From positions 98,357,827 to 98,421,826 of the forward strand of contig NC_092041.1 in NCBI RefSeq assembly GCF_003086295.3: a stretch of DNA of 64,000 nucleotides. Direction: 5' to 3'. Below, piece after piece: positions 1 to 64,000 of this stretch; position 1 is the stretch's first letter, and every line of letters starts with the position of its first letter. The position numbers were made by a program, and so were the translations under genes. This DNA is from Arachis hypogaea (Eukaryota; Streptophyta; Magnoliopsida; Fabales; Fabaceae). The notes below the pieces were generated by a model. The model was not told the DNA's origin. It made no database searches and worked only from the letters and a program-made list of their open reading frames with translations.

Positions 1-900
1 TACAAGAAACTTAAATGAGCTGAATATACAAGAAATATAAATGACTTGAATCTTAAATTGCGAGAAAGTAAAGGCACAAATGTAAATGGCAACATAAATT
101 AAATTGCATGAAACGTAAATAAGGACTTGGGTGCTTGGAATCAAGAAAGCAGTAAACAATTTCAATTAAAGTAAATTCAAGGCAATCTAAATTGAGGAAA
201 ATCAAAGAGAAAGATTCATTAGGGATTTGGAGATATCATAATCTATCATGAATTAAATGGGTCTCAACTTCCTTCTCAATCATATGAGTAGATCTATGGC
301 GGATTGTAATTGATTCGATCTCAATTTCTTGGTAACCCAATCTCTCTAATCACAATCAATCTTGCCAATTCCTTGATCTAATTGTCATGAGAAGAGGTTA
401 AGTGCATTCTCTTATTCATAAGCCAACCAAATTCTCAAGACCTCAATTTCTCTCGAATAGTATTGGTCAAGAGAATTGTGAAGGATAGAACTCCAATTCT
501 AATGCTCATGATTCTCCTTCCGAGGCTCACACAAGTATTCAATAGATTTAAACCCCCTTCCGAAGTGAATGAATCTCAATAAGCACAGAAGATATATCCT
601 ATAGCTACACAAGCAGATTGGGAAGAAGAAGAAGTTCATTCATTCATTAGGATTACAATAGAGCTCCTCCCCTAATGAAATGGGGGTTTAGTTCATCATT
701 ACTTAATAAAACAAAAAAGAAAAGAAAGTACGTAAAAGAAAGAAAAGTACAAAAGAAAATCTTCTCAGGGTTTCCCAATTAGGGTCCCCTGCTTCCCAGC
801 CTTTTTCTCTAACTCAAAATCTATCCTATTTATACACTTTCCCAATCAGTCTTCAAGTCTTTGGATGTGGGCTTTGACCTTTGTTGAAGCAAGTGAGGAA
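1..900. repeat. LTR-retroelement-like non-coding sequence, cut by window edge
   Basis: This stretch has no credible reading frame. Its texture (AT-rich, runs of short direct repeats, followed directly by a GC-richer palindrome array) resembles LTR or untranslated regions of Athila/Tat-type gypsy elements, and it resembles 63280-64000 in character. I see no LTR end or target duplication, so this is inference from style only. An all-against-all repeat search would settle it. Confidence 0.3.
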
Positions 901-984
901 TGGCTTTTAGTGACGTTGGCATGGGTGTTAGTCAACTAACATTCACAATCTTGCATGGGTGCCATTGGAAATGAGCTCAGCATG

Positions 985-1665
985 GCCATTAGTCACTAAC
1001 GTTGGTGGGCACTAACAGTGGCCAACATTCCTTTTAAAACCATTGAGGAATGTTTGTGGCAACGTTTGTGCACTAACGTTACTACCAACGTTTGCCTGGT
1101 CACGTGTGCGCGTCGCTGACCAGTTTTCCATGCAATTTTTCTTTAAAACTATCGAAGATGTTGGTGGCAACGTTTGTGGCAGCGTTTGCACACCAACGCT
1201 TTCTTGGTCATGCGTACACATCGCCCGCGCGTACGTGTCAAAGCTGGATTTTTGCTATTTTGCGCGTGCGCGTCGCCTATGTGTGCGCAAAACTTGCTAT
1301 TTTTCCACTTTCACGCGTACGCGTCACATCAAAATTTTCCAACTCCAAATTGAGATTTCATCGAAGACGTTGGTGGTAACGTTTGTTCACCAACGTTCCC
1401 ACCAACGTTGGCACCCTTTCAGCTTGTAACGTTGCCAGCAATGTTGATGAACCAACTTTGGCCACCAACGTTGCACATCAAGCCTTGGAACGTTGCCACC
1501 AACGTTGGTGAGCCAACTTTGGCCACTAACGTTGCTTTGTTCTCCTCTAGCAACGTTTGAGGCAACGTTGGTGAGCCAACTATTTGGCCACCAACGTTAC
1601 TCACTCCTTCTTAAACCAACGTTCGTGGCAACATTGGTGAGCCAACTTTGGCCACCAACGTTGTC
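985..1665. repeat. AACGTT palindromic dyad array with ~63-bp higher-order repeat
   Basis: AACGTT and near variants (AACTTT, AACATT) recur more than 20 times, usually inside CCAACGTTGG-like dyads with CCACCAACGTTG linkers. Starts alternate 12-14 bp apart within clusters. From 1428 on the clusters repeat as a unit of about 61-66 bp, starting at 1428, 1489, 1552 and 1618. Frames that stay open across it on either strand are by-products of the repeat. The position next to LTR-like DNA suggests the array belongs to a retroelement. Confidence 0.8.
1200..1335. repeat. GCGCGTACGCG-type dyads inside the AACGTT array
   Basis: Between two AACGTT clusters lie GC-rich dyads such as CGCGCGTACG near 1226, GCGCGTGCGCGTC near 1262 and CACGCGTACGCGTCAC near 1312. 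They resemble the dyad array at 12545-12800, so two palindrome families may be intermixed here. Confidence 0.6.
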
Positions 1666-1669
1666 TTCT

Positions 1670-3020
1670 CTGCTTCTTCTTTGCCCTTCTTCTACTTCTC
1701 CTTACCTATCATTAATCAAACAAATGCATCAAAGCCTTGTCATAATCACAAGATTTTGCATTATTCATAGCATCAAGTAATAAATCTTGCATAATCTCAT
1801 GAAAATACACATAATTAACCATGTTTGATTGAATCAGGATGTGCATGTAATTCTCATCCAAATATTTACTTATTGCTTAAGAAAGTGCATAAAACCAAAT
1901 AAAAACAATGAAAAAAAGTTTGTAAAACTAGCCTAAGATGCCTAGACATCAATTATATATGTTAAAAGAATCCTAATAAAAATAAAAATAAAAGCAAAAT
2001 ACGAATAGTAGCCTAGTAAAATAACATGATTTTCGTTTATTTATAACCAAGTGTTGATTTTTTTTATAAATAATATTAAAAATAGATAATTTTAAAACTT
2101 CAACTCAACTGTAATTCTATCTATTTAGATGATTATAAATTAGACAAAAATTAATCTATATATAAAAAAATCCAAAACTCCTTTTATAGCGAATGATTAG
2201 CCAATAATAATTATTTCCTTTCTAAAATATTTTTCTTTGCATTCCCTTGGTTTCACTTTTTTTTTTCTATATTGAGTCACTAGGATGAATTCTTTAAAAA
2301 TGATCCAAATTTTATGTTATATATTATTGTGAGTTCTGTAATTTGATAGTGACGTTTTATATAAAATATCAGTCTTTACATAATTAAAAAATTACTCATA
2401 ATACATCATTAACGTTTTGTTTTTTAAAAAATAAAAGAAATAATTATAATACAATAATTTATTATCGAATTATGCTGCTATCATAGTAATATAAATTCAA
2501 ACATCAAAATGATAAAATATTTTCGTATTTTATACAAAAATTAATCATATATAAAATATTTAAAGTCTTTTCTCATTTATTATTTTATAAGTTAATTGAA
2601 AGAAAGTTGGTTTTCTAACAAAATTCATATCCAAATTAATACTTTTATTGTCTTTTTAAAAAAAGATATTTATTAAAAATGTTACGTAATTAACAAAATT
2701 TATTATTTTTTAATAAATATATTCTTTTACTAAATTTTAAATTTTAAAGCATAAATTTTAATAATATAAAAATAAAACATTAACCCAACATATTAGTTAA
2801 TATTAATGAAAAAATATTAGGCTCTTAACATTTTTTTGTTAATATTAATAAATTGTCCAATCATCTCCAAACAAAGTACAATTACCACACCATCAAGAGA
2901 GCCTAAATTCCTGACTAGGGACAGTGCCGGTGGTTTCTTCTCTACTTATAGTGTAAAGTACAAACCGACCGTATAAAAAGAAGAATATGCAAGAATCTTT
3001 GGCTTTTGGGGGATAATGTG
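1670..3020. other. AT-rich intergenic DNA
   Basis: Long A/T runs and no sustained reading frame. A sequence resembling a TATA box (GTATAAAAAG, 2971-2980) lies just upstream of the chalcone synthase promoter elements, but a better placed one exists at 3136. Nothing else supportable. Confidence 0.6.
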
Positions 3021-3025
3021 GCCTC

Positions 3026-3143
3026 ACATCTACCACCGGTTAACCAGCCTAACTTCGTTCCACGTGGACACTCATCTGCCCGTTCATCCAACCTACCAGC
3101 CTGATGATCTACTCGGTTTACTAACAACCCTTGCTTATAAAAA
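3026..3143 (+). promoter_or_regulatory. Chalcone synthase promoter: G-box, MYB box, TATA box
   Basis: A palindromic G-box CCACGTGG lies at 3060-3067, an ACCTACCA MYB-recognition/H-box-like core at 3091-3098, a CCTAAC MYB-like core just upstream at 3048-3053, and a TATA box (TATAAAAA) at 3136-3143. A G-box near an ACCTACC-type element is the classic light- and stress-responsive unit of chalcone synthase promoters, bound by bZIP and MYB factors. The full H-box consensus CCTACC-N7-CT is not met. The 5' leader would be roughly 250 nt and includes an A12-type run near 3199. Confidence 0.75.
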
Positions 3144-3417
3144 CCAGCACGCAATTTCAGTGACTTCCAACTCCCAATCCCAACTTCCCTTTACTACCAA
3201 AAAAAAAAAAAGGAAGATATTTATTTATCGAATCATCAAAATACACACTACTAGATTCGCTTTGTTCACATTTCGAAACTCTTGTGCGCCATCATACCTC
3301 ACCAGATCACTTCTTTTATTCCCTCCTTGTCTTAATTCACCCATATATAATAATAGCATAACAACCTGTGAGTGTAATCTTTGGTTGATATATCATATCC
3401 TTAGCAATAGATTAAAA

Positions 3418-7593
<4,176 letters not shown>

Positions 7594-8880
7594 TTGATTT
7601 ATCAACAATAATGATGCCGTCATGGAATTATATTTCTTTGTTTTCAATAATTAATTAAGTTTTCAAATATATATAAATGGAATGAAGCTAAGATGTTAGA
7701 GATTGGTGTCACAAATTAAGTAGTTGGCGGAGATGCACGTATTATTTTCATTGTCTCAGTTGATTGAGATGGATCGAGTCATAATGTTGTTCATGGCGTG
7801 GGGGGAGTTCGTTGCATTTTCGTGGTTGTGTGACACGTACTCTTCAATGGGTATATCATTGTAAGAAAGATTGAATTTGGTTCAAACCCAGTAATGTTTA
7901 CCATCTTAATTAATGATTGTGGAAGTTACGTATTCTAATGTAAATTCATTGGTCATGGTTATTACTTATTATTAATCGAAAAAGGAAGTACACAACAATA
8001 AAAGAATAGTACAGGGATAAATCTTTTATATATAGATAAACGATCTAAAATCATAGTACATTCTAAAATCACTACTCTTAATTTAACTGAAAAAAAAAAA
8101 ATAACAATTAAAGGATACATAAACAGATCGAAGAACTCTGTGTATGTGTATTTGAATTTGCATAGCGTTATTCCAAGATCACTCTAATCTCAAAACCTTG
8201 CATTGCATGCTGCTTCTTAGTTCTTCTTCTTCTACAAGGTTGCTAGAATTTGGAATCACAACCACTTCCTTTTATTCTTCCAAAATCGAATAAATAAAAA
8301 AAATAAATAATTATGAAGATGGTCAAAATTTTAAAAAGAATAAAAATGTTTGTTATAAAAATTATGAACAAATAAAAAAATAATTAAAAATATTGTTAAA
8401 TTGGTCTTAAATTTTTTAAAAATTTAGCTGTCAAGGATATATTTGATACAAATCAAAAACTTTTGAGACAAGATTGAAACAAAATAAAACTTAGCGGTAT
8501 TTTAAAATTTTTGCCAAACTTTAAAGATAAAAAATATACTTTACCCTTTTAAATATTATAAACGTTAATTTTTTTAATAATTTTAATATTAAAATTTTTT
8601 TTAATAAGTAAATATTTCTAATCGTCTTTCAGAGTAATTTTTTTAAAAATAAATTAATTGTCAAATATAATTGATTTGTTATCTATCACTATCAATAATA
8701 AAGAATAAGTTAGAAATTCAATCTATAAATCTCCTAAATGAATTATCATTAGATCTCAATATAAATCAAATATTAATTTAACAATTTATCATTGAAAGTC
8801 TTTTTACAGACCTGTTATATATCTAAGTTTTATTGTCATTCAAGTTTAATTAAATAGGCTAAATACCAACAAAATCCACG
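7594..8880. other. 3' flank of CHS and AT-rich intergenic DNA
   Basis: Contains the presumed 3' untranslated region of chalcone synthase (AATAAT/AATTAATTAA signals near 7605-7660) and then AT-rich sequence. No reading frame or repeat that I can support. Confidence 0.5.
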
Positions 8881-9240
8881 CACTCTCATTAAAAAAAACG
8901 TGTGTATACATATGCCCGAAATCCTAAAAAATGTTATCTGTCTCTTCGTGCTCTAATATAAAAAATTGTTCATATTTCTTACTTAAAACTGCAACAAAGA
9001 AATTTGAAATCTCTTTCAAAATCTCTCAAAAATTTTTCGAATTTTCTGTAGAAACTACTGCAAAATCTGGTGGTGCGTTTGAGATCATCAACAAAAAACA
9101 CAAAAAAAAACAACAAAAATTTCACAAGGTACTGACAAAACTACTTGTTCATTACGTTCAATTTTCTCCTTTGCATTTCTACTAATTCGGTTTAGGGTTT
9201 AGTGGACTGAATTCGTTCATTTAGTATATTGAGTTTCTTT

Positions 9241-9420
9241 GATTCAATTATTAATGAATTGGATGTGTTTTTGTTGATAATTGAGTCTTTTTTACTACTT
9301 GTTCAAATCTGAACTAATTTTGATTCATTTGTGTGTTAACTGAGGTTCACTTGATACTGCTGATAAGTATTGACCAAATTTTTTTTTTAGTTTAATTCAA
9401 GTTCATTTGGATCTAAAAAT
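9241..9420. repeat. Isolated copy of the ~260-bp repeat
   Basis: Shares the anchor CTACTTGTTCAAATCT (9295-9310), followed by the same TTCATTTGTGTGTTAA and GAGGTTCACTTGAT words, with the three tandem copies at 10380-10935. It lies about 1.1 kb upstream of them. Confidence 0.7.
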
Positions 9421-9870
9421 GAACAACAGAAGAAAATTATTGACATCTTCAAAGGTGCTACTTTAGCGTCAGCTTTGGCAAAATCTGTGATAGAGATGAG
9501 TGTTGAAGGAGAGGAAAAGTTGCTAAAATTCAAGAGGATGTTCATCCTCTTCATCTAGAAATATTTTTGTTTCGACAACAATAAGCATAGTCTCTTCAGT
9601 CTATAAGCCACATGTCCTTCATGTGGAGACAGTCCGAGAATGAAATTGGGTATCTCATGTGCTCAGCTTCCTGCTCAAAGGGATTAAAACCCAGAAAGCA
9701 AGAGAGAAACTTTTAGTTGATGGCTACGTTTTTGTATTAATGATAATTTATTTTCATGAATCGATGTTCGCTGACGCAGCAGCAGATGATACTCACGGGC
9801 CACCATGGATGACGTACTAGACACGGAGGAGGCTGGTCAATAGAATTGCCTTTGAGGCAAAGAATAAAAT
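9421..9870 (+). pseudogene. Degenerate transposon-derived gene fragment (Ulp1/MULE-associated type)
   Basis: Broken frames can be read as EQQKKIIDIFKGATLASALA, then MSVEGEEKLLKFKRMFILFI followed by a stop, then REKLLVDGYVFVLMIIYFHE, then RRLVNRIAFEAKNKM. Phrases of this kind occur, from memory, in the N-terminal domain of transposon proteins that peanut and other legume MULEs carry next to Ulp1-like or plant-mobile-domain regions. At least two in-frame stops and one frameshift are visible, so it cannot be functional. The family assignment is uncertain. Confidence 0.4.
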
Positions 9871-10379
9871 GGTAACTAAAAAAAAATCATTTTTCTTGAA
9901 ATTTCGGTTTAGTTGCTTCTCAATTATTATGCTAACTAAATAAGTTTCTGTTTTAGGGCCTAGTAAAAAAAACAAAGTTGAGGCAGGGAAGAGAAAGAAT
10001 AAAAGAAGGGAAAAATAAAGAAAAAAAGAAGATAAAAAAAGAAACTTATCATCCTGCATTCGTCTTCATAAGAAAAAATGATTCTGAATATGAGTATACT
10101 TCTCACCATAACTTATAAAAAAACTATCTATTTATTTAAAGTTATGTATTATTATTTTAACAAAATTTTTTGTATGTATTGCAAAGATTCGAAGAAGAAG
10201 AAATACAGAAAATACCACCAGAAAAATGAAAACAACCACAAAGAATGGCGAAGAAACAAAGCAAAAAAGGAAGATTGTTCCATCGAATTTATTTTTGAAA
10301 ACTGAAATTGAATCCGAAGATGAGTAAGATTCATAAATAATTATTTTATTATTATAAATATATATTCTATTTTTATTGA

Positions 10380-10935
10380 TGGAGTCTTTTTGACTACTTG
10401 TTCAAATCTTAATTAATTTCGGTTCATTTGTGTGTTAATTGAGGTTCACTTGATGCTACTGATAAGTAGTGACCAAATTTTTTATTCCTTAAGTAATTTC
10501 GGTTCATTTCTTAGTTTAATTGGGGTTCATTCGATTTAGTTTCTCTTTATTTGCTGAACTTGTTCATGTGTGCTTGTTTAGTTAGTTATAGCTCTAATAT
10601 TTGTCAGTTTATATATTCGATGTGTTTTGTTGATGATTGAGTTTTTTTGACTTCATGTTCAAATCTAAACTAATATCGGTTCATTTGTGAATTAATTGAG
10701 GTTCACTTGTTGCTGCTGATAAGTAATTACCATTTTTTTTATTCTTTAAGTAATTTCGGTTAATTTTTTACTGTAATTGAGGTTCATTTATTTGGTTTAG
10801 TTTCGTTTGAATTTGCTGAAATTGCTCATGTACTTCTTTAGTTAGTTATAGCTCTGATATTTGTTAGCTGTATACATTCAATGTATTTTTGGTGATGATT
10901 GGGTCTTTTTCACTACTTGTTCAAATCTAAAATAA
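10380..10935. repeat. ~260-bp tandem repeat, about two and a half units
   Basis: Anchor CTACTTGTTCAAATCT or near variants at 10394, 10651 and 10912 gives spacings of 257 and 261 bp. Each unit continues with TCGGTTCATTTGTG, GAGGTTCACTTG, CTGATAAGTA and GTTAGTTATAGCTCT. The third unit is cut by the LTR-like sequence starting at 10942. Confidence 0.8.
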
Positions 10936-10941
10936 TTTTGG

Positions 10942-12870
10942 TGTAACACCCTACCATACAGAGTCTTATGCTTAAGTCATAAAACAGAGATGCCAAGGTA
11001 CCACGACCTCTAAAAATAAAATTTAGTACATATAGTAGTGTGAATAATGTTCATAACTAGGAGCCTTTAAAGAAAAAGGGGTAAAACAAAATCGATAAAT
11101 TGAAAAGTGCAACACTCCGATCGATAACGTAGCGTAACGGATAAAGGATAAGCTAACGCAAGATTAATGTATACAAAAGAGTGTCAAAAACACGAATATC
11201 AAAACTCAAGACCCAGTTGCAAAGATAACTTATCCGAGCATAGGAATATATACATGTAAATATATAAAGCAAGGAACCCAATGGAAACCCCAAAGGGACA
11301 AAAATACAGAAAACCTATTCTCCAAAATCACCTCTAAGAGGAGTCATCACAGTTTGTATTATTTAGTGGAGATAAAAGTATCTAAGAGAAAACATAAAAC
11401 CAAAGTAGAGTCCCGAGAATCAATGATCTTCACTAATCCAAAAGTCTCCAGCATGCTTCAACGAGAAGCCTCTCGTCCTGCATCTGAAAACCACAAAATC
11501 TGCATGGGTGAGAACCGGAGGTTCTCAGTATGGTAATAGTGCCCACATATCTAACATGTAATGTCTTGGGAAAGCCAAAGGCAATCCTAGAACTTCCAAC
11601 AGATAAATTAGAGCTTATAAACAGGCTAAACCATAATTGGCAACTGACTAAAGATTTTTAGTCTAACTAAAACTTTCCTTTCCGATTCCTTCAGACCTCC
11701 CAACCACCAGCATGAGTATAAGATGGCAAACACAGTTATATCAGACAAGAGATATACAAATAGGAAACAGATACGACATTTAGACAATTAGCAACTAATA
11801 TGCAGTCAATTAGGCAATCTCAAACAATTCACATAATATGCATATGATGTATGCCTGTCCTAATGGCTGATGAGTCTCATCTGTCAGTTATAAAGTCAAT
11901 CCGACAAGTCCTGGTAGCTAACCATTGGATTGTCCCTCTGTCGTGCATCCCCAACTCAAGTTATACTCAACATAATTCATAATTCATAATTCATATCCAA
12001 CACCCTCACTGGTGTATATCCACGGGGGCGAGCTCATCCGGAACTTTCACAGTGTCCGGTCACACTTACGATATAGGGTCAGCAGAATATCGAGTTTCCA
12101 CCTAGAGCACGTGGTGGCTAGCCACTGCTTTCTTCCAGGGAAACTCGTATCTCAAATAGTGGAAGTGAAACATTCACATTTCATTCAATAGCATATATGC
12201 AATTATACTTGGCCATAATTCAATAATGGCTCCGCCGTAACTCGGCAATAACTCAGCCATCCGGCTCGTAATTCAATCCATATCCAGCTAATTTATTAAC
12301 AAATACAGTCCATCAGCTCATGGCATATAAAGCACTTCCACCGCCATCCTCCATATCTCATACAATCATATTTGATCATCATTGATAATTAATTTTCCCT
12401 TTTCTTCATTCACAAGTTATCACATTCGCTAACTCATTTCTCTTTGCTAGGCATATCATAACAATTTAATACATAAGGGATAAGATTGGAGGCTTAGAAG
12501 TATGAAATTTGGCTTTTAAAACTCAAAAATAAACTTTGGGGTGAAAACAGGGTCACGCATACTCGTCGCCCACGCGTACGCATGGAAAGCCAAAAAGTAC
12601 ATCAATGTGTATGCGTCGCCCACGCACACGAATGGATGGGAGAAAAGCCAAGTGACGCCTACGCATCAGTCACGTGTAACGCGTGAGTGCGTTTTGTGCC
12701 CCACGCACAAAATCAGCACAATTCTCGCACAACTCTCATGGAGTTGGCTGGGCATCTGATACAGCACACCGACGCGTACGCGTCGGCCACGCCTACGCAT
12801 GGGTGTGCGTTCTGAAATTTTCTAAGTTAAAACTGCAATTCTTCCCACCACCGTCAAGGCTCATCAGTAA
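10942..12870. mobile_element. Ty3/gypsy-like LTR/UTR fragment, inserted in the tandem repeat
   Basis: Begins TGTAACACCCTACCATACAG, a start typical of many plant gypsy LTRs, and interrupts a tandem-repeat unit at that point. No pol-like frame is present; the stretch ends near a GC-rich dyad array (12545-12800) and a LINE fragment. I could not find the other LTR end or a target duplication, so it may be truncated or a solo LTR. Orientation is undetermined. Confidence 0.4.
12545..12800. repeat. ACGCGTACGCG dyad array
   Basis: Dyads such as CCACGCGTACGCATGG, CACGCCTACGCATGGG and GACGCGTACGCGTCGG recur, often paired about 18-20 bp apart, with CGTCGCCCACGC-type linkers. The consensus differs from, but is related to, the TGTGCGTACGCACA array at 34946-35387. 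Overlapping open frames are by-products. Confidence 0.75.
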
Positions 12871-12879
12871 CTGTTGAGA

Positions 12880-13330
12880 GATGAATACTCAATAGCCTCC
12901 AAATTTTTTATGAATCTGGACAGACCCACAAACAATATGAAGTCGATTCCTCTGCTAAATTACACCGTGGGCAGATAGGGTTAACTTGGAGATTCAAGTG
13001 TGGAGCTTTAATTTGACTGGTAATCCATTATGGATTAGCTTCCATAAGAAATTCTTTACCTTGGGTTGACTTTTAAGACTCCATATTCCTGATCATATGG
13101 ATTTTTTTTGGCACTAAATAGGGAGAAATTCTACTGAAAGATGATAAACTTGAAATACAAGTTTATAACCAAATGAGACTGAATAGCTTCCCTTCTTCTC
13201 CTTCAGCCAAATAATGTAGTCTTCTCCTTCTACAATTTCTGTGTTAATAACTGTCTCTACTATTGCTGAATTGAAATGTTCTTTTATTTTTGTTTGATTC
13301 CATTGTCTATTTAGTAACATTAGTTCTGCA
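12880..13330 (-). pseudogene. LINE retrotransposon 3' fragment (zf-RVT region)
   Basis: On the minus strand 13320-13114 reads MLLNRQWNQTKIKEHF then DYIIWLKEKKGSYSVSFGYK, matching the DxxxW..GxYSVkSgY stretch after the reverse transcriptase of plant LINEs. Further down (about 13030-12960) NLQVNPICPRCNLAEE matches the zinc-binding zf-RVT segment. The fragment is truncated on both sides, with no start and no catalytic core. Confidence 0.7.
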
Positions 13331-13334
13331 ACTC

Positions 13335-14338
13335 ATTGTGGAGTGTATTTTGTATTTGCATTAGTTATAGGTGTTATGGCAGTAAACTCTTTGACCCATG
13401 AATTCTATGTAATATTTATCATGCTGTCTCATCCTATTATTTAGAGAATGCCTTTTTCAAGAATTTTTCGAGCCTCCAACATCTTTAGGCATGGAAATCT
13501 TGAAGCTTCTACTTTAGGCATGGAAATCTTGAAGCTTCTTCTTCACATCTTGCCTTTAGTAGAAAAGACAGCCACGCCATGCTTTGGATCTTCTTTTTTT
13601 GCAAAGGCCATTATCCTTGCCTTTTGCTTCTTCCTAGCTTCTCTGTAATTTCTCTGATAACTTCTTCTTTCTTCCATCTTATTTTCTGATGGATCTGACA
13701 AACAAAACAAGAGAGAGAAGAGAGAGTAGAAACAAAGCATTGATTGTTAAATTAAATGAAATTGAAATCTCACTAACAATCCCCAATGCATAAAGTAACG
13801 TGTGGAGCAATTAATGTCATCAAATCAATTTCAATTTTCCTTTTCAGTTACCAATGTATAAATTTAATTCAAGTAAAATTTGAATTCCCCTTCTTAACCG
13901 AACCATACTTCAACAAAATTTGACCCATTTGTTTGTGATTGCCATATGGTTTCCTTGGGTCATTTCCTTCATTATTTGTTTTATCAACATGGGCCTGTTA
14001 TTTGGACTTTTTTTCATTTCATATTTCAGCCCCTAATATTTGAATTAATTTTGCCCAAGGCTGAATTTTTTTCAATGATCCATTTGGACCAATTTGGTTT
14101 TCTTTTATTTCAAAGCACACCCACTTATATTAATTTTGCACATGGCTTGATTAATAACAAGTTGGGCTTATATTGCCTTTTGACCCAATATGGAATTAAA
14201 TGCTTGCCTGCACACTTGAACAAAAATCATCAAACAACCTATTGAAAATTATTAAATAAAATACTTAATAATAATTTTAATAATTTTTTAATTTACATTT
14301 TAATAATGAATGCTCATCATTTCAGTTTTCCAAACTCA
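13335..14338 (-). mobile_element. Candidate Ty1/copia (Sirevirus-like) LTR remnant
   Basis: On the minus strand the sequence after a GGGGGAGATTAT polypurine tract begins TGAGTTTGGAAAACTG, as expected for a 3' LTR. The stretch is non-coding and contains a direct duplication of TTTAGGCATGGAAATCTTGA (13480 and 13511 regions). The LTR end is not identified. Confidence 0.35.
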
Positions 14339-15110
14339 ATAATCTCCCCCTTGATGACAAACATTATTAAACTGAATTGAAAGAGTTAGGATAGATAACT
14401 TCCCTTTGAAGATTTGCCAAAATCTCCCCCTTTCTTTTGTTCAATGTGCTCCCCCTTAATGTGTGCATGTTTAACAAAATATTCAAGAAGGCCATCACCT
14501 GTATACAAGCTCTAAAGAGTTCCAAGAAGATAAAGATTTCAAAACATGGAACCTTTAAGATCGAGCCATTATTTTCACAACTTGATCAAGACAGCACATA
14601 TATGTATACTTGAGCAAATAAATTTTTCAAAATATAATCAGAGCTCAAATTGAAATTCTCTAACACAAAATGCTCAAAACAATGAGCCAAGCCAAAACAG
14701 AGCACAAAGCATAGCAGAAATATTAAATAGAGCACAAATATGAAACAGAATGCTCATGTTCAAATAGAATGCTCATGTCCAAATAGGACAGCATGAAACA
14801 GTTTTGATTCAGCAATTCAGCCCTTCTTTCATTTTTCTCCCCCTTTTGTCATCAAGGAGGGACACATGTCAAAATTTGCAGGGCTCTTATCAATTCACAA
14901 AAATCAACAGCCAGCCTTAAAATATGCATGAATCAGAGCTAAACCAAATATTAATTAAATGCTACTCATTCACAAGCTCATATGCTAAGCTATAAACAAT
15001 ATTCACAACTAGATCAAACTGGAGATTTTTAAACACAAATTCAAATAATAAACAGCAACTTCAAACATCATCATCATAGATCATAATGAAAATAAACAGT
15101 AGCCTTTTAA
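14339..15110 (-). mobile_element. 3' internal region of a Sirevirus-like copia element
   Basis: Repeated CTCCCCCTT blocks (14344, 14425, 14449, 14838) read on the minus strand as AAGGGGGAG, with GTCATCAAGGGGGAG and GATGACAAAAGGGGGAG. Multiple such polypurine tracts upstream of the 3' LTR are a known feature of Sireviruses. No pol coding is preserved. Confidence 0.5.
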
Positions 15111-15189
15111 TTCATAAAAAATGATTCCTGTTTAGTGGATTTAGGTTTAGTTAGTTGCCTGATTCTAAAATTGCCATATTATTTTGTTT

Positions 15190-16600
15190 ATGGGTTATTG
15201 TTAAGTTTGCACCGAACAACAACACGTGTACTCAGGAGATGAGTAATGTCATCATGCTGATGTACGACCATCCTTGCTCAGCTATAAGAAGCTCCCCCTG
15301 AGACCAGATAGCGATGGTTTGAGAAATGGGCGGTAATTACTTTTCTTTTTTTCAGTTTCAAACCTTTTTAGCTAGTTTATATCCGCTATCTTACTTAACT
15401 AATTTTAAAATTTCTTTGTTGCAGCTTCACTTTATATGAAACGCTGAGCACCATCTGACCATCCGGAAGATATTCGACCATAGAATGGGTCAGTGGCTCC
15501 AGCAGATTCTGAATGATATTCGTCAGAGGCAGGACTACCTGACGACCTGGCTCCGACAAAAAATAAAGAAAGCTATGTTAGTTCATTTGGAAACCAATGA
15601 GGGATTCAGGTATCAGCGTCTCACCAACAGAGCTAACATAGCATCGGCCAAGTCGTCTAAGTATATCGGTAGCTCAGCGACTTTCATGAAGACCTAGGCC
15701 AGGCTGGTATGTAGTGACTTTAACTTTATTAATAATTTAGTCATTTTCTTTTGCATACAATTACTAGACATCCTAATCATTTTGTATTTTAATGCAATAT
15801 GTGTAGTCGAAGTCATTGGATCGCGAGGCGATATTGGCGGAGACGTTCAAGTACACTCACACGCTGAAGGAGAATAAAGAGAGATTTGCTTATCAGCGGT
15901 CTCAGGACCATTATGTAAGTAAACATACATTTGATTATCTTCTGCTATAAAATTTTTAGAGATTAACCATATATCTGTCATACTAATCACAATAACTTAT
16001 GTTACATAAGATTCCTACACACAGATACTAGAGGCTACGACTTATCAGTCTCAGTAAAGTGGGGAGGACACCATTGCCGATGGCTTTGCAGCTTCAGTCG
16101 TTGATCCCGATGCGGTTTGGTGCGAGACCGCCTCAGTGCCGTACAAGAACTGCGTATACGGTTGAGGTCATTCTTCGCCAGCAGCATCTATACCTCCATG
16201 TTAAGGCCATCGTCAGATTCTACCACCAGTCGAGCTGTCGAGCTCGAGGAAAGCATGGATTTGAGGTTGCAGGTGCAGGAGCTCCAACACAGCCTTCACT
16301 AGCAGGCTCAAGAGACGAACGATTATCGAAAGAGGTACAAGAGATCCTCACCAGCATGACGTATATGGATGAGCTCAGGCTAGAGTGGAAGGAGTCATTG
16401 GAGTGGCTTCAACGTATGGAGGCTCAGATGGAGGTATGTACTAGGCCCAGATGCGCGCCGCTGACGTCGCTCTGCTGGTGACAGCGGTCCTGCTGGTGGC
16501 ACACAGACATCACTATTTTCTGTGCCGTTGAGTCAGGGCCATAGGACTGACGACTGACGACGACGACGACGACGAGGAGGACTACCTGGATCTGTAGTTA
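15190..16600 (+). pseudogene. CACTA transposon Transposase_24-type gene, degraded
   Basis: Recognisable exons: about 15238-15331 (a DHP..YKKLPPE-like region, frameshifted), 15485-15697 (GQWLQQILNDIRQRQDYLTT, LTNRANIASAKSSKYIGSSA), about 15808-15914 (LAETFKYTHTLKENKERFAY, with a GTAAGT donor after DHY), and a last exon from about 16023 to 16600 (VDPDAVWCET, LRLQVQELQ, MDELRLEWKESLEWLQRMEA) ending in coiled-coil-like sequence. This is the Ptta/En-Spm second protein of plant CACTA elements. Stops and frameshifts inactivate it. Confidence 0.7.
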
Positions 16601-16779
16601 TTAGTGTTTCGTTTTACTGTTTGAATGTATTTATTTGATGTACTTGACTTTTAATTTATTTGAACATTGTATTATTTATTTTAAATAATAGGTTTTCATT
16701 ATTTATTAACTGAACATTAATTGTGTGAAAAATAAATTTAAATTAAAGAATAAAATTGATCATTTATTTCAATTTTTTT

Positions 16780-17035
16780 TAAAAAAATTGACATTAGCGT
16801 CAGATTTACCGTGAGAATAATCCGACGGCTATAGTGCGCAAAACAACATTTTTTGGCACCACAGAAAAATCTGCCGGTAACCAATTGGTTTTCCAAGCTG
16901 GTAATCTGTAGTACAATATGATGGTAATTACCGTCGGATGAAAAAATCGGACGGTAACTATTTACCGACAAGATTTATACCGCCTGATTCATTTTGACGG
17001 TAAATCTGATGGTACTCAACGTTTTTCTTATAGTG
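16780..17035. mobile_element. CACTA transposon terminus with subterminal repeats
   Basis: Copies of a TACCGTCGGAT/CCGACGG-type subterminal motif occur on both strands from about 16790 to 17010, and the sequence ends TTTTTCTTATAGTG at 17035, the reverse complement of a CACTATAAGAAAAA terminus. The partner end upstream is not found, so the 5' part is probably lost or overwritten near the Sirevirus remnant. Confidence 0.75.
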
Positions 17036-18333
17036 CGAACCGATTTAATTGGTTCTGGAATCAATGGGGTAAGTGTTGTTAATTTTTTTTCAATTATTAA
17101 CTTATAAGAATTTCAAGTTGTTCTTTTTACTATTTGTTAAATATTTTGTTAAAATTTTGAGTTCTTAGTTCTTGTTGAAACCTATATTCGTCACTAATTT
17201 TGGGTTCTTGTAAAATGTGTAAATTTTCTAAGTGATTGATGTTCTATTATATTTTTTGCAGCTTGAAAAATGGTAAAAAGTAAAACTAACCCTATAAGTA
17301 ACATTGTTGTTAGAAGCACATCCTTTCTAAGTGCAGTCACTTCCATTACCATTCATGATAGTACTTCTGGTGGAATATCACAAAGTCCAACTGCTTTACT
17401 ATTGCCTACCTCAAACCTCCATCAGAACCTGATGCACAAACACAAACACAAGCTGAAACTACTAAAGCTACTGATGAGCATCCAAAAGAGGTAAAACCAA
17501 TATTCTGAAAATTAGATTAGACCAGTCAATTTGATCGGATTAATTAGGAATTAGTCCTCTGGTCGGTCCAATTGATGCCCAAAACTATCTTACAAAAAAT
17601 TGGAAAAAAAATCAGTTCACAAAAATATGATATTTAAAGATTTTATCAATATGAGACATTCTTCAGATTTTGAATTAGCTTTTGAGATAAATTAGACCTA
17701 TTCAATTCTAGTATAAGAGAGAAAAGAGAGAGAGGGGAAGAATTAAAAAAAATAAGTTTTATTAATCCTAGCATCAAAATTTTTTGTTTGGAAAAACATT
17801 TTTTCAATACCCAACTCAAAAAGAAATGGGCATGCACATAGAAGAGTTATGTGAACAAATGCTTTTGTGCCAAGTCTCAACCAACTTCTACTTCATAATC
17901 CTTCTTTTGAGAAGTAACATAATTTTGTATTGTTTTAACATCTAACTTAGGTCTAATTTAATTAAATAACTTAATTAAATTTTTTTGGAAATAACTTTTA
18001 AGAATGAAAAAAAATCATATTTTTTTACTCTTACAAAAACTCTTAAATAACTTTTTGAAAAGTTAAAAACATTTTTTAAAAACTGTAAAAAATAACATTA
18101 ATATGACTTTTCATTATTCAAAAAGAAAAAAAATTTACTATTTTTCAAACTGGCTCTTAGTTGAATAGTTAGTTAAAAATCTCTTATACAGTTATACACC
18201 TAAGACACACGTATGTAATGTGTGATATAAACTTACTTGACACTAATTATCTTACTATAAACATTTGTACATTTAAGAAGAATCATATACTTATATCGTT
18301 AGTAGCTCTGCAAAATATATTTGACACAGAACG
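17036..18333. other. Unassigned stretch with one short open frame
   Basis: A 74-residue open frame at 17270-17494 (+) starts MVKSKTNPISNIVV and is rich in Ser and Thr; an AG acceptor (TTTTTTGCAG) sits just upstream at about 17263. A faint resemblance to N-terminal tails of hAT transposases cannot be substantiated. The remainder is AT-rich with no feature. Confidence 0.3.
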
Positions 18334-18924
18334 TATCTTAAAGGTTTAATTATTCTGCAGGTCTCTATAGTTTCACCAAATTTTCAATTAGGTTCCTATA
18401 CTTTTTTTCCTTTTCAATTGGATCCCTATACGTTAATTTTTTTTAATTTAGTCCCTCTTAACGTTAAACGTCAAAAAAATGTTAATAAATTGTAAAATTA
18501 CTTATATACCCCTGTTGGTTCAAACTTCTGATTTCTCATATATTTCTCTTTTTCAATGTTTTCCTTTCTTCTCAATTTTCTTTTTGGACAAACCTATAGT
18601 AAAATTCAAATGCTCCATCACTACATAAAAAAAATGAAAAAGAACCCTCATAAACCAACATCATCGCAGCAATAACAATCAACATTCAACAAAATTCATA
18701 ACCCGCACAAAATTCAACAAAATTCATAACAGGTAAAAATTCAAAAATCAATTCAAACAAAATTCAGAAATTCAAAATAAAAAACTCCTGCATATATATC
18801 TTCCTCCAAGGGCTTCTTAGGCAAATAGTATATATATTGGGGGCTCTGCTTTAGTCCTGAAAAAATGCATGCCACATTCAACAAAAAAAAGCCAAAAATG
18901 ATCAAAGAAAAATTTATATGTCTA

Positions 18925-19704
18925 CCTAAAGGGAAGATAGCGATTTGTGAGAGAGAGATTTATCCAAGAGAGCAAATAGGTCATGTGGTGAAAAATTTAG
19001 GTAGGGTTGGAATGATTCTCACCAACACTGAAACATGCGGAAAAGAAAGATGGTAAAGATCTCAAAAATTATGTCTTAATAAACAAAAATGCCACCGCAA
19101 CTTTTTCATTTCTTGGAACAAGGTTAGGGATTAGGCCTTCACCTTTAGTAGCAGCATCTTCATCAAGAGAGTCTAATTTCCTCTTACTTAAAGTTTTGAA
19201 GCCAGATTTGGTTGCTCCTGGTGTGAATATTCTTGTTGTTTGGAGTGAAGATATTGGTCCATCAGGGTTGAGGGTGAAGTTCAGCATAGTTTCTGGAACC
19301 TCAATGTCAAGCCCTCATGTGAGTGGTGTAGCTGCATTGATATAGGCTAAGCATCCTCAATGGAGTCCAGCAGCTATAAAATCTGCACTGATGACAACAG
19401 CTTATGTTGTTGACAACACCATGAAGCCTCTGAAAGATGCATCAAATGCTGAAAAGCCTTCAAGTCTTTATGATCATGGTGCCAGTCACATTAACCCCAC
19501 AAAAGCACTAGACCCAAGTTTAGTCTATGATATCAAGCCACAAGATTACCTTAATTTTCTATGCACTCAAAATCTAACTACAAACCAGTTAGGTGTCTTT
19601 GGCAAATACGCAAACAGGTCATGTGCACATTCTCTAGCTAGTCCTGGTGACTTAAACTACCCTGCAATTTCATTGGTATTTGCTGAGAATAAATCTATTT
19701 CAGT
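18925..19704 (+). pseudogene. Captured subtilisin-like serine protease fragment (SBT1 type)
   Basis: A first piece (18925-19053) matches the PA domain of plant subtilases (PKGKIAICEREI, VVKNLGRVGMILTNTE). After a frame change, about 19080-19704 matches the C-terminal half of the catalytic domain and the start of the fibronectin-III-like tail: KPDLVAPGVNIL, the catalytic serine in GTSMSSPHVSGVAA, WSPAAIKSALMTTAYVVDNT, NPTKALDPSLVYDI, ASPGDLNYPAIS. The usual SSRGPN is SSRESN here, and a TAG follows GVAALI near 19345. Signal peptide, catalytic Asp and His regions are absent. It is a fragment carried by the surrounding Pack-MULE and not a working secreted protease. Confidence 0.85.
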
Positions 19705-19759
19705 TATGAAGTTCATAGACCTTATAAAATTGTTTAGTCTTTTATGATGCTCACTCCAT

Positions 19760-20080
19760 CGAAGAAATAGCAACTCCAATATTTTTTCTTCTGTCTTAGC
19801 AGCCACACGTTGTTGCAGAGCCAATACAGGAAGCAAGACGAAGTCGAACAGCGGTGTGCCAAGGCGATTCGTGACGAGGCGATACAATGGGCAAGGCAGA
19901 CGAACGGCGCAGAGCACCCGAGGATGACGCAGACGAACGATGACTATCCAGCGACAGACAAGGACGACGTCACATAAGACGGCAGCAGAGTGTGATGGAG
20001 GAGAAACCCAATTCGAAGCATAGGAAACTAAGTTAGGGCTGGTCATGTTCTCTAATTTGGGGAACAAAATGCAAAGGGTA
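19760..20080. other. GC-rich unknown segment inside the Pack-MULE
   Basis: Base composition is clearly higher in G+C than the surroundings (for example GACGAGGCGATACAATGGGC). It may be a second captured host fragment. A minus-strand open frame (20067-19657) overlaps it but crosses into the protease fragment and resembles nothing I know. Confidence 0.45.
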
Positions 20081-20317
20081 TTATTGGTATTTTAAAAAAA
20101 TGGTGGAGATCTCAATTAAGTACTGTAACTCAATTAGCAGAATATTTCATTTTTTAACCGAATATTCTGTTATTTTAAATAAATTTGTCACGGTAGGGAC
20201 TAAATTAAAAAAAAATAACGTATAGAGATCCAATTGAAAAGAAAAAAAAGTATAAGAACCTAATTAAAAATTTAGTAAAACTATAAGGACCTGCAGAATA
20301 ATCAAACCTATCTTAAA

Positions 20318-23300
20318 TACATTCCTCATCACAATGTTAATCTCTCACTAAAGCAATGACAAATATTTTAGTATCCATCCCAATATTCCTAATGACAAAA
20401 AAGCAGATATAATAGATTCTTGAACACCAGCAATCAACCATAGGCCTAATGCCATGGCGGTCTACTCAAAGTTGAACTTTGTACTTGTGAGATGCTACAT
20501 AGTTACTAGGACGACACCCATATCTCCACATGAAACCATTCTTGATTTCAGGTCCCAGCTAGGATTTTTACACCTTTGATTCTCCATCTACATGGAAAAA
20601 TTCTATTATTTTCATGTCACAGACATTATTTTTATTTTGGCTTCCAAAATAAGAAAGGACATTGCAACGATCAATCACATTGCATATTGATATTGATATT
20701 TGATATGACTCTAAGCCAATAATCCATTAGGATTTGATAAGATTAGACATGATTAATTAGTTACTACAATAAGATTAATTAGTTATTACAATAAGATGGG
20801 TTTAGTATTATATATAAGAGCTTTACCTATGGTAATTCATAATGAATATTGAATATTTTATTCGTAAAGAATTCTAGTAATTTCTTATGGATTCTTATGC
20901 ATAATTTTTCAGCCCGGGTTATTAGAATATATCTTTTTGGAATGTGGACTGGATTAGTGAGTGAGTTGAACTATCTTCAAGTCTCAAGGCCCAAAATTTC
21001 ACCACCGAACTGAAGTGTTTTTTTTCTTATTTTTTGCCGTATTTTTTAACTCAATAATAAATCAAAAATTAATTTGTTTACGATTCTGAGCTACATATAA
21101 GAATTTATCGTTAGACGATAGATTATTATTTATACAATGTATAATTCAAACCTCAACATTTTGATTAAGTTGACGAACAAACTAATTAGTCAACCACTCC
21201 AAATTAGTTGCCATAATTATAATTTTGGCATGCCAACACTTTTATAGCAAATATCATTTTAACATTGGTATTTTTAATAATTAATATAGTTGTTCTATTT
21301 TATTAATTAAAAAACAATTTAAATATTTAATTAATTAATAATGACTATTTTTATTTAAATATAAAAAATGTTACTTATATTAATATATATTTCAGTTAAA
21401 TTACAATTTATATATTTACTTCATTTATATTTAAACAATAGTTCATCAATTAAACTACTAAAATGTTAACATATTATTTTCATCGAGTCCATTAACGATT
21501 CAATTTTAATAACAATAATCATGGGTCATTTATCAATTCGATTTTAATAACTATAATGATAGGCAAACTCAAAAACGTTAATAGAATTAATTTTTTTTTA
21601 TGTATATCAAAAATAATAATATTTCAATAATTTTAGCTATTAATTTTAATTATGTATTATATTTTATAATTGACATCAACGAGTAAAACTAATAAAACAC
21701 CAGTACTTGAAACTCTTTCAATAGAATTAGCAAGCAAAGGTTCTATGTTATATGTCTGGACTGAATTATAACCGTTAATTTGATATGCTTTGAAACCGAA
21801 ATTGCTAGAACAGGCAACCTTTCTTGTCATAGATTCATAGCTAGCCAGTGGCTACTTTGTTGAATTATAGTTGGCTATGTTCAGTGACTGCAATGCTCGA
21901 AGCTAAGAGTCTAGTCAAAAGGAAAAGAAATCATTAAAATATAGTAGAACAAAAGCCTTTTTTTTTCTCTATCAATCATAGAGCGTAATTGGGGAACAAT
22001 GGAGGGCTCATCTAGGATTCCGATGACTCATAAATTGGTGCTTAAAGTAATGCTTACAGTTTCAGTTCCATTTAAATACATTTTAAGAGCTGTAGTTGAT
22101 TAGCATGAAACCCAATTTTTTAAATGGATGCACCACCAATATATCATTGATTTCCATTGCTTCATTTTCATAAGATAGAAATCCCATTCACACGAAAAAT
22201 AATACAACAAAAAAAACGATTCTTAAGAAAAAAAACAGCATAATTTTTTACTTTATTATTTTAAGATAACACGATCTTTTTATTAAAAAATTCATCAAAT
22301 ACGGATGGAAATTAATTTTATCGTTATAGTTTTATTTGTAATTATTTATGGAGATTTTTAATTTTAGCAAACTATTAAAATAATCTTATTTTTGAAATTT
22401 TTTTTTATTAGTAATGGTCTAATAGAAAAAGACCATTGCTAAAAATGATATCACAATAAAAAAATAAGTATAAGACAGAGACTTTCAAAAAAATGTCATA
22501 AAAATTTAGAGAAAAAAATAATATTAATAGTATTAATATTGGTGGAGACAGTAGTGATAACGGTAATAATGATAAAAGATATAATGATGATTATAAGATA
22601 TGATTGCACAATAAAAACAATACGTAGAGCTAGAAATTATATTATATATAATAAAGAAATGCGTGCAGTGGTAGCAATATCGGTGATAATCGATTATTTT
22701 GCTGAATAAATTATTTGGAAATTTAAAACTTACATAAATTATAAATTAAACCTCTATAAAATTAATTTATATTCATATTTGATGCTTTTCATATCTATCG
22801 TTTTTTTAAGAGACAATTTTTGATCGAATTTACTAAGATTAAGTTATTAAGACAAAATTATAAAATTATCACACTTAGAGCATTGGACTCATCATCATCA
22901 TCATATTGGAACTAAACTTCACATTGACATTCACTAGTTAGTCACGTTAAAACTTAGCTTCTTCTAAACTCATCATTACATTATTAGGATAATGCATGGT
23001 TGGTGCTTCACCCTTTTTAGTAGTCAAAATCACATCTCTTTCGGAAGAAAATCAATTTTCAAAATAAGGTGGAAGTTCAAAATATTAATTAATAGTAATA
23101 AAAAACTGTTGCCATCTACCAATTTTCATTTGGAAATTTAATACAGCTATATGCAACTCAGTGGAAGCTGAATAATTAACTTACCTGGTGTTGGTACGAA
23201 ATTAAAGGAGCCAAAATTCCCAAATAAGCAAGATCACTTTTGCAACGGTGGAAACAACAACAACAACATGACCACCACCTATAGCTTTCAATTTCAATCT

Positions 23301-24633
23301 CAAAAGAGTTTATTTGCAAAAAATGTGAAGAAAGGAGAAAACAGTGACAGTTGAGAAAGTAATTGGCGTACCCCCTTACACACACACATGTGCAAGTGCA
23401 ACAACAACAACTAGGGTAATCTGGTATTCTACGTCACCACCACTCACCAATATAAAGACACGATCTTTTGTGGGGTTCTACTGATTTATACTGTCTGAAA
23501 AGTTTTGAATGAAATGGAAAATAAATACTGTGTTTGAGTTTATTTGCTCTGTTGGCTGAGCTGTGTGACACAGAATGGCAAAAGCCTACTGAATCTATAT
23601 CAGGCTAAACCAGTTAAAATAAATAATACTGACACTATAGCCCCCTAGTGCCAGTTTTAAAAGAGACCAACCCAAATCCTCTAAATAATTACTCCTTTCC
23701 TTTTTTTCATTAAATAATTCTACTATATAAATTATTTTTTATATGGAGTAAATTTTGGTGTATTTTAAGTAGATGAGTTACTGTGGTAATTTGTCTAATC
23801 ACAGCAGACAATAAGTTAATCACTGTCTTTCGCCATTGTTTACAAGTTTCTCGCACCTCTTAGGGTGCGAAAAGATTCAATTATTGTCATGTATTTTGTA
23901 ATCGATTATTTTAATATTTTAAAAAATATATATATAAAAATACTTTCTACACACAAAGAAAATATAAAAATACTTTTTTCACTCTACAAAAAATTCATTC
24001 CCATATTCTTAAATTTTACCAAAAAATCTCATTTTAGAGTATTACACTAAAAATTAAGTCATAGAGGATTTTTAAGTCGAATCTATTTTTATTAGAACAT
24101 TTTGTTTAGTAGTTTCTTTTGTACTTTTTATTAATTTTTTAATATTTATCCTTATTTTTCAATTTTGTAATAATTATTTTATAATTTCCTAAAAAATTGC
24201 ATATTCAAAGTAATGCTTGTAATAATGTTATTAACAATAATGTCACTTTGATAATTTTTAAATATACCTGCTGAAAGTTTGAGAGACAATTATATTGATC
24301 AGTTTGATGGATCAACAGAGTCAGAATAATGAGAGGGTACAAAACCATTGAACACAATAATGCTTTGGACGTTGACATTATTGTAATTAAAGATTTTGGT
24401 TTACTTGTTTACTGCATTAGTGTATCATACTATATTTATGATATTAATAACATCATTGCGGTATTGTCTTGCTTTCATCAAATCTAAGAATCTTTCAAAT
24501 CAAAAACCAATAATATTTTTTGTTTCCTTTTGGTTGGCCATGTCACACTCTTCCCATACAAAAGAAGGTGTAAAAAGATGTGCTTATGTTATGCGCCAGA
24601 AAGAATTACTTTTTCCTAGAAATAGAAGGGAAA
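20318..24633. other. AT-rich non-coding stretch
   Basis: I see no gene. There are short direct repeats (ATTAATTAGTTACTACAATAAG-type, near 20751-20795), a CAT microsatellite near 22890, and many poly-A/T runs. The segment 20640-20980 has the look of an old LTR but has no ends I can define. Short open frames here have no recognisable content. Confidence 0.5.
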
Positions 24634-24642
24634 ACATTTTTA

Positions 24643-24930
24643 GGGTAAAAAACACAAATAACTCATAGGAAGAAAATTTTTATATGAATAAGTCAAATTG
24701 AAGATTGATTCACGAATGAACCAAAGCATATTTATATGTAATTCGAACTTATTTGATTCGAATTACATTTGCAGATAAATCGAACCTATTTGGTTCGAAC
24801 TTCAAACACATAATTCGAACCTAATTGGTTCGAATTACACACGAATAGGTGCCATCACATAATTCGAACCTAATTGGTTCGAATTACTCATAGTTGTAAA
24901 TCGAACCAACATGGTTCGAATTATTAAGGA
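24643..24930 (+). repeat. Left TIR with internal TTCGAACC...GGTTCGAA palindromes
   Basis: Besides being inverted relative to 28165-28515, this TIR contains about five dyads of the form TTCGAACC-TAAT-TGGTTCGAA, spaced roughly 34-49 bp (near 24742, 24779, 24814, 24863, 24901). Each can form its own hairpin in addition to the TIR-TIR pairing. Confidence 0.85.
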
Positions 24931-25192
24931 ACAGACCTGAATATGTTACATGCATGGGATCGTAATTGATGAATATGTTTTAAACGAAATGTCTGTTGAA
25001 CACACATGGGAATAAATTAGTCTACGAATTAAATTAATTAAGACATGATGCGGAAATTAAATAACATCAAAACGCAAAGTACAGATGTTTTCATAGTAAC
25101 ACACACATACATCTAAAGATGGATACGAAGTAATACTGATAACAAAATACATAGACCAAGATAGGTAATATACAACTCGGCACAGAAATAAT

Positions 25193-28085
25193 CTAAACAG
25201 ATGCGACCCCCGTGAAGCAACGACGTGGATCCCGTGTCCTCTGACCTCTCCGGATAAGCGGCTCCTCATCCTCGATCTCGTCGTCCTCGTCCTCGTCCTG
25301 CGGGGCTGGCTGTGCAGGCGTCCTAGGCTGGACATGTACCGGTCGGGATAAGGATGGCCCGACAACTGAATGTGACCCAGCAGTATGTGCCAAAACTGGG
25401 GTACCACCCAAAGCGAAATACTCAGGAGGAGGCACGGAGGGAGGCTCATTCAGATCGACATGTAACGGTGCCTGTGTCCCCATCGTCTGACTCCGCCCAC
25501 GGGCAGCCTCATCATCATGTATGATGGCATTGATCTCATCTAAGAAGGGAGATCCACCAAAATCCCCATCATACCCAACACCGGTAAGGAAGTCTGAAAA
25601 CGTGCTGCCCGGACTCACCCATGGCGTACTCTCCTGAAGTGTGTGGTCGTCAGAGGGAACTTCAACGAAGTAATCTTCAAGCGGCCCCTCCCTAAGTTCA
25701 GCCTCACCATGGGCAGTGGGATCTCCGGTGGCGTACCCCTCTCCACCAAGGCCGCCATGATGGAGACTAACAACCCCGACTGCACCCCTACCCCCACCGT
25801 CCACGTCACAAAGATCACCATCGTCGTGGCCCGCAACGGGTGTCCTCCGTCTGCCTCCACGCCCTCGTCCTCGACCACCACCCCTACCTGCCTCATCAGC
25901 CTCCCCCATAGCCTGCTCTAGCCACCTCCACTCACGTTAGCTCCATCGTGTCCCGACACGAGCTCTCCTCTCAACCCGACGCCTATCAGGGACGTCGTCG
26001 ACTCGATCCATGTCAGGAACTCGCCCAGGACCCCTCTGTGACGCCTCGACAGGAATAGGAACGCCCCTCGGATCCCCCAAATAAAACTCGGGTGATAAGA
26101 ACCTCTTTCCATGCTGAATCCACCAGTCTAGGTAGGCGTGCGAAGGACCAGGGTCAGCAACAACATCGAACCGGAGGACGTAGTCCGCACGGGTCTCCCA
26201 AAGAATATGCCAATGCTGTAAAGCGGACGGGAACCAACGATCACCGCCTCTCCCGTCCTTCGACATCAGAAAGTCGATGTTAAGGGCGGGACGCAGGAGG
26301 GGCTGCACACCACCGAACTGCGGTAGAACCCTATCTACCTGATGCCACTCTACAACGGCAAAGTATATCAGCGATGTGACAGACCGCCATACCGCCATGT
26401 GTCGAGGATCCAACGCCTCCGGATGCACAACCTGAAGTACCTCGGGTGAGCTATACGGCATTTAGATAAACTGCACAAAAAATAGCTATGTTGTCACGCC
26501 AACTATTATTATACAGAAACATCTGATGTCTAGTTATTCAAATAAAAGTAACCGGAACAACACTCACATCCCTGAGCTGTAACATGTCTATCTTCAGTCT
26601 CGTGCTCTGTACTCTAGGACCCTTCTCGCTGTAGGAAGGGCTATAACCTGACCACCTGCAGCGCACATGAGTGTTATGTTTAATCAGAAGTATGACAGAT
26701 TTGTAATACAGTACAAGCGTACATGAACATTAGCCATTTTAACTTGAAATAGAAAAGCCTGAGTAGCGTACCTAGATGCCAAAGGACAGCTGCACGTATC
26801 ATACCCAGCAGGCCTAAACTTGAGAAAGCGCCAGAAGATCCAGGACTGAAGTAGCTGAAGTGGGCCCGCTAACTTCACCACATGTCTGTTTGCCACTCGG
26901 TACATGCATCGGTACAACCATGCCAATGCTGCAGACCCCAACTGTAGGAACCCATCTCCTCAAGCCTAGCTATGTAGGGAAGCCATCTGATGTGAATGCG
27001 GTTGCCGGACTTGTCGACAAACAGCTGAGTGCCCAACAACATCATGATATAGGCACGAGCAAAGCGCCGCACAGTCTCCTCATCGGCTCCCTCGGGGCAC
27101 TCTCCGAAAGTATCCTGGAACCAGGTGCAGTTTACTGTGAACTTCTGAACCTGGCTCGAAGGAGGAATCACTCCAAGCAACTCCTCGAACCACACCCAAG
27201 CTGGACGTCCACCCTCGATATACATATGAAAATTTGTAAAGCAACCGCTGACATAACGCCCGTCCACTACCAACCACAAATGGTACGCCACGTTCTAAAG
27301 CGTGATCGTGCACAATCCGAAGGGCATATGGAAGGTGTGCGTCTCAGGACGCCACCGCTCGACAAAGGCGCTGACAAGGGACTCATCCAACCGGAACCAT
27401 CTATCGTTCAGCCTAGCCAGATGGTATAACCCGGCCATCTGCAGGTAGGGAACATAACGCTCATCGAGTGGCATGCCTTGTTGCCGCCGCATGCTCCTGA
27501 TGCATCGCTGTGGCTGCGCATTAAATGGACCGCATTATTAGAACCACATACAATACTGGTAACAAAAATAAAACTAACATAATAAACCACTTAGATAAAC
27601 CACTTACATAAACCATCAACACAACCGCATATAAAATCACTAACATAAACCATTTACATAAACCACCAACACAACCGCATATAAAACCACTTACAAAAAA
27701 CCACTTACTCCAAACCACCAACTAAACCACATGCAAAACCACTAAAATAAACAATTTGCAATATCACTACAATAAACCACTAACAATACCACCTAACATA
27801 AACCACTTACATAAACCATTAACACAACCGCATATAAAACCACTTACAAAAAACCACTTAACATAAACCACCAACTAAACCGCATGCAAAACCTCTAATA
27901 TAAACCATTTGCAATACCACCACGATAAACCACTAACATAAACTGCCACTAAAACCACAGGCAAAACCACTAACTCAAATAAACCGTGTGCACAAAGTTT
28001 TCTATGTACTAACCTCGTCGTTGATGACCCCGGCTATATGAGCAACCCCGTCCAACCGGTACAGCCTTGCAGGATCGTCCCCCAT
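25193..28085 (-). pseudogene. Plant mobile domain (PMD) protein gene, four exons, inactivated
   Basis: Exons on the minus strand: 28085-28014 (MGDDPARLYRLDGVAHIAGV), 27513-26772, 26655-26568 and 26470-25193, all with GT-AG borders. The second exon shows the PMD fold ([64 protein letters not shown]). The third and fourth include WSGYSPSYSEKGP and VEWHQVDRVLPQFGG. The C-terminal part is Gly/Arg-rich, then acidic, with a VDLNEPP motif near 25443-25466. Database entries often call such proteins serine/threonine-protein phosphatase 7 long form homologs; relatives MAIN and MAIL1 act in genome stability and silencing. Lesions: TAG at 27295-27297, a 1-nt loss near 26938, TAA at 26462-26464 and TAA at 25937-25939. 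Most fit C-to-T change at CAG, CAA or TGG codons. Confidence 0.88.
27540..27990. repeat. Imperfect tandem repeat filling intron 1 of the PMD gene
   Basis: Units built on AACCACTTACATAAACCA and CACAACCGCATATAAAACCA recur throughout; two larger blocks (about 27595-27700 and 27800-27900) resemble each other over roughly 100 bp. It occupies almost all of the 500-bp intron (27514-28013). Confidence 0.8.
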
Positions 28086-28164
28086 CAGCTGAGTCTTTGG
28101 TTCTACTATTTCTCGGATCGAATCTGGGTTGTTTTCTCTGAGATTTGGTGGGGTATGGGAGATG

Positions 28165-28515
28165 ACAAGTGGTTCGAATTTGCTTGATTCGAACTTCTTA
28201 TATAGCCCAATTGTTCGTAATTCGAACCAATTTGGTTCAAATTAGTAGTGGAGCTTAATAATGAGTAATTCTAATTCGAACCAATTAGGTTCGAATTATG
28301 TGATGACACATATTCGTGTGTAATTCGAACCAATTAGGTTTGAATTATGTGTTTGAAGTTCGAACCAAATAGGTTCGATTCATGTGCAAATGTAGTTCGA
28401 ACCAAATAGGTTCGAATTACATATAAGTATGCTTTGGCTCATTCGTGAATTAATCTTCAATTTGGCTTATTCATGTTAAAACTTTCCTCCCATGATTTAT
28501 TTGTGTTTTTTACCC
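28165..28515 (-). repeat. Right TIR with internal palindromes
   Basis: Mirror copy of the left TIR, with six or so TTCGAACC...GGTTCGAA-type dyads between 28165 and 28412 and the outer 100 bp nearly identical to the left end. Some dyads carry single changes that break the palindrome. Confidence 0.85.
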
Positions 28516-28524
28516 ATATTTTTA

Positions 28525-29410
28525 TATTTTCACATAATTATAAAAGTAGTTTTCTTAGAATTAGAGTTAATTAATTTATATAAAAACAATAAATACATAA
28601 ATACTTTTTGCATATAATTACAATTATGGTCATTAGAAAAATGATTTTATATAACATAGTATATTTTAAAAAATTAAAGAGTTTTTGGTATAAAATAAAA
28701 TAATGATTATAAACTTTTAATAAAAATATTAACTATGTTATTTTTTTATGATATTTTAGTTAAAAACTATTTTAGTACTATATGCAATATTTTATTGTGA
28801 ATTACAATTAATGATGATAGAAATTATCCTCAAATTTTTCACTAAAATTAATTATACATTAAAATAAATATATTATTTTAATTTTTAATTATATTATAAA
28901 TGTATTATATTATTTTTTTTGAGATGACATTTCATAGGGGTTTTCTATATAATATAACTTTCAATCTATTGATAGATTTTACAAATAAAAATGATAAAAG
29001 TAAAAATTTATTCAATCGTATGACAATTGTTTAATTTAAAGTTATTCCAATGTTTAAGGCACTGAAATCAATATTATAATTTTTTGAATATCATAAAACA
29101 ATTATGAATTTTTGAAGAACTATGCTGTAAACTAGTTAACTTCTTAATTATTAAATCCAAATGTACCACATTAATTTATACTAGAATTAAGAAAATGATT
29201 AAAATAAAATATTTTGATTGTTGATAAATTAATCTATTTTCTTTATACGATGTCTTTAATGAATAAATAAAACTATGTTTACATAAACTTTTCAAATAAA
29301 TAATCATCTTATAAAATAATTCAAATAACATTTTTTAATAGAAAGATATTATGAAAAAAATTATATTTAAAAAAGTGTATTTATAAATAGGGAGCTCTTA
29401 TTGGTGGAAC
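28525..29410. other. AT-rich intergenic DNA
   Basis: No gene or defined repeat seen; long A/T stretches throughout. Confidence 0.5.
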
Positions 29411-29411
29411 T

Positions 29412-29745
29412 CCCACAACTAGAAAATGGATTAATACAGATAAATTTAGTCTTTATTGCAGACGGATTTTTATTTACCAACGAAATTACTGACGGATTTT
29501 GTCCTTCTATAAAAGTCCCGTCGGAAATTATTTACCGACGGATTTTTTTCCGTCGAAAAATTACCGACGGATTTTTTCTCTGTAAATTCTCCATCCATTT
29601 TCCGAAGACGACGGATTTTCCATCTGTAATTACAGACAGATTTTCTGACAGATTTTTCGTCTGTAATTTGAACCTTGGAAAATCATCTCACACTCTGATT
29701 ACAGACAGAAAATCTGTCTGTAAATCCTTCAGTAAGGTAAAATAG
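29412..29745. mobile_element. CACTA transposon end with GACGGATTTT subterminal repeats
   Basis: The motif GACGGATTTT or its variants occurs at least eight times (ACCGACGGATTTTT, AGACGGATTTTT, TACAGACAGATTTT) between 29459 and 29725, on both strands. The outer end near 29412 (CACAACTAGAAAATGG) looks like a decayed CACTAGAAAA terminus. It lies in the right place to be the 3' end of the minus-strand CACTA genes at 29994-32777. Confidence 0.7.
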
Positions 29746-29993
29746 ATTTTTTTTATTTTTCCAATTACGAAATAAACTTGTTTTCATACAAAATAAATAT
29801 AAATTTAATACAAATTTTTATCTAATTTGTATTCGAATATTTATAATATTTTAAAAAATAAACAAATTTATCGTATTATCAAACTAAAAGAAAAGTATTA
29901 TAAACAAGCAAGTCAATATAATTCAAAACATAAACAAAGTGTATTGATCATCAACTATAATTCCTAGTATATTGTCCAACCATACTAAAACTA

Positions 29994-30056
29994 TTAGCTA
30001 TAGTCTTCAGTGTCATATTCATCCTCATCATCATCATAGTCCTCATCCGAAGACAT
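29994..30056 (-). pseudogene. Acidic last exon of a CACTA protein gene
   Basis: The minus strand reads MSSDEDYDDDEDEYDTEDYS followed by TAA at 29996-29994. Short acidic tails of this kind close the second protein of CACTA elements. It sits between the CACTA end and the Transposase_24 fragment. A stop lies immediately before the first Met, so the upstream connection is lost. Confidence 0.5.
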
Positions 30057-30059
30057 TTA

Positions 30060-30850
30060 GGGTGGTGGCGGTGGTGGTGATAGTGGATGATACGTGCTCA
30101 GGAGGGCATTTTCATCATTTTGGAGTTAAAGGGCAGAATGCTAATCTTGTCATGTTCAAGAATCTGAATACTAGAAGAATTGTACCATGCCAGTCTTGGA
30201 CATCAAGAAGACCAAGAGTCCGTCTCAAAAACAATGGTGCTGAAAGGACGACAACTCATAAGTCCCATTGGGCTAAGTCAGGACAGCAAGAAGCCCAATA
30301 ATGCTTTTCAAATTCAATGGGAGGCATAATTTATTATTAATTTTCAAATTTTTAGGCATTTATGTTAGTTTGTTTTGTTGTTAGAGTTTGTTGGAAGATT
30401 TGAATTACTTCTTATTTGCTTAGTAGTATTTTTAGAGATTTTAAATTTAAATCAAATCTGATCTAATCTAATAAAGATCACATCTGATTTAAATTAGTTA
30501 TCATATCTTTAGGATTTTAAAATTTAAATCAAATCTTATTTAAATTAGTTATCTTATCTTATCTTTTAGCTAGTTTGTTTGGGGTCTATTTAAACACATT
30601 TGGTGAGACAATTTTACATAACTTTTGATGAATAAATTTTAGTTGCTTTTAAGCACGTTTTATTGTGTGATTAAGTCAGGTGAGTGATTTGCTTCGCTTG
30701 TTACATGGAGAAGATTGAGTGATTCAATTTTCATCCCTCTGATTTAGGTTGTCAAGGACAAGTTCTTTGAAGGTCTAGTAGGGAATCCTTTCCGGTGACC
30801 TAGGTTGCTAAGAACATGTATCTTAGAGGTCTAGTAGGAAAACCTTTATC
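30060..30850. mobile_element. Candidate solo LTR inserted in the CACTA gene
   Basis: Non-coding sequence between two parts of a CACTA gene. It contains repeated AAATTTAAATCAAATC(T) blocks (30441, 30515), a TCTATTTAAACA TATA-like box (30586) and duplicated AGGTCTAGTAGG motifs (30767, 30820). This is the composition of an LTR, but I cannot fix the ends or a target duplication. Confidence 0.35.
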
Positions 30851-30856
30851 TATCTT

Positions 30857-32003
30857 TTATGTTTCTGCTGTGTCTTTGGGTCCCTTTATTGAATAATCCT
30901 TATCTATTGTGATATAACCCCTAACTCCCAATACATTCCTTATCAGTGGAACTGCACTAGAACTACTTGACGCTCTAACCTTATCATAATAGCTAACATA
31001 AGCCTCATTCCATCTCTTCTGTTTCAGCTTTTCCTTCTTGGCCTTTCCAATTGCCCGTTCCAACTTTTCTAACTTCTTTTGAGTCTTCAAAGGATCCAAG
31101 CGTGTATCTAACAACTTACTAATACGCTCATCTGTTTGTTGAGTAACACGCTGAAAAAGATCTTCATTGAGATTATAAATCTGTTCTCGCAAATCAGGAA
31201 CAGAATTTTGATTTATAGGTGCTCTTCCAGATACAGAATTGGTAGAAGTGATTCCAGACTTAATAGAGCTAGAAAAGAATGACCCCTTTTTCCGTAAACT
31301 CGATTCTTCTTTTACCCACCACACACTTCCTCCCAAATCAAGTCTTCATCAATTGGTGGTAGCTCCATTCCCTGTGCTTGAGCCTCGGCATGTTGGGCAT
31401 GAACTTCTGCCAACTTTTTTATAAACTTCTTCTGTTGCACAATGATTGTATCAATTATATAAATCAAGTTTCAAACGATATAGTACATAATATAGCATTA
31501 CAGAAGTTGTTAAATAGAATCATATGACCTCTAAATATCTATCGCATTAATAATTCCCTAAACAAGTCATGTCCAGTTTTGAGTCCTTAATCCAAAGATT
31601 GGGGGTAAGATACAGGGAATATTGATACTTATTTAACCTTTATATAGCAACAATTTTTAGAAGTAAATCTAATTAATTTGGTTCAAACTAGGATGACCAA
31701 CTATAGAAGTAAATCTCCTAGCACCAATTTTCCACCGTCCCCCATATCCAACTAATGCAACAAGTAATGCAGTACATTCCAAAATCAGTGATGGCAGAAA
31801 GCTCTAGCAATGACACTTTCCGTCATGACTGCAATGGGAAGAGATGGAAAATAATTTTGCAAATGTTTGAATGCAAAGTAACTGGGCTATCTTGCAAGTA
31901 AAGTAGCATATCATCAATGACCAAAGGAAAAAAAATTAAGTATCAGAACATGTGGGGCATTGCAATTTCAGCTTCAGACAACAAAATTGTAAATATTTTA
32001 ACT

Positions 32004-32066
<63 letters not shown>

Positions 32067-32777
32067 GTGGCAGCATGTACATTAATCACACCCTAAACTA
32101 ATTAAGCATTCCTAGTTGCATATATACATGCATGTGTGTATATAAATATTCAAGTGGCAGCATGTACATTAATTTAACATTTATGCTATATCTCACATGA
32201 GTGTCTTGAGAGCGCTTGTCCACCCATTTAGACTTGTCACTTTTAAGTGTGTGGGTTTTTTTGAAGACCTCCTCGTGGGTTGGTGTACGGCTCAACTGCT
32301 TCTTCTATTCCACATAAAACACAAAATAAGAAAAATTTTACATAAATAGATATCTATTAAATAAGATCTAAAGCCACTTAAATTATGTTACCATCCTCTC
32401 TATAGTTGAGCTCAATGGAATAGAACCACCGCAATGGACAGAACCACTTAAGAGTGATGCTCGATTCTCCCTTGCTTTGTTTCTTATATTTTTCCATTTT
32501 TCATCTGTTTTCTAGTACCTTTCCAACACCTTTTTGTAAGCAAGAATTAGCCATTTATGGGTTCTATCCACACCCTCATGGATATCTGACATCATTTGGC
32601 TAAATCGCTTACTTGTCCTATACTTGAAAGCCCTCCAGAAAAAGTCATCATCATCATCATCAATAAGAAAGTGGCTCTGCACATACTCATCAAGTTGCTA
32701 CTTATAAGATTCAAATCACATGAACAATATTCCATCAAGTTTTCAATCAACATATAGAGGCCAGAAAGTATAACCAT
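30857..32777 (-). pseudogene. CACTA Transposase_24-type gene, fragmented
   Basis: The minus strand from about 32270 reads PTHEEVFKKTHTLKSDKSKW and VDKRSQDTH, the conserved Transposase_24 signature. From 31336 to 30857 a 159-residue frame carries the coiled-coil tail (LREQIYNLNEDLFQRVTQQT, LEKLERAIGKAKKEKLKQKR). An upstream piece near 32777-32592 is badly broken. An AT microsatellite and a short duplication lie between the parts. It is the Ptta/En-Spm second protein and pairs with the DUF4216 fragment at 51088-51960, from which it is separated by retroelements. Confidence 0.7.
32006..32062. repeat. (AT)n microsatellite, about 28 units
   Basis: Uninterrupted AT dinucleotides between ACTCAAAT and TTCAAGTGG, inside the CACTA remnant. 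The 26 bp directly after it (32061-32086) are repeated at 32148-32173. Confidence 0.95.
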
Positions 32778-32929
32778 TTAAAATGGGGCCTGTGTTAAGC
32801 CAAATTTAAAATAGTTTCTCACTTGTTCTATAAATCCAAATAACTATCAACTATCAACTAATCACCTACTATATTTTAATCCAAAATAATTTTATTCAAT
32901 CCAACACTTTTACCTTCCACTCCTTAAAC

Positions 32930-33280
32930 CGCATTTTCATTACTTTATAGTTTTACTTATTCACATTACATACATAGTTCTTTTATTCCTTTATTAGTTT
33001 ATTAATTACAATTTTGAATTGTTCTTTAATTCCTTTATTTTGTTTGCTCTCATCATTGAAAACCCTTTTTCCCTTTCACAACCAATTTTATGCACTTGTT
33101 GGCACTAGTTCCTAGGGAGAACGACCCGGGAGTCTAAATACTCTAGGTTAATTTGGTTTGAATTGTGACATTATCTTGAATTAAATTTTGATTTAGAGGA
33201 TCCATTTTCGGTTTAGACTATATTCATAACGGAATTACTTTATCCAGTTTTTCGAATTGGCATAATTCTCTCATCTATCA
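32930..33280 (+). repeat. Truncated 5' LTR of the outer element
   Basis: It matches the last ~350 bp of the outer 3' LTR (from GAACCACATTTTCATTACTT onward) with scattered substitutions. Similarity stops abruptly near 32930. Both copies share CACTTGTTGGCACTAGTTCC. Confidence 0.85.
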
Positions 33281-33286
33281 AAATTT

Positions 33287-33304
33287 TGGCACTGTTGACG
33301 GGGA
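33287..33304 (+). other. Primer-binding site of the outer element
   Basis: TGGCACTGTTGACGGGGA starts 6 bp after the LTR end. It matches the tRNA-Asp-type site TGGCGCCGTTGCCGGGGA used by Athila-like elements with three or so changes, so it is decayed or divergent. Confidence 0.7.
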
Positions 33305-33451
33305 ACTAAGTGCAATGAGTGCTATACTTTGGTTGTTGTTAATATGTGAATAGTGTGAATAGATACTTTCTGATTGTTTGTTTGCTTTTGTTGGTAATTA
33401 GGATTTTGTTTCTTTTGATTGATGTCTTTTGTTTTTGTTTCCTATTTTCTC

Positions 33452-34591
33452 TATGAGTTATCACCCTCTTGGTTTGAAGTTTGGTTGTGATCATTTTGTA
33501 GGATTGATAACCTCAATTTTGGATTGCATCATGGGATTGGAGCATCTATTTTGGAAGGAGCAACCTCCTCTATACTACAATGAGCCATACCCTTCCCAAT
33601 GCACATACCCAAACCAAGGATATGGTGAATTTCATCTTGATTATACACCTCCACCACCATATACTTATGACCCATACCCCCAACACAACCCTCAATCACC
33701 ATATTTTTAAATACCACACTAATACCAACATCTACCTTCTTCATACCACCTCTAAACACTTGCCAACATAAGTCACCTCCCACATATACAAACTTTCTCC
33801 CAAATTATGAACCTCAATTTTCACCCCAATGTGAAGCTTTCCCACCCTTGGTCCAAGAATCACAAGACCTTCAAGCCTTTCTCCAAGAGCAAGAAGGATT
33901 CTGAAGCACACAAGGGCACTTCATGGCTACCATAGCTGAAGTGGTGAAGCGCTTAGTTCTACTACGCTCATCCGATCAAGGCACTCCTCTTGAAAAGTGT
34001 GAAGGAGCAATTGAAGGGTGTAGTGAAGAGGAGATCATGGAGCCACAAGCGGAAGAAGAGGAGCTAAGGTTTGAACAGCAACAAGAGGAGGAAGGTGAGA
34101 CAAGTGAACTGGAGGAGAGAAAGGAAGAGTTGAGGGAGATTGATCGAGATGAGGATTCCATCATTCATGATTTTTTGTTCTCCTTGGTTAATCCCCTTAA
34201 TGATCCTAATGATCCTCTTCCCATTGAGTTTGAGAGAGACATGGAGGTAGACTTCTCACAACCTCCTTGTTATAATGTGAGTGATGGGGAAGAGGAGGAA
34301 GACAATCAAGAGCATATTGAGTGTGTGGCAATTGCACCTATGAACTTCATTGGCCCCTATCAATATGCTATCTTGGAGATAGATTACCAACTCAATGTCC
34401 TTCTTGGGTTGATACATGGTGGAAAAAGGAGTGTGGGTTGCCAAGAGAATCCAAGGATCTTCAAGGAAATCAATTCAAGAGTTGGAGCTCAAGCGTGGTG
34501 GGAAGCACAATTGAGTGATTTCCAGAGAGTGTTGGGGGACTACAAGGGTAAGTTGATAGTTTGTCCATCCGGCTTAAAGCATGAAGATTAA
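33452..34591 (+). pseudogene. Gag-like or accessory acidic protein of the outer element, broken
   Basis: Starts MSYHPLGLKF with a Pro/Tyr-rich N-terminal part (YTPPPPYTYDPYPQHNPQSP), then a frame change, a TGA near 33902 in a QEQEGF context, and an open stretch 33923-34591 (222 residues). This has MATIAEVVKRLVLLRSSDQG, a long Glu-rich segment and an IDYQLNVLLGLIHGGKR region. No zinc knuckle, protease or polymerase motif is seen. I do not recognise a function; placement right after the leader suggests a gag-position protein of a non-autonomous retroelement. It is not a host gene. Confidence 0.55.
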
Positions 34592-34942
34592 CAAGAAGGT
34601 GAGCGGATGCCTAGAATATGGGATCCCGGAGGACCTATAAAGTGCAAGCTAGGATAGAGGTTCAAGGAGGAGTGGAAACATAAGCCACCCTAGCAAAAGT
34701 CTCCACAACAAGTCCAACTTAAGGACTATAACCAAAGTGCTAGGTGGAAGACACCCCCATCATGGTAACATCTTTCTTACACTTTCTCTTGGTTAGCTTA
34801 GGATTAGTTTAATTTTGAATTTAGTAGGTTGGTTTTGGTCTGGATCATGATTTTTTGAAGTTATGAATGTTTGGGATTGAATTTTGGTTGAGCTAAGGTT
34901 GAGTGCATGAGATTTTGAAAGAAAAATTTTTGGAAAAACAGG

Positions 34943-35390
34943 GCATGTGCGTACGCACACCCTTGTGCGCACGCACACAACAACAAAATTCTACACAATG
35001 TGCGTATGCACCCACCTGTGCGTACACACACTAGCCTATATGCCCTCTATTGAGAGCGCTCGCACGCTATGTGGGCACACATCTCTCTCTGTTTTGCGCT
35101 TTGTGCGTGCGCACCTCCCTATGCGTACGCACATGTCTTTACACTCCCTCTGGTGGGAGCGCTCGCCCGCCCTATGTGCATGAACCCCTACCCATTTTTG
35201 TTCCTGTGCGTGCGCACAGCCCATTGTCCGTGCGCACACATGATCCTAAACCTGCAAAAAAAAAAGTGTTTTGTGCGTACGCACCCGTTTGTGCGTATGC
35301 ACACGTCTTGTTCCCTCTCTGTTCAGAGCGTTCGCACACCTTGCGCGGACGCGTCCTTCCCTGTTTCGCCTAGTGTGCGTACGCACAAGT
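34943..35390. repeat. TGTGCGTACGCACA paired-dyad array in the outer element
   Basis: About ten 14-bp dyads of consensus TGTGCGTACGCACA begin at 34946, 34964, 34999, 35017, 35102, 35121, 35205, 35225, 35272, 35290 and 35374. They come as pairs 18-20 bp apart. GAGCGCTCGC dyads (near 35055, 35157, 35327) lie between the pairs. The sequence stays open in several frames only because the units lack stops. Confidence 0.85.
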
Positions 35391-35399
35391 GCCGTTTTG

Positions 35400-38120
35400 G
35401 GCAAAATTTTTAATGCACTTTTCTTTGAACCCTAACACACTTCCACCCCCCTTTCACCTCTCTCTTCTCTTATTTTTTTTTCATGTTTCTCTACTTGTTT
35501 TACTTAGTTTTCATTGCATCTCATTTTCATTTTAGTAGTTATATTAGTTTTGGTTTACTTGCTTGTTAATTGAATAAGTTGCAAGTGTTTGTTTAATATT
35601 GATTGGGTTGCTCGTTGCTTGAAGTTTACACCAGTGCACTTATACCTTGCCTTAATTTACTAGTACTTAGTGGATTTGAATACTCATATTTTGATTGTAC
35701 CACTAGGACAAATGATATAAGTGCATTGGATTAAGTGATTTCAGTAGAGATTACTTGTTTATCATGATTTTCATATTAAATTCATCACATGACCGGTACT
35801 TGTTCCTTGTTAATGCTTTGCATTTGTTTGAGTGACTTAACTTGATTCTTATCATGCTTATCACTTTTTGTAACAAGTACCTTTACCATGTGACTATTGC
35901 ATTATGTATCATGATGAACAAGTAGGTTGTTTTAATCATGGAATTGGTTATTGTTTATTGTGCTTCTATATCATTTTGCACCTTCATTTGCACAATTCCA
36001 ATATCCAATACCTCATATACTCAATTCACTTTTGTGGTTACCTAGGGTTGCTTGTGCCTTAAGTTTTGCTTATTCTTTAATTGCAACCTAGGCTACTTAA
36101 TTGAGGAACACATGCTATTATTTTTTGTGTGAATACCGTTTTAACCGGCTATTGTGTGTATTCCAACCGTGCGCATAATTGGAATACACACACGACTCAT
36201 TTTCATCATACCACACCGCTATGCAAACTTCCTCAATTAGAAGCTTATTAGCTCTCCTCTTTACCCTTTTGTGCTACTTGCCCTATGATTTCTAATTATA
36301 CCTTATTCACTCTTTTTGAGGATGAGACATAACGGCAAGGAGTCAGTAGAGAAAGAGGATACCGAGGATGGAGATGCCAAGAATACATTGGACTTGGAGA
36401 TCTCCATGCAACCCAGGCCCCCGCATCCACCAATTGAAGGTGGAGTACTCTAGAGCCATTCTCCCCAAATTGTCTTCATGCAAGGAGGACTATGCAATCG
36501 CTTAAATGTGGGGAGGATTCACCACTTTTGGGGCGTAAATTTCTTTTTCGAACACTTTGCACTTTATTTTTGTTCATTTTTATTATGTTTTTTTTTTGTA
36601 GATATTTGGAGTGTTTTTTATTGTTGCATTGCATCTTCTTCATAGTTTATATCTATTGCATTTTGCATCTTTTGTATGCTATATATTTTATAGATAGAAG
36701 TTGTGATTAGATTTTGTGAATAGTATAGCACCTAGTTCAATTTTGGTCCTAATTGTTCATGTTAGTTTTTGGTTGTTAAAAATTAGGAAGAGAACTAGAA
36801 AAATTTTGAAAAACTGCATCCATCACATCATACATACATATAGAAAATAATTTTGGTGAAAAAACAACAAGGATTTTCCAAGAACTTTTGTTATAGGGCA
36901 TTCTATTGAATTGTTTGAAAAATTATTTTTAAAACTTTCTTGAATGAATTTTTATAGAACATAGAAGAGGAAAGAACAAATACCTCGTGAGTTTTGAGCT
37001 ATATTGAGTGGTTACACATTTTAATCTTGGTTTTACTTTATTCTTTATTTCCGATAGTTGATGTTTGAATGCATTGAGCATGATAGAGGCCATTTTTGAA
37101 TTAAACTCACTCACCCATATAGACCTACCCTTACATCTACCGTTATTAACCCCTTTTGAGCCTTATTTACCCCATTATTTTTAATATCACTACATCACAA
37201 CCTCAAGCGAAAAACCATGATTTACCTTGATTTGTATCCTTGATTAGCTTAGGTTAAACTGTGTGTTTCATTTAAGTGTGGGGAAAGTTTTGGGAAGCAT
37301 TGGTAGAGAAAAAATTTTGTTTTGGGTACTTATTGAAAATTTGGAAGAGAGGGTGCACATTCATGTATCAATTTGCTTTAACCATATGTATTTGTCCTAA
37401 AAAAAAAACAAAGGAAAAAAATAAAATAAAAAAAATAATAATAAGAGGGAACAAATGTTGCCCCCAAAGAAAAAAAAAAGAAATGAATGAATAAGAAATG
37501 CATATGTGTCTTGAATAGAAACCAAGGCATGAATGTGTGTGAAAAGAAGTAATGAGTGGTTAGAATGCATTTTTGTGATTTGATTGATATAGGTTGAGTG
37601 GGATACTTAATCTAATCTAGGATTTAATTCAATTTAGTCCACTTAGCCATATCTATTCCACCTTGACCCTAACCCCATTACAACCCTAATAAGTCCTCAT
37701 GATAATTGCATTCATGCATCACATATTTGTTAATTGTTAGATGAAAAGTAAATCTTTGAAAGCATGATTAGGAGGAGACTTGAGTGAATTGACCCTAAAC
37801 ACCGAGTGACTAGAATGTATACACACCAAGTGAGGGTTCGATCACTCAATTCTATATTTTCGCATCTCTTATCATTCATTCTTGCAAGTTGCTTCATTTT
37901 GAAACTTGAATTAATTCTCTAGATTTTGCTTGCATTGAGCTACTTCTTTGCTTTGCCCCAAATGTTTATACTCTTGCTTGGGAATGTGATTTTTTGTCCT
38001 AACGAAATCAATAGGAAACTATAGATAGTATAGATAAATATAAATAGTATATAGTATACATGCATGTAGGTAGATGCATTGAATAAGTTTCTTGCCCTTT
38101 TATCCTTCTCCTTTTTATGT
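35400..38120. other. Non-coding 3' internal region of the outer element
   Basis: No reading frame of note. Polypurine-like words resembling the true tract (38146-38160) occur early: CTTAAATGTGGGGAGGATT near 36503 and TTTAAGTGTGGGGAAAG near 37270. An inverted-repeat-like pair TGTGTGTATTCCAACC/GGAATACACACAC occurs near 36154-36193. Confidence 0.6.
36150..36195. repeat. Inverted repeat GTGTGTATTCCA / TGGAATACACACAC
   Basis: Arms at about 36153-36166 and 36178-36192 are near-perfect reverse complements around an AACCGTGCGCATAA loop, inside the outer element's internal region. It could form a stable RNA hairpin in the element transcript. Confidence 0.7.
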
Positions 38121-38123
38121 GTT

Positions 38124-38161
38124 TAGCATGAGAACATGCTATTGTTTAAGTGTGAAGGAAT
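38124..38161 (+). promoter_or_regulatory. Hairpin and polypurine tract before the outer 3' LTR
   Basis: TAGCATG-AGAA-CATGCTA (38124-38141) is a perfect 7-bp stem with a 4-nt loop. It is followed by TTTAAGTGTGAAGGAAT, the presumed polypurine tract, and then the LTR start at 38162. The geometry matches the site at 48141-48177 of the inner element. Confidence 0.7.
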
Positions 38162-38667
38162 TGATGAATCCATATTTGATGATAAATTTTGGATTGATTT
38201 GAGTGGATTTCATCATATTAACCCACATTTATTCACCAATATACCATACTTTTGTATTTTCTCTCTAAATTGAGCTTAATTGTGAAAACATGCATTTTTG
38301 TGCTTAAATTGAGCAATTTAATCCCACTTTTATTCTATTTGATTCCGTGATATGTTTGTTGAGTGATTTTAGGTCCTAGAGGCAAGAATGGTTTGGTAGA
38401 AGTAGAAAAAAGCATGCAAAAAGGGAGAAAACATGAAGAAAACAAAGGAGAGAAGCATTTCAGCCTGTGCCCACGCACACCTTCTGTGCCTACGCACAAG
38501 TGTCAAAATCAGCACATGTTCCCATGCACAGGTCTATGCCCACGCACTAGGGTCAAAATCAGCACCTGTGCCCACGCACAAGAGAAAAATCAGCAAGTGT
38601 GCCCATGCCCAGACCTGTGCGTACGCACAGGTACCAGCGCATGCCTCCATTAAAAAGTCACGTGGAT
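38162..38667 (+). repeat. Outer 3' LTR, left part
   Basis: Starts TGATGAATCC after the polypurine tract and is interrupted at 38667 by the inner element. The remainder continues at 49735. Joined by coordinates only, the LTR would be about 1.66 kb. Confidence 0.75.
38466..38632. repeat. TGTGCCCACGCACA dyad array in the outer 3' LTR
   Basis: Dyads begin at 38466, 38485, 38517, 38535, 38567, 38598 and 38616, so steps are 18-19 or 31-32 bp. Linkers share GTCAAAATCAGCAC. It is the same family as the internal array at 34943-35390. Confidence 0.85.
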
Positions 38668-40219
38668 TGATGAGCGGATATTTTGTACGCTTTTTGGGGG
38701 TAATTTCATGTAGATTTTAGCATGTTTCAGTTAGTTTTTAGTAAAATAATATTAGTTTTTAGGCAAAAATCATATTTCTGGACTTTACTATGAGTTTGTG
38801 TGTTTTTCTGTGATTTCAGGTATTTTCTGGCTGAAATTGAGGGAGCTAAGCAAAAATCTGACTTAGGCTGAAAAAGGACTGCTGATGCTGTTGGATCCTG
38901 ACCTCCCTGCACTCGAAATGGATTTTCTGGAGCTACAGGAGTCCAATTGGCGCGCTCTCAACGGCGTTGGAAAGTAGACATCCAGGGCTTTCCAGCAATA
39001 TATAATAGTCCATACTTTGCGCAAGGATAGACGACGTAACTTGGCGTTAAACGCCAAGTTCATGCTGCTGTCTGGAGTTAAACGCCAGAAAAATGTCATG
39101 ATCCGGAGTTGAACGCCCAAAACACGTCATAACCTGGAGTTTAACGCCAAGAAAGGCCTCTACACGTGGAAAGCTTTAGTCTCAGCCCCAGCACACACCA
39201 AGTGGGCCCCAGAAGTGGATTTCTGCACCAATTATCTTAGTTTATTCATTTTCTGTAAACCTAGGTTACTAGTTTACTATTTAAACAACTTTTACAGACA
39301 TTTCTTGTACCTCATGACATTTTCAGATCTGAATTACATACTTTTGACGGCATGAGTCTCTAAACTCCATTGTTGGGGGTGAGGAGCTCTGCAGCGTCTC
39401 GATGAATTAATGTAATTGTTTCTATTTCACTCAAACGTGTGTATGGTCCGATCTAAGATGTTTATTCGCGCTTAATTGTGAAAGAGGTGATGATCCGTGA
39501 CACTCATCACCTCTCTCAATCTATGAACGTGTGCCTGACAAACACCTCCGTTCTACATCAGACTGAATGAACTTCTCTTAGATTCCCCAACAGAATCTTC
39601 GCGGTATAAGCCGGATTGATGGCGGCATTCATGAGAATCCAGAAAGTCTAAACCTTGTCTGTGGTATTCCGAGTAGGATTCTGGGATTGAATGACTGTGA
39701 CGAGCTTCAAACTCCTGAAGGATGGGCGTTAGTGACAGACGCAAAAGAATCAATGGATTCTATTCCAACCTGATTGAGAACCGACAGATGATTAGCCGTG
39801 CTGTGACAGAGCATAGGAACGTTTTCACTGAGAGGATGGGAAGTAGCCACTGACAATAGTGACGCCCTACATGCAGCTTGCCGTAGACGTGCTTTACAAA
39901 CAATTGAGTTAAATATTACATTGCAGGAATTCAGAGGACAAAGCATCTCCAAAACTCCAACATATTCTCCATTACTGCACAACAAGTAACGCTTTTATTT
40001 TTCATTATTAAAGTAATAATTATAAGTTTTATGCCCTTTTCCTTATTAAAATACGAGGCTAAAGAATCCTATTGGTATCCTGACTAAGACAAATAAAATA
40101 AACATTGATTGCTTCAAACCAATAATCTCCGTGGGATCGACCCTTACTCACGTAAGGTATTACTTGGACGACCCAGTGCACTTGCTGGTCAGTTGTGCGA
40201 ATCACAAATTCGTGCACCA
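38668..40219 (+). repeat. 5' LTR of the inner element
   Basis: 1552 bp, with TG...CA ends. It contains four 31-bp-spaced dyads (39043-39150). It differs from the 3' LTR at 38771, 38781, 38870, 39094, 39495, 39641 and 39858, all transitions. Minus-strand open frames inside are duplicated in the 3' LTR simply because the LTRs are copies. Confidence 0.95.
39043..39150. repeat. 31-bp-period dyad array in the 5' LTR
   Basis: Four dyads of the GGMGTTNAACGCC family start at 39043, 39074, 39105 and 39136, exactly 31 bp apart each time. The same four occur in the 3' LTR at 48553, 48584, 48615 and 48646. Confidence 0.92.
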
Positions 40220-40225
40220 AGTTTT

Positions 40226-40243
40226 TGGTGCCGTTGCCGGGGA
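40226..40243 (+). other. Primer-binding site of the inner element
   Basis: TGGTGCCGTTGCCGGGGA lies 6 bp after the LTR end. It differs by one base from the tRNA-Asp-type site of Athila elements. Confidence 0.9.
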
Positions 40244-41049
40244 TTATTGAGTTTGAACAATTGAAGGCATATTTTATTTCTTAGATCAGGAATAATTTAT
40301 TTTTGTTGTTACAGAGTCATTAAATTTTGATAGGATAGTTTCTTTTCAAAAATTTCTTTTCAAAAATATTATTTCTCTTAATTAATTGTTGATTTTTCGT
40401 GAATTTAGTGTCTTATTCTAAGTTTGGTGTTAACTACATATTTTATATTTTCCTTAAAATTTTCGTATTAATGTTCTTGGTTCTTCCTTGATCTTCAAGT
40501 TGTTCTTGATAATTGGTTATACCCTTTGGAACCTTTTTCAAAAATAATTTTTCTTGGATTGAATCTTGTGCCAAACTTTAAATTTGGTGTTTTCTTGTTA
40601 ATCTTTTTATAATTTTCGAAAATTTTATTAAAGTCTTCAAAAAAATTTTAAGTTTGGTGTTCTTCCTTTTGTTCTTGGTGTTCTTGTGAATCTTCAAGGT
40701 GTTCTTGAGTTTTTCTTGTGTCTTGATCTTAAAATTTTTAAGTTTGGTGTTCCTTGGTGTTTTCCCTCCAAAAATTTTCGAAAATAAGGAGCACTAGATC
40801 TAAAAATTTTAAGTCTGTGTCTTTTGTGTGTTTTTCTCTTTCATCATAAAATTCAAAATTCAAAAAAAAATTATTTTCTCTAACTAATTTTGAACCACTT
40901 TTTCGATTTTTTTTTTTATAAATCTTAGATTTTAATTTCAAAGTTTTCGAAATATATTCAAAAAAAAATTTAACTTCTTTCTATATATTTTGTTTTTACT
41001 TATTCCATTTTCTTTAAATCAACATATAAATTATCTCTTGTAATCCAAT
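40244..41049 (+). other. Leader of the inner element with repeated AAGTTTGGTGTT motifs
   Basis: The untranslated leader holds AAGTTTGGTGTT or AAATTTGGTGTT at about 40419, 40580, 40650 and 40740. The same word forms the polypurine tract before the 3' LTR (48163-48176). The leader is T-rich with many TTTTCGAAAATTT-like segments. Confidence 0.8.
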
Positions 41050-44000
41050 ATGGAAGTAAGTATGAATGGACAAGACAAGAGGACTCTGGGGTCATATGCT
41101 AACCCCACTACTGCTTCATATGGGAGTAGTATCTGTATACCCTCCATTGGAGTTAGTAGCTTTGAGCTGAATCCTCAGCTCATTATCATGGTGCAGCAAA
41201 ACTGCCAGTATTCTGGTCTTCCACATGAAGAACCTACAGAGTTTCTGGCACAATTTCTGCAAATTGCTGATACAGTACATGATAAAGAAGTGGATCAGGA
41301 TGTCTACAGATTATTACTGTTTCCATTTGCTGTAAAAGATCAAGCTAAGAGGTGGTTAAATAACCAGCCTAAGAACAGCATAAAAACATGGAAACAGCTG
41401 TCAGAAAAATTCCTGAATCACTATTTCCCTCCAAAACGGATGACACAGCTAAGGCTAAGCATCCAAGGCTTCAAACAAGGAGATAATGAATCCCTCTATG
41501 ATGCCTGGGAGAGATACAGAGAGATGCTAAGAAAATGCCCCTCTGAAATGTTTTCAGAATGGGTGCAATTAGACATCTTCTACTATGGGCTTACAGAAAA
41601 AGCTCAGATTTCTCTAGACCACTCAGCTGGTGGATCTATACATATGAGAAAAACAATTGAAGAAGCTCAAGAGCTCATTGATACAGTTGCCAGAAATCAG
41701 CATCTGTACCTAAGCAGTGAATCTTCCATGAAAGAAGAAGCTAAAACAGTGACTGCAGAACTCAGTCCGGTGGATCAGGCTAATGAAATTAATCAACAAT
41801 TGGATTTTCTAACTCAGCAGCTAGCCGAATTCAAGGAAATATTACAGGAAACAAGAATGGCTAACAGGAATATGGAAGTGCAATTAAAGCAGACAGAAAA
41901 GCAACTGTCAAAACAAATAGCAGAAGAATGCCAAGCAGTTCAATTACGAAGTGGGAAAACATTAAATACCTCACTTCAAAGCAGCAGGAAGCCAAGAAAT
42001 GAACAGATGTCTACTCAAAATACCTCTGAGGACAATCAGAGCCCAGAGAGGAATGAAGCTGGCGCTGAACGCCCAGCTCATGCTCATTCCTGGCGTTCAA
42101 CGCCAGAAACAAGCATGGATCTGGCGTTGAACGCCCAAAAGGAACATGGTTCTGGCGTTCAAACGCCAGAGGTGGCTTCTAACGCCACTCCAGCTTCCAC
42201 ACCTGGCATTCAAATGCCAGTGGGTGATCAGTCACATACAAGTGCTGATAACAACCCTTCTAAAAAGGCTTCCCAACCCACTTCTGTAGGTAATAAACCT
42301 GCAGCAACTAAGGTTGAGGAATACAAAGCCAAAATGCCTTATCCTCAAAAACTCCGCCAGGCGGAACAGGATAAGCAATTTGCCCGCTTTGCAGACTATC
42401 TCAGGACTCTTGAAATAAAGATTCCGTTTGCAGAAGCACTTGAGCAAATACCCTCTTATGCTAAGTTCATGAAAGAGATCTTAAGTCATAAGAAGGATTG
42501 GAGGGAAACTGAAAAAGTTTACCTCACTGAAGAATGCAGTGCAGTCATTCTGAAAAGCTTACCTGAGAAGCTTAAAGATCCTGGGAGCTTTATGATACCA
42601 TGCACATTAGAAGGTGTTTGTACCAAGCAAGCTTTATGTGATCTTGGGGCAAGTATCAACCTAATACCTGCATCTACTATCAGAAAGCTTAGTTTGACTG
42701 AAGAAATCAAACCAACCAGGATATGTCTTCAACTTGCTGATGGCTCCATTAAATACCCATCAGGCGTGATTGAAGACATGATTGTCAAGGTTGGGCCATT
42801 TGCCTTTCCTACTGACTTTGTGGTGCTGGAAATGGAGGAGCACAAGAGTGCAACTCTCATTCTAGGAAGACCTTTCCTAGCAACTGGCCGAACCCTCATT
42901 GATGTCCAAAAAGGGGAAGTGACCTTGAGAGTCAATGAGGAGGAGTTCAAGTTGAATGTTGTTAAAGCCATGCAACATCCAGACACCCCAAATGACTGCA
43001 TGAGTGTTGATATTATTGACTCTCTGGTAAGAGAGGTCAATATGGCTGAGAGTCTCGAATCAGAGCTAGAGGACATCTTTAAAGATGTTCAGCCTGACTT
43101 GGAGGAATCAGAGAAGATAATAGAACCTCTGAAAGTCCCTCAAGAAGAGGAGAAACCTCCAAAACCTGAACTCAAACCATTACCACCATCCCTGAAATAT
43201 GCATTTCTGGGAGAAGGTGAAACCTTTCCTGTAATTATAAGCTCTACCTTAGAGCCACAGGAAGAGGAAGCACTAATTCAAGTGCTAAGGATGCACAAGA
43301 CAGCTCTTGGGTGGTCCATTAGTGATCTTAAGGGCATTAGCCCAGCCAGATGCATGCACAAAATCTTGTTGGAGGATGACGCCAAGCCAGTGGTTCAACC
43401 ACAAAGGCGGCTGAATCCAGCTATGAAAGAAGTGGTGCAAAAAGAGGTCACTAAATTACTAGAGGCTGGGATTATTTATCCTATTTCTGACAGCCCCTGG
43501 GTGAGCCCTGTCCAAGTTGTCCCTAAGAAGGGTGGCATGACAATGGTTCATAATGAAAAAAAAATGAACTGGTCCCTACAAGGACAGTTACAGGGTGGCG
43601 TATGTGCATTGACTACAGAAGGCTCAATACAGCCACCAGAAAGGATCATTTTCCTTTACCATTCATAGACCAGATGCTAGAAAGACTAGCAGGTCATGAA
43701 TACTACTGCTTCCTGGATGGATATTCAGGTTATAATCAAATTGCAGTAGATCCCCAGGATCAGGAGAAAACGGCATTCACATGCCCATCTGGAGTATTTG
43801 CATACAGAAGGATGCCATTTGGCCTGTGCAATGCACCTGCAACCTTTCAGAGGTGCATGCTCTCAATTTTCTCTGATATGGTGGAAAAATTTCTGGAAGT
43901 CTTCATGGATGACTTTTCAGTATTTGGAGACTCATTCAGCTCCTGCCTTTACCATTTAGCACTTGTTCTAAAAAGATGCCAAGAGACTAACCTGGTTTTA

Positions 44001-45995
44001 AACTGGGAAAAATGTCATTTTATGGTGACTGAAGGAATTGTCCTTGGGCACAAAATTTCGAACAAGGGAATAGAGGTGGATCAAGCTAAGGTAGAAGTAA
44101 TTGAAAAATTACCACCACCTGCTAATGTTAAGGCAATCAGAAGCTTTCTGGGGCATGCAGGATTCTATAGGAGGTTTATAAAAGATTTTTCAAAAATCGC
44201 CAAACCTCTGAGCAACCTGCTAGCTGCTGACACGCCATTTATCTTTGATAAAGAGTGTCTGCAGGCATTTGAGACTCTGAAAGCTAAATTGGTTACAGCA
44301 CCAATCATCTCTGCACCAGACTGGACATTACCATTTGAACTGATGTGTGATGCCAGTGACCATTCCATTGGTGCAGTGTTGGGACAAAGGCATGACAAGC
44401 TTCTGCATGTCATTTACTATGCCAGCCGTGTTCTAAATGATGCACAGAAGAATTACACAACCACAGAAAAAGAGCTACTTGCAGTGGTTTACGCCATTGA
44501 CAAATTCAGATCCTATTTAGTAGGATCAAAAGTGATTGTGTATACTGATCATGCTGCTCTTAAATATCTACTCACAAAGTAGGATTCAAAACCCAGACTC
44601 ATCAGATGGGTGCTGCTTCTGCAAGAGTTTGATATAGAAATAAGAGACAGAAAAGGGACAGAAAATCAAGTAGCAGATCACCTGTCCCGAATAGAACCAG
44701 TAGAAGGGGCGTCCCTCCCTCTCACTGAGATCTCTGAAACCTTTCCGGATGAGCAACTGTTTGCCATCCAGGAAGTGCCATGGTTTGCAGACATTGCAAA
44801 CTACAAGGCAGTGAGATTCATACCCAAAGAGTACAGTAAGGTGCAATCAAAGAAATTAATCACAGATGTAAAGTACTATCTTTGGGATGAACCATATCTC
44901 TTTAAGAGATGTGCAGACGGAGTAATCCGTAGATGTGTGCCTAAAGAAGAAGCACAGAAGATCCTTTGGCACTGCCATGGATCACAGTATGGAGGACATT
45001 TTGGAAGTGAACGAACAGCCACAAGAGTCCTCCAAAGTGGCTTCTACTGGCCTACTCTCTATAAAGATTCCCGAGCATTTGTGCTTAACTGTGATAGTTG
45101 CCAAAGATCAGGCAACCTGCCTCACAGTTATGCCATGCCTCAACAAGGAATCTTGGAGATTGAGTTGTTCGATGTATGGGGCATTGACTTCATGGGACCT
45201 TTCCCACCATCATACTCAAACACTTATATTCTGGTGGCAGTGGATTATGTATCCAAATGGGTGGAGGCTATTGCAACACCCACTAATGACACTAAAACAG
45301 TGTTAAAATTCCTCCAGAAACATATCTTCAGCAGATTTGGTATCCCTAGAGTGTTAATCAGTGATGGGGGCACTCATTTCTGTAATAAACAGCTCTACTC
45401 TGCTCTAGTATGTTATGGAGTCAACCACAGGGTGGCTACTCCATATCACCCACAAACTAATGGGCAAGCTGAAGTCTCAAATAGAGAACTTAAAAGAATC
45501 CTGGAACGGACTGTAATTAACCGTAGAAAGGATTGGGCAAGAAGCTTGGATGATGCTCTGTGGGCATACAGAACAGCATTTAAGACCCCTATAGGGACCT
45601 CTCCATACCAGCTTGTGTATGGAAAGGCATGTCACTTGCCAGTGGAACTGGAACACAAGGCCTACTGGGCAACCAGATTCCTAAACCTTGATGCCAAGTT
45701 AGCTGGAGAAAAACGATTGCTCCAGTTAAATGAGCTAGAGGAATTTAGACTCAATGCTTTCGAGAATGCAAAAATTTACAAGGAGAAAGCAAAAAGATGG
45801 CATGATAAGAAATTGTCATCCAGAGTCTTTGAGCCAGGCCAGAAAGTTCTGCTATTCAATTCCAGGCTCAAATTATTCCCTGGGAAATTAAAATCCCGGT
45901 GGAGAGGTCCATATGTAATTACAAGTGTATCACCATATGGATACGTAGAGCTTCAGGATAATGACTCTAACAAAAAGTTCATTGTTAATGGATAG
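41050..45995 (+). pseudogene. gag-pol of the inner Athila-like element, three lesions
   Basis: Starts MEVSMNGQDK. Gag (about residues 60-175) includes AKRWLNNQPKNSIKTWKQLS; LRSGK follows at about residue 300; I see no CCHC knuckle. The protease has DLGAS with its catalytic Asp at residue 531 (42640). Reverse transcriptase runs across a frameshift in an A9 run at 43556-43564, then continues in another frame with FMDD at 43902-43913. RNase H ends at a TAG at 44580-44582 in LLTK. Integrase has the zinc segment ([19 protein letters not shown]) and the D-D-E core ([35 protein letters not shown]) and ends at a TAG at 45993-45995 that looks premature, as about 20 similar residues follow. Both TAGs fit CAG-to-TAG change. 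No env-like frame follows. Confidence 0.93.
42061..42217. repeat. 31-bp-period dyad array inside the gag-pol reading frame
   Basis: Dyads start at 42061, 42092, 42123 and 42154 (steps of 31), with weaker ones at 42174 and 42205 (again 31 apart). Because 31 is one more than a multiple of three, successive copies are read in different frames (GAERP, WRSTP, LALNA, GVQTP). The coding copies use C or G at the centre, which avoids the TAA present in many non-coding copies. Confidence 0.92.
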
Positions 45996-46280
45996 AGAGT
46001 TAAACATTATCTTGAAGGCAATTTTGAGCAAGAATGCTCAAAACTGAGACTTGATTAAAAGCTCAGTAACAGTCCAGCTAATGACATTAAAGAAGCGCTT
46101 GCTGGGAGGCAACCCAGCCAAATCACAAAATTTAATTTTATTTGCTTTTCTATTTGATCAAGTTTTACAGGTAGATGCTAGTGTATCTTCAAAAGGTGAA
46201 ATAGCAATTGATTGAAGTCACAGAGTTACAGGGAAATTTGGAAGCTCACTGGCGTGAGAAAGCCAGTAAGAAACACTTTG

Positions 46281-46580
46281 GGCGTTAAACGCCCAAAAGA
46301 AGCACCCACTGGGCGTTTAACGCCAGTAAGGGTAGCCATCTGGGCGTTAAACGCCAGAAAGGAGCATCTTCTGGGCGTTAAACGCCAGAAAGAAGCACCT
46401 TCTGGGCGTTTAACGCCAGTCTGCTAGCATCCTGGGCGTTCAGAAAAACGCCCAGTAAGAAAGGACTTCCTGGCGTTCAACGCTAGAAAGAAGCATCATA
46501 TGGGCGTTGAACGCCCAGGAGAAGCAACAATTGGGCGTTAAACGCCCAAAACATGCACCAGTTGGGCGTTTAACGCCAGG
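46281..46580. repeat. 31-bp-period dyad array, ten units, in the 3' untranslated region
   Basis: GGCGTT starts at 46281, 46312, 46343, 46374, 46405, 46435, 46472, 46503, 46534 and 46565. Steps are 31 bp, except one of 30 and one of 37 around a decayed sixth unit. Each 13-14 bp dyad (GGCGTTNAACGCC, often extended to TGGGCG...CGCCCA) is followed by a variable ~17-bp linker rich in AGAAGCA. Confidence 0.95.
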
Positions 46581-46589
46581 ATGGTGGGG

Positions 46590-48140
46590 AGGAGGTAAAA
46601 TTCGTTTTTCTTCACATATTTTCTAATTTTTATGTTTCAATTCATGATTTCTTGCATAAACATGTTTCAAAATATCATCCTTCAATTCCAAAAATTTTAA
46701 TCCTAATTTCTAAAAATCCTAATTTCTAAAACCCCTTTTTCAAAAATATCAAATATATCTTAATTCATAAACACAAATCTTTTTCCAATCCAATTCTTTT
46801 TCAAATCTTTTTAATTTCTTCTCATATCTTTCTCAACTCATCTTATCTTTTTTTTCGAAACTGCCTCTCCTTCTATTCCTCTCCTTTCCTTTCTTTTGCT
46901 TGAGGACAAGCAAACCTCTAAGTTTGGTGTGATGTGCCATGATCACTGAGTTAAAACTCATTAAGATCATGGCACCTAAGGGAACAAGAAGAGCAAGGAT
47001 GTGAACTTAAGGGAGCTGAAGCGTCAGAAATTAATTCTTAAAGGCACCCCACAGACTAGAGGAACATCCACTTCCCAAAACACAGGTCGTTGAGTTCTAA
47101 TCTTTGCCTTAACTCTGTGATAACTGTTCTTATTAGAAATTGACCTTAGAAGTTATATATTAGTAGTAGTAATTAGTATCTCTACTTTGATTTTAATTCC
47201 AATTAAGTTATAATTTATTTTTCTCATCATCATCAAACATGAATAAAATAGTAGATTCTTAGAATAAAGAGGAAATATTTTTTCGAGTTCTTAACAAGGA
47301 AAATTCTAATTATTTATATGTGGTGGCAATACTTTTTGTCTTCTGAATGAATGCCTGAACAGTGCATATTTTTGATATTGAATTTTATGAATGTTAAAAT
47401 TGTTGGCTCCTGAAAGAATGATGAACAAGAGAAATGTTATTGATGATCTGAAAAATCATGAAATTGATTTTTGAAGCAAGAAAAAGCAGTGAAAAACAAG
47501 CTTGCGAAAAAAAAAAATTTACAAGGAATCACTGGATAAAGAAAAAGAAAAAGCCAATAGCCCTTAAAACCAAAAGGCAAGGGTGAAAAGGATCCAAGGC
47601 TTTGAGCATCAGTGGATAGGAGGGCCCAAGGAAGTAATTCCAGGCCTAAGCGGCTAAATCAAGCTGTCCCTAACCATATGCTTGTGGCATGCAGGTCCAA
47701 GTGAAAAGCTTGAGACTGAGTGGTTAAAGTCGTGATCCAAAGCAAAAAGAGTGTGCTTAAGAGCTCTGGGCACCTCTAACTAGGGACTCTAGCAAAGCTG
47801 AGTCACAATCTGAAAAGGTTCACCCAGTTATGTGTCTGTGGCATTTATGTATCCGGTGGTAATACTGGAAAACAAAATGCTTAGGGCCACAGCCAAGACT
47901 CAATAAGTAGCTGTGTTCAAGAATCAACATACTAAACTAGGAGAGTCAATAACACTATCTGAATTCTGAGTTCATATGGATGCCAACCATTCTGAAATTC
48001 AAAGGATAAAGTGAGATGCCAAAACTGTTCAGAAGCAAAAAGCTACAAGCCCCGCTCATCTAATTAGAATCTGAGCTTCACTTAAAACTCTGAGATATTA
48101 TTGCTTCTTGATTTCTTTTTATCCTCTTTTATTCATCTAG
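46590..48140. other. Non-coding 3' region of the inner element
   Basis: No env-like or other open frame above about 60 residues is seen on either strand. There are pyrimidine-rich stretches near 46860-46895 and a purine-rich block at 47440-47530. Confidence 0.7.
46896..46930 (+). promoter_or_regulatory. Internal copy of the hairpin and polypurine-like motif
   Basis: TTGCTTG-AGGA-CAAGCAA (46896-46913) followed by CTAAGTTTGGTGTGATG repeats, 1.25 kb upstream, the hairpin, polypurine tract and first bases of the 3' LTR. It could be an old duplication or a secondary plus-strand priming site. Confidence 0.65.
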
Positions 48141-48177
48141 TTGCTTGAGGACAAGCAACAGTTTAAGTTTGGTGTTG
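48141..48177 (+). promoter_or_regulatory. Hairpin and polypurine tract before the inner 3' LTR
   Basis: TTGCTTG-AGGA-CAAGCAA (48141-48158) is a perfect 7-bp stem with a 4-nt loop. It is followed by TTTAAGTTTGGTGTTG and the LTR start at 48178. Confidence 0.75.
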
Positions 48178-49729
48178 TGATGAGCGGATATTTTGTACGC
48201 TTTTTGGGGGTAATTTCATGTAGATTTTAGCATGTTTCAGTTAGTTTTTAGTAAAATAATATTAGTTTTTAGGCAAAAATTATATTTCTGAACTTTACTA
48301 TGAGTTTGTGTGTTTTTCTGTGATTTCAGGTATTTTCTGGCTGAAATTGAGGGAGCTAAGCAAAAATCTGACTTAGGCTAAAAAAGGACTGCTGATGCTG
48401 TTGGATCCTGACCTCCCTGCACTCGAAATGGATTTTCTGGAGCTACAGGAGTCCAATTGGCGCGCTCTCAACGGCGTTGGAAAGTAGACATCCAGGGCTT
48501 TCCAGCAATATATAATAGTCCATACTTTGCGCAAGGATAGACGACGTAACTTGGCGTTAAACGCCAAGTTCATGCTGCTGTCTGGAGTTAAACGCCAGAA
48601 AAACGTCATGATCCGGAGTTGAACGCCCAAAACACGTCATAACCTGGAGTTTAACGCCAAGAAAGGCCTCTACACGTGGAAAGCTTTAGTCTCAGCCCCA
48701 GCACACACCAAGTGGGCCCCAGAAGTGGATTTCTGCACCAATTATCTTAGTTTATTCATTTTCTGTAAACCTAGGTTACTAGTTTACTATTTAAACAACT
48801 TTTACAGACATTTCTTGTACCTCATGACATTTTCAGATCTGAATTACATACTTTTGACGGCATGAGTCTCTAAACTCCATTGTTGGGGGTGAGGAGCTCT
48901 GCAGCGTCTCGATGAATTAATGTAATTGTTTCTATTTCACTCAAACGTGTGTATGGTCCGATCTAAGATGTTTATTCGCGCTTAATTGTGAAAGAGGTGA
49001 TGATTCGTGACACTCATCACCTCTCTCAATCTATGAACGTGTGCCTGACAAACACCTCCGTTCTACATCAGACTGAATGAACTTCTCTTAGATTCCCCAA
49101 CAGAATCTTCGCGGTATAAGCCGGATTGATGGCGGCATTCATGAGAATCCGGAAAGTCTAAACCTTGTCTGTGGTATTCCGAGTAGGATTCTGGGATTGA
49201 ATGACTGTGACGAGCTTCAAACTCCTGAAGGATGGGCGTTAGTGACAGACGCAAAAGAATCAATGGATTCTATTCCAACCTGATTGAGAACCGACAGATG
49301 ATTAGCCGTGCTGTGACAGAGCATAGGAACGTTTTCACTGAGAGGATGGGAAGTAGCCACTGACAATGGTGACGCCCTACATGCAGCTTGCCGTAGACGT
49401 GCTTTACAAACAATTGAGTTAAATATTACATTGCAGGAATTCAGAGGACAAAGCATCTCCAAAACTCCAACATATTCTCCATTACTGCACAACAAGTAAC
49501 GCTTTTATTTTTCATTATTAAAGTAATAATTATAAGTTTTATGCCCTTTTCCTTATTAAAATACGAGGCTAAAGAATCCTATTGGTATCCTGACTAAGAC
49601 AAATAAAATAAACATTGATTGCTTCAAACCAATAATCTCCGTGGGATCGACCCTTACTCACGTAAGGTATTACTTGGACGACCCAGTGCACTTGCTGGTC
49701 AGTTGTGCGAATCACAAATTCGTGCACCA
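48178..49729 (+). repeat. 3' LTR of the inner element
   Basis: Same length as the 5' LTR with differences at 48281, 48291, 48380, 48604, 49005, 49151 and 49368. It is followed by the TGGAT target duplication at 49730-49734 and then the right part of the outer LTR. Confidence 0.95.
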
Positions 49730-49734
49730 TGGAT

Positions 49735-50888
49735 TCGCGTTTTGGGAGCTTTTTGGCCCATTTTTGAAGGCTTTGGAGCATATATGAAGGTGGAAGCAAC
49801 CACACATCATACCATACACTACCATACTTCATACAATAGTTTTTAGGAGTAGTTTTAGGGTAGTTAGCTTAGGTTTTCTCTCAATTTCGTTAGGGTTTTA
49901 TTAGGTTTTCAATGTAGAATTTTATAGTTCAAGATTTGCTTTTGGATTTTGCTATCTCGATGTATGTATTTCTTTAATTTCCTCTTTTATTATACTCTTT
50001 GTTCTACACTTTCTTCTATTTTAAGTCACTTTGTCAATACACATTTGATTTTGCATTTTTGGATTTCTAGTTGATGAATTTGATATTTGATGATTATTAC
50101 ATGTTTGTTTGAGTTGCTTTTATTGATTTTTATCATTTATGGTTCATAACTTTTATCATTCCCCCAATTTTGCCATGTTTTATGATATTGCTCTCCATGT
50201 GTTCGATGAAATACCAATTTTGATTATGGGGTAAATTTCACCCCTTGGCTTGGGAAAAATGAGTTTATAGATTACTAGAGCCAAATGTCCAACATTTAGT
50301 GATAATTCTTGGGTTGTTAGTTGTTATTGTTTCTACTAACGCTAGCTTTTTACCAATTAATTTGGTAAGTTAACTAGGATTTGTGGATTAATAACAATTA
50401 TGCTCACTTGACTTATCCTTTGATGTTAAGGGTTGACTTAGTGATATTAATCCATCATAATTATCATAGTTGTGGTTATGGTAAGTAAGGGATTCTATAA
50501 TTCATCCTAAGGCAAGATTTCATTTATGTTTTGAACCACATTTTCATTACTTTATAGATTTACTTGTTCACATTACATACATAGTTCTTTTATTCTTTTA
50601 TTAGTTTATTAATTGCAATTTTGAATCATTCTTTAATTGCTTTATTTTGTTTGCTCTCATAATTGAAAGCCCCTTTTGCCTTTCACAACTAGTTTTATGC
50701 ACTTGTTGGCACTAGTTCCTAGGGAGAACGACTCGGGAGTCTAAATACTCTTGGTTAATTTGGTTTGAATTGTGACATTATCTTGAATTGAATTTTGATT
50801 GAGAGGATCCATTGCCAGTTTGGACTATACTCACAACGGAATTACTTTATCTAATTTTTTCGAATTGGCATAATTCTCTCATCTATCA
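49735..50888 (+). repeat. Outer 3' LTR, right part
   Basis: It continues the outer LTR after the inner element and its TGGAT duplication. It ends TCTCTCATCTATCA at 50888, like the truncated 5' LTR. Confidence 0.8.
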
Positions 50889-51960
50889 ATGAGCACACCA
50901 AAGATGAAACTTGACGAAACAGTTAACAATCCTGCACTCTATACAAAAACCACCCCAGCGGTTGCGGATGGAACAAACCTAGAAAAGGTGACCGAGATAT
51001 AAATATAGAACTTAAAACAGTAGCCATAATCCAATATGTAAAGAACAATATAAGCTAAAACAATACAAGCTAAAAATGATTACCCTATTAAAAATCAATA
51101 TCATCATCAAAGTCTGCAACATCATAATATTCATTTTTATTAGCCCCAGAACTAAAGCCGATGGACAATTCGACAATGCAGTCCCCTCCAAATGGAGACT
51201 TAAGACTAATAGGAGGCTTGGTGTCAGAAATCCTAGAAGGATTACTCTCATCCACTTGATAAGTTACATCATTCTCTTCCTCATCCTCCTCTACATGTAC
51301 ATGATTGATTTCAATTCGACCTCTTGGTTTAGTGTTTACAACAACACGCCACATAGACTTGCAATTTCCAGGATAAGGTAAGAAGTAAACTTGTTTAGCT
51401 TTTTGGGCGACAATGAAAGGATTATAGTGGCGATATCTTTTACTATGGTTGAATTCAGTTATTTTGTAGTCCTTATGAATACGTGTTCCCATTGGACGAC
51501 TTAGATCATACCATTGACATTTGAACAAAACAACTCGATTAGAGTCACTACCAGTGTATTCAAGTTCGAGTATATCTTCTAATACTCCAAATCAATCACT
51601 TTTCCCATTGCCTATATCACCTTTAACAGACACACCGGTGTTATTATTTTTTTTTCCTTTTGCCTTTGTAAGAGTATGAAATGTATATCCATTTACTTTA
51701 TAAATTGGATAACTTGTTGCTTTGTTTGAAGGGCCCCAAGAAAATGATTGCAAACCAGGATCAACAATTTCATTGCATTGATTTTGAACCTAGTTAGAAA
51801 CATGCAACAAATTATTTAATAGAAGTGATATGTGATGCAAATCTTTAGTTAGAAACCTTTACAATAAATGATACGAGTTTATGCACTTACATATGATGCA
51901 AACCAAGGGAGAAATCGGTCATCGCTTTCTCTAGGACAAGTTTCTTTCCAAAACCTTGAT
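50889..51960 (-). pseudogene. CACTA transposon protein fragment with DUF4216 domain
   Basis: The minus-strand open frame 51528-51088 (146 residues) carries the DUF4216 signature: LFKCQWYD-like start (MFKCQWYDLSRP), FNHSKRYRHYNPFIVAQKAK, QVYFLPYP and WRVVVNTKPRGRIEI, then an acidic tail ending DFDDDIDF. Upstream (to about 51960) further pieces match, with stops: VDPGLQSFSWGPSNKATSYP, VNGYTFHTLTKAKGKK, LEDILELEYTGSD. DUF4216 is the C-terminal domain of the first CACTA protein. The transposase core is missing. It probably belongs with the Transposase_24 fragment at 30857-32777, on the other side of the outer retroelement. Confidence 0.8.
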
Positions 51961-52189
51961 GAAAGTAGGACTAGAGTTTATAAGCTATGGGATTCGTTAG
52001 TAGAACAAGTGTAATTAACTGTTTGATAAAAGATTTGCACACTTACATATAGAAAGAGCTAAGTTTGCTTTCACTGAGTAGAATATGCAAATGAGCTACG
52101 GCCTTGTCTCATTCATCTAACCAATGATCTTTAGCTTTTCCAACCTTGCGACCAGGTCTATTAAATATTGATAAAGAAGCTTTAATTGT

Positions 52190-52473
52190 GTCTCCCCCAT
52201 CATCATTTCTTCCCACATAGGTTCCAAACCAGGATCGATGTGCCAGTGAAGGCGCTGGGCTCCCTTAGGGGGTGGATTGTAAGGTCCCACATCGATTGGG
52301 GAGGAGAACGAAGCATGCCTTATAAGGGTGTGGATACATCTCCCTAGCGTGACGCATTTTGATGAGTGAGTGTGGAGGATTTCGGCTATCATCCCTATCA
52401 TCAAAGAAAAACCGTGAGGCCTTGTGTGCCAAAGCAGACAATATCGTGCTAGAGGGTGGTCTGGACTGTTACA
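52190..52473. repeat. Short dispersed repeat, possibly a TRIM-like LTR
   Basis: A TGTAAGGTCCCACATCGATT start at 52278 and a GACTGTTACA end at 52473 give a TG...CA unit of 196 bp, preceded by a GATCGATGTGCCAGTGAAGG block. I recall similar sequences as a widespread plant repeat. Flanking 5-mers do not match, so insertion borders are unproven. Confidence 0.45.
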
Positions 52474-52479
52474 CGTGCA

Positions 52480-53310
52480 ATAACTAGGGATAGTTGATAG
52501 AACTTATTGAACTAAGGTACACCTTCCTGCTAGAGGGAGCGTACGCTTGTTCTAATTAGATAACTTGGCTTTAATCCTGTCTATCACGAACTGGAAATGA
52601 TGTTGGCTACACCGTTCATGAATGAAAGGAACTCCGAAATACCTCCCTAAGTTGGAAGTTAGGGAGATACCAAGCTCTTGACTCAACTAGTTTCTGAGGT
52701 TATGATTCACATTCTTCGAGAAGTAGACACAAGATTTGCTAAAGCTTATCCTCTGACCTGAACTGTCACAAAATATTCTGGGGGCTTCTATGATGACTTT
52801 CATTTGATTCTTATCCGTCTTTACAAATAGCACCAAATCGTCTGCAAAACAAAGGTGAGAAATTTTAAGCCCATTTCTTTACAAAGTAATCGGGTCTCAC
52901 TTACCTTCGTTCACTAATTTATTAATCAAATGAGATAATCTTTCAATGCAAAAGACAAAAAGATAAGGGGATAAAGGATCTCCCTGTTTGATTCCTCTAG
53001 AGGGAGAAAAAGTCTCCGACGAAGAGCCATTCTAAACTAGATTCATGGATAGAAATCTTATACAATAGTGGATAATATTCACAATATTTCTTGGGATGCC
53101 TACATCTTTGAAAGAATTTTTAATGAAGTCCCAATTCAGTCTATTATAAGCTTTTTCAAGATCTATTTTTATGGTCACGAGCCTTTTTTCTTGGTTCTTG
53201 TTTCTCATAAAATGTATGACCTCTTGTGTCACTAGGATATTATCTACACTGATCTTGCCTTTAACAAAACTAGACTGAATATTAGAAATAAGAGTAGACA
53301 TAAAATCTCT
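52480..53310 (-). pseudogene. LINE reverse transcriptase fragment
   Basis: Minus strand 53301-53032 reads NIQSSFVKGKISVDNILVTQ, EVIHFMRNK and TIKIDLEKAYNRLNWDFIK, i.e. RT motifs around the A box (D in KIDLEKAYNRL). It continues downstream with GIKQGDPLSPYLF, and FADDLVLF at about 52849-52826, the catalytic B box. Stops and frameshifts are frequent. The fragment lacks the endonuclease and 3' end. Confidence 0.8.
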
Positions 53311-53399
53311 AAAATGACAAATAATAATGTTAGTAATAATTTTATAACAAACATTACCTAGGCTAATAGAAATTTGTATCGTACCAATTATATAAGTTT

Positions 53400-54540
53400 A
53401 TTATTTTCTCTCATTTAGAGTTCATTTGTTTGGTTAATATTATTTTTAGCATTATCATTTGTAATTATTTTATTTATTTAAGTAGTCATGAGTTATATGT
53501 ATATGATTAATGTCTAATTTATAATATTTTAGTCTATGAATATTAATTATATTAATATTATAAGTATTCTATAAATATCATAATTAAGAAAGAATGGTAA
53601 TATTATTTAAATTGTTATAATATACAAATATTATAATTAACAAATAACTAGAATTTTTAATTATTTTCTGAAATAATAAAAAAATATATATCAGTTTTTT
53701 ATTTTTTGGATAATTTTTATTATAATATTATATTATTTTAACTTAAATAGTTATATTTAATAATATTATATTAATTTATAATTATTATAATTAATAAATT
53801 ATACTAATATTTTAAAATTATATTTTCTGCAAGAAATTCTAAATATTTTCGGATATTATTTTTTAAAATAGTTTTAATTATAATATTATATTATTATAAT
53901 TTTCTACTATTATAATTAATAAATAATGAGAATTTTTAATTATTCATTATTTTTTGCAAGAAATAAAAAATATATTTTGGAATTTTATTTTTTTGGATAA
54001 TTCTAACTATAATATTATATTATTGTAACCTAAATAATTGCCGTTAAAAATATTATTTTAATTATTAATTATTATTATAATAACTAAATAATAATATTTT
54101 AATAATTATATTTTATGCAAGGAATTAAAAATATTTTTGGATATTATTTTTTTAAACTAGTTTCAATTATAATATTATATTATTATAACTTAAATAATAT
54201 TCAATATATTATTATAATTTGTAAATATTATAATTAATAAATAACTAAAATTTTTTAATTATTAATTATTTTCTGAAAATAATTAAAAAATATTTCAGAT
54301 TTTTATTTTTTTTGGATAATTTTAATTATAGTATTATATTAATTTAATTTAAACAGTTGTAGTTAAATATATTATTTTAACTAGTAATTATTATAATTAA
54401 TAAATAATAATATTTTAATAATTATATTATCTGCAAGTAATTAAAAATATTTTCAGATTATATTTTTAAAATAGTTTTAATTATGATATTATATTATTAT
54501 AACTTGTAAATATTATAATATTTTTGTTTAATGTTTGTTA
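53400..54540. repeat. AT-rich two-part tandem repeat, ~290-bp period
   Basis: One word (TATTTTTTGGATAATTTTAA type) occurs near 53697, 53980 and 54298; an alternating word (GGATATTATTTTTTAAAATA type) occurs near 53858, 54142 and 54454. Both are followed by TATAATATTATATTATT. The period is about 283-318 bp with three repeats. It lies directly upstream of the first recognisable PMD segment at 54590 and may be intronic. Confidence 0.65.
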
Positions 54541-54589
54541 ATGTTTAAATTTTTTTGTTGTACTAGGCTAACAGAAACATTTTGCCCTG

Positions 54590-57014
54590 AAACCTTAATC
54601 CACCGAAAATATTAAATGCGACCAATGGAGTTCTACTACATTTCAAGGACTGGCAAGATTAGAGGACAAATCTCATTACATACTGCTCTAATCAAAAGGT
54701 AGAGGCCGAAGACTCGCACGTTTCACTTGCCAGTGGGTGAATGCACCATTATACTAGAAGATGTAGCACATCTATATGGGCTACCGATTGATGGGAGATC
54801 GTGACTAGAAGGACAAATAGTAGTCATGACTTCTTGGTTAACAATAGCTTGGCAATTTTTGGCAGGAAATCCAATGGGTTTACTAACTCTAAATATTACA
54901 TAAGGTTGTCATGGGTTTGCTATATCAAAGACACAGAGTGTTTAGACACTTGAGAGACTATCCAGCAATGTGTTAGGTGCCAATCTTCTGTTTGTTCGGT
55001 ACCACCCTCTTCGCGGATAAGTCGATAACCTATGTCCACGCGAACTATCTACCACTACTCCATGATTTTCAACAGATTCATACTTACAGTTGAGGGCAAT
55101 AATTCTTACACATCTTTACAGGACATTGTGCCATGCATCACAGTATGACTACAAAGAGATGAATGGCCTTCTTAATATTTTGTTTGCTTGAGTATAGGAG
55201 CGAATGTTATTGCTAGCGCCCATTCGTCGACAAGAGTTTGCACCAGATGCAATACCACTTGATCAAAAGTAACAGTAGATATTTTAATCTGTATTTTATT
55301 CGTATTTTATATGTATTTTACTAACAGTACATATTTCATTTGTATTTTAACGTTATATGTTGTAGGTAGAGTTATTGGCCACGACATAAAGCGTATACAT
55401 CAAAGAGCACAACATCATAGAGGTAGGAAATAGATGACATGGAGGAGGTCAGCGTTTGTGCTATGTATATATTAATATTAATTATGATATTAATTTTCAA
55501 ATAACTTGCTAGTAACTCTTGTTCAATAAATAAAATGTTACAGTTTGTTTGGCTGTCGTACCTAGAACTTATCATACTCAACAAGCTACATGGACATCTT
55601 GATATTTGTGACACAGTAATGTTATTGGTGTCATTCAAGAGCGTCAAATGGCATAGTGCGGACCGAGTGATGTGACAATTTGATTATGCATAACCCGTCC
55701 AGATCCTCCAAAATTCATTGCACTAGATGACCATTGCATGACTTTGCACGGAGTGCAGAACCATGACTAGAGCATGTTACATGCAGGATGGATAGTGGAT
55801 TGGAACAATTACCGCAACACTCGGTTGCGAAATGAATATCCCATTTCAATTGCCAATTTTCGATTGTCTTTTAATTATCTGACTTGGTACATAGGTACGT
55901 TCGGGGATTAGTTGATATTGTCGGAGAGAGTTTATTAACACTCAGCAACCACCGCAATTTTACCTTCCACCACCACAACATTTTTTTTTGTGTTTCAACC
56001 ATATGGTTTTAAAATGTAGCAATTTTTTGCAACGGTTTTTATGTGTACTATAAATTAAGTATTCTTAGAGAACAATTTTTATGCGTATCTTTTGTATAAT
56101 TATTTAAACAACATTAAAAAATTATTGCCTAAAAATAAATTATTGTAATGGTTATAAAATCATTCTCTAAAATAGTAAAAGAGAACGGTTTTATTTTGTT
56201 GCTATAAAATAATGAAAAATTGAACTTCAACAGCAACACAGTAAAAAATCGTTGTCTAAAACCATCTAAAAGAACGATTTTAAGGCGTTGCGAATTTCGG
56301 CGTTGCCAAAGCTCATATTTGTTGTAGTGCGTATCACCTAAACAACAATTATTTCCTTATGATCAACCATATCCACCACCACAACAATAATTGGAGCACC
56401 AAATTTTCTCTTATTACCAATAATATTTACCATAACAACTAGAACCATCACACCATAGCCACTACAGTCATTATAGCCACCACAGTCCCACCTACGAGCC
56501 ATCACCACCGCTACCACCACCACCATTATACCAGAGCTCGATCTACAACCCAAACTCACTTATACTATAATCATACCACAGTCCTATTTACTCATCATTT
56601 CCCCCAATCCCACAACAAATGTCCATATTTGGGGATGATCAAATCTCTCAATGGCTTGCTACTGGTGTGGGTGATTTCTTGGATTGGACCACATCTGCGC
56701 CACAACAGGAACTACATCAATGTCGGATAGACATGGTGACCACTTCTGTATTACCTGGTCAGGTGTCAATTAATAGTACGTATCTTTTAATCGACACAGA
56801 TCTTGTGCTTATTCCTCCACGTAGACCGATCGAGTTTGACTTGAACGTGGCGTTGGAAGAGAATGTTGATGAGTACAACCCTAGTGCATCTGCTCCCAGA
56901 AAGACATGTGGGTTGGGTACGGCAAAGGTTAGTGTTTCCAGTACTGGTCATCTGAATGAACCTATGACGGAGACTAATGCACCAAATAAGTGGACTCCTT
57001 CACCTATTGCATAG
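54590..57014 (+). pseudogene. Second plant mobile domain gene, heavily degraded
   Basis: Recognisable pieces with many stops: TIILEDVAHLYGLPIDG near 54750, a DYKEMNGLLNILFA segment near 55151, RRQEFAPDAIPLDQ near 55228, VMLLVSFKSVKWHSADRVM near 55619, and an open C-terminal stretch 56619-57014 with RRPIEFDLNVALEENVDEY. These are PMD-family segments in the right order. A CACTA-like remnant (56000-56329) interrupts it. It ends 385 bp from the converging end of a MuDR-type transposase pseudogene. It cannot make a full protein. Confidence 0.7.
56000..56329. mobile_element. Small CACTA-like remnant inside the PMD pseudogene
   Basis: The right end GTTGTAGTG (56329) is the complement of a CACTACAAC terminus. 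The interior has repeated GCAACGGTTTTT, GAGAACGGTTTTA, AACGATTTTAAGGCGTTGC words typical of subterminal repeats. The left end is not clear. Confidence 0.5.
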
Positions 57015-57399
57015 TTGATGAAAAAGTAAGAAGTTGCTTTAGTTTTTTGAAATTTTTGTATATGATTTTCGTATTAATAATAAAAGTTATTTATTTATAA
57101 AAAAGTTGTATTTAGTGATTATTCATGATATTAACTTCAAATTAACTTATAAAATTAACTCCAAAACTTAACTTGTTAATTCAAATACATTAATTCATAA
57201 AATTAACAAAAACATCCAATTACATTAATTAAAAAATTAACACATAAATTCAAATACATTAATTTATAAAATTAACAGAAAGTTTTAAATGCATTAATTT
57301 CTAAGATTAACTAAAAAATGGAAATACATTAATTTAAATACAACGACCTACAATGACCTACATATCATCACTGCCACCAACCCTGACACCTCCACTCAA

Positions 57400-60250
57400 T
57401 CAAGCATGCTGAGGACGTTGACTACGACTATGACCTTGCCTCCCGCATAGATGACATATCCGAGGACCATACATTTTCCATGAGTCTATTTTATTCAGGT
57501 AGCGGGTCAATTTGGGATATCTTTTGTGACTTGTCTCAAGGAAGGATTAGCGACCGTTCTCGATCCTAGTTAAGCAGGCCATATCTCCGGATCGTCCAAT
57601 GGTACAAACTCAAATTTGTAAACTTTAAGAATTTATGACATCATGTACACATCATTGACATATACTTGCCAAATGAGGTGCTGGTTAGCACAGCAATCAA
57701 TAACTTGGTGACACAGCAGTTGCTCCACCAGAAAGTGTCCAAAATCACACACACGCCGCGCAAGATCAATAGTTAACACTTTTTTATTAGCTATTTCGTG
57801 CACCTCAAACAACTTATTTCTCTATCAAACCGGTATACAACTATATTTTTTGCATGTTATATATTTGTTTCTATCCATTGAGTGGAAAATTCAAAGCAAG
57901 TAAATCTAGCACACTTGCGGTGGTGAGCCTCAGCACTCTTTTGCATAAATAGCTCGTTCAACTGATAAAATATTTCTCAGATGAGCACCAACACATGAAG
58001 ATTTTGGGAACCCTTTAAGATTGAATTCATACACTCAACTAGGTTAATCAGCGTGTGACCCCATCGATGTCTCTCGTCAAATTTTAATACCCACTGGCGA
58101 AGTTTGATGTTGTCTCACCATTGGACATATGTCTCATATTGCTCTTGCAATTTCTGGTTGTTGATGTTGTATTCCTCCACTATCACTAAATAGCCTGCAG
58201 ATCACACCATACATCATCGTATTAGGCACTACGAATACATCATAATTAGAAACAATAATAGCGTCAAATACCATATTAACAACAGGCTTATACAAGTACG
58301 GGACCTTGAATGCCCTTAAGAAGTTGTTACTGATGTGCCTAATGCAAAAACATCTATGATGCTCTTGGAGATTCCCAATCACTGTTGCTATGATTTATTG
58401 CTACTATTATTGACTCATGGCAATAAGATATAATTCCTATGTCATCTCTCCTAAGAATATACCTTCGTAAATTATTAAGAAAATGTACCACTCATTAGTG
58501 GTCTCACCCTCCACGATAGAGAAAGCAATCGGCACAATATTTTGGTCCCCATCTTGTGCAATTGCAACCAAAAGAACACATTTGTATTTTTCGTAAAGGC
58601 GTGTTCTGTCAACCTGAACCAAAGACTTACAATATCAGAACACTCTAATGCATAGATTGAAACTTCAGAGTATTCAGTATAGTATCATGATACTGTCTAC
58701 ATCTTTAGTCTCATTATACAGGGATCCTATTTCTCTTTGGACAACTAAGCCAGATATCTTTTGAACCATTACCGTGCACCACATTGGCAAATAGGGCTAG
58801 AAGTGAGTCGAGCTAGACCAAGCTCAAGCTCGGCTCACGAAAATTAAGCTTGGCTCACAGCTCGACTCATCAACAATCGAGTCTATTTGGTAAGCTCAAG
58901 CTCGACTCAACGAAAGCTCACGAGTTGGCTCGAGCTCACGATCTGACTCAAATAATAGGAACATAATCTATGATTCTATATCAATAAATTATAACTTATA
59001 TATATTAAAAAATATTTAAAAAAATAAATTTAATATATTGTCTATCTATCAATTATAAACTTTTTATTTATGTCCAACATCAAAATTATATATAAAAAAG
59101 ACTATAAAATTTTAAACAACTAAGAATATTAATATATATTAAATTATTAATACGCATATGTTATATGTATTTAATCTATACTTTTAATATTATATATATA
59201 ATCGAGCTAGCTCACGGGCTAATGAGTTGAGCATATCCAAGCTCAAGGTCGGGTCACCAGCTCACGAGTTCAGCTTATCGAGCTATTAATGAGTCAAGCT
59301 CGAGCTGGCTCATGAGCTGGCTTGACTCACTTCCAGTCCTATTGGCAGAGCTTGAAAAGATTCTTCCTAACCACTAAAGATTTCTTTGATGGAATTTTGC
59401 TTTGCTAACCAAGCCTTATAGTAACTGATAGTGTAGTTGAACTTGGATTGAACTTTTGCAATTATAGATTTCGCCTTTAAGGATGAGTTGGTTTCAATCA
59501 ATAGTCTTATAGCCTCCGTAATTGTATCTGAATCCAACTTAGAATAATTATGTGAAATCGTTCCTATAGTGCATGTGTGCCTCCCATTGTTTCTTCTTAT
59601 CTCCTTACAATCCTTCTTCCGAATAAAGTTGGCTCAGATAAGTCAATCATGCTCATAACCATACATCTTGCACTTTGCATAAAACGTATGTGGCTTGGAC
59701 TCATACACAGTATAATCGAATCCTCTAGAGATAGTGTAACTCCTAATTGCCACAACCACTGACTATCTAGAACTGTATTCCATCCCGATCATGAACTCAC
59801 CCTCCTCAAGAACAGAGTCTATAGAAAAACAAAAAGCCACTCGTCAATCCATCCAAAATATAAATTAAGAAAATATATTACTGATTCCTCACATATCCAT
59901 GTTTCCATATTCAGGGAATTATGGTACATGCATGGCGACAAGATCCAAACTACACATAAAAGGTGGAACAGTGAAGGGTTGAGTACCTACACATAGAACC
60001 ATTACATTTTGCATGACTGCCTCACCTGCCCCGTCAACATCCTTATTCTCATCACTGGCTTTGTAGTTACCTTTGAAGTCTTCTTTTCTATCATTGTTCA
60101 TTCCTTCGTACACTTTACCTCTATCATCTTTCATGTCTGAGTCATGTTGAATTTCATTTGCAGCTATATGTTCAAACTCAACATACAACTCAATCTTTGG
60201 TTGTTGCACCCGAGTTTGTTTATAATATGAAACATATGTTACATACTTGC
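57400..60250 (-). pseudogene. MuDR-type (MULE) transposase, inactivated
   Basis: Segments in order on the minus strand: an N-terminal acidic part (60209-59919, QPKIELYVEFEHIAANEIQH); the MuDR DNA-binding domain about 59810-59540 (EGEFMIGMEYSSR, AIRSYTISRGFDYTVYE, NGRHTCTI); the MULE catalytic domain from 58620 (VQVDRTRLYEKYKCVLLVAI, AQDGDQNIVPIAFSIVEGET); KFDERHRWGHTLINLVECMN near 58070; a SWIM finger decayed to VCDFGHFLVEQLL near 57760; and a zinc knuckle ICHLCGRQGHSRSQR with the last Cys lost, ending TGA at 57402-57400. Stops and a 550-bp hAT-type insertion at 58792 break it. It converges on the PMD pseudogene at 54590-57014, and both may belong to one MULE. No TIRs identified. Confidence 0.82.
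58792..59341. mobile_element. hAT-type MITE inserted in the MULE transposase
   Basis: The 18-bp terminal inverted repeats TAGGGCTAGAAGTGAGTC and (inverted) TAGGACTGGAAGTGAGTC match at 16 of 18 positions. The flanks are 8-bp repeats TTGGCAAA (58784-58791) and TTGGCAGA (59342-59349), 7 of 8 identical, the hAT size. Subterminal regions are dense in GAGCTCGAGC/GCTCACGAG words in inverted orientation, around an AT-rich centre. It has no coding capacity. Confidence 0.88.
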
Positions 60251-61399
60251 TTCGCTAATGATGGGTATAGCATTAAAGTGTATTAGCCCACCAAATATGA
60301 TTATAAGATTCATGTATAGAATATTACCCATTCTTTTTAAGATTGCTCTCTATACTTTGATAGAGACCGTACTGGTGCTTTGCAAACATCATATTGCATG
60401 GAATAACAAAGGAAAATGGATTCTTAGTTTCTCACATACAAAGCTCACACCCTCATGTGTATTTCATATAATCTCACAATTGTAATACACCAGTATATTT
60501 ATGGTACCTTCTATTACACCACCAACACACTAAAACAACTCTCCTTTTAATGAAGTAAAATGGTAACCAACTTCGTATTTATAGGCAACATTTTTTAGTA
60601 ACACTGGGAGCACTCAACACATAGTTCACGTGTTGAAATAACATCCAATCAACACATGACACGTGCGCAATATGCAACCTACATGTTAAGGGTGTAAGTT
60701 ACCGAATCAGACCAAAAATTATCACAAAATCGAATTGAAATTTACAACAACTAATCTAGAAACGACAAAAACTATTTTTTTAGTTTTTTCTTACAAAACT
60801 GATCGATTCGGTTTGGTTTTTGGTTGGATTAATGAAAACCAAACCGAAGATTAACCTGTCGTACCAATATTTTTACTATTCACCCTTTAACCTAACATCA
60901 ATAACCCTAAGTGATTGAAGGATGCAGTGCTTCCCTCCTTCGCTTTTCTTCTTCTGAAGAATCTCATAATCTCTCTCCTTCCCTCCTCTTCTATCCTCCT
61001 CCTTCCCCTCTGTTCTTCTCACGTAATCTGCGATGGTGGCTCGTTCTTCGTCGCGCCATCGTGATTTTAGGGTCCTAACCGCGACAATCTTTTCTGTCGC
61101 CAAGCACTCTCTTTTGCCAAGGAGCTCGTGCCGTCACAAAGCACCTCTTCGTTGCCAAGAAGCCCTCGCTATCACTATGTAGACCTCTCCGTCGTTGAGA
61201 ACCCTGTGCAATCTCTACTCAGCCAAGAACCCCGTGCCATCATCAAGCACTCTTCTACAATTCAACAATGTCTTCTTCGAAGGTCAATATATGCCCTAAT
61301 TTTTGGAATAAAATTTGTTATTGTTGCATTGGTTCTTTTGTTGTTGATGATTTTGTACTTCACTGGTCCTAATTTGTTGTTGTTGCTGGTCTAATTTGT

Positions 61400-61790
61400 T
61401 GGGTTAAATTTATTGCTGTTGTTGCCGATTTGCTGGCCCTAATTTTTAATTAGATAATAATTTGTTGCTGGTCCTAATTTTTTGTGGTTGGCACTGTAAA
61501 AATTTGTTACTATAATTTGTTGTTATTTCTGGTTATGTACTTTAGTACTTTAATTGTTGATGGTTTTGTACTTCATTAGCCCTAATTTGTTGTTGTTACT
61601 GGTCTAATTTGTTGAGTTAAATTTGTTGCTGTTGTTCCTAATTTCCAATTTTTAAATTTATTGCTATTATTACTATAATTTGTTGCTATTGTTTGAGAAC
61701 AGACTTGTTGTAATTCTTGGTATTTGATAACAAATTTTTAGACAATAATTTAATGTATGTTGTTGTTCATTTGTTATGTTTATGTGTATG
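61400..61790. repeat. TTTGTTGTTGTT-rich low-complexity sequence
   Basis: Repeated AATTTGTTGTTGTTGCTGGT and AAATTTGTTGCTGTTGTT words over about 390 bp within the hAT 5' region; no coding. Confidence 0.7.
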
Positions 61791-61794
61791 CAGC

Positions 61795-63245
61795 CAACAA
61801 GCAATGATCATCCAGCAGGTAATGAACCCACACCTAAAGTTGGAGGCAAAAATTTTAAGTATGTGGTGTGTTCGTCGATGGATAGCGGTGTACTTACCAA
61901 ACTCCCGCCTCATCCTAAATCAAAGAAAAGGAAGGTTGATGTAACTAATGTGGGATAAAATCCTATAAATCCAGCTCCAAGCACTATGAAAACTGATGAA
62001 AAGGAAGACAAAGATGACAAAAATGATATCAGAAAACCTTCTAGACCTAGATCTTGGACTTGGAATCACTTTACAAAGGATCCTAAGTCCAAGCCATCAC
62101 ATCTTAGGGCTAAGTGTAACTATTGTAGGGCATCATATGCTTGTGACTCTCATATCAATAGTATAACTAATATGCAATACCATTTATTGAATTAATGTAA
62201 AAACATTTCTAGGGATTCGAGTGACCCTAGTCAAACAATAATTACCTTTCAACAAAAAAAAAAGACGGGGAGAAGGTATTTACTTCTGTTACTTTTGATG
62301 CTGAAATGTATAGAAAAGTCCTTACTAGGATGATAATTGTTGATGAGCTAACATTTAAGTTTGTTGAAAATTAGGGTTTTATATTCTATATGAGTATTGT
62401 GCAACCTAGGTTTCCAATTCCGGAGAGGATTACTGTTGCTAAGGATTGTTGGAATCTTTATACTAGCGAGAAGAATAGGTTGAAAGATGTATTCAAACAA
62501 CCAAGTCAATCTGTTTATTTAACTATCGATTGTTGGACTTCTATACAAAATTTGAATTATATGTGTCTCAATGCTCATTACATTGACCATGATTGAAAAT
62601 TACAAAAGTGGATTCTCAATTTTTGTCTTATTAAAAACTACAAAGGAGAAAGAATTGGTAGAAAAATTGAGATATATTTTTTTGGTTGGGAGATATCTAG
62701 AGTATTCACAATTACTATTAACAATGCTAGTTCTAATGATACTACAATATCTTATCTAAGAACTAGAATAGAGGATTGGAATTTACATTCTTTGAGTGGA
62801 AAGCATTTAAATGTTAGGTGTTGTGCACATATTCTGAATCTTGTTGTTCATGATAGATGGATTGAAAGAGAAGCATGAATCTATTAGCAAGATAAAAAAT
62901 GCTACTAGATATGTGCATGCTTCTCTTAGTCGCATGAATAGGTTCAAAAATTTTATTAAGAAGGCTAGGATACAAGACAAGTGTACTGTTCAATTGGATG
63001 TCTCCACTAGATGGAACTCTACATACGACATGCATAAAAGTGATTTGAAGTTTCAAAAGGAATTTAAGAGGTTAGGATAGAGAGATACAGGGTATGCTCT
63101 AATGGAAGGTGGTATACCAAGGAATGTTTATTGGGACAATGCAAAACATTTTATGGAGTTTTTGAAAAACTTTCATGATGTTACAAAGGGTGTGTTTGGT
63201 AGTTTGTTTGTGACTTCTTCTCAATATTTTTATGAGTTTTTGTAA
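61795..63245 (+). pseudogene. hAT transposase (RICESLEEPER-like) with BED zinc finger
   Basis: A BED finger lies at 62060-62195: WTWNHFTKD, AKCNYCRASYAC, then MQYHLL; the expected final Cys follows after a stop. Then come FPIPERITVAKDCWNLYTSE (62407 onward), SVYLTIDCWTSIQNLNYMCL with AHYIDHD (62505-62594), RCCAHILNLVVHDR near 62817, IRNATRYVHAS-like (KNATRYVHASLSRMNRFKNF, 62898), and LDVSTRWNSTYDM (62994), the conserved C-terminal region with RWNST. At least five stops and several frame changes are visible, and the dimerisation segment is missing. Inactive. Confidence 0.82.
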
Positions 63246-63279
63246 GATTTTGAGAGTGTTCAAGGCTTCTTGTGGTAGT

Positions 63280-64000
63280 CGAGATTCGTTACTTGGGAGC
63301 ATGGTGACGGAGAAAAAATATCGGTAAAGATTTTCACAAAAATATTGCGTTGCGAGTATAGTTCTAAACCAACAATTAGACCTCAATTAATATTTAAATT
63401 GTTTGTCACAAATACAAACCCAATAAAATTAACTGAAGTATTCAAACCTCGGGTCGTCTCTCAAGGAATTGTAGTTTATTATTGGTTATGAGATTGTATC
63501 TTTTTGGGTTTTGAGTTTAACAAGAAAGGAATGTAAATAACAAGAAAATAAACCAACAACTAAGAAAAGTTCTAGCAAGGGTTGAGAATCGGAATTCCTA
63601 TCCTCATTATCATTGTCAATTAAGATGGTAATTACAAATTGCTCTCACTTAGTTAACCTCTAACAATTGAAAGAAAGTCAAGTAAGTAAATCAACTTGAG
63701 TTCACAAGTCCTCATCAAAGACTAGAGTTAGTGAAGCTCAATCCAACTAGCAACTTTCAATCACCAACCAACAAGAGTCTTTAACAATTCTAGAGTCTCC
63801 AAATTACAGAATCTAAGCTAAGAATACAAAAATCTAATTTAAAATCCACCCAAACATTTTATCAAATACTTGGAAGGCATAAAATAAGAACATAGAAAAT
63901 TAACAAGGAATATTAAATCCAAACAACCAATTGTAAGTATCAATGACTAACAATTAAAGAGAGTAATAATAAACATGGCAAACATAAATTGCATTAAAAG
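63280..64000 (-). repeat. LTR-like sequence cut by the window end
   Basis: Non-coding. The minus-strand reading (GAGGTCTAATTGTTGGTTTAG..., ACTCGCAACGCAATATTTTT) resembles the end of an Athila/Tat-type LTR, and the junction with the hAT remnant is abrupt. The border and target duplication are not resolved. Confidence 0.4.

Follow-up and report, generated by a model that had tools for sequence, protein, structure and literature searches.

In a 64-kb stretch of peanut (Arachis hypogaea) DNA, here called the window, a complete, young Ty3-type retrotransposon carries one short CpG-containing palindrome in arrays at three places, namely in its LTRs, within gag and downstream of pol, with a step of mostly 31 bp. 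By its qPCR primers, the only basis of its identity, the element is a copy of the peanut family FIDEL, which reportedly goes back to Nielen et al. 2010. From its conservation the palindrome itself appears to be under selection, and the explanation that we prefer, with about even confidence, is a U3 cis-regulatory array acting on double-stranded DNA, which would be bound by a putative symmetric dimer and would have been copied to gag and to the post-pol spacer.

The host element and its dyad arrays

The two LTRs of the FIDEL copy are 99.55% identical by self-BLAST, with 7 differences (Table 1). Protease, reverse transcriptase, RNase H and integrase follow one another in the Ty3 order, in a pol broken by one frame change and one stop codon, and no ORF of at least 100 aa was found between 45996 and 48177 or elsewhere outside gag-pol in the whole copy, short, spliced or trans-encoded proteins lying beyond the scope of this search. 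The primer binding site is presumably of the tRNA-Asp type; Athila elements are recognised by reverse transcriptase phylogeny together with a tRNA-Asp primer site, and for the FIDEL copy the putative primer-site type bears on the second of these. Six of the eight published FIDEL qPCR primers match the copy at 18-20 of 20 bases, and two primer pairs predict amplicons of 167 and 161 bp, equal to the sizes printed in the passages of PMC3496627. FIDEL496F has no good match anywhere in the element, and the FIDEL412 amplicon (predicted 186 bp, published 183) would span the LTR array, with primers at 38962 (20 of 20 bases) and about 39147 (15 of 20 only). The same passages report the FIDEL412 amplicon to be stress-induced in RT-qPCR.

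Table 1. Positions of the FIDEL copy, its dyad arrays and the arrays of two further LTR elements in the window
Feature	Position	Strand	Details
Complete FIDEL-family LTR retrotransposon	38668..49729	+	11,062 bp; self-BLAST LTR pair, flanks, FIDEL primers
Target site duplication TGGAT	38663-38667 and 49730-49734		read in flanks
5' LTR	38668..40219	+	TG...CA, 1552 bp; self-BLAST
LTR dyad array	39043..39148	+	4 units, steps 31/31/31; starts 39043/39074/39105/39136
TATTTAA, candidate TATA box	39278..39284	+	downstream of LTR array; pattern search, putative assignment
Primer binding site TGGTGCCGTTGCCGGGGA	40228..40245	+	read from sequence
gag + protease frame	41050..43668	+	Retrotrans_gag, Asp_protease_2
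gag dyad array	42061..42167	+	4 units, steps 31/31/31; starts 42061/42092/42123/42154
Extra dyad GGCATT-CA-AATGCC	42205..42218	+	symmetric change in both arms
Reverse transcriptase + RNase H frame	43557..44579	+	RVT_1, RT_RNaseH_2
Integrase frame	44583..45995	+	Integrase_H2C2, rve
Post-pol dyad array	46281..46577	+	10 units, starts 46281 to 46565; 7/9 steps exactly 31
3' LTR	48178..49729	+	self-BLAST
3' LTR copy of LTR dyad array	48553..48658	+	starts 48553/48584/48615/48646
Internal array of GTGCGTACGCAC in the outer (nested-host) LTR element	34947..35386	+	12 matches (at most 2 mismatches)
Outer element LTR, same GTGCGTACGCAC dyad	38467..38628	+	4 matches (at most 2 mismatches)
Third LTR element, array of CCAACGTTGG	996..1664	-	11 matches (at most 1 mismatch)

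The dyad search bears out the unit starts that a preliminary description of this DNA had placed in both LTRs, in gag and behind pol. That description also spoke of one palindrome at an exact 31-bp period, where 'exact' goes too far: the perfect dyad GGCGTTNAACGCC, with the core GGCGTT/AACGCC, is found in 11 of the 18 units in the 5' LTR, gag and post-pol set, and all but two of the 15 steps measure exactly 31 bp. The remaining steps, of 30 and 37 bp, lie around a split unit (46435-46452) with arms separated by six bases. As for the other deviating units, only one in the LTR is perfect, within a 23-bp palindrome at 39038-39060, and units 2-4 read GGAGTTNAACGCC, with a GGAGTT left arm; in gag, unit 42061 reads GGCGCTGAACGCC and unit 42154 has a two-base centre; and post-pol unit 46472 ends in CGCT.

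An origin of the arrays by chance or as an artefact of base composition has a negligible probability and was ruled out. Allowing at most two mismatches, 21 dyad matches were observed against a mean of 0.33 and a maximum of 3 in 100 dinucleotide shuffles, and the density of starts of inverted 6-base arms (at least three G or C, spacer 0-8) is 52.9 per kb within the arrays and 2.5 per kb elsewhere in the element; no point in favour of chance was found.

Conservation of the dyads and their recurrence

Over 16 of the 18 units, leaving out two with altered centres, the mean information is 1.75 bits in dyad columns, 0.63 in linkers and 0.09 at the axis base, so that the axis base is free while the T and A flanking it are invariant. 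In methylated DNA no sites mutate faster than CpGs. In the arrays 33 of 35 CpGs are inside dyads (33 of 222 dyad positions against 2 of 288 linker positions, Fisher P 6e-11), and the remaining gag-pol has 35 in 4839 positions. Their observed/expected ratio is 0.85-1.15 in the three arrays, 0.10 in gag-pol before the gag array and 0.17 after it; the LTR outside its array stands at 0.65-0.73, so the contrast there is weaker than in gag-pol.

The linkers, described earlier as variable, do differ, and they are also partly alike between compartments, with an identity of 6.1-7.8 of 18 against 4.8 (sd 1.9) in shuffles, a moderate excess; for example LTR unit 3 and gag unit 3 agree at only 7 of 18. 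Since linker sequence is partly common to the compartments, the three arrays probably come from one ancestral monomer. Post-pol linkers are most alike among themselves (mean 11.2 of 18), as expected from local duplication, and this suits a neutral origin, in which a 31-bp palindromic monomer was spread by slippage and block copying, its hairpin-prone DNA being repaired or copied symmetrically. We consider such an origin unlikely because, pooled over the three places, dyads are much better preserved than linkers, because CpGs are preserved almost exclusively in dyads, and because two other LTR elements have different dyads at a comparable place in the LTR.

Within gag the dyads are translated in three frames, as GAER, RSTP, ALNA and GVQTP; because every 31-nt step shifts the reading frame, a protein repeat is ruled out. 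An array of this kind, at nucleotide level and across three frames, is a clean case in which to suspect non-coding selection on a coding sequence. Of the 12 closest relatives, eight, all from A. hypogaea, have runs similar to GAER/RSTP/ALNA/GVQTP, so that, as far as gag proteins go, family members do not generally lack the array or space it at random. In the window and these eight relatives together, all 36 steps fall within 30-32 nt and 24 are of 31 nt (counted with looser motifs, leaving out the single matches TLNT, ASNA and ASNV outside runs), which makes 31 a mode and not a law; the relatives are few and related, so these steps are not independent. In-frame duplicated units (30-nt steps) occur in the relatives' arrays and P0002 alternates between 32 and 31, both of which suit neutral spread. 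P0006 and P0008 span the place of the array and have none, which may be a real loss or an annotated intron; P0012 starts downstream of the place and P0010 does not have the region. In P0007 and P0011 the runs are interrupted, perhaps by annotated introns. The other 27 proteins (P0013-P0039), including four more distant gags from Arachis (P0016, P0026, P0027 and P0029), have no array, with three single motif matches only.

Two further LTR elements in the window have arrays of dyads of their own. GTGCGTACGCAC has 16 matches in the outer element against 0.21 expected, and CCAACGTTGG has 12 against 0.97 expected, 11 of them in the array of the third element. The LTR arrays start about 305 bp (outer) and 285 bp (third) into the LTR, counting from putative LTR starts. 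In each case the LTR stretch examined has a single TATA-like box, about 80 and 160 bp beyond the array end respectively; the likeness of LTR position to FIDEL is thus partly shown. The LTR array of the outer element has no CpG contrast (0.52 against 0.61 for the window). Array spacings in both elements differ from that of FIDEL and, together with steps of 30-32 in the gag relatives, this means that helical phase is not general. A MULE-like element has the dyads TTCGAACC/GGTTCGAA at its ends.

Action as DNA or as RNA

The preliminary description offered four roles for the array: a protein-binding scaffold, a nucleosome or silencing landmark, a signal for RNA packaging or dimerisation, and a repeat driven by recombination. 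Its interpretation is partly supported here. According to the DNA reading, the main seat of the family-specific CpG-containing dyads would be the U3 part of the LTR, each dyad being a predicted site for a symmetric dimer, either a host transcription factor or another dyad-binding protein, and steps of about 31 bp (three helical turns) would place the dimers on the same face of the helix. The gag and post-pol arrays would derive from the same monomer, copied in blocks and presumably in that direction, array size would rise and fall by slippage, and the extra internal sites may be retained because they aid the element's transcription or its escape from silencing. The LTR array begins 375 bp inside the LTR and ends 130 bp upstream of TATTTAA, and pattern search also finds a G-box, CACGTG, at 39163. 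If TATTTAA is the TATA box, the array would lie in U3, ahead of the transcription start; a rival TATA candidate, TATATAATAG, is found at 38999, upstream of the array, which could therefore sit in the RNA leader. The weaker CpG contrast in the LTR, its absence in the outer element's LTR array, the merely moderate likeness of linkers between compartments and the four Arachis gags without an array also count against the DNA reading. Against strict symmetry, LTR units 2-4 have a common uncompensated change in the left arm, so that symmetry is not strictly kept in the supposed main seat, and the unit at 46435, with intact arms and a six-base centre, suits pairing more than a rigid dimer site.

The dyads may instead act in RNA, where hairpins between units would serve dimerisation or packaging, or would be processed by Dicer into small RNAs; we regard this as possible, though doubtful. 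The four array stretches fold far below their shuffles (z -4.5, -9.7, -7.9 and -9.6, with 0 of 200 shuffles as good in each case), mostly between units, which are mutually complementary, some units also folding on themselves; but palindrome arrays all fold well, so these scores are no proof of selection for RNA. Pairing between units would also explain why the T and A flanking the axis never vary when the axis base itself does, and arms stay intact despite the wider centre at 46435 and the symmetric double change at 42205. Covariation of the arms, proposed earlier as a check, turned out to be weak within FIDEL: next to that one double change, the 16 units have five changes that affect one arm only. 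Of these, G-U pairing could accommodate the one at 46484 and not the other four, a C to A change in each of three LTR units and T to C at 42065. Neighbouring axis bases are complementary in 7 of 12 cases (P 0.30 within arrays, 0.016 pooled), and covariation of this kind was rejected as not significant within arrays. Moreover, RNA pairing does not need CpG retention, and no Rfam family reached the gathering threshold between 34800 and 49800. Passages on Sirevirus palindromes, on the other hand, describe them as small-RNA hotspots.

More broadly, peanut transposable elements of several kinds might each have a dyad peculiar to them, GGCGTTNAACGCC for FIDEL, GTGCGTACGCAC for the outer element, CCAACGTTGG for the third and TTCGAACC/GGTTCGAA for the MULE-like one, repeated in the promoter, and in FIDEL and the outer element also in the body. 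Such a dyad would let the element be recognised as its own target of sequence-specific anti-silencing or activation. LTR elements and DNA transposons would have reached this convergently, and its effect would be strong enough to shape gag coding sequence. We judge this broader scheme quite improbable.

Comparison with known systems

The dyad sequence, in four spelled-out versions, was not printed in the literature searched, and no palindrome array of this type in a Ty3 element was among the matches listed from gypsy and Arachis LTR literature. The passages of PMC6911290, PMC11302176, PMC10578108 and PMC5904367 hold nothing that alters our reading. A viral contig collection gave four pattern stretches, none confirmed, and no relatives by dyad pattern; four bacterial stretches (Prauserella, Novosphingobium) in a genome contig collection were deemed unrelated by organism name. 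Passages of PMC10760457 and PMC4029996 supply a further comparison for FIDEL, with LTR CpG islands and cis-regulatory arrays, palindromic or repeated, in other elements; they have no dyad arrays in Ty3 elements. Del LTRs, of Ty3 type, have variable 5' CpG islands in some grasses and none in the eudicot group, according to passages of PMC4029996, a text that has none of the strings 'dyad', 'tandem' and 'symmetr'.

VANDALs are DNA transposons. Their VANC targets are, in the passages of PMC5735166 and PMC10398659, family-specific short motifs in tandem repeats of fast turnover, as in FIDEL; VANDAL encodes its binding protein VANC, the FIDEL copy shows no ORF of at least 100 aa outside gag-pol, and words beginning with palindrom are absent from both texts. 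Retand, in passages of PMC11963269, likewise has tandem arrays between pol and the 3' LTR; FIDEL differs in having no post-pol antisense ORF of at least 100 aa and in having LTR and gag copies of one dyad, which those passages do not describe for Retand.

The preliminary description knew of no named function for the palindrome; a close precedent is found in the repeated motifs (RM) of Sireviruses, whose control-element arrays those of FIDEL resemble. In the passages of Bousios et al. 2010 (PMC2829016), RM are short family-specific dyads of high copy number that form CpG islands, have their first LTR copies 200-400 bp from the LTR start and upstream of TATA, and have the core CGG-CCG in 12 of 13 tabulated elements. 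Further RM lie between pol and ENV, or at the ENV start in two elements, the linker copies being confined to ENV-bearing elements and mostly upstream of ENV (same passages). In FIDEL, also with short dyads, 18 units stand beside at least eight copies per element, the start at 375 bp is within that range with TATA candidates on both sides of the array, and the core is GCGTT/AACGC; the host is Ty3-type and not Ty1/copia, ten post-pol units are present with no env-like ORF found, and, unlike RM, one array is within gag and a 31-bp step dominates. RM are said in those passages to be absent from 'classic retrotransposons', by which the start of the abstract means a Ty1/copia comparison set, so Ty3 elements may be outside that test. 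A single 64-kb peanut window shows a design known as a Sirevirus feature in the Ty3-type FIDEL copy as well as in the outer and third LTR elements, and each of the three has a different dyad. Should the design prove general, it would represent convergence among plant elements, would readily mark their control regions and would offer a natural experiment able to separate DNA binding from RNA pairing.

FIDEL and its palindrome arrays

The arrays lie in a complete LTR retrotransposon on the forward strand (see table), whose LTRs of 1552 bp each are 99.55% identical, with seven differences, and whose flanks carry the target duplication TGGAT on both sides. Its domain order (gag, protease, RT, RNase H, integrase) is that of Ty3 elements, its gag-pol is broken by one frame change and one stop codon, and its primer site is presumably tRNA-Asp-like. 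Of the eight primers published for FIDEL, six agree with the element at 18-20 of 20 bases and the other two poorly, at 15/20, and the FIDEL197 and FIDEL274 primer pairs predict amplicons of the published sizes (167 bp, 39683-39849, and 161 bp, 47884-48044); the element is therefore FIDEL or a close relative, and the window very probably derives from Arachis.

The dyad GGCGTTNAACGCC, a short palindrome around an axis base, is strongly over-represented, occurring 21 times when two mismatches are allowed, where chance predicts 0.33; four units lie in each LTR, four in gag and ten directly after pol. The preliminary description proposed one palindrome at an exact 31-bp period in LTRs, coding region and 3' UTR. 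Over-representation in LTR, gag and post-pol sequence held, but exactness did not: in the set of 5' LTR, gag and post-pol units, 11 of 18 are exact, and 13 of 15 unit-to-unit steps are exactly 31 bp. A single post-pol unit has arms six bases apart, LTR units 2-4 carry an uncompensated arm change, and a further gag dyad at 42205 is changed symmetrically in both arms (GGCATT/AATGCC). Inverted six-base arms (three or more G or C, spacer 0-8) start 52.9 times per kb in the arrays, compared with 2.5 per kb in the remaining element. Because the FIDEL412 primer (39128-39147) implies a unit with a right-arm change, GGCGTTTAACTC, and the window unit has a left-arm change, GGAGTTTAACGC, symmetry may have broken down in the right arm of some FIDEL copies and in the left arm of others.

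Relatives, copying and selection

Each of the three 31-nt steps of the gag array moves the reading frame, so that the same DNA reads as GAER, RSTP, ALNA and GVQTP. Similar runs are kept in eight of the twelve closest gag relatives, all annotated Arachis hypogaea; the comparison with other family members that the preliminary description had named, applied to gag proteins, did not refute the pattern. In these eight and the window, 36 of 36 steps measure 30-32 nt and 24 of 36 measure 31, counts that are non-independent because the gag copies are related to each other. The dyad array is absent from four more distant Arachis gags and from 23 other proteins of the comparison set. Copies carry three to six units (some runs are cut by the gene model), and therefore arrays turn over and dyads persist.

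Linkers, the DNA between units, agree between compartments at a mean of 6.1-7.8 of 18 bases (13 linkers) versus 4.8 (sd 1.9) for shuffled linkers, so one ancestral monomer may have been copied in blocks from compartment to compartment. Between LTR and gag, linker agreement is 12 of 18 for unit 1, 11 of 18 for unit 2 and only 7 of 18 for unit 3.

Over 16 units, two with altered centres being excluded, mean information content is 1.75 bits in dyad columns and 0.63 in linkers; at 0.09 bits the axis base varies freely, and the adjoining T and A are invariant. CpG retention is the most telling sign of selection on the dyads: 33 of the 35 array CpGs lie inside them, and the rest of gag-pol has 35 CpGs in 4839 positions. 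This contrast is weaker in the FIDEL LTR (observed/expected 0.65-0.73 in non-array parts) and fails in the LTR array of the outer element, which hosts the FIDEL insertion (0.52), but it is present in the outer internal array (1.07) and in that of a third, minus-strand LTR element near the window start (1.01). The FIDEL arrays are real and probably selected, in a known element and partly inside a gene.

Dyads in other elements of the window

Features of the window and their positions
Feature	Position	Remarks
Complete LTR retrotransposon (FIDEL)	38668-49729	LTR pair, target duplication, gag-pol domains
Outer LTR element, split by FIDEL	33284-38667 and 49735-50889	
MULE-like element	24643-28515	classed by its ends only
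Minisatellite of AAACCACTTACA-type units	27582-27943	within MULE-like element
CG-rich palindrome cluster	12540-12800	perhaps a further element
AT-rich tandem array	53598-54551	unit about 290-320 bp

The outer element's dyad, GTGCGTACGCAC, has 16 matches at up to two mismatches (0.21 expected), 12 internal and four in the LTR, and none elsewhere in the window. That of the third element, CCAACGTTGG, has 12 matches at up to one mismatch where 0.97 are expected; all but one fall within 996-1664. Arrays start about 375 bp into the LTR in FIDEL, 305 in the outer and 285 in the third element, the last two LTR starts being inferred because neither has an intact partner within the window. As the array's place is alike and the dyad different in each, symmetry rather than sequence appears to be kept across elements. 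Frequent spacings in the outer and third elements are 18 and 35, or 12-14 bp, so the 31-bp step is particular to FIDEL. A TATA-like scan, whose string set included TATATG, added after being noticed at 49781, gave one candidate downstream of the array in each comparison stretch (outer 49781, third 834); the FIDEL LTR yielded a pair, with 38999 upstream of its array and 39278 downstream.

In the outer element, a primer site of tRNA-Asp-like type, TGGCACTGTTGACGGGGA, follows the end of the 5' LTR, and one ORF (228 aa, 33905-34591) has no Pfam match. The MULE-like element has inverted ends 92.6% identical over 244 bp, termini GGGTAAAAAACACAAAT, flanks ACATTTTTA/ATATTTTTA and TTCGAACC/GGTTCGAA palindrome arrays at each end. 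The CG-rich cluster holds CCGACGCGTACGCGTCGG at 12769 and several degraded CACGCGTACGCA-like copies.

Possible roles and likeness to Sireviruses

The reading we favour, at an even chance, is that the FIDEL arrays are a DNA-level regulatory array, whose dyads would be bound by a putative dimeric protein; the asymmetric LTR units, the TATA candidates flanking the array and the widened post-pol unit speak against it. Rather unlikely, in our estimate, is an action of the dyads in the transcript, through inter-unit pairing, dimerisation or packaging, or as a small-RNA source. All four array stretches that were folded lie well below their shuffles in energy (z -4.5 to -9.7), largely by unit-unit pairing, and Sirevirus palindromes are cited as small-RNA hotspots; however, complementarity of neighbouring axis bases is non-significant within arrays (7/12, P 0.30; pooled P 0.016). 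The LTR array is probably transcribed, because the predicted FIDEL412 RT-qPCR amplicon covers it and, according to PMC3496627, is induced 1.74-fold in water-limited plants; this fits either the DNA or the RNA role.

FIDEL holds six copies of a polypurine-tract-like string, AA(G/A)TTTGGTGT: the leader has four (40420, 40580, 40650 and 40740), a fifth is internal (46920) and the last sits where the 3' LTR begins (48165). In Sireviruses, too, the polypurine tract is present in several copies, which lie upstream of the 3' LTR (PMC2829016).

Arrays of this sort have been described before, but literature searches on palindromic repeats of gypsy and Arachis LTR elements turned up no Ty3/FIDEL case that combines LTR, gag and post-pol spacer copies. 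Among described features the Sirevirus repeated motif comes nearest: its dyads (PMC2829016) occupy the early LTR, ahead of the TATA, with extra copies after pol and at the ENV start. FIDEL follows largely the same plan but differs in its Ty3-type host and its gag array: a design near a known kind, in a different superfamily and partly within a gene.
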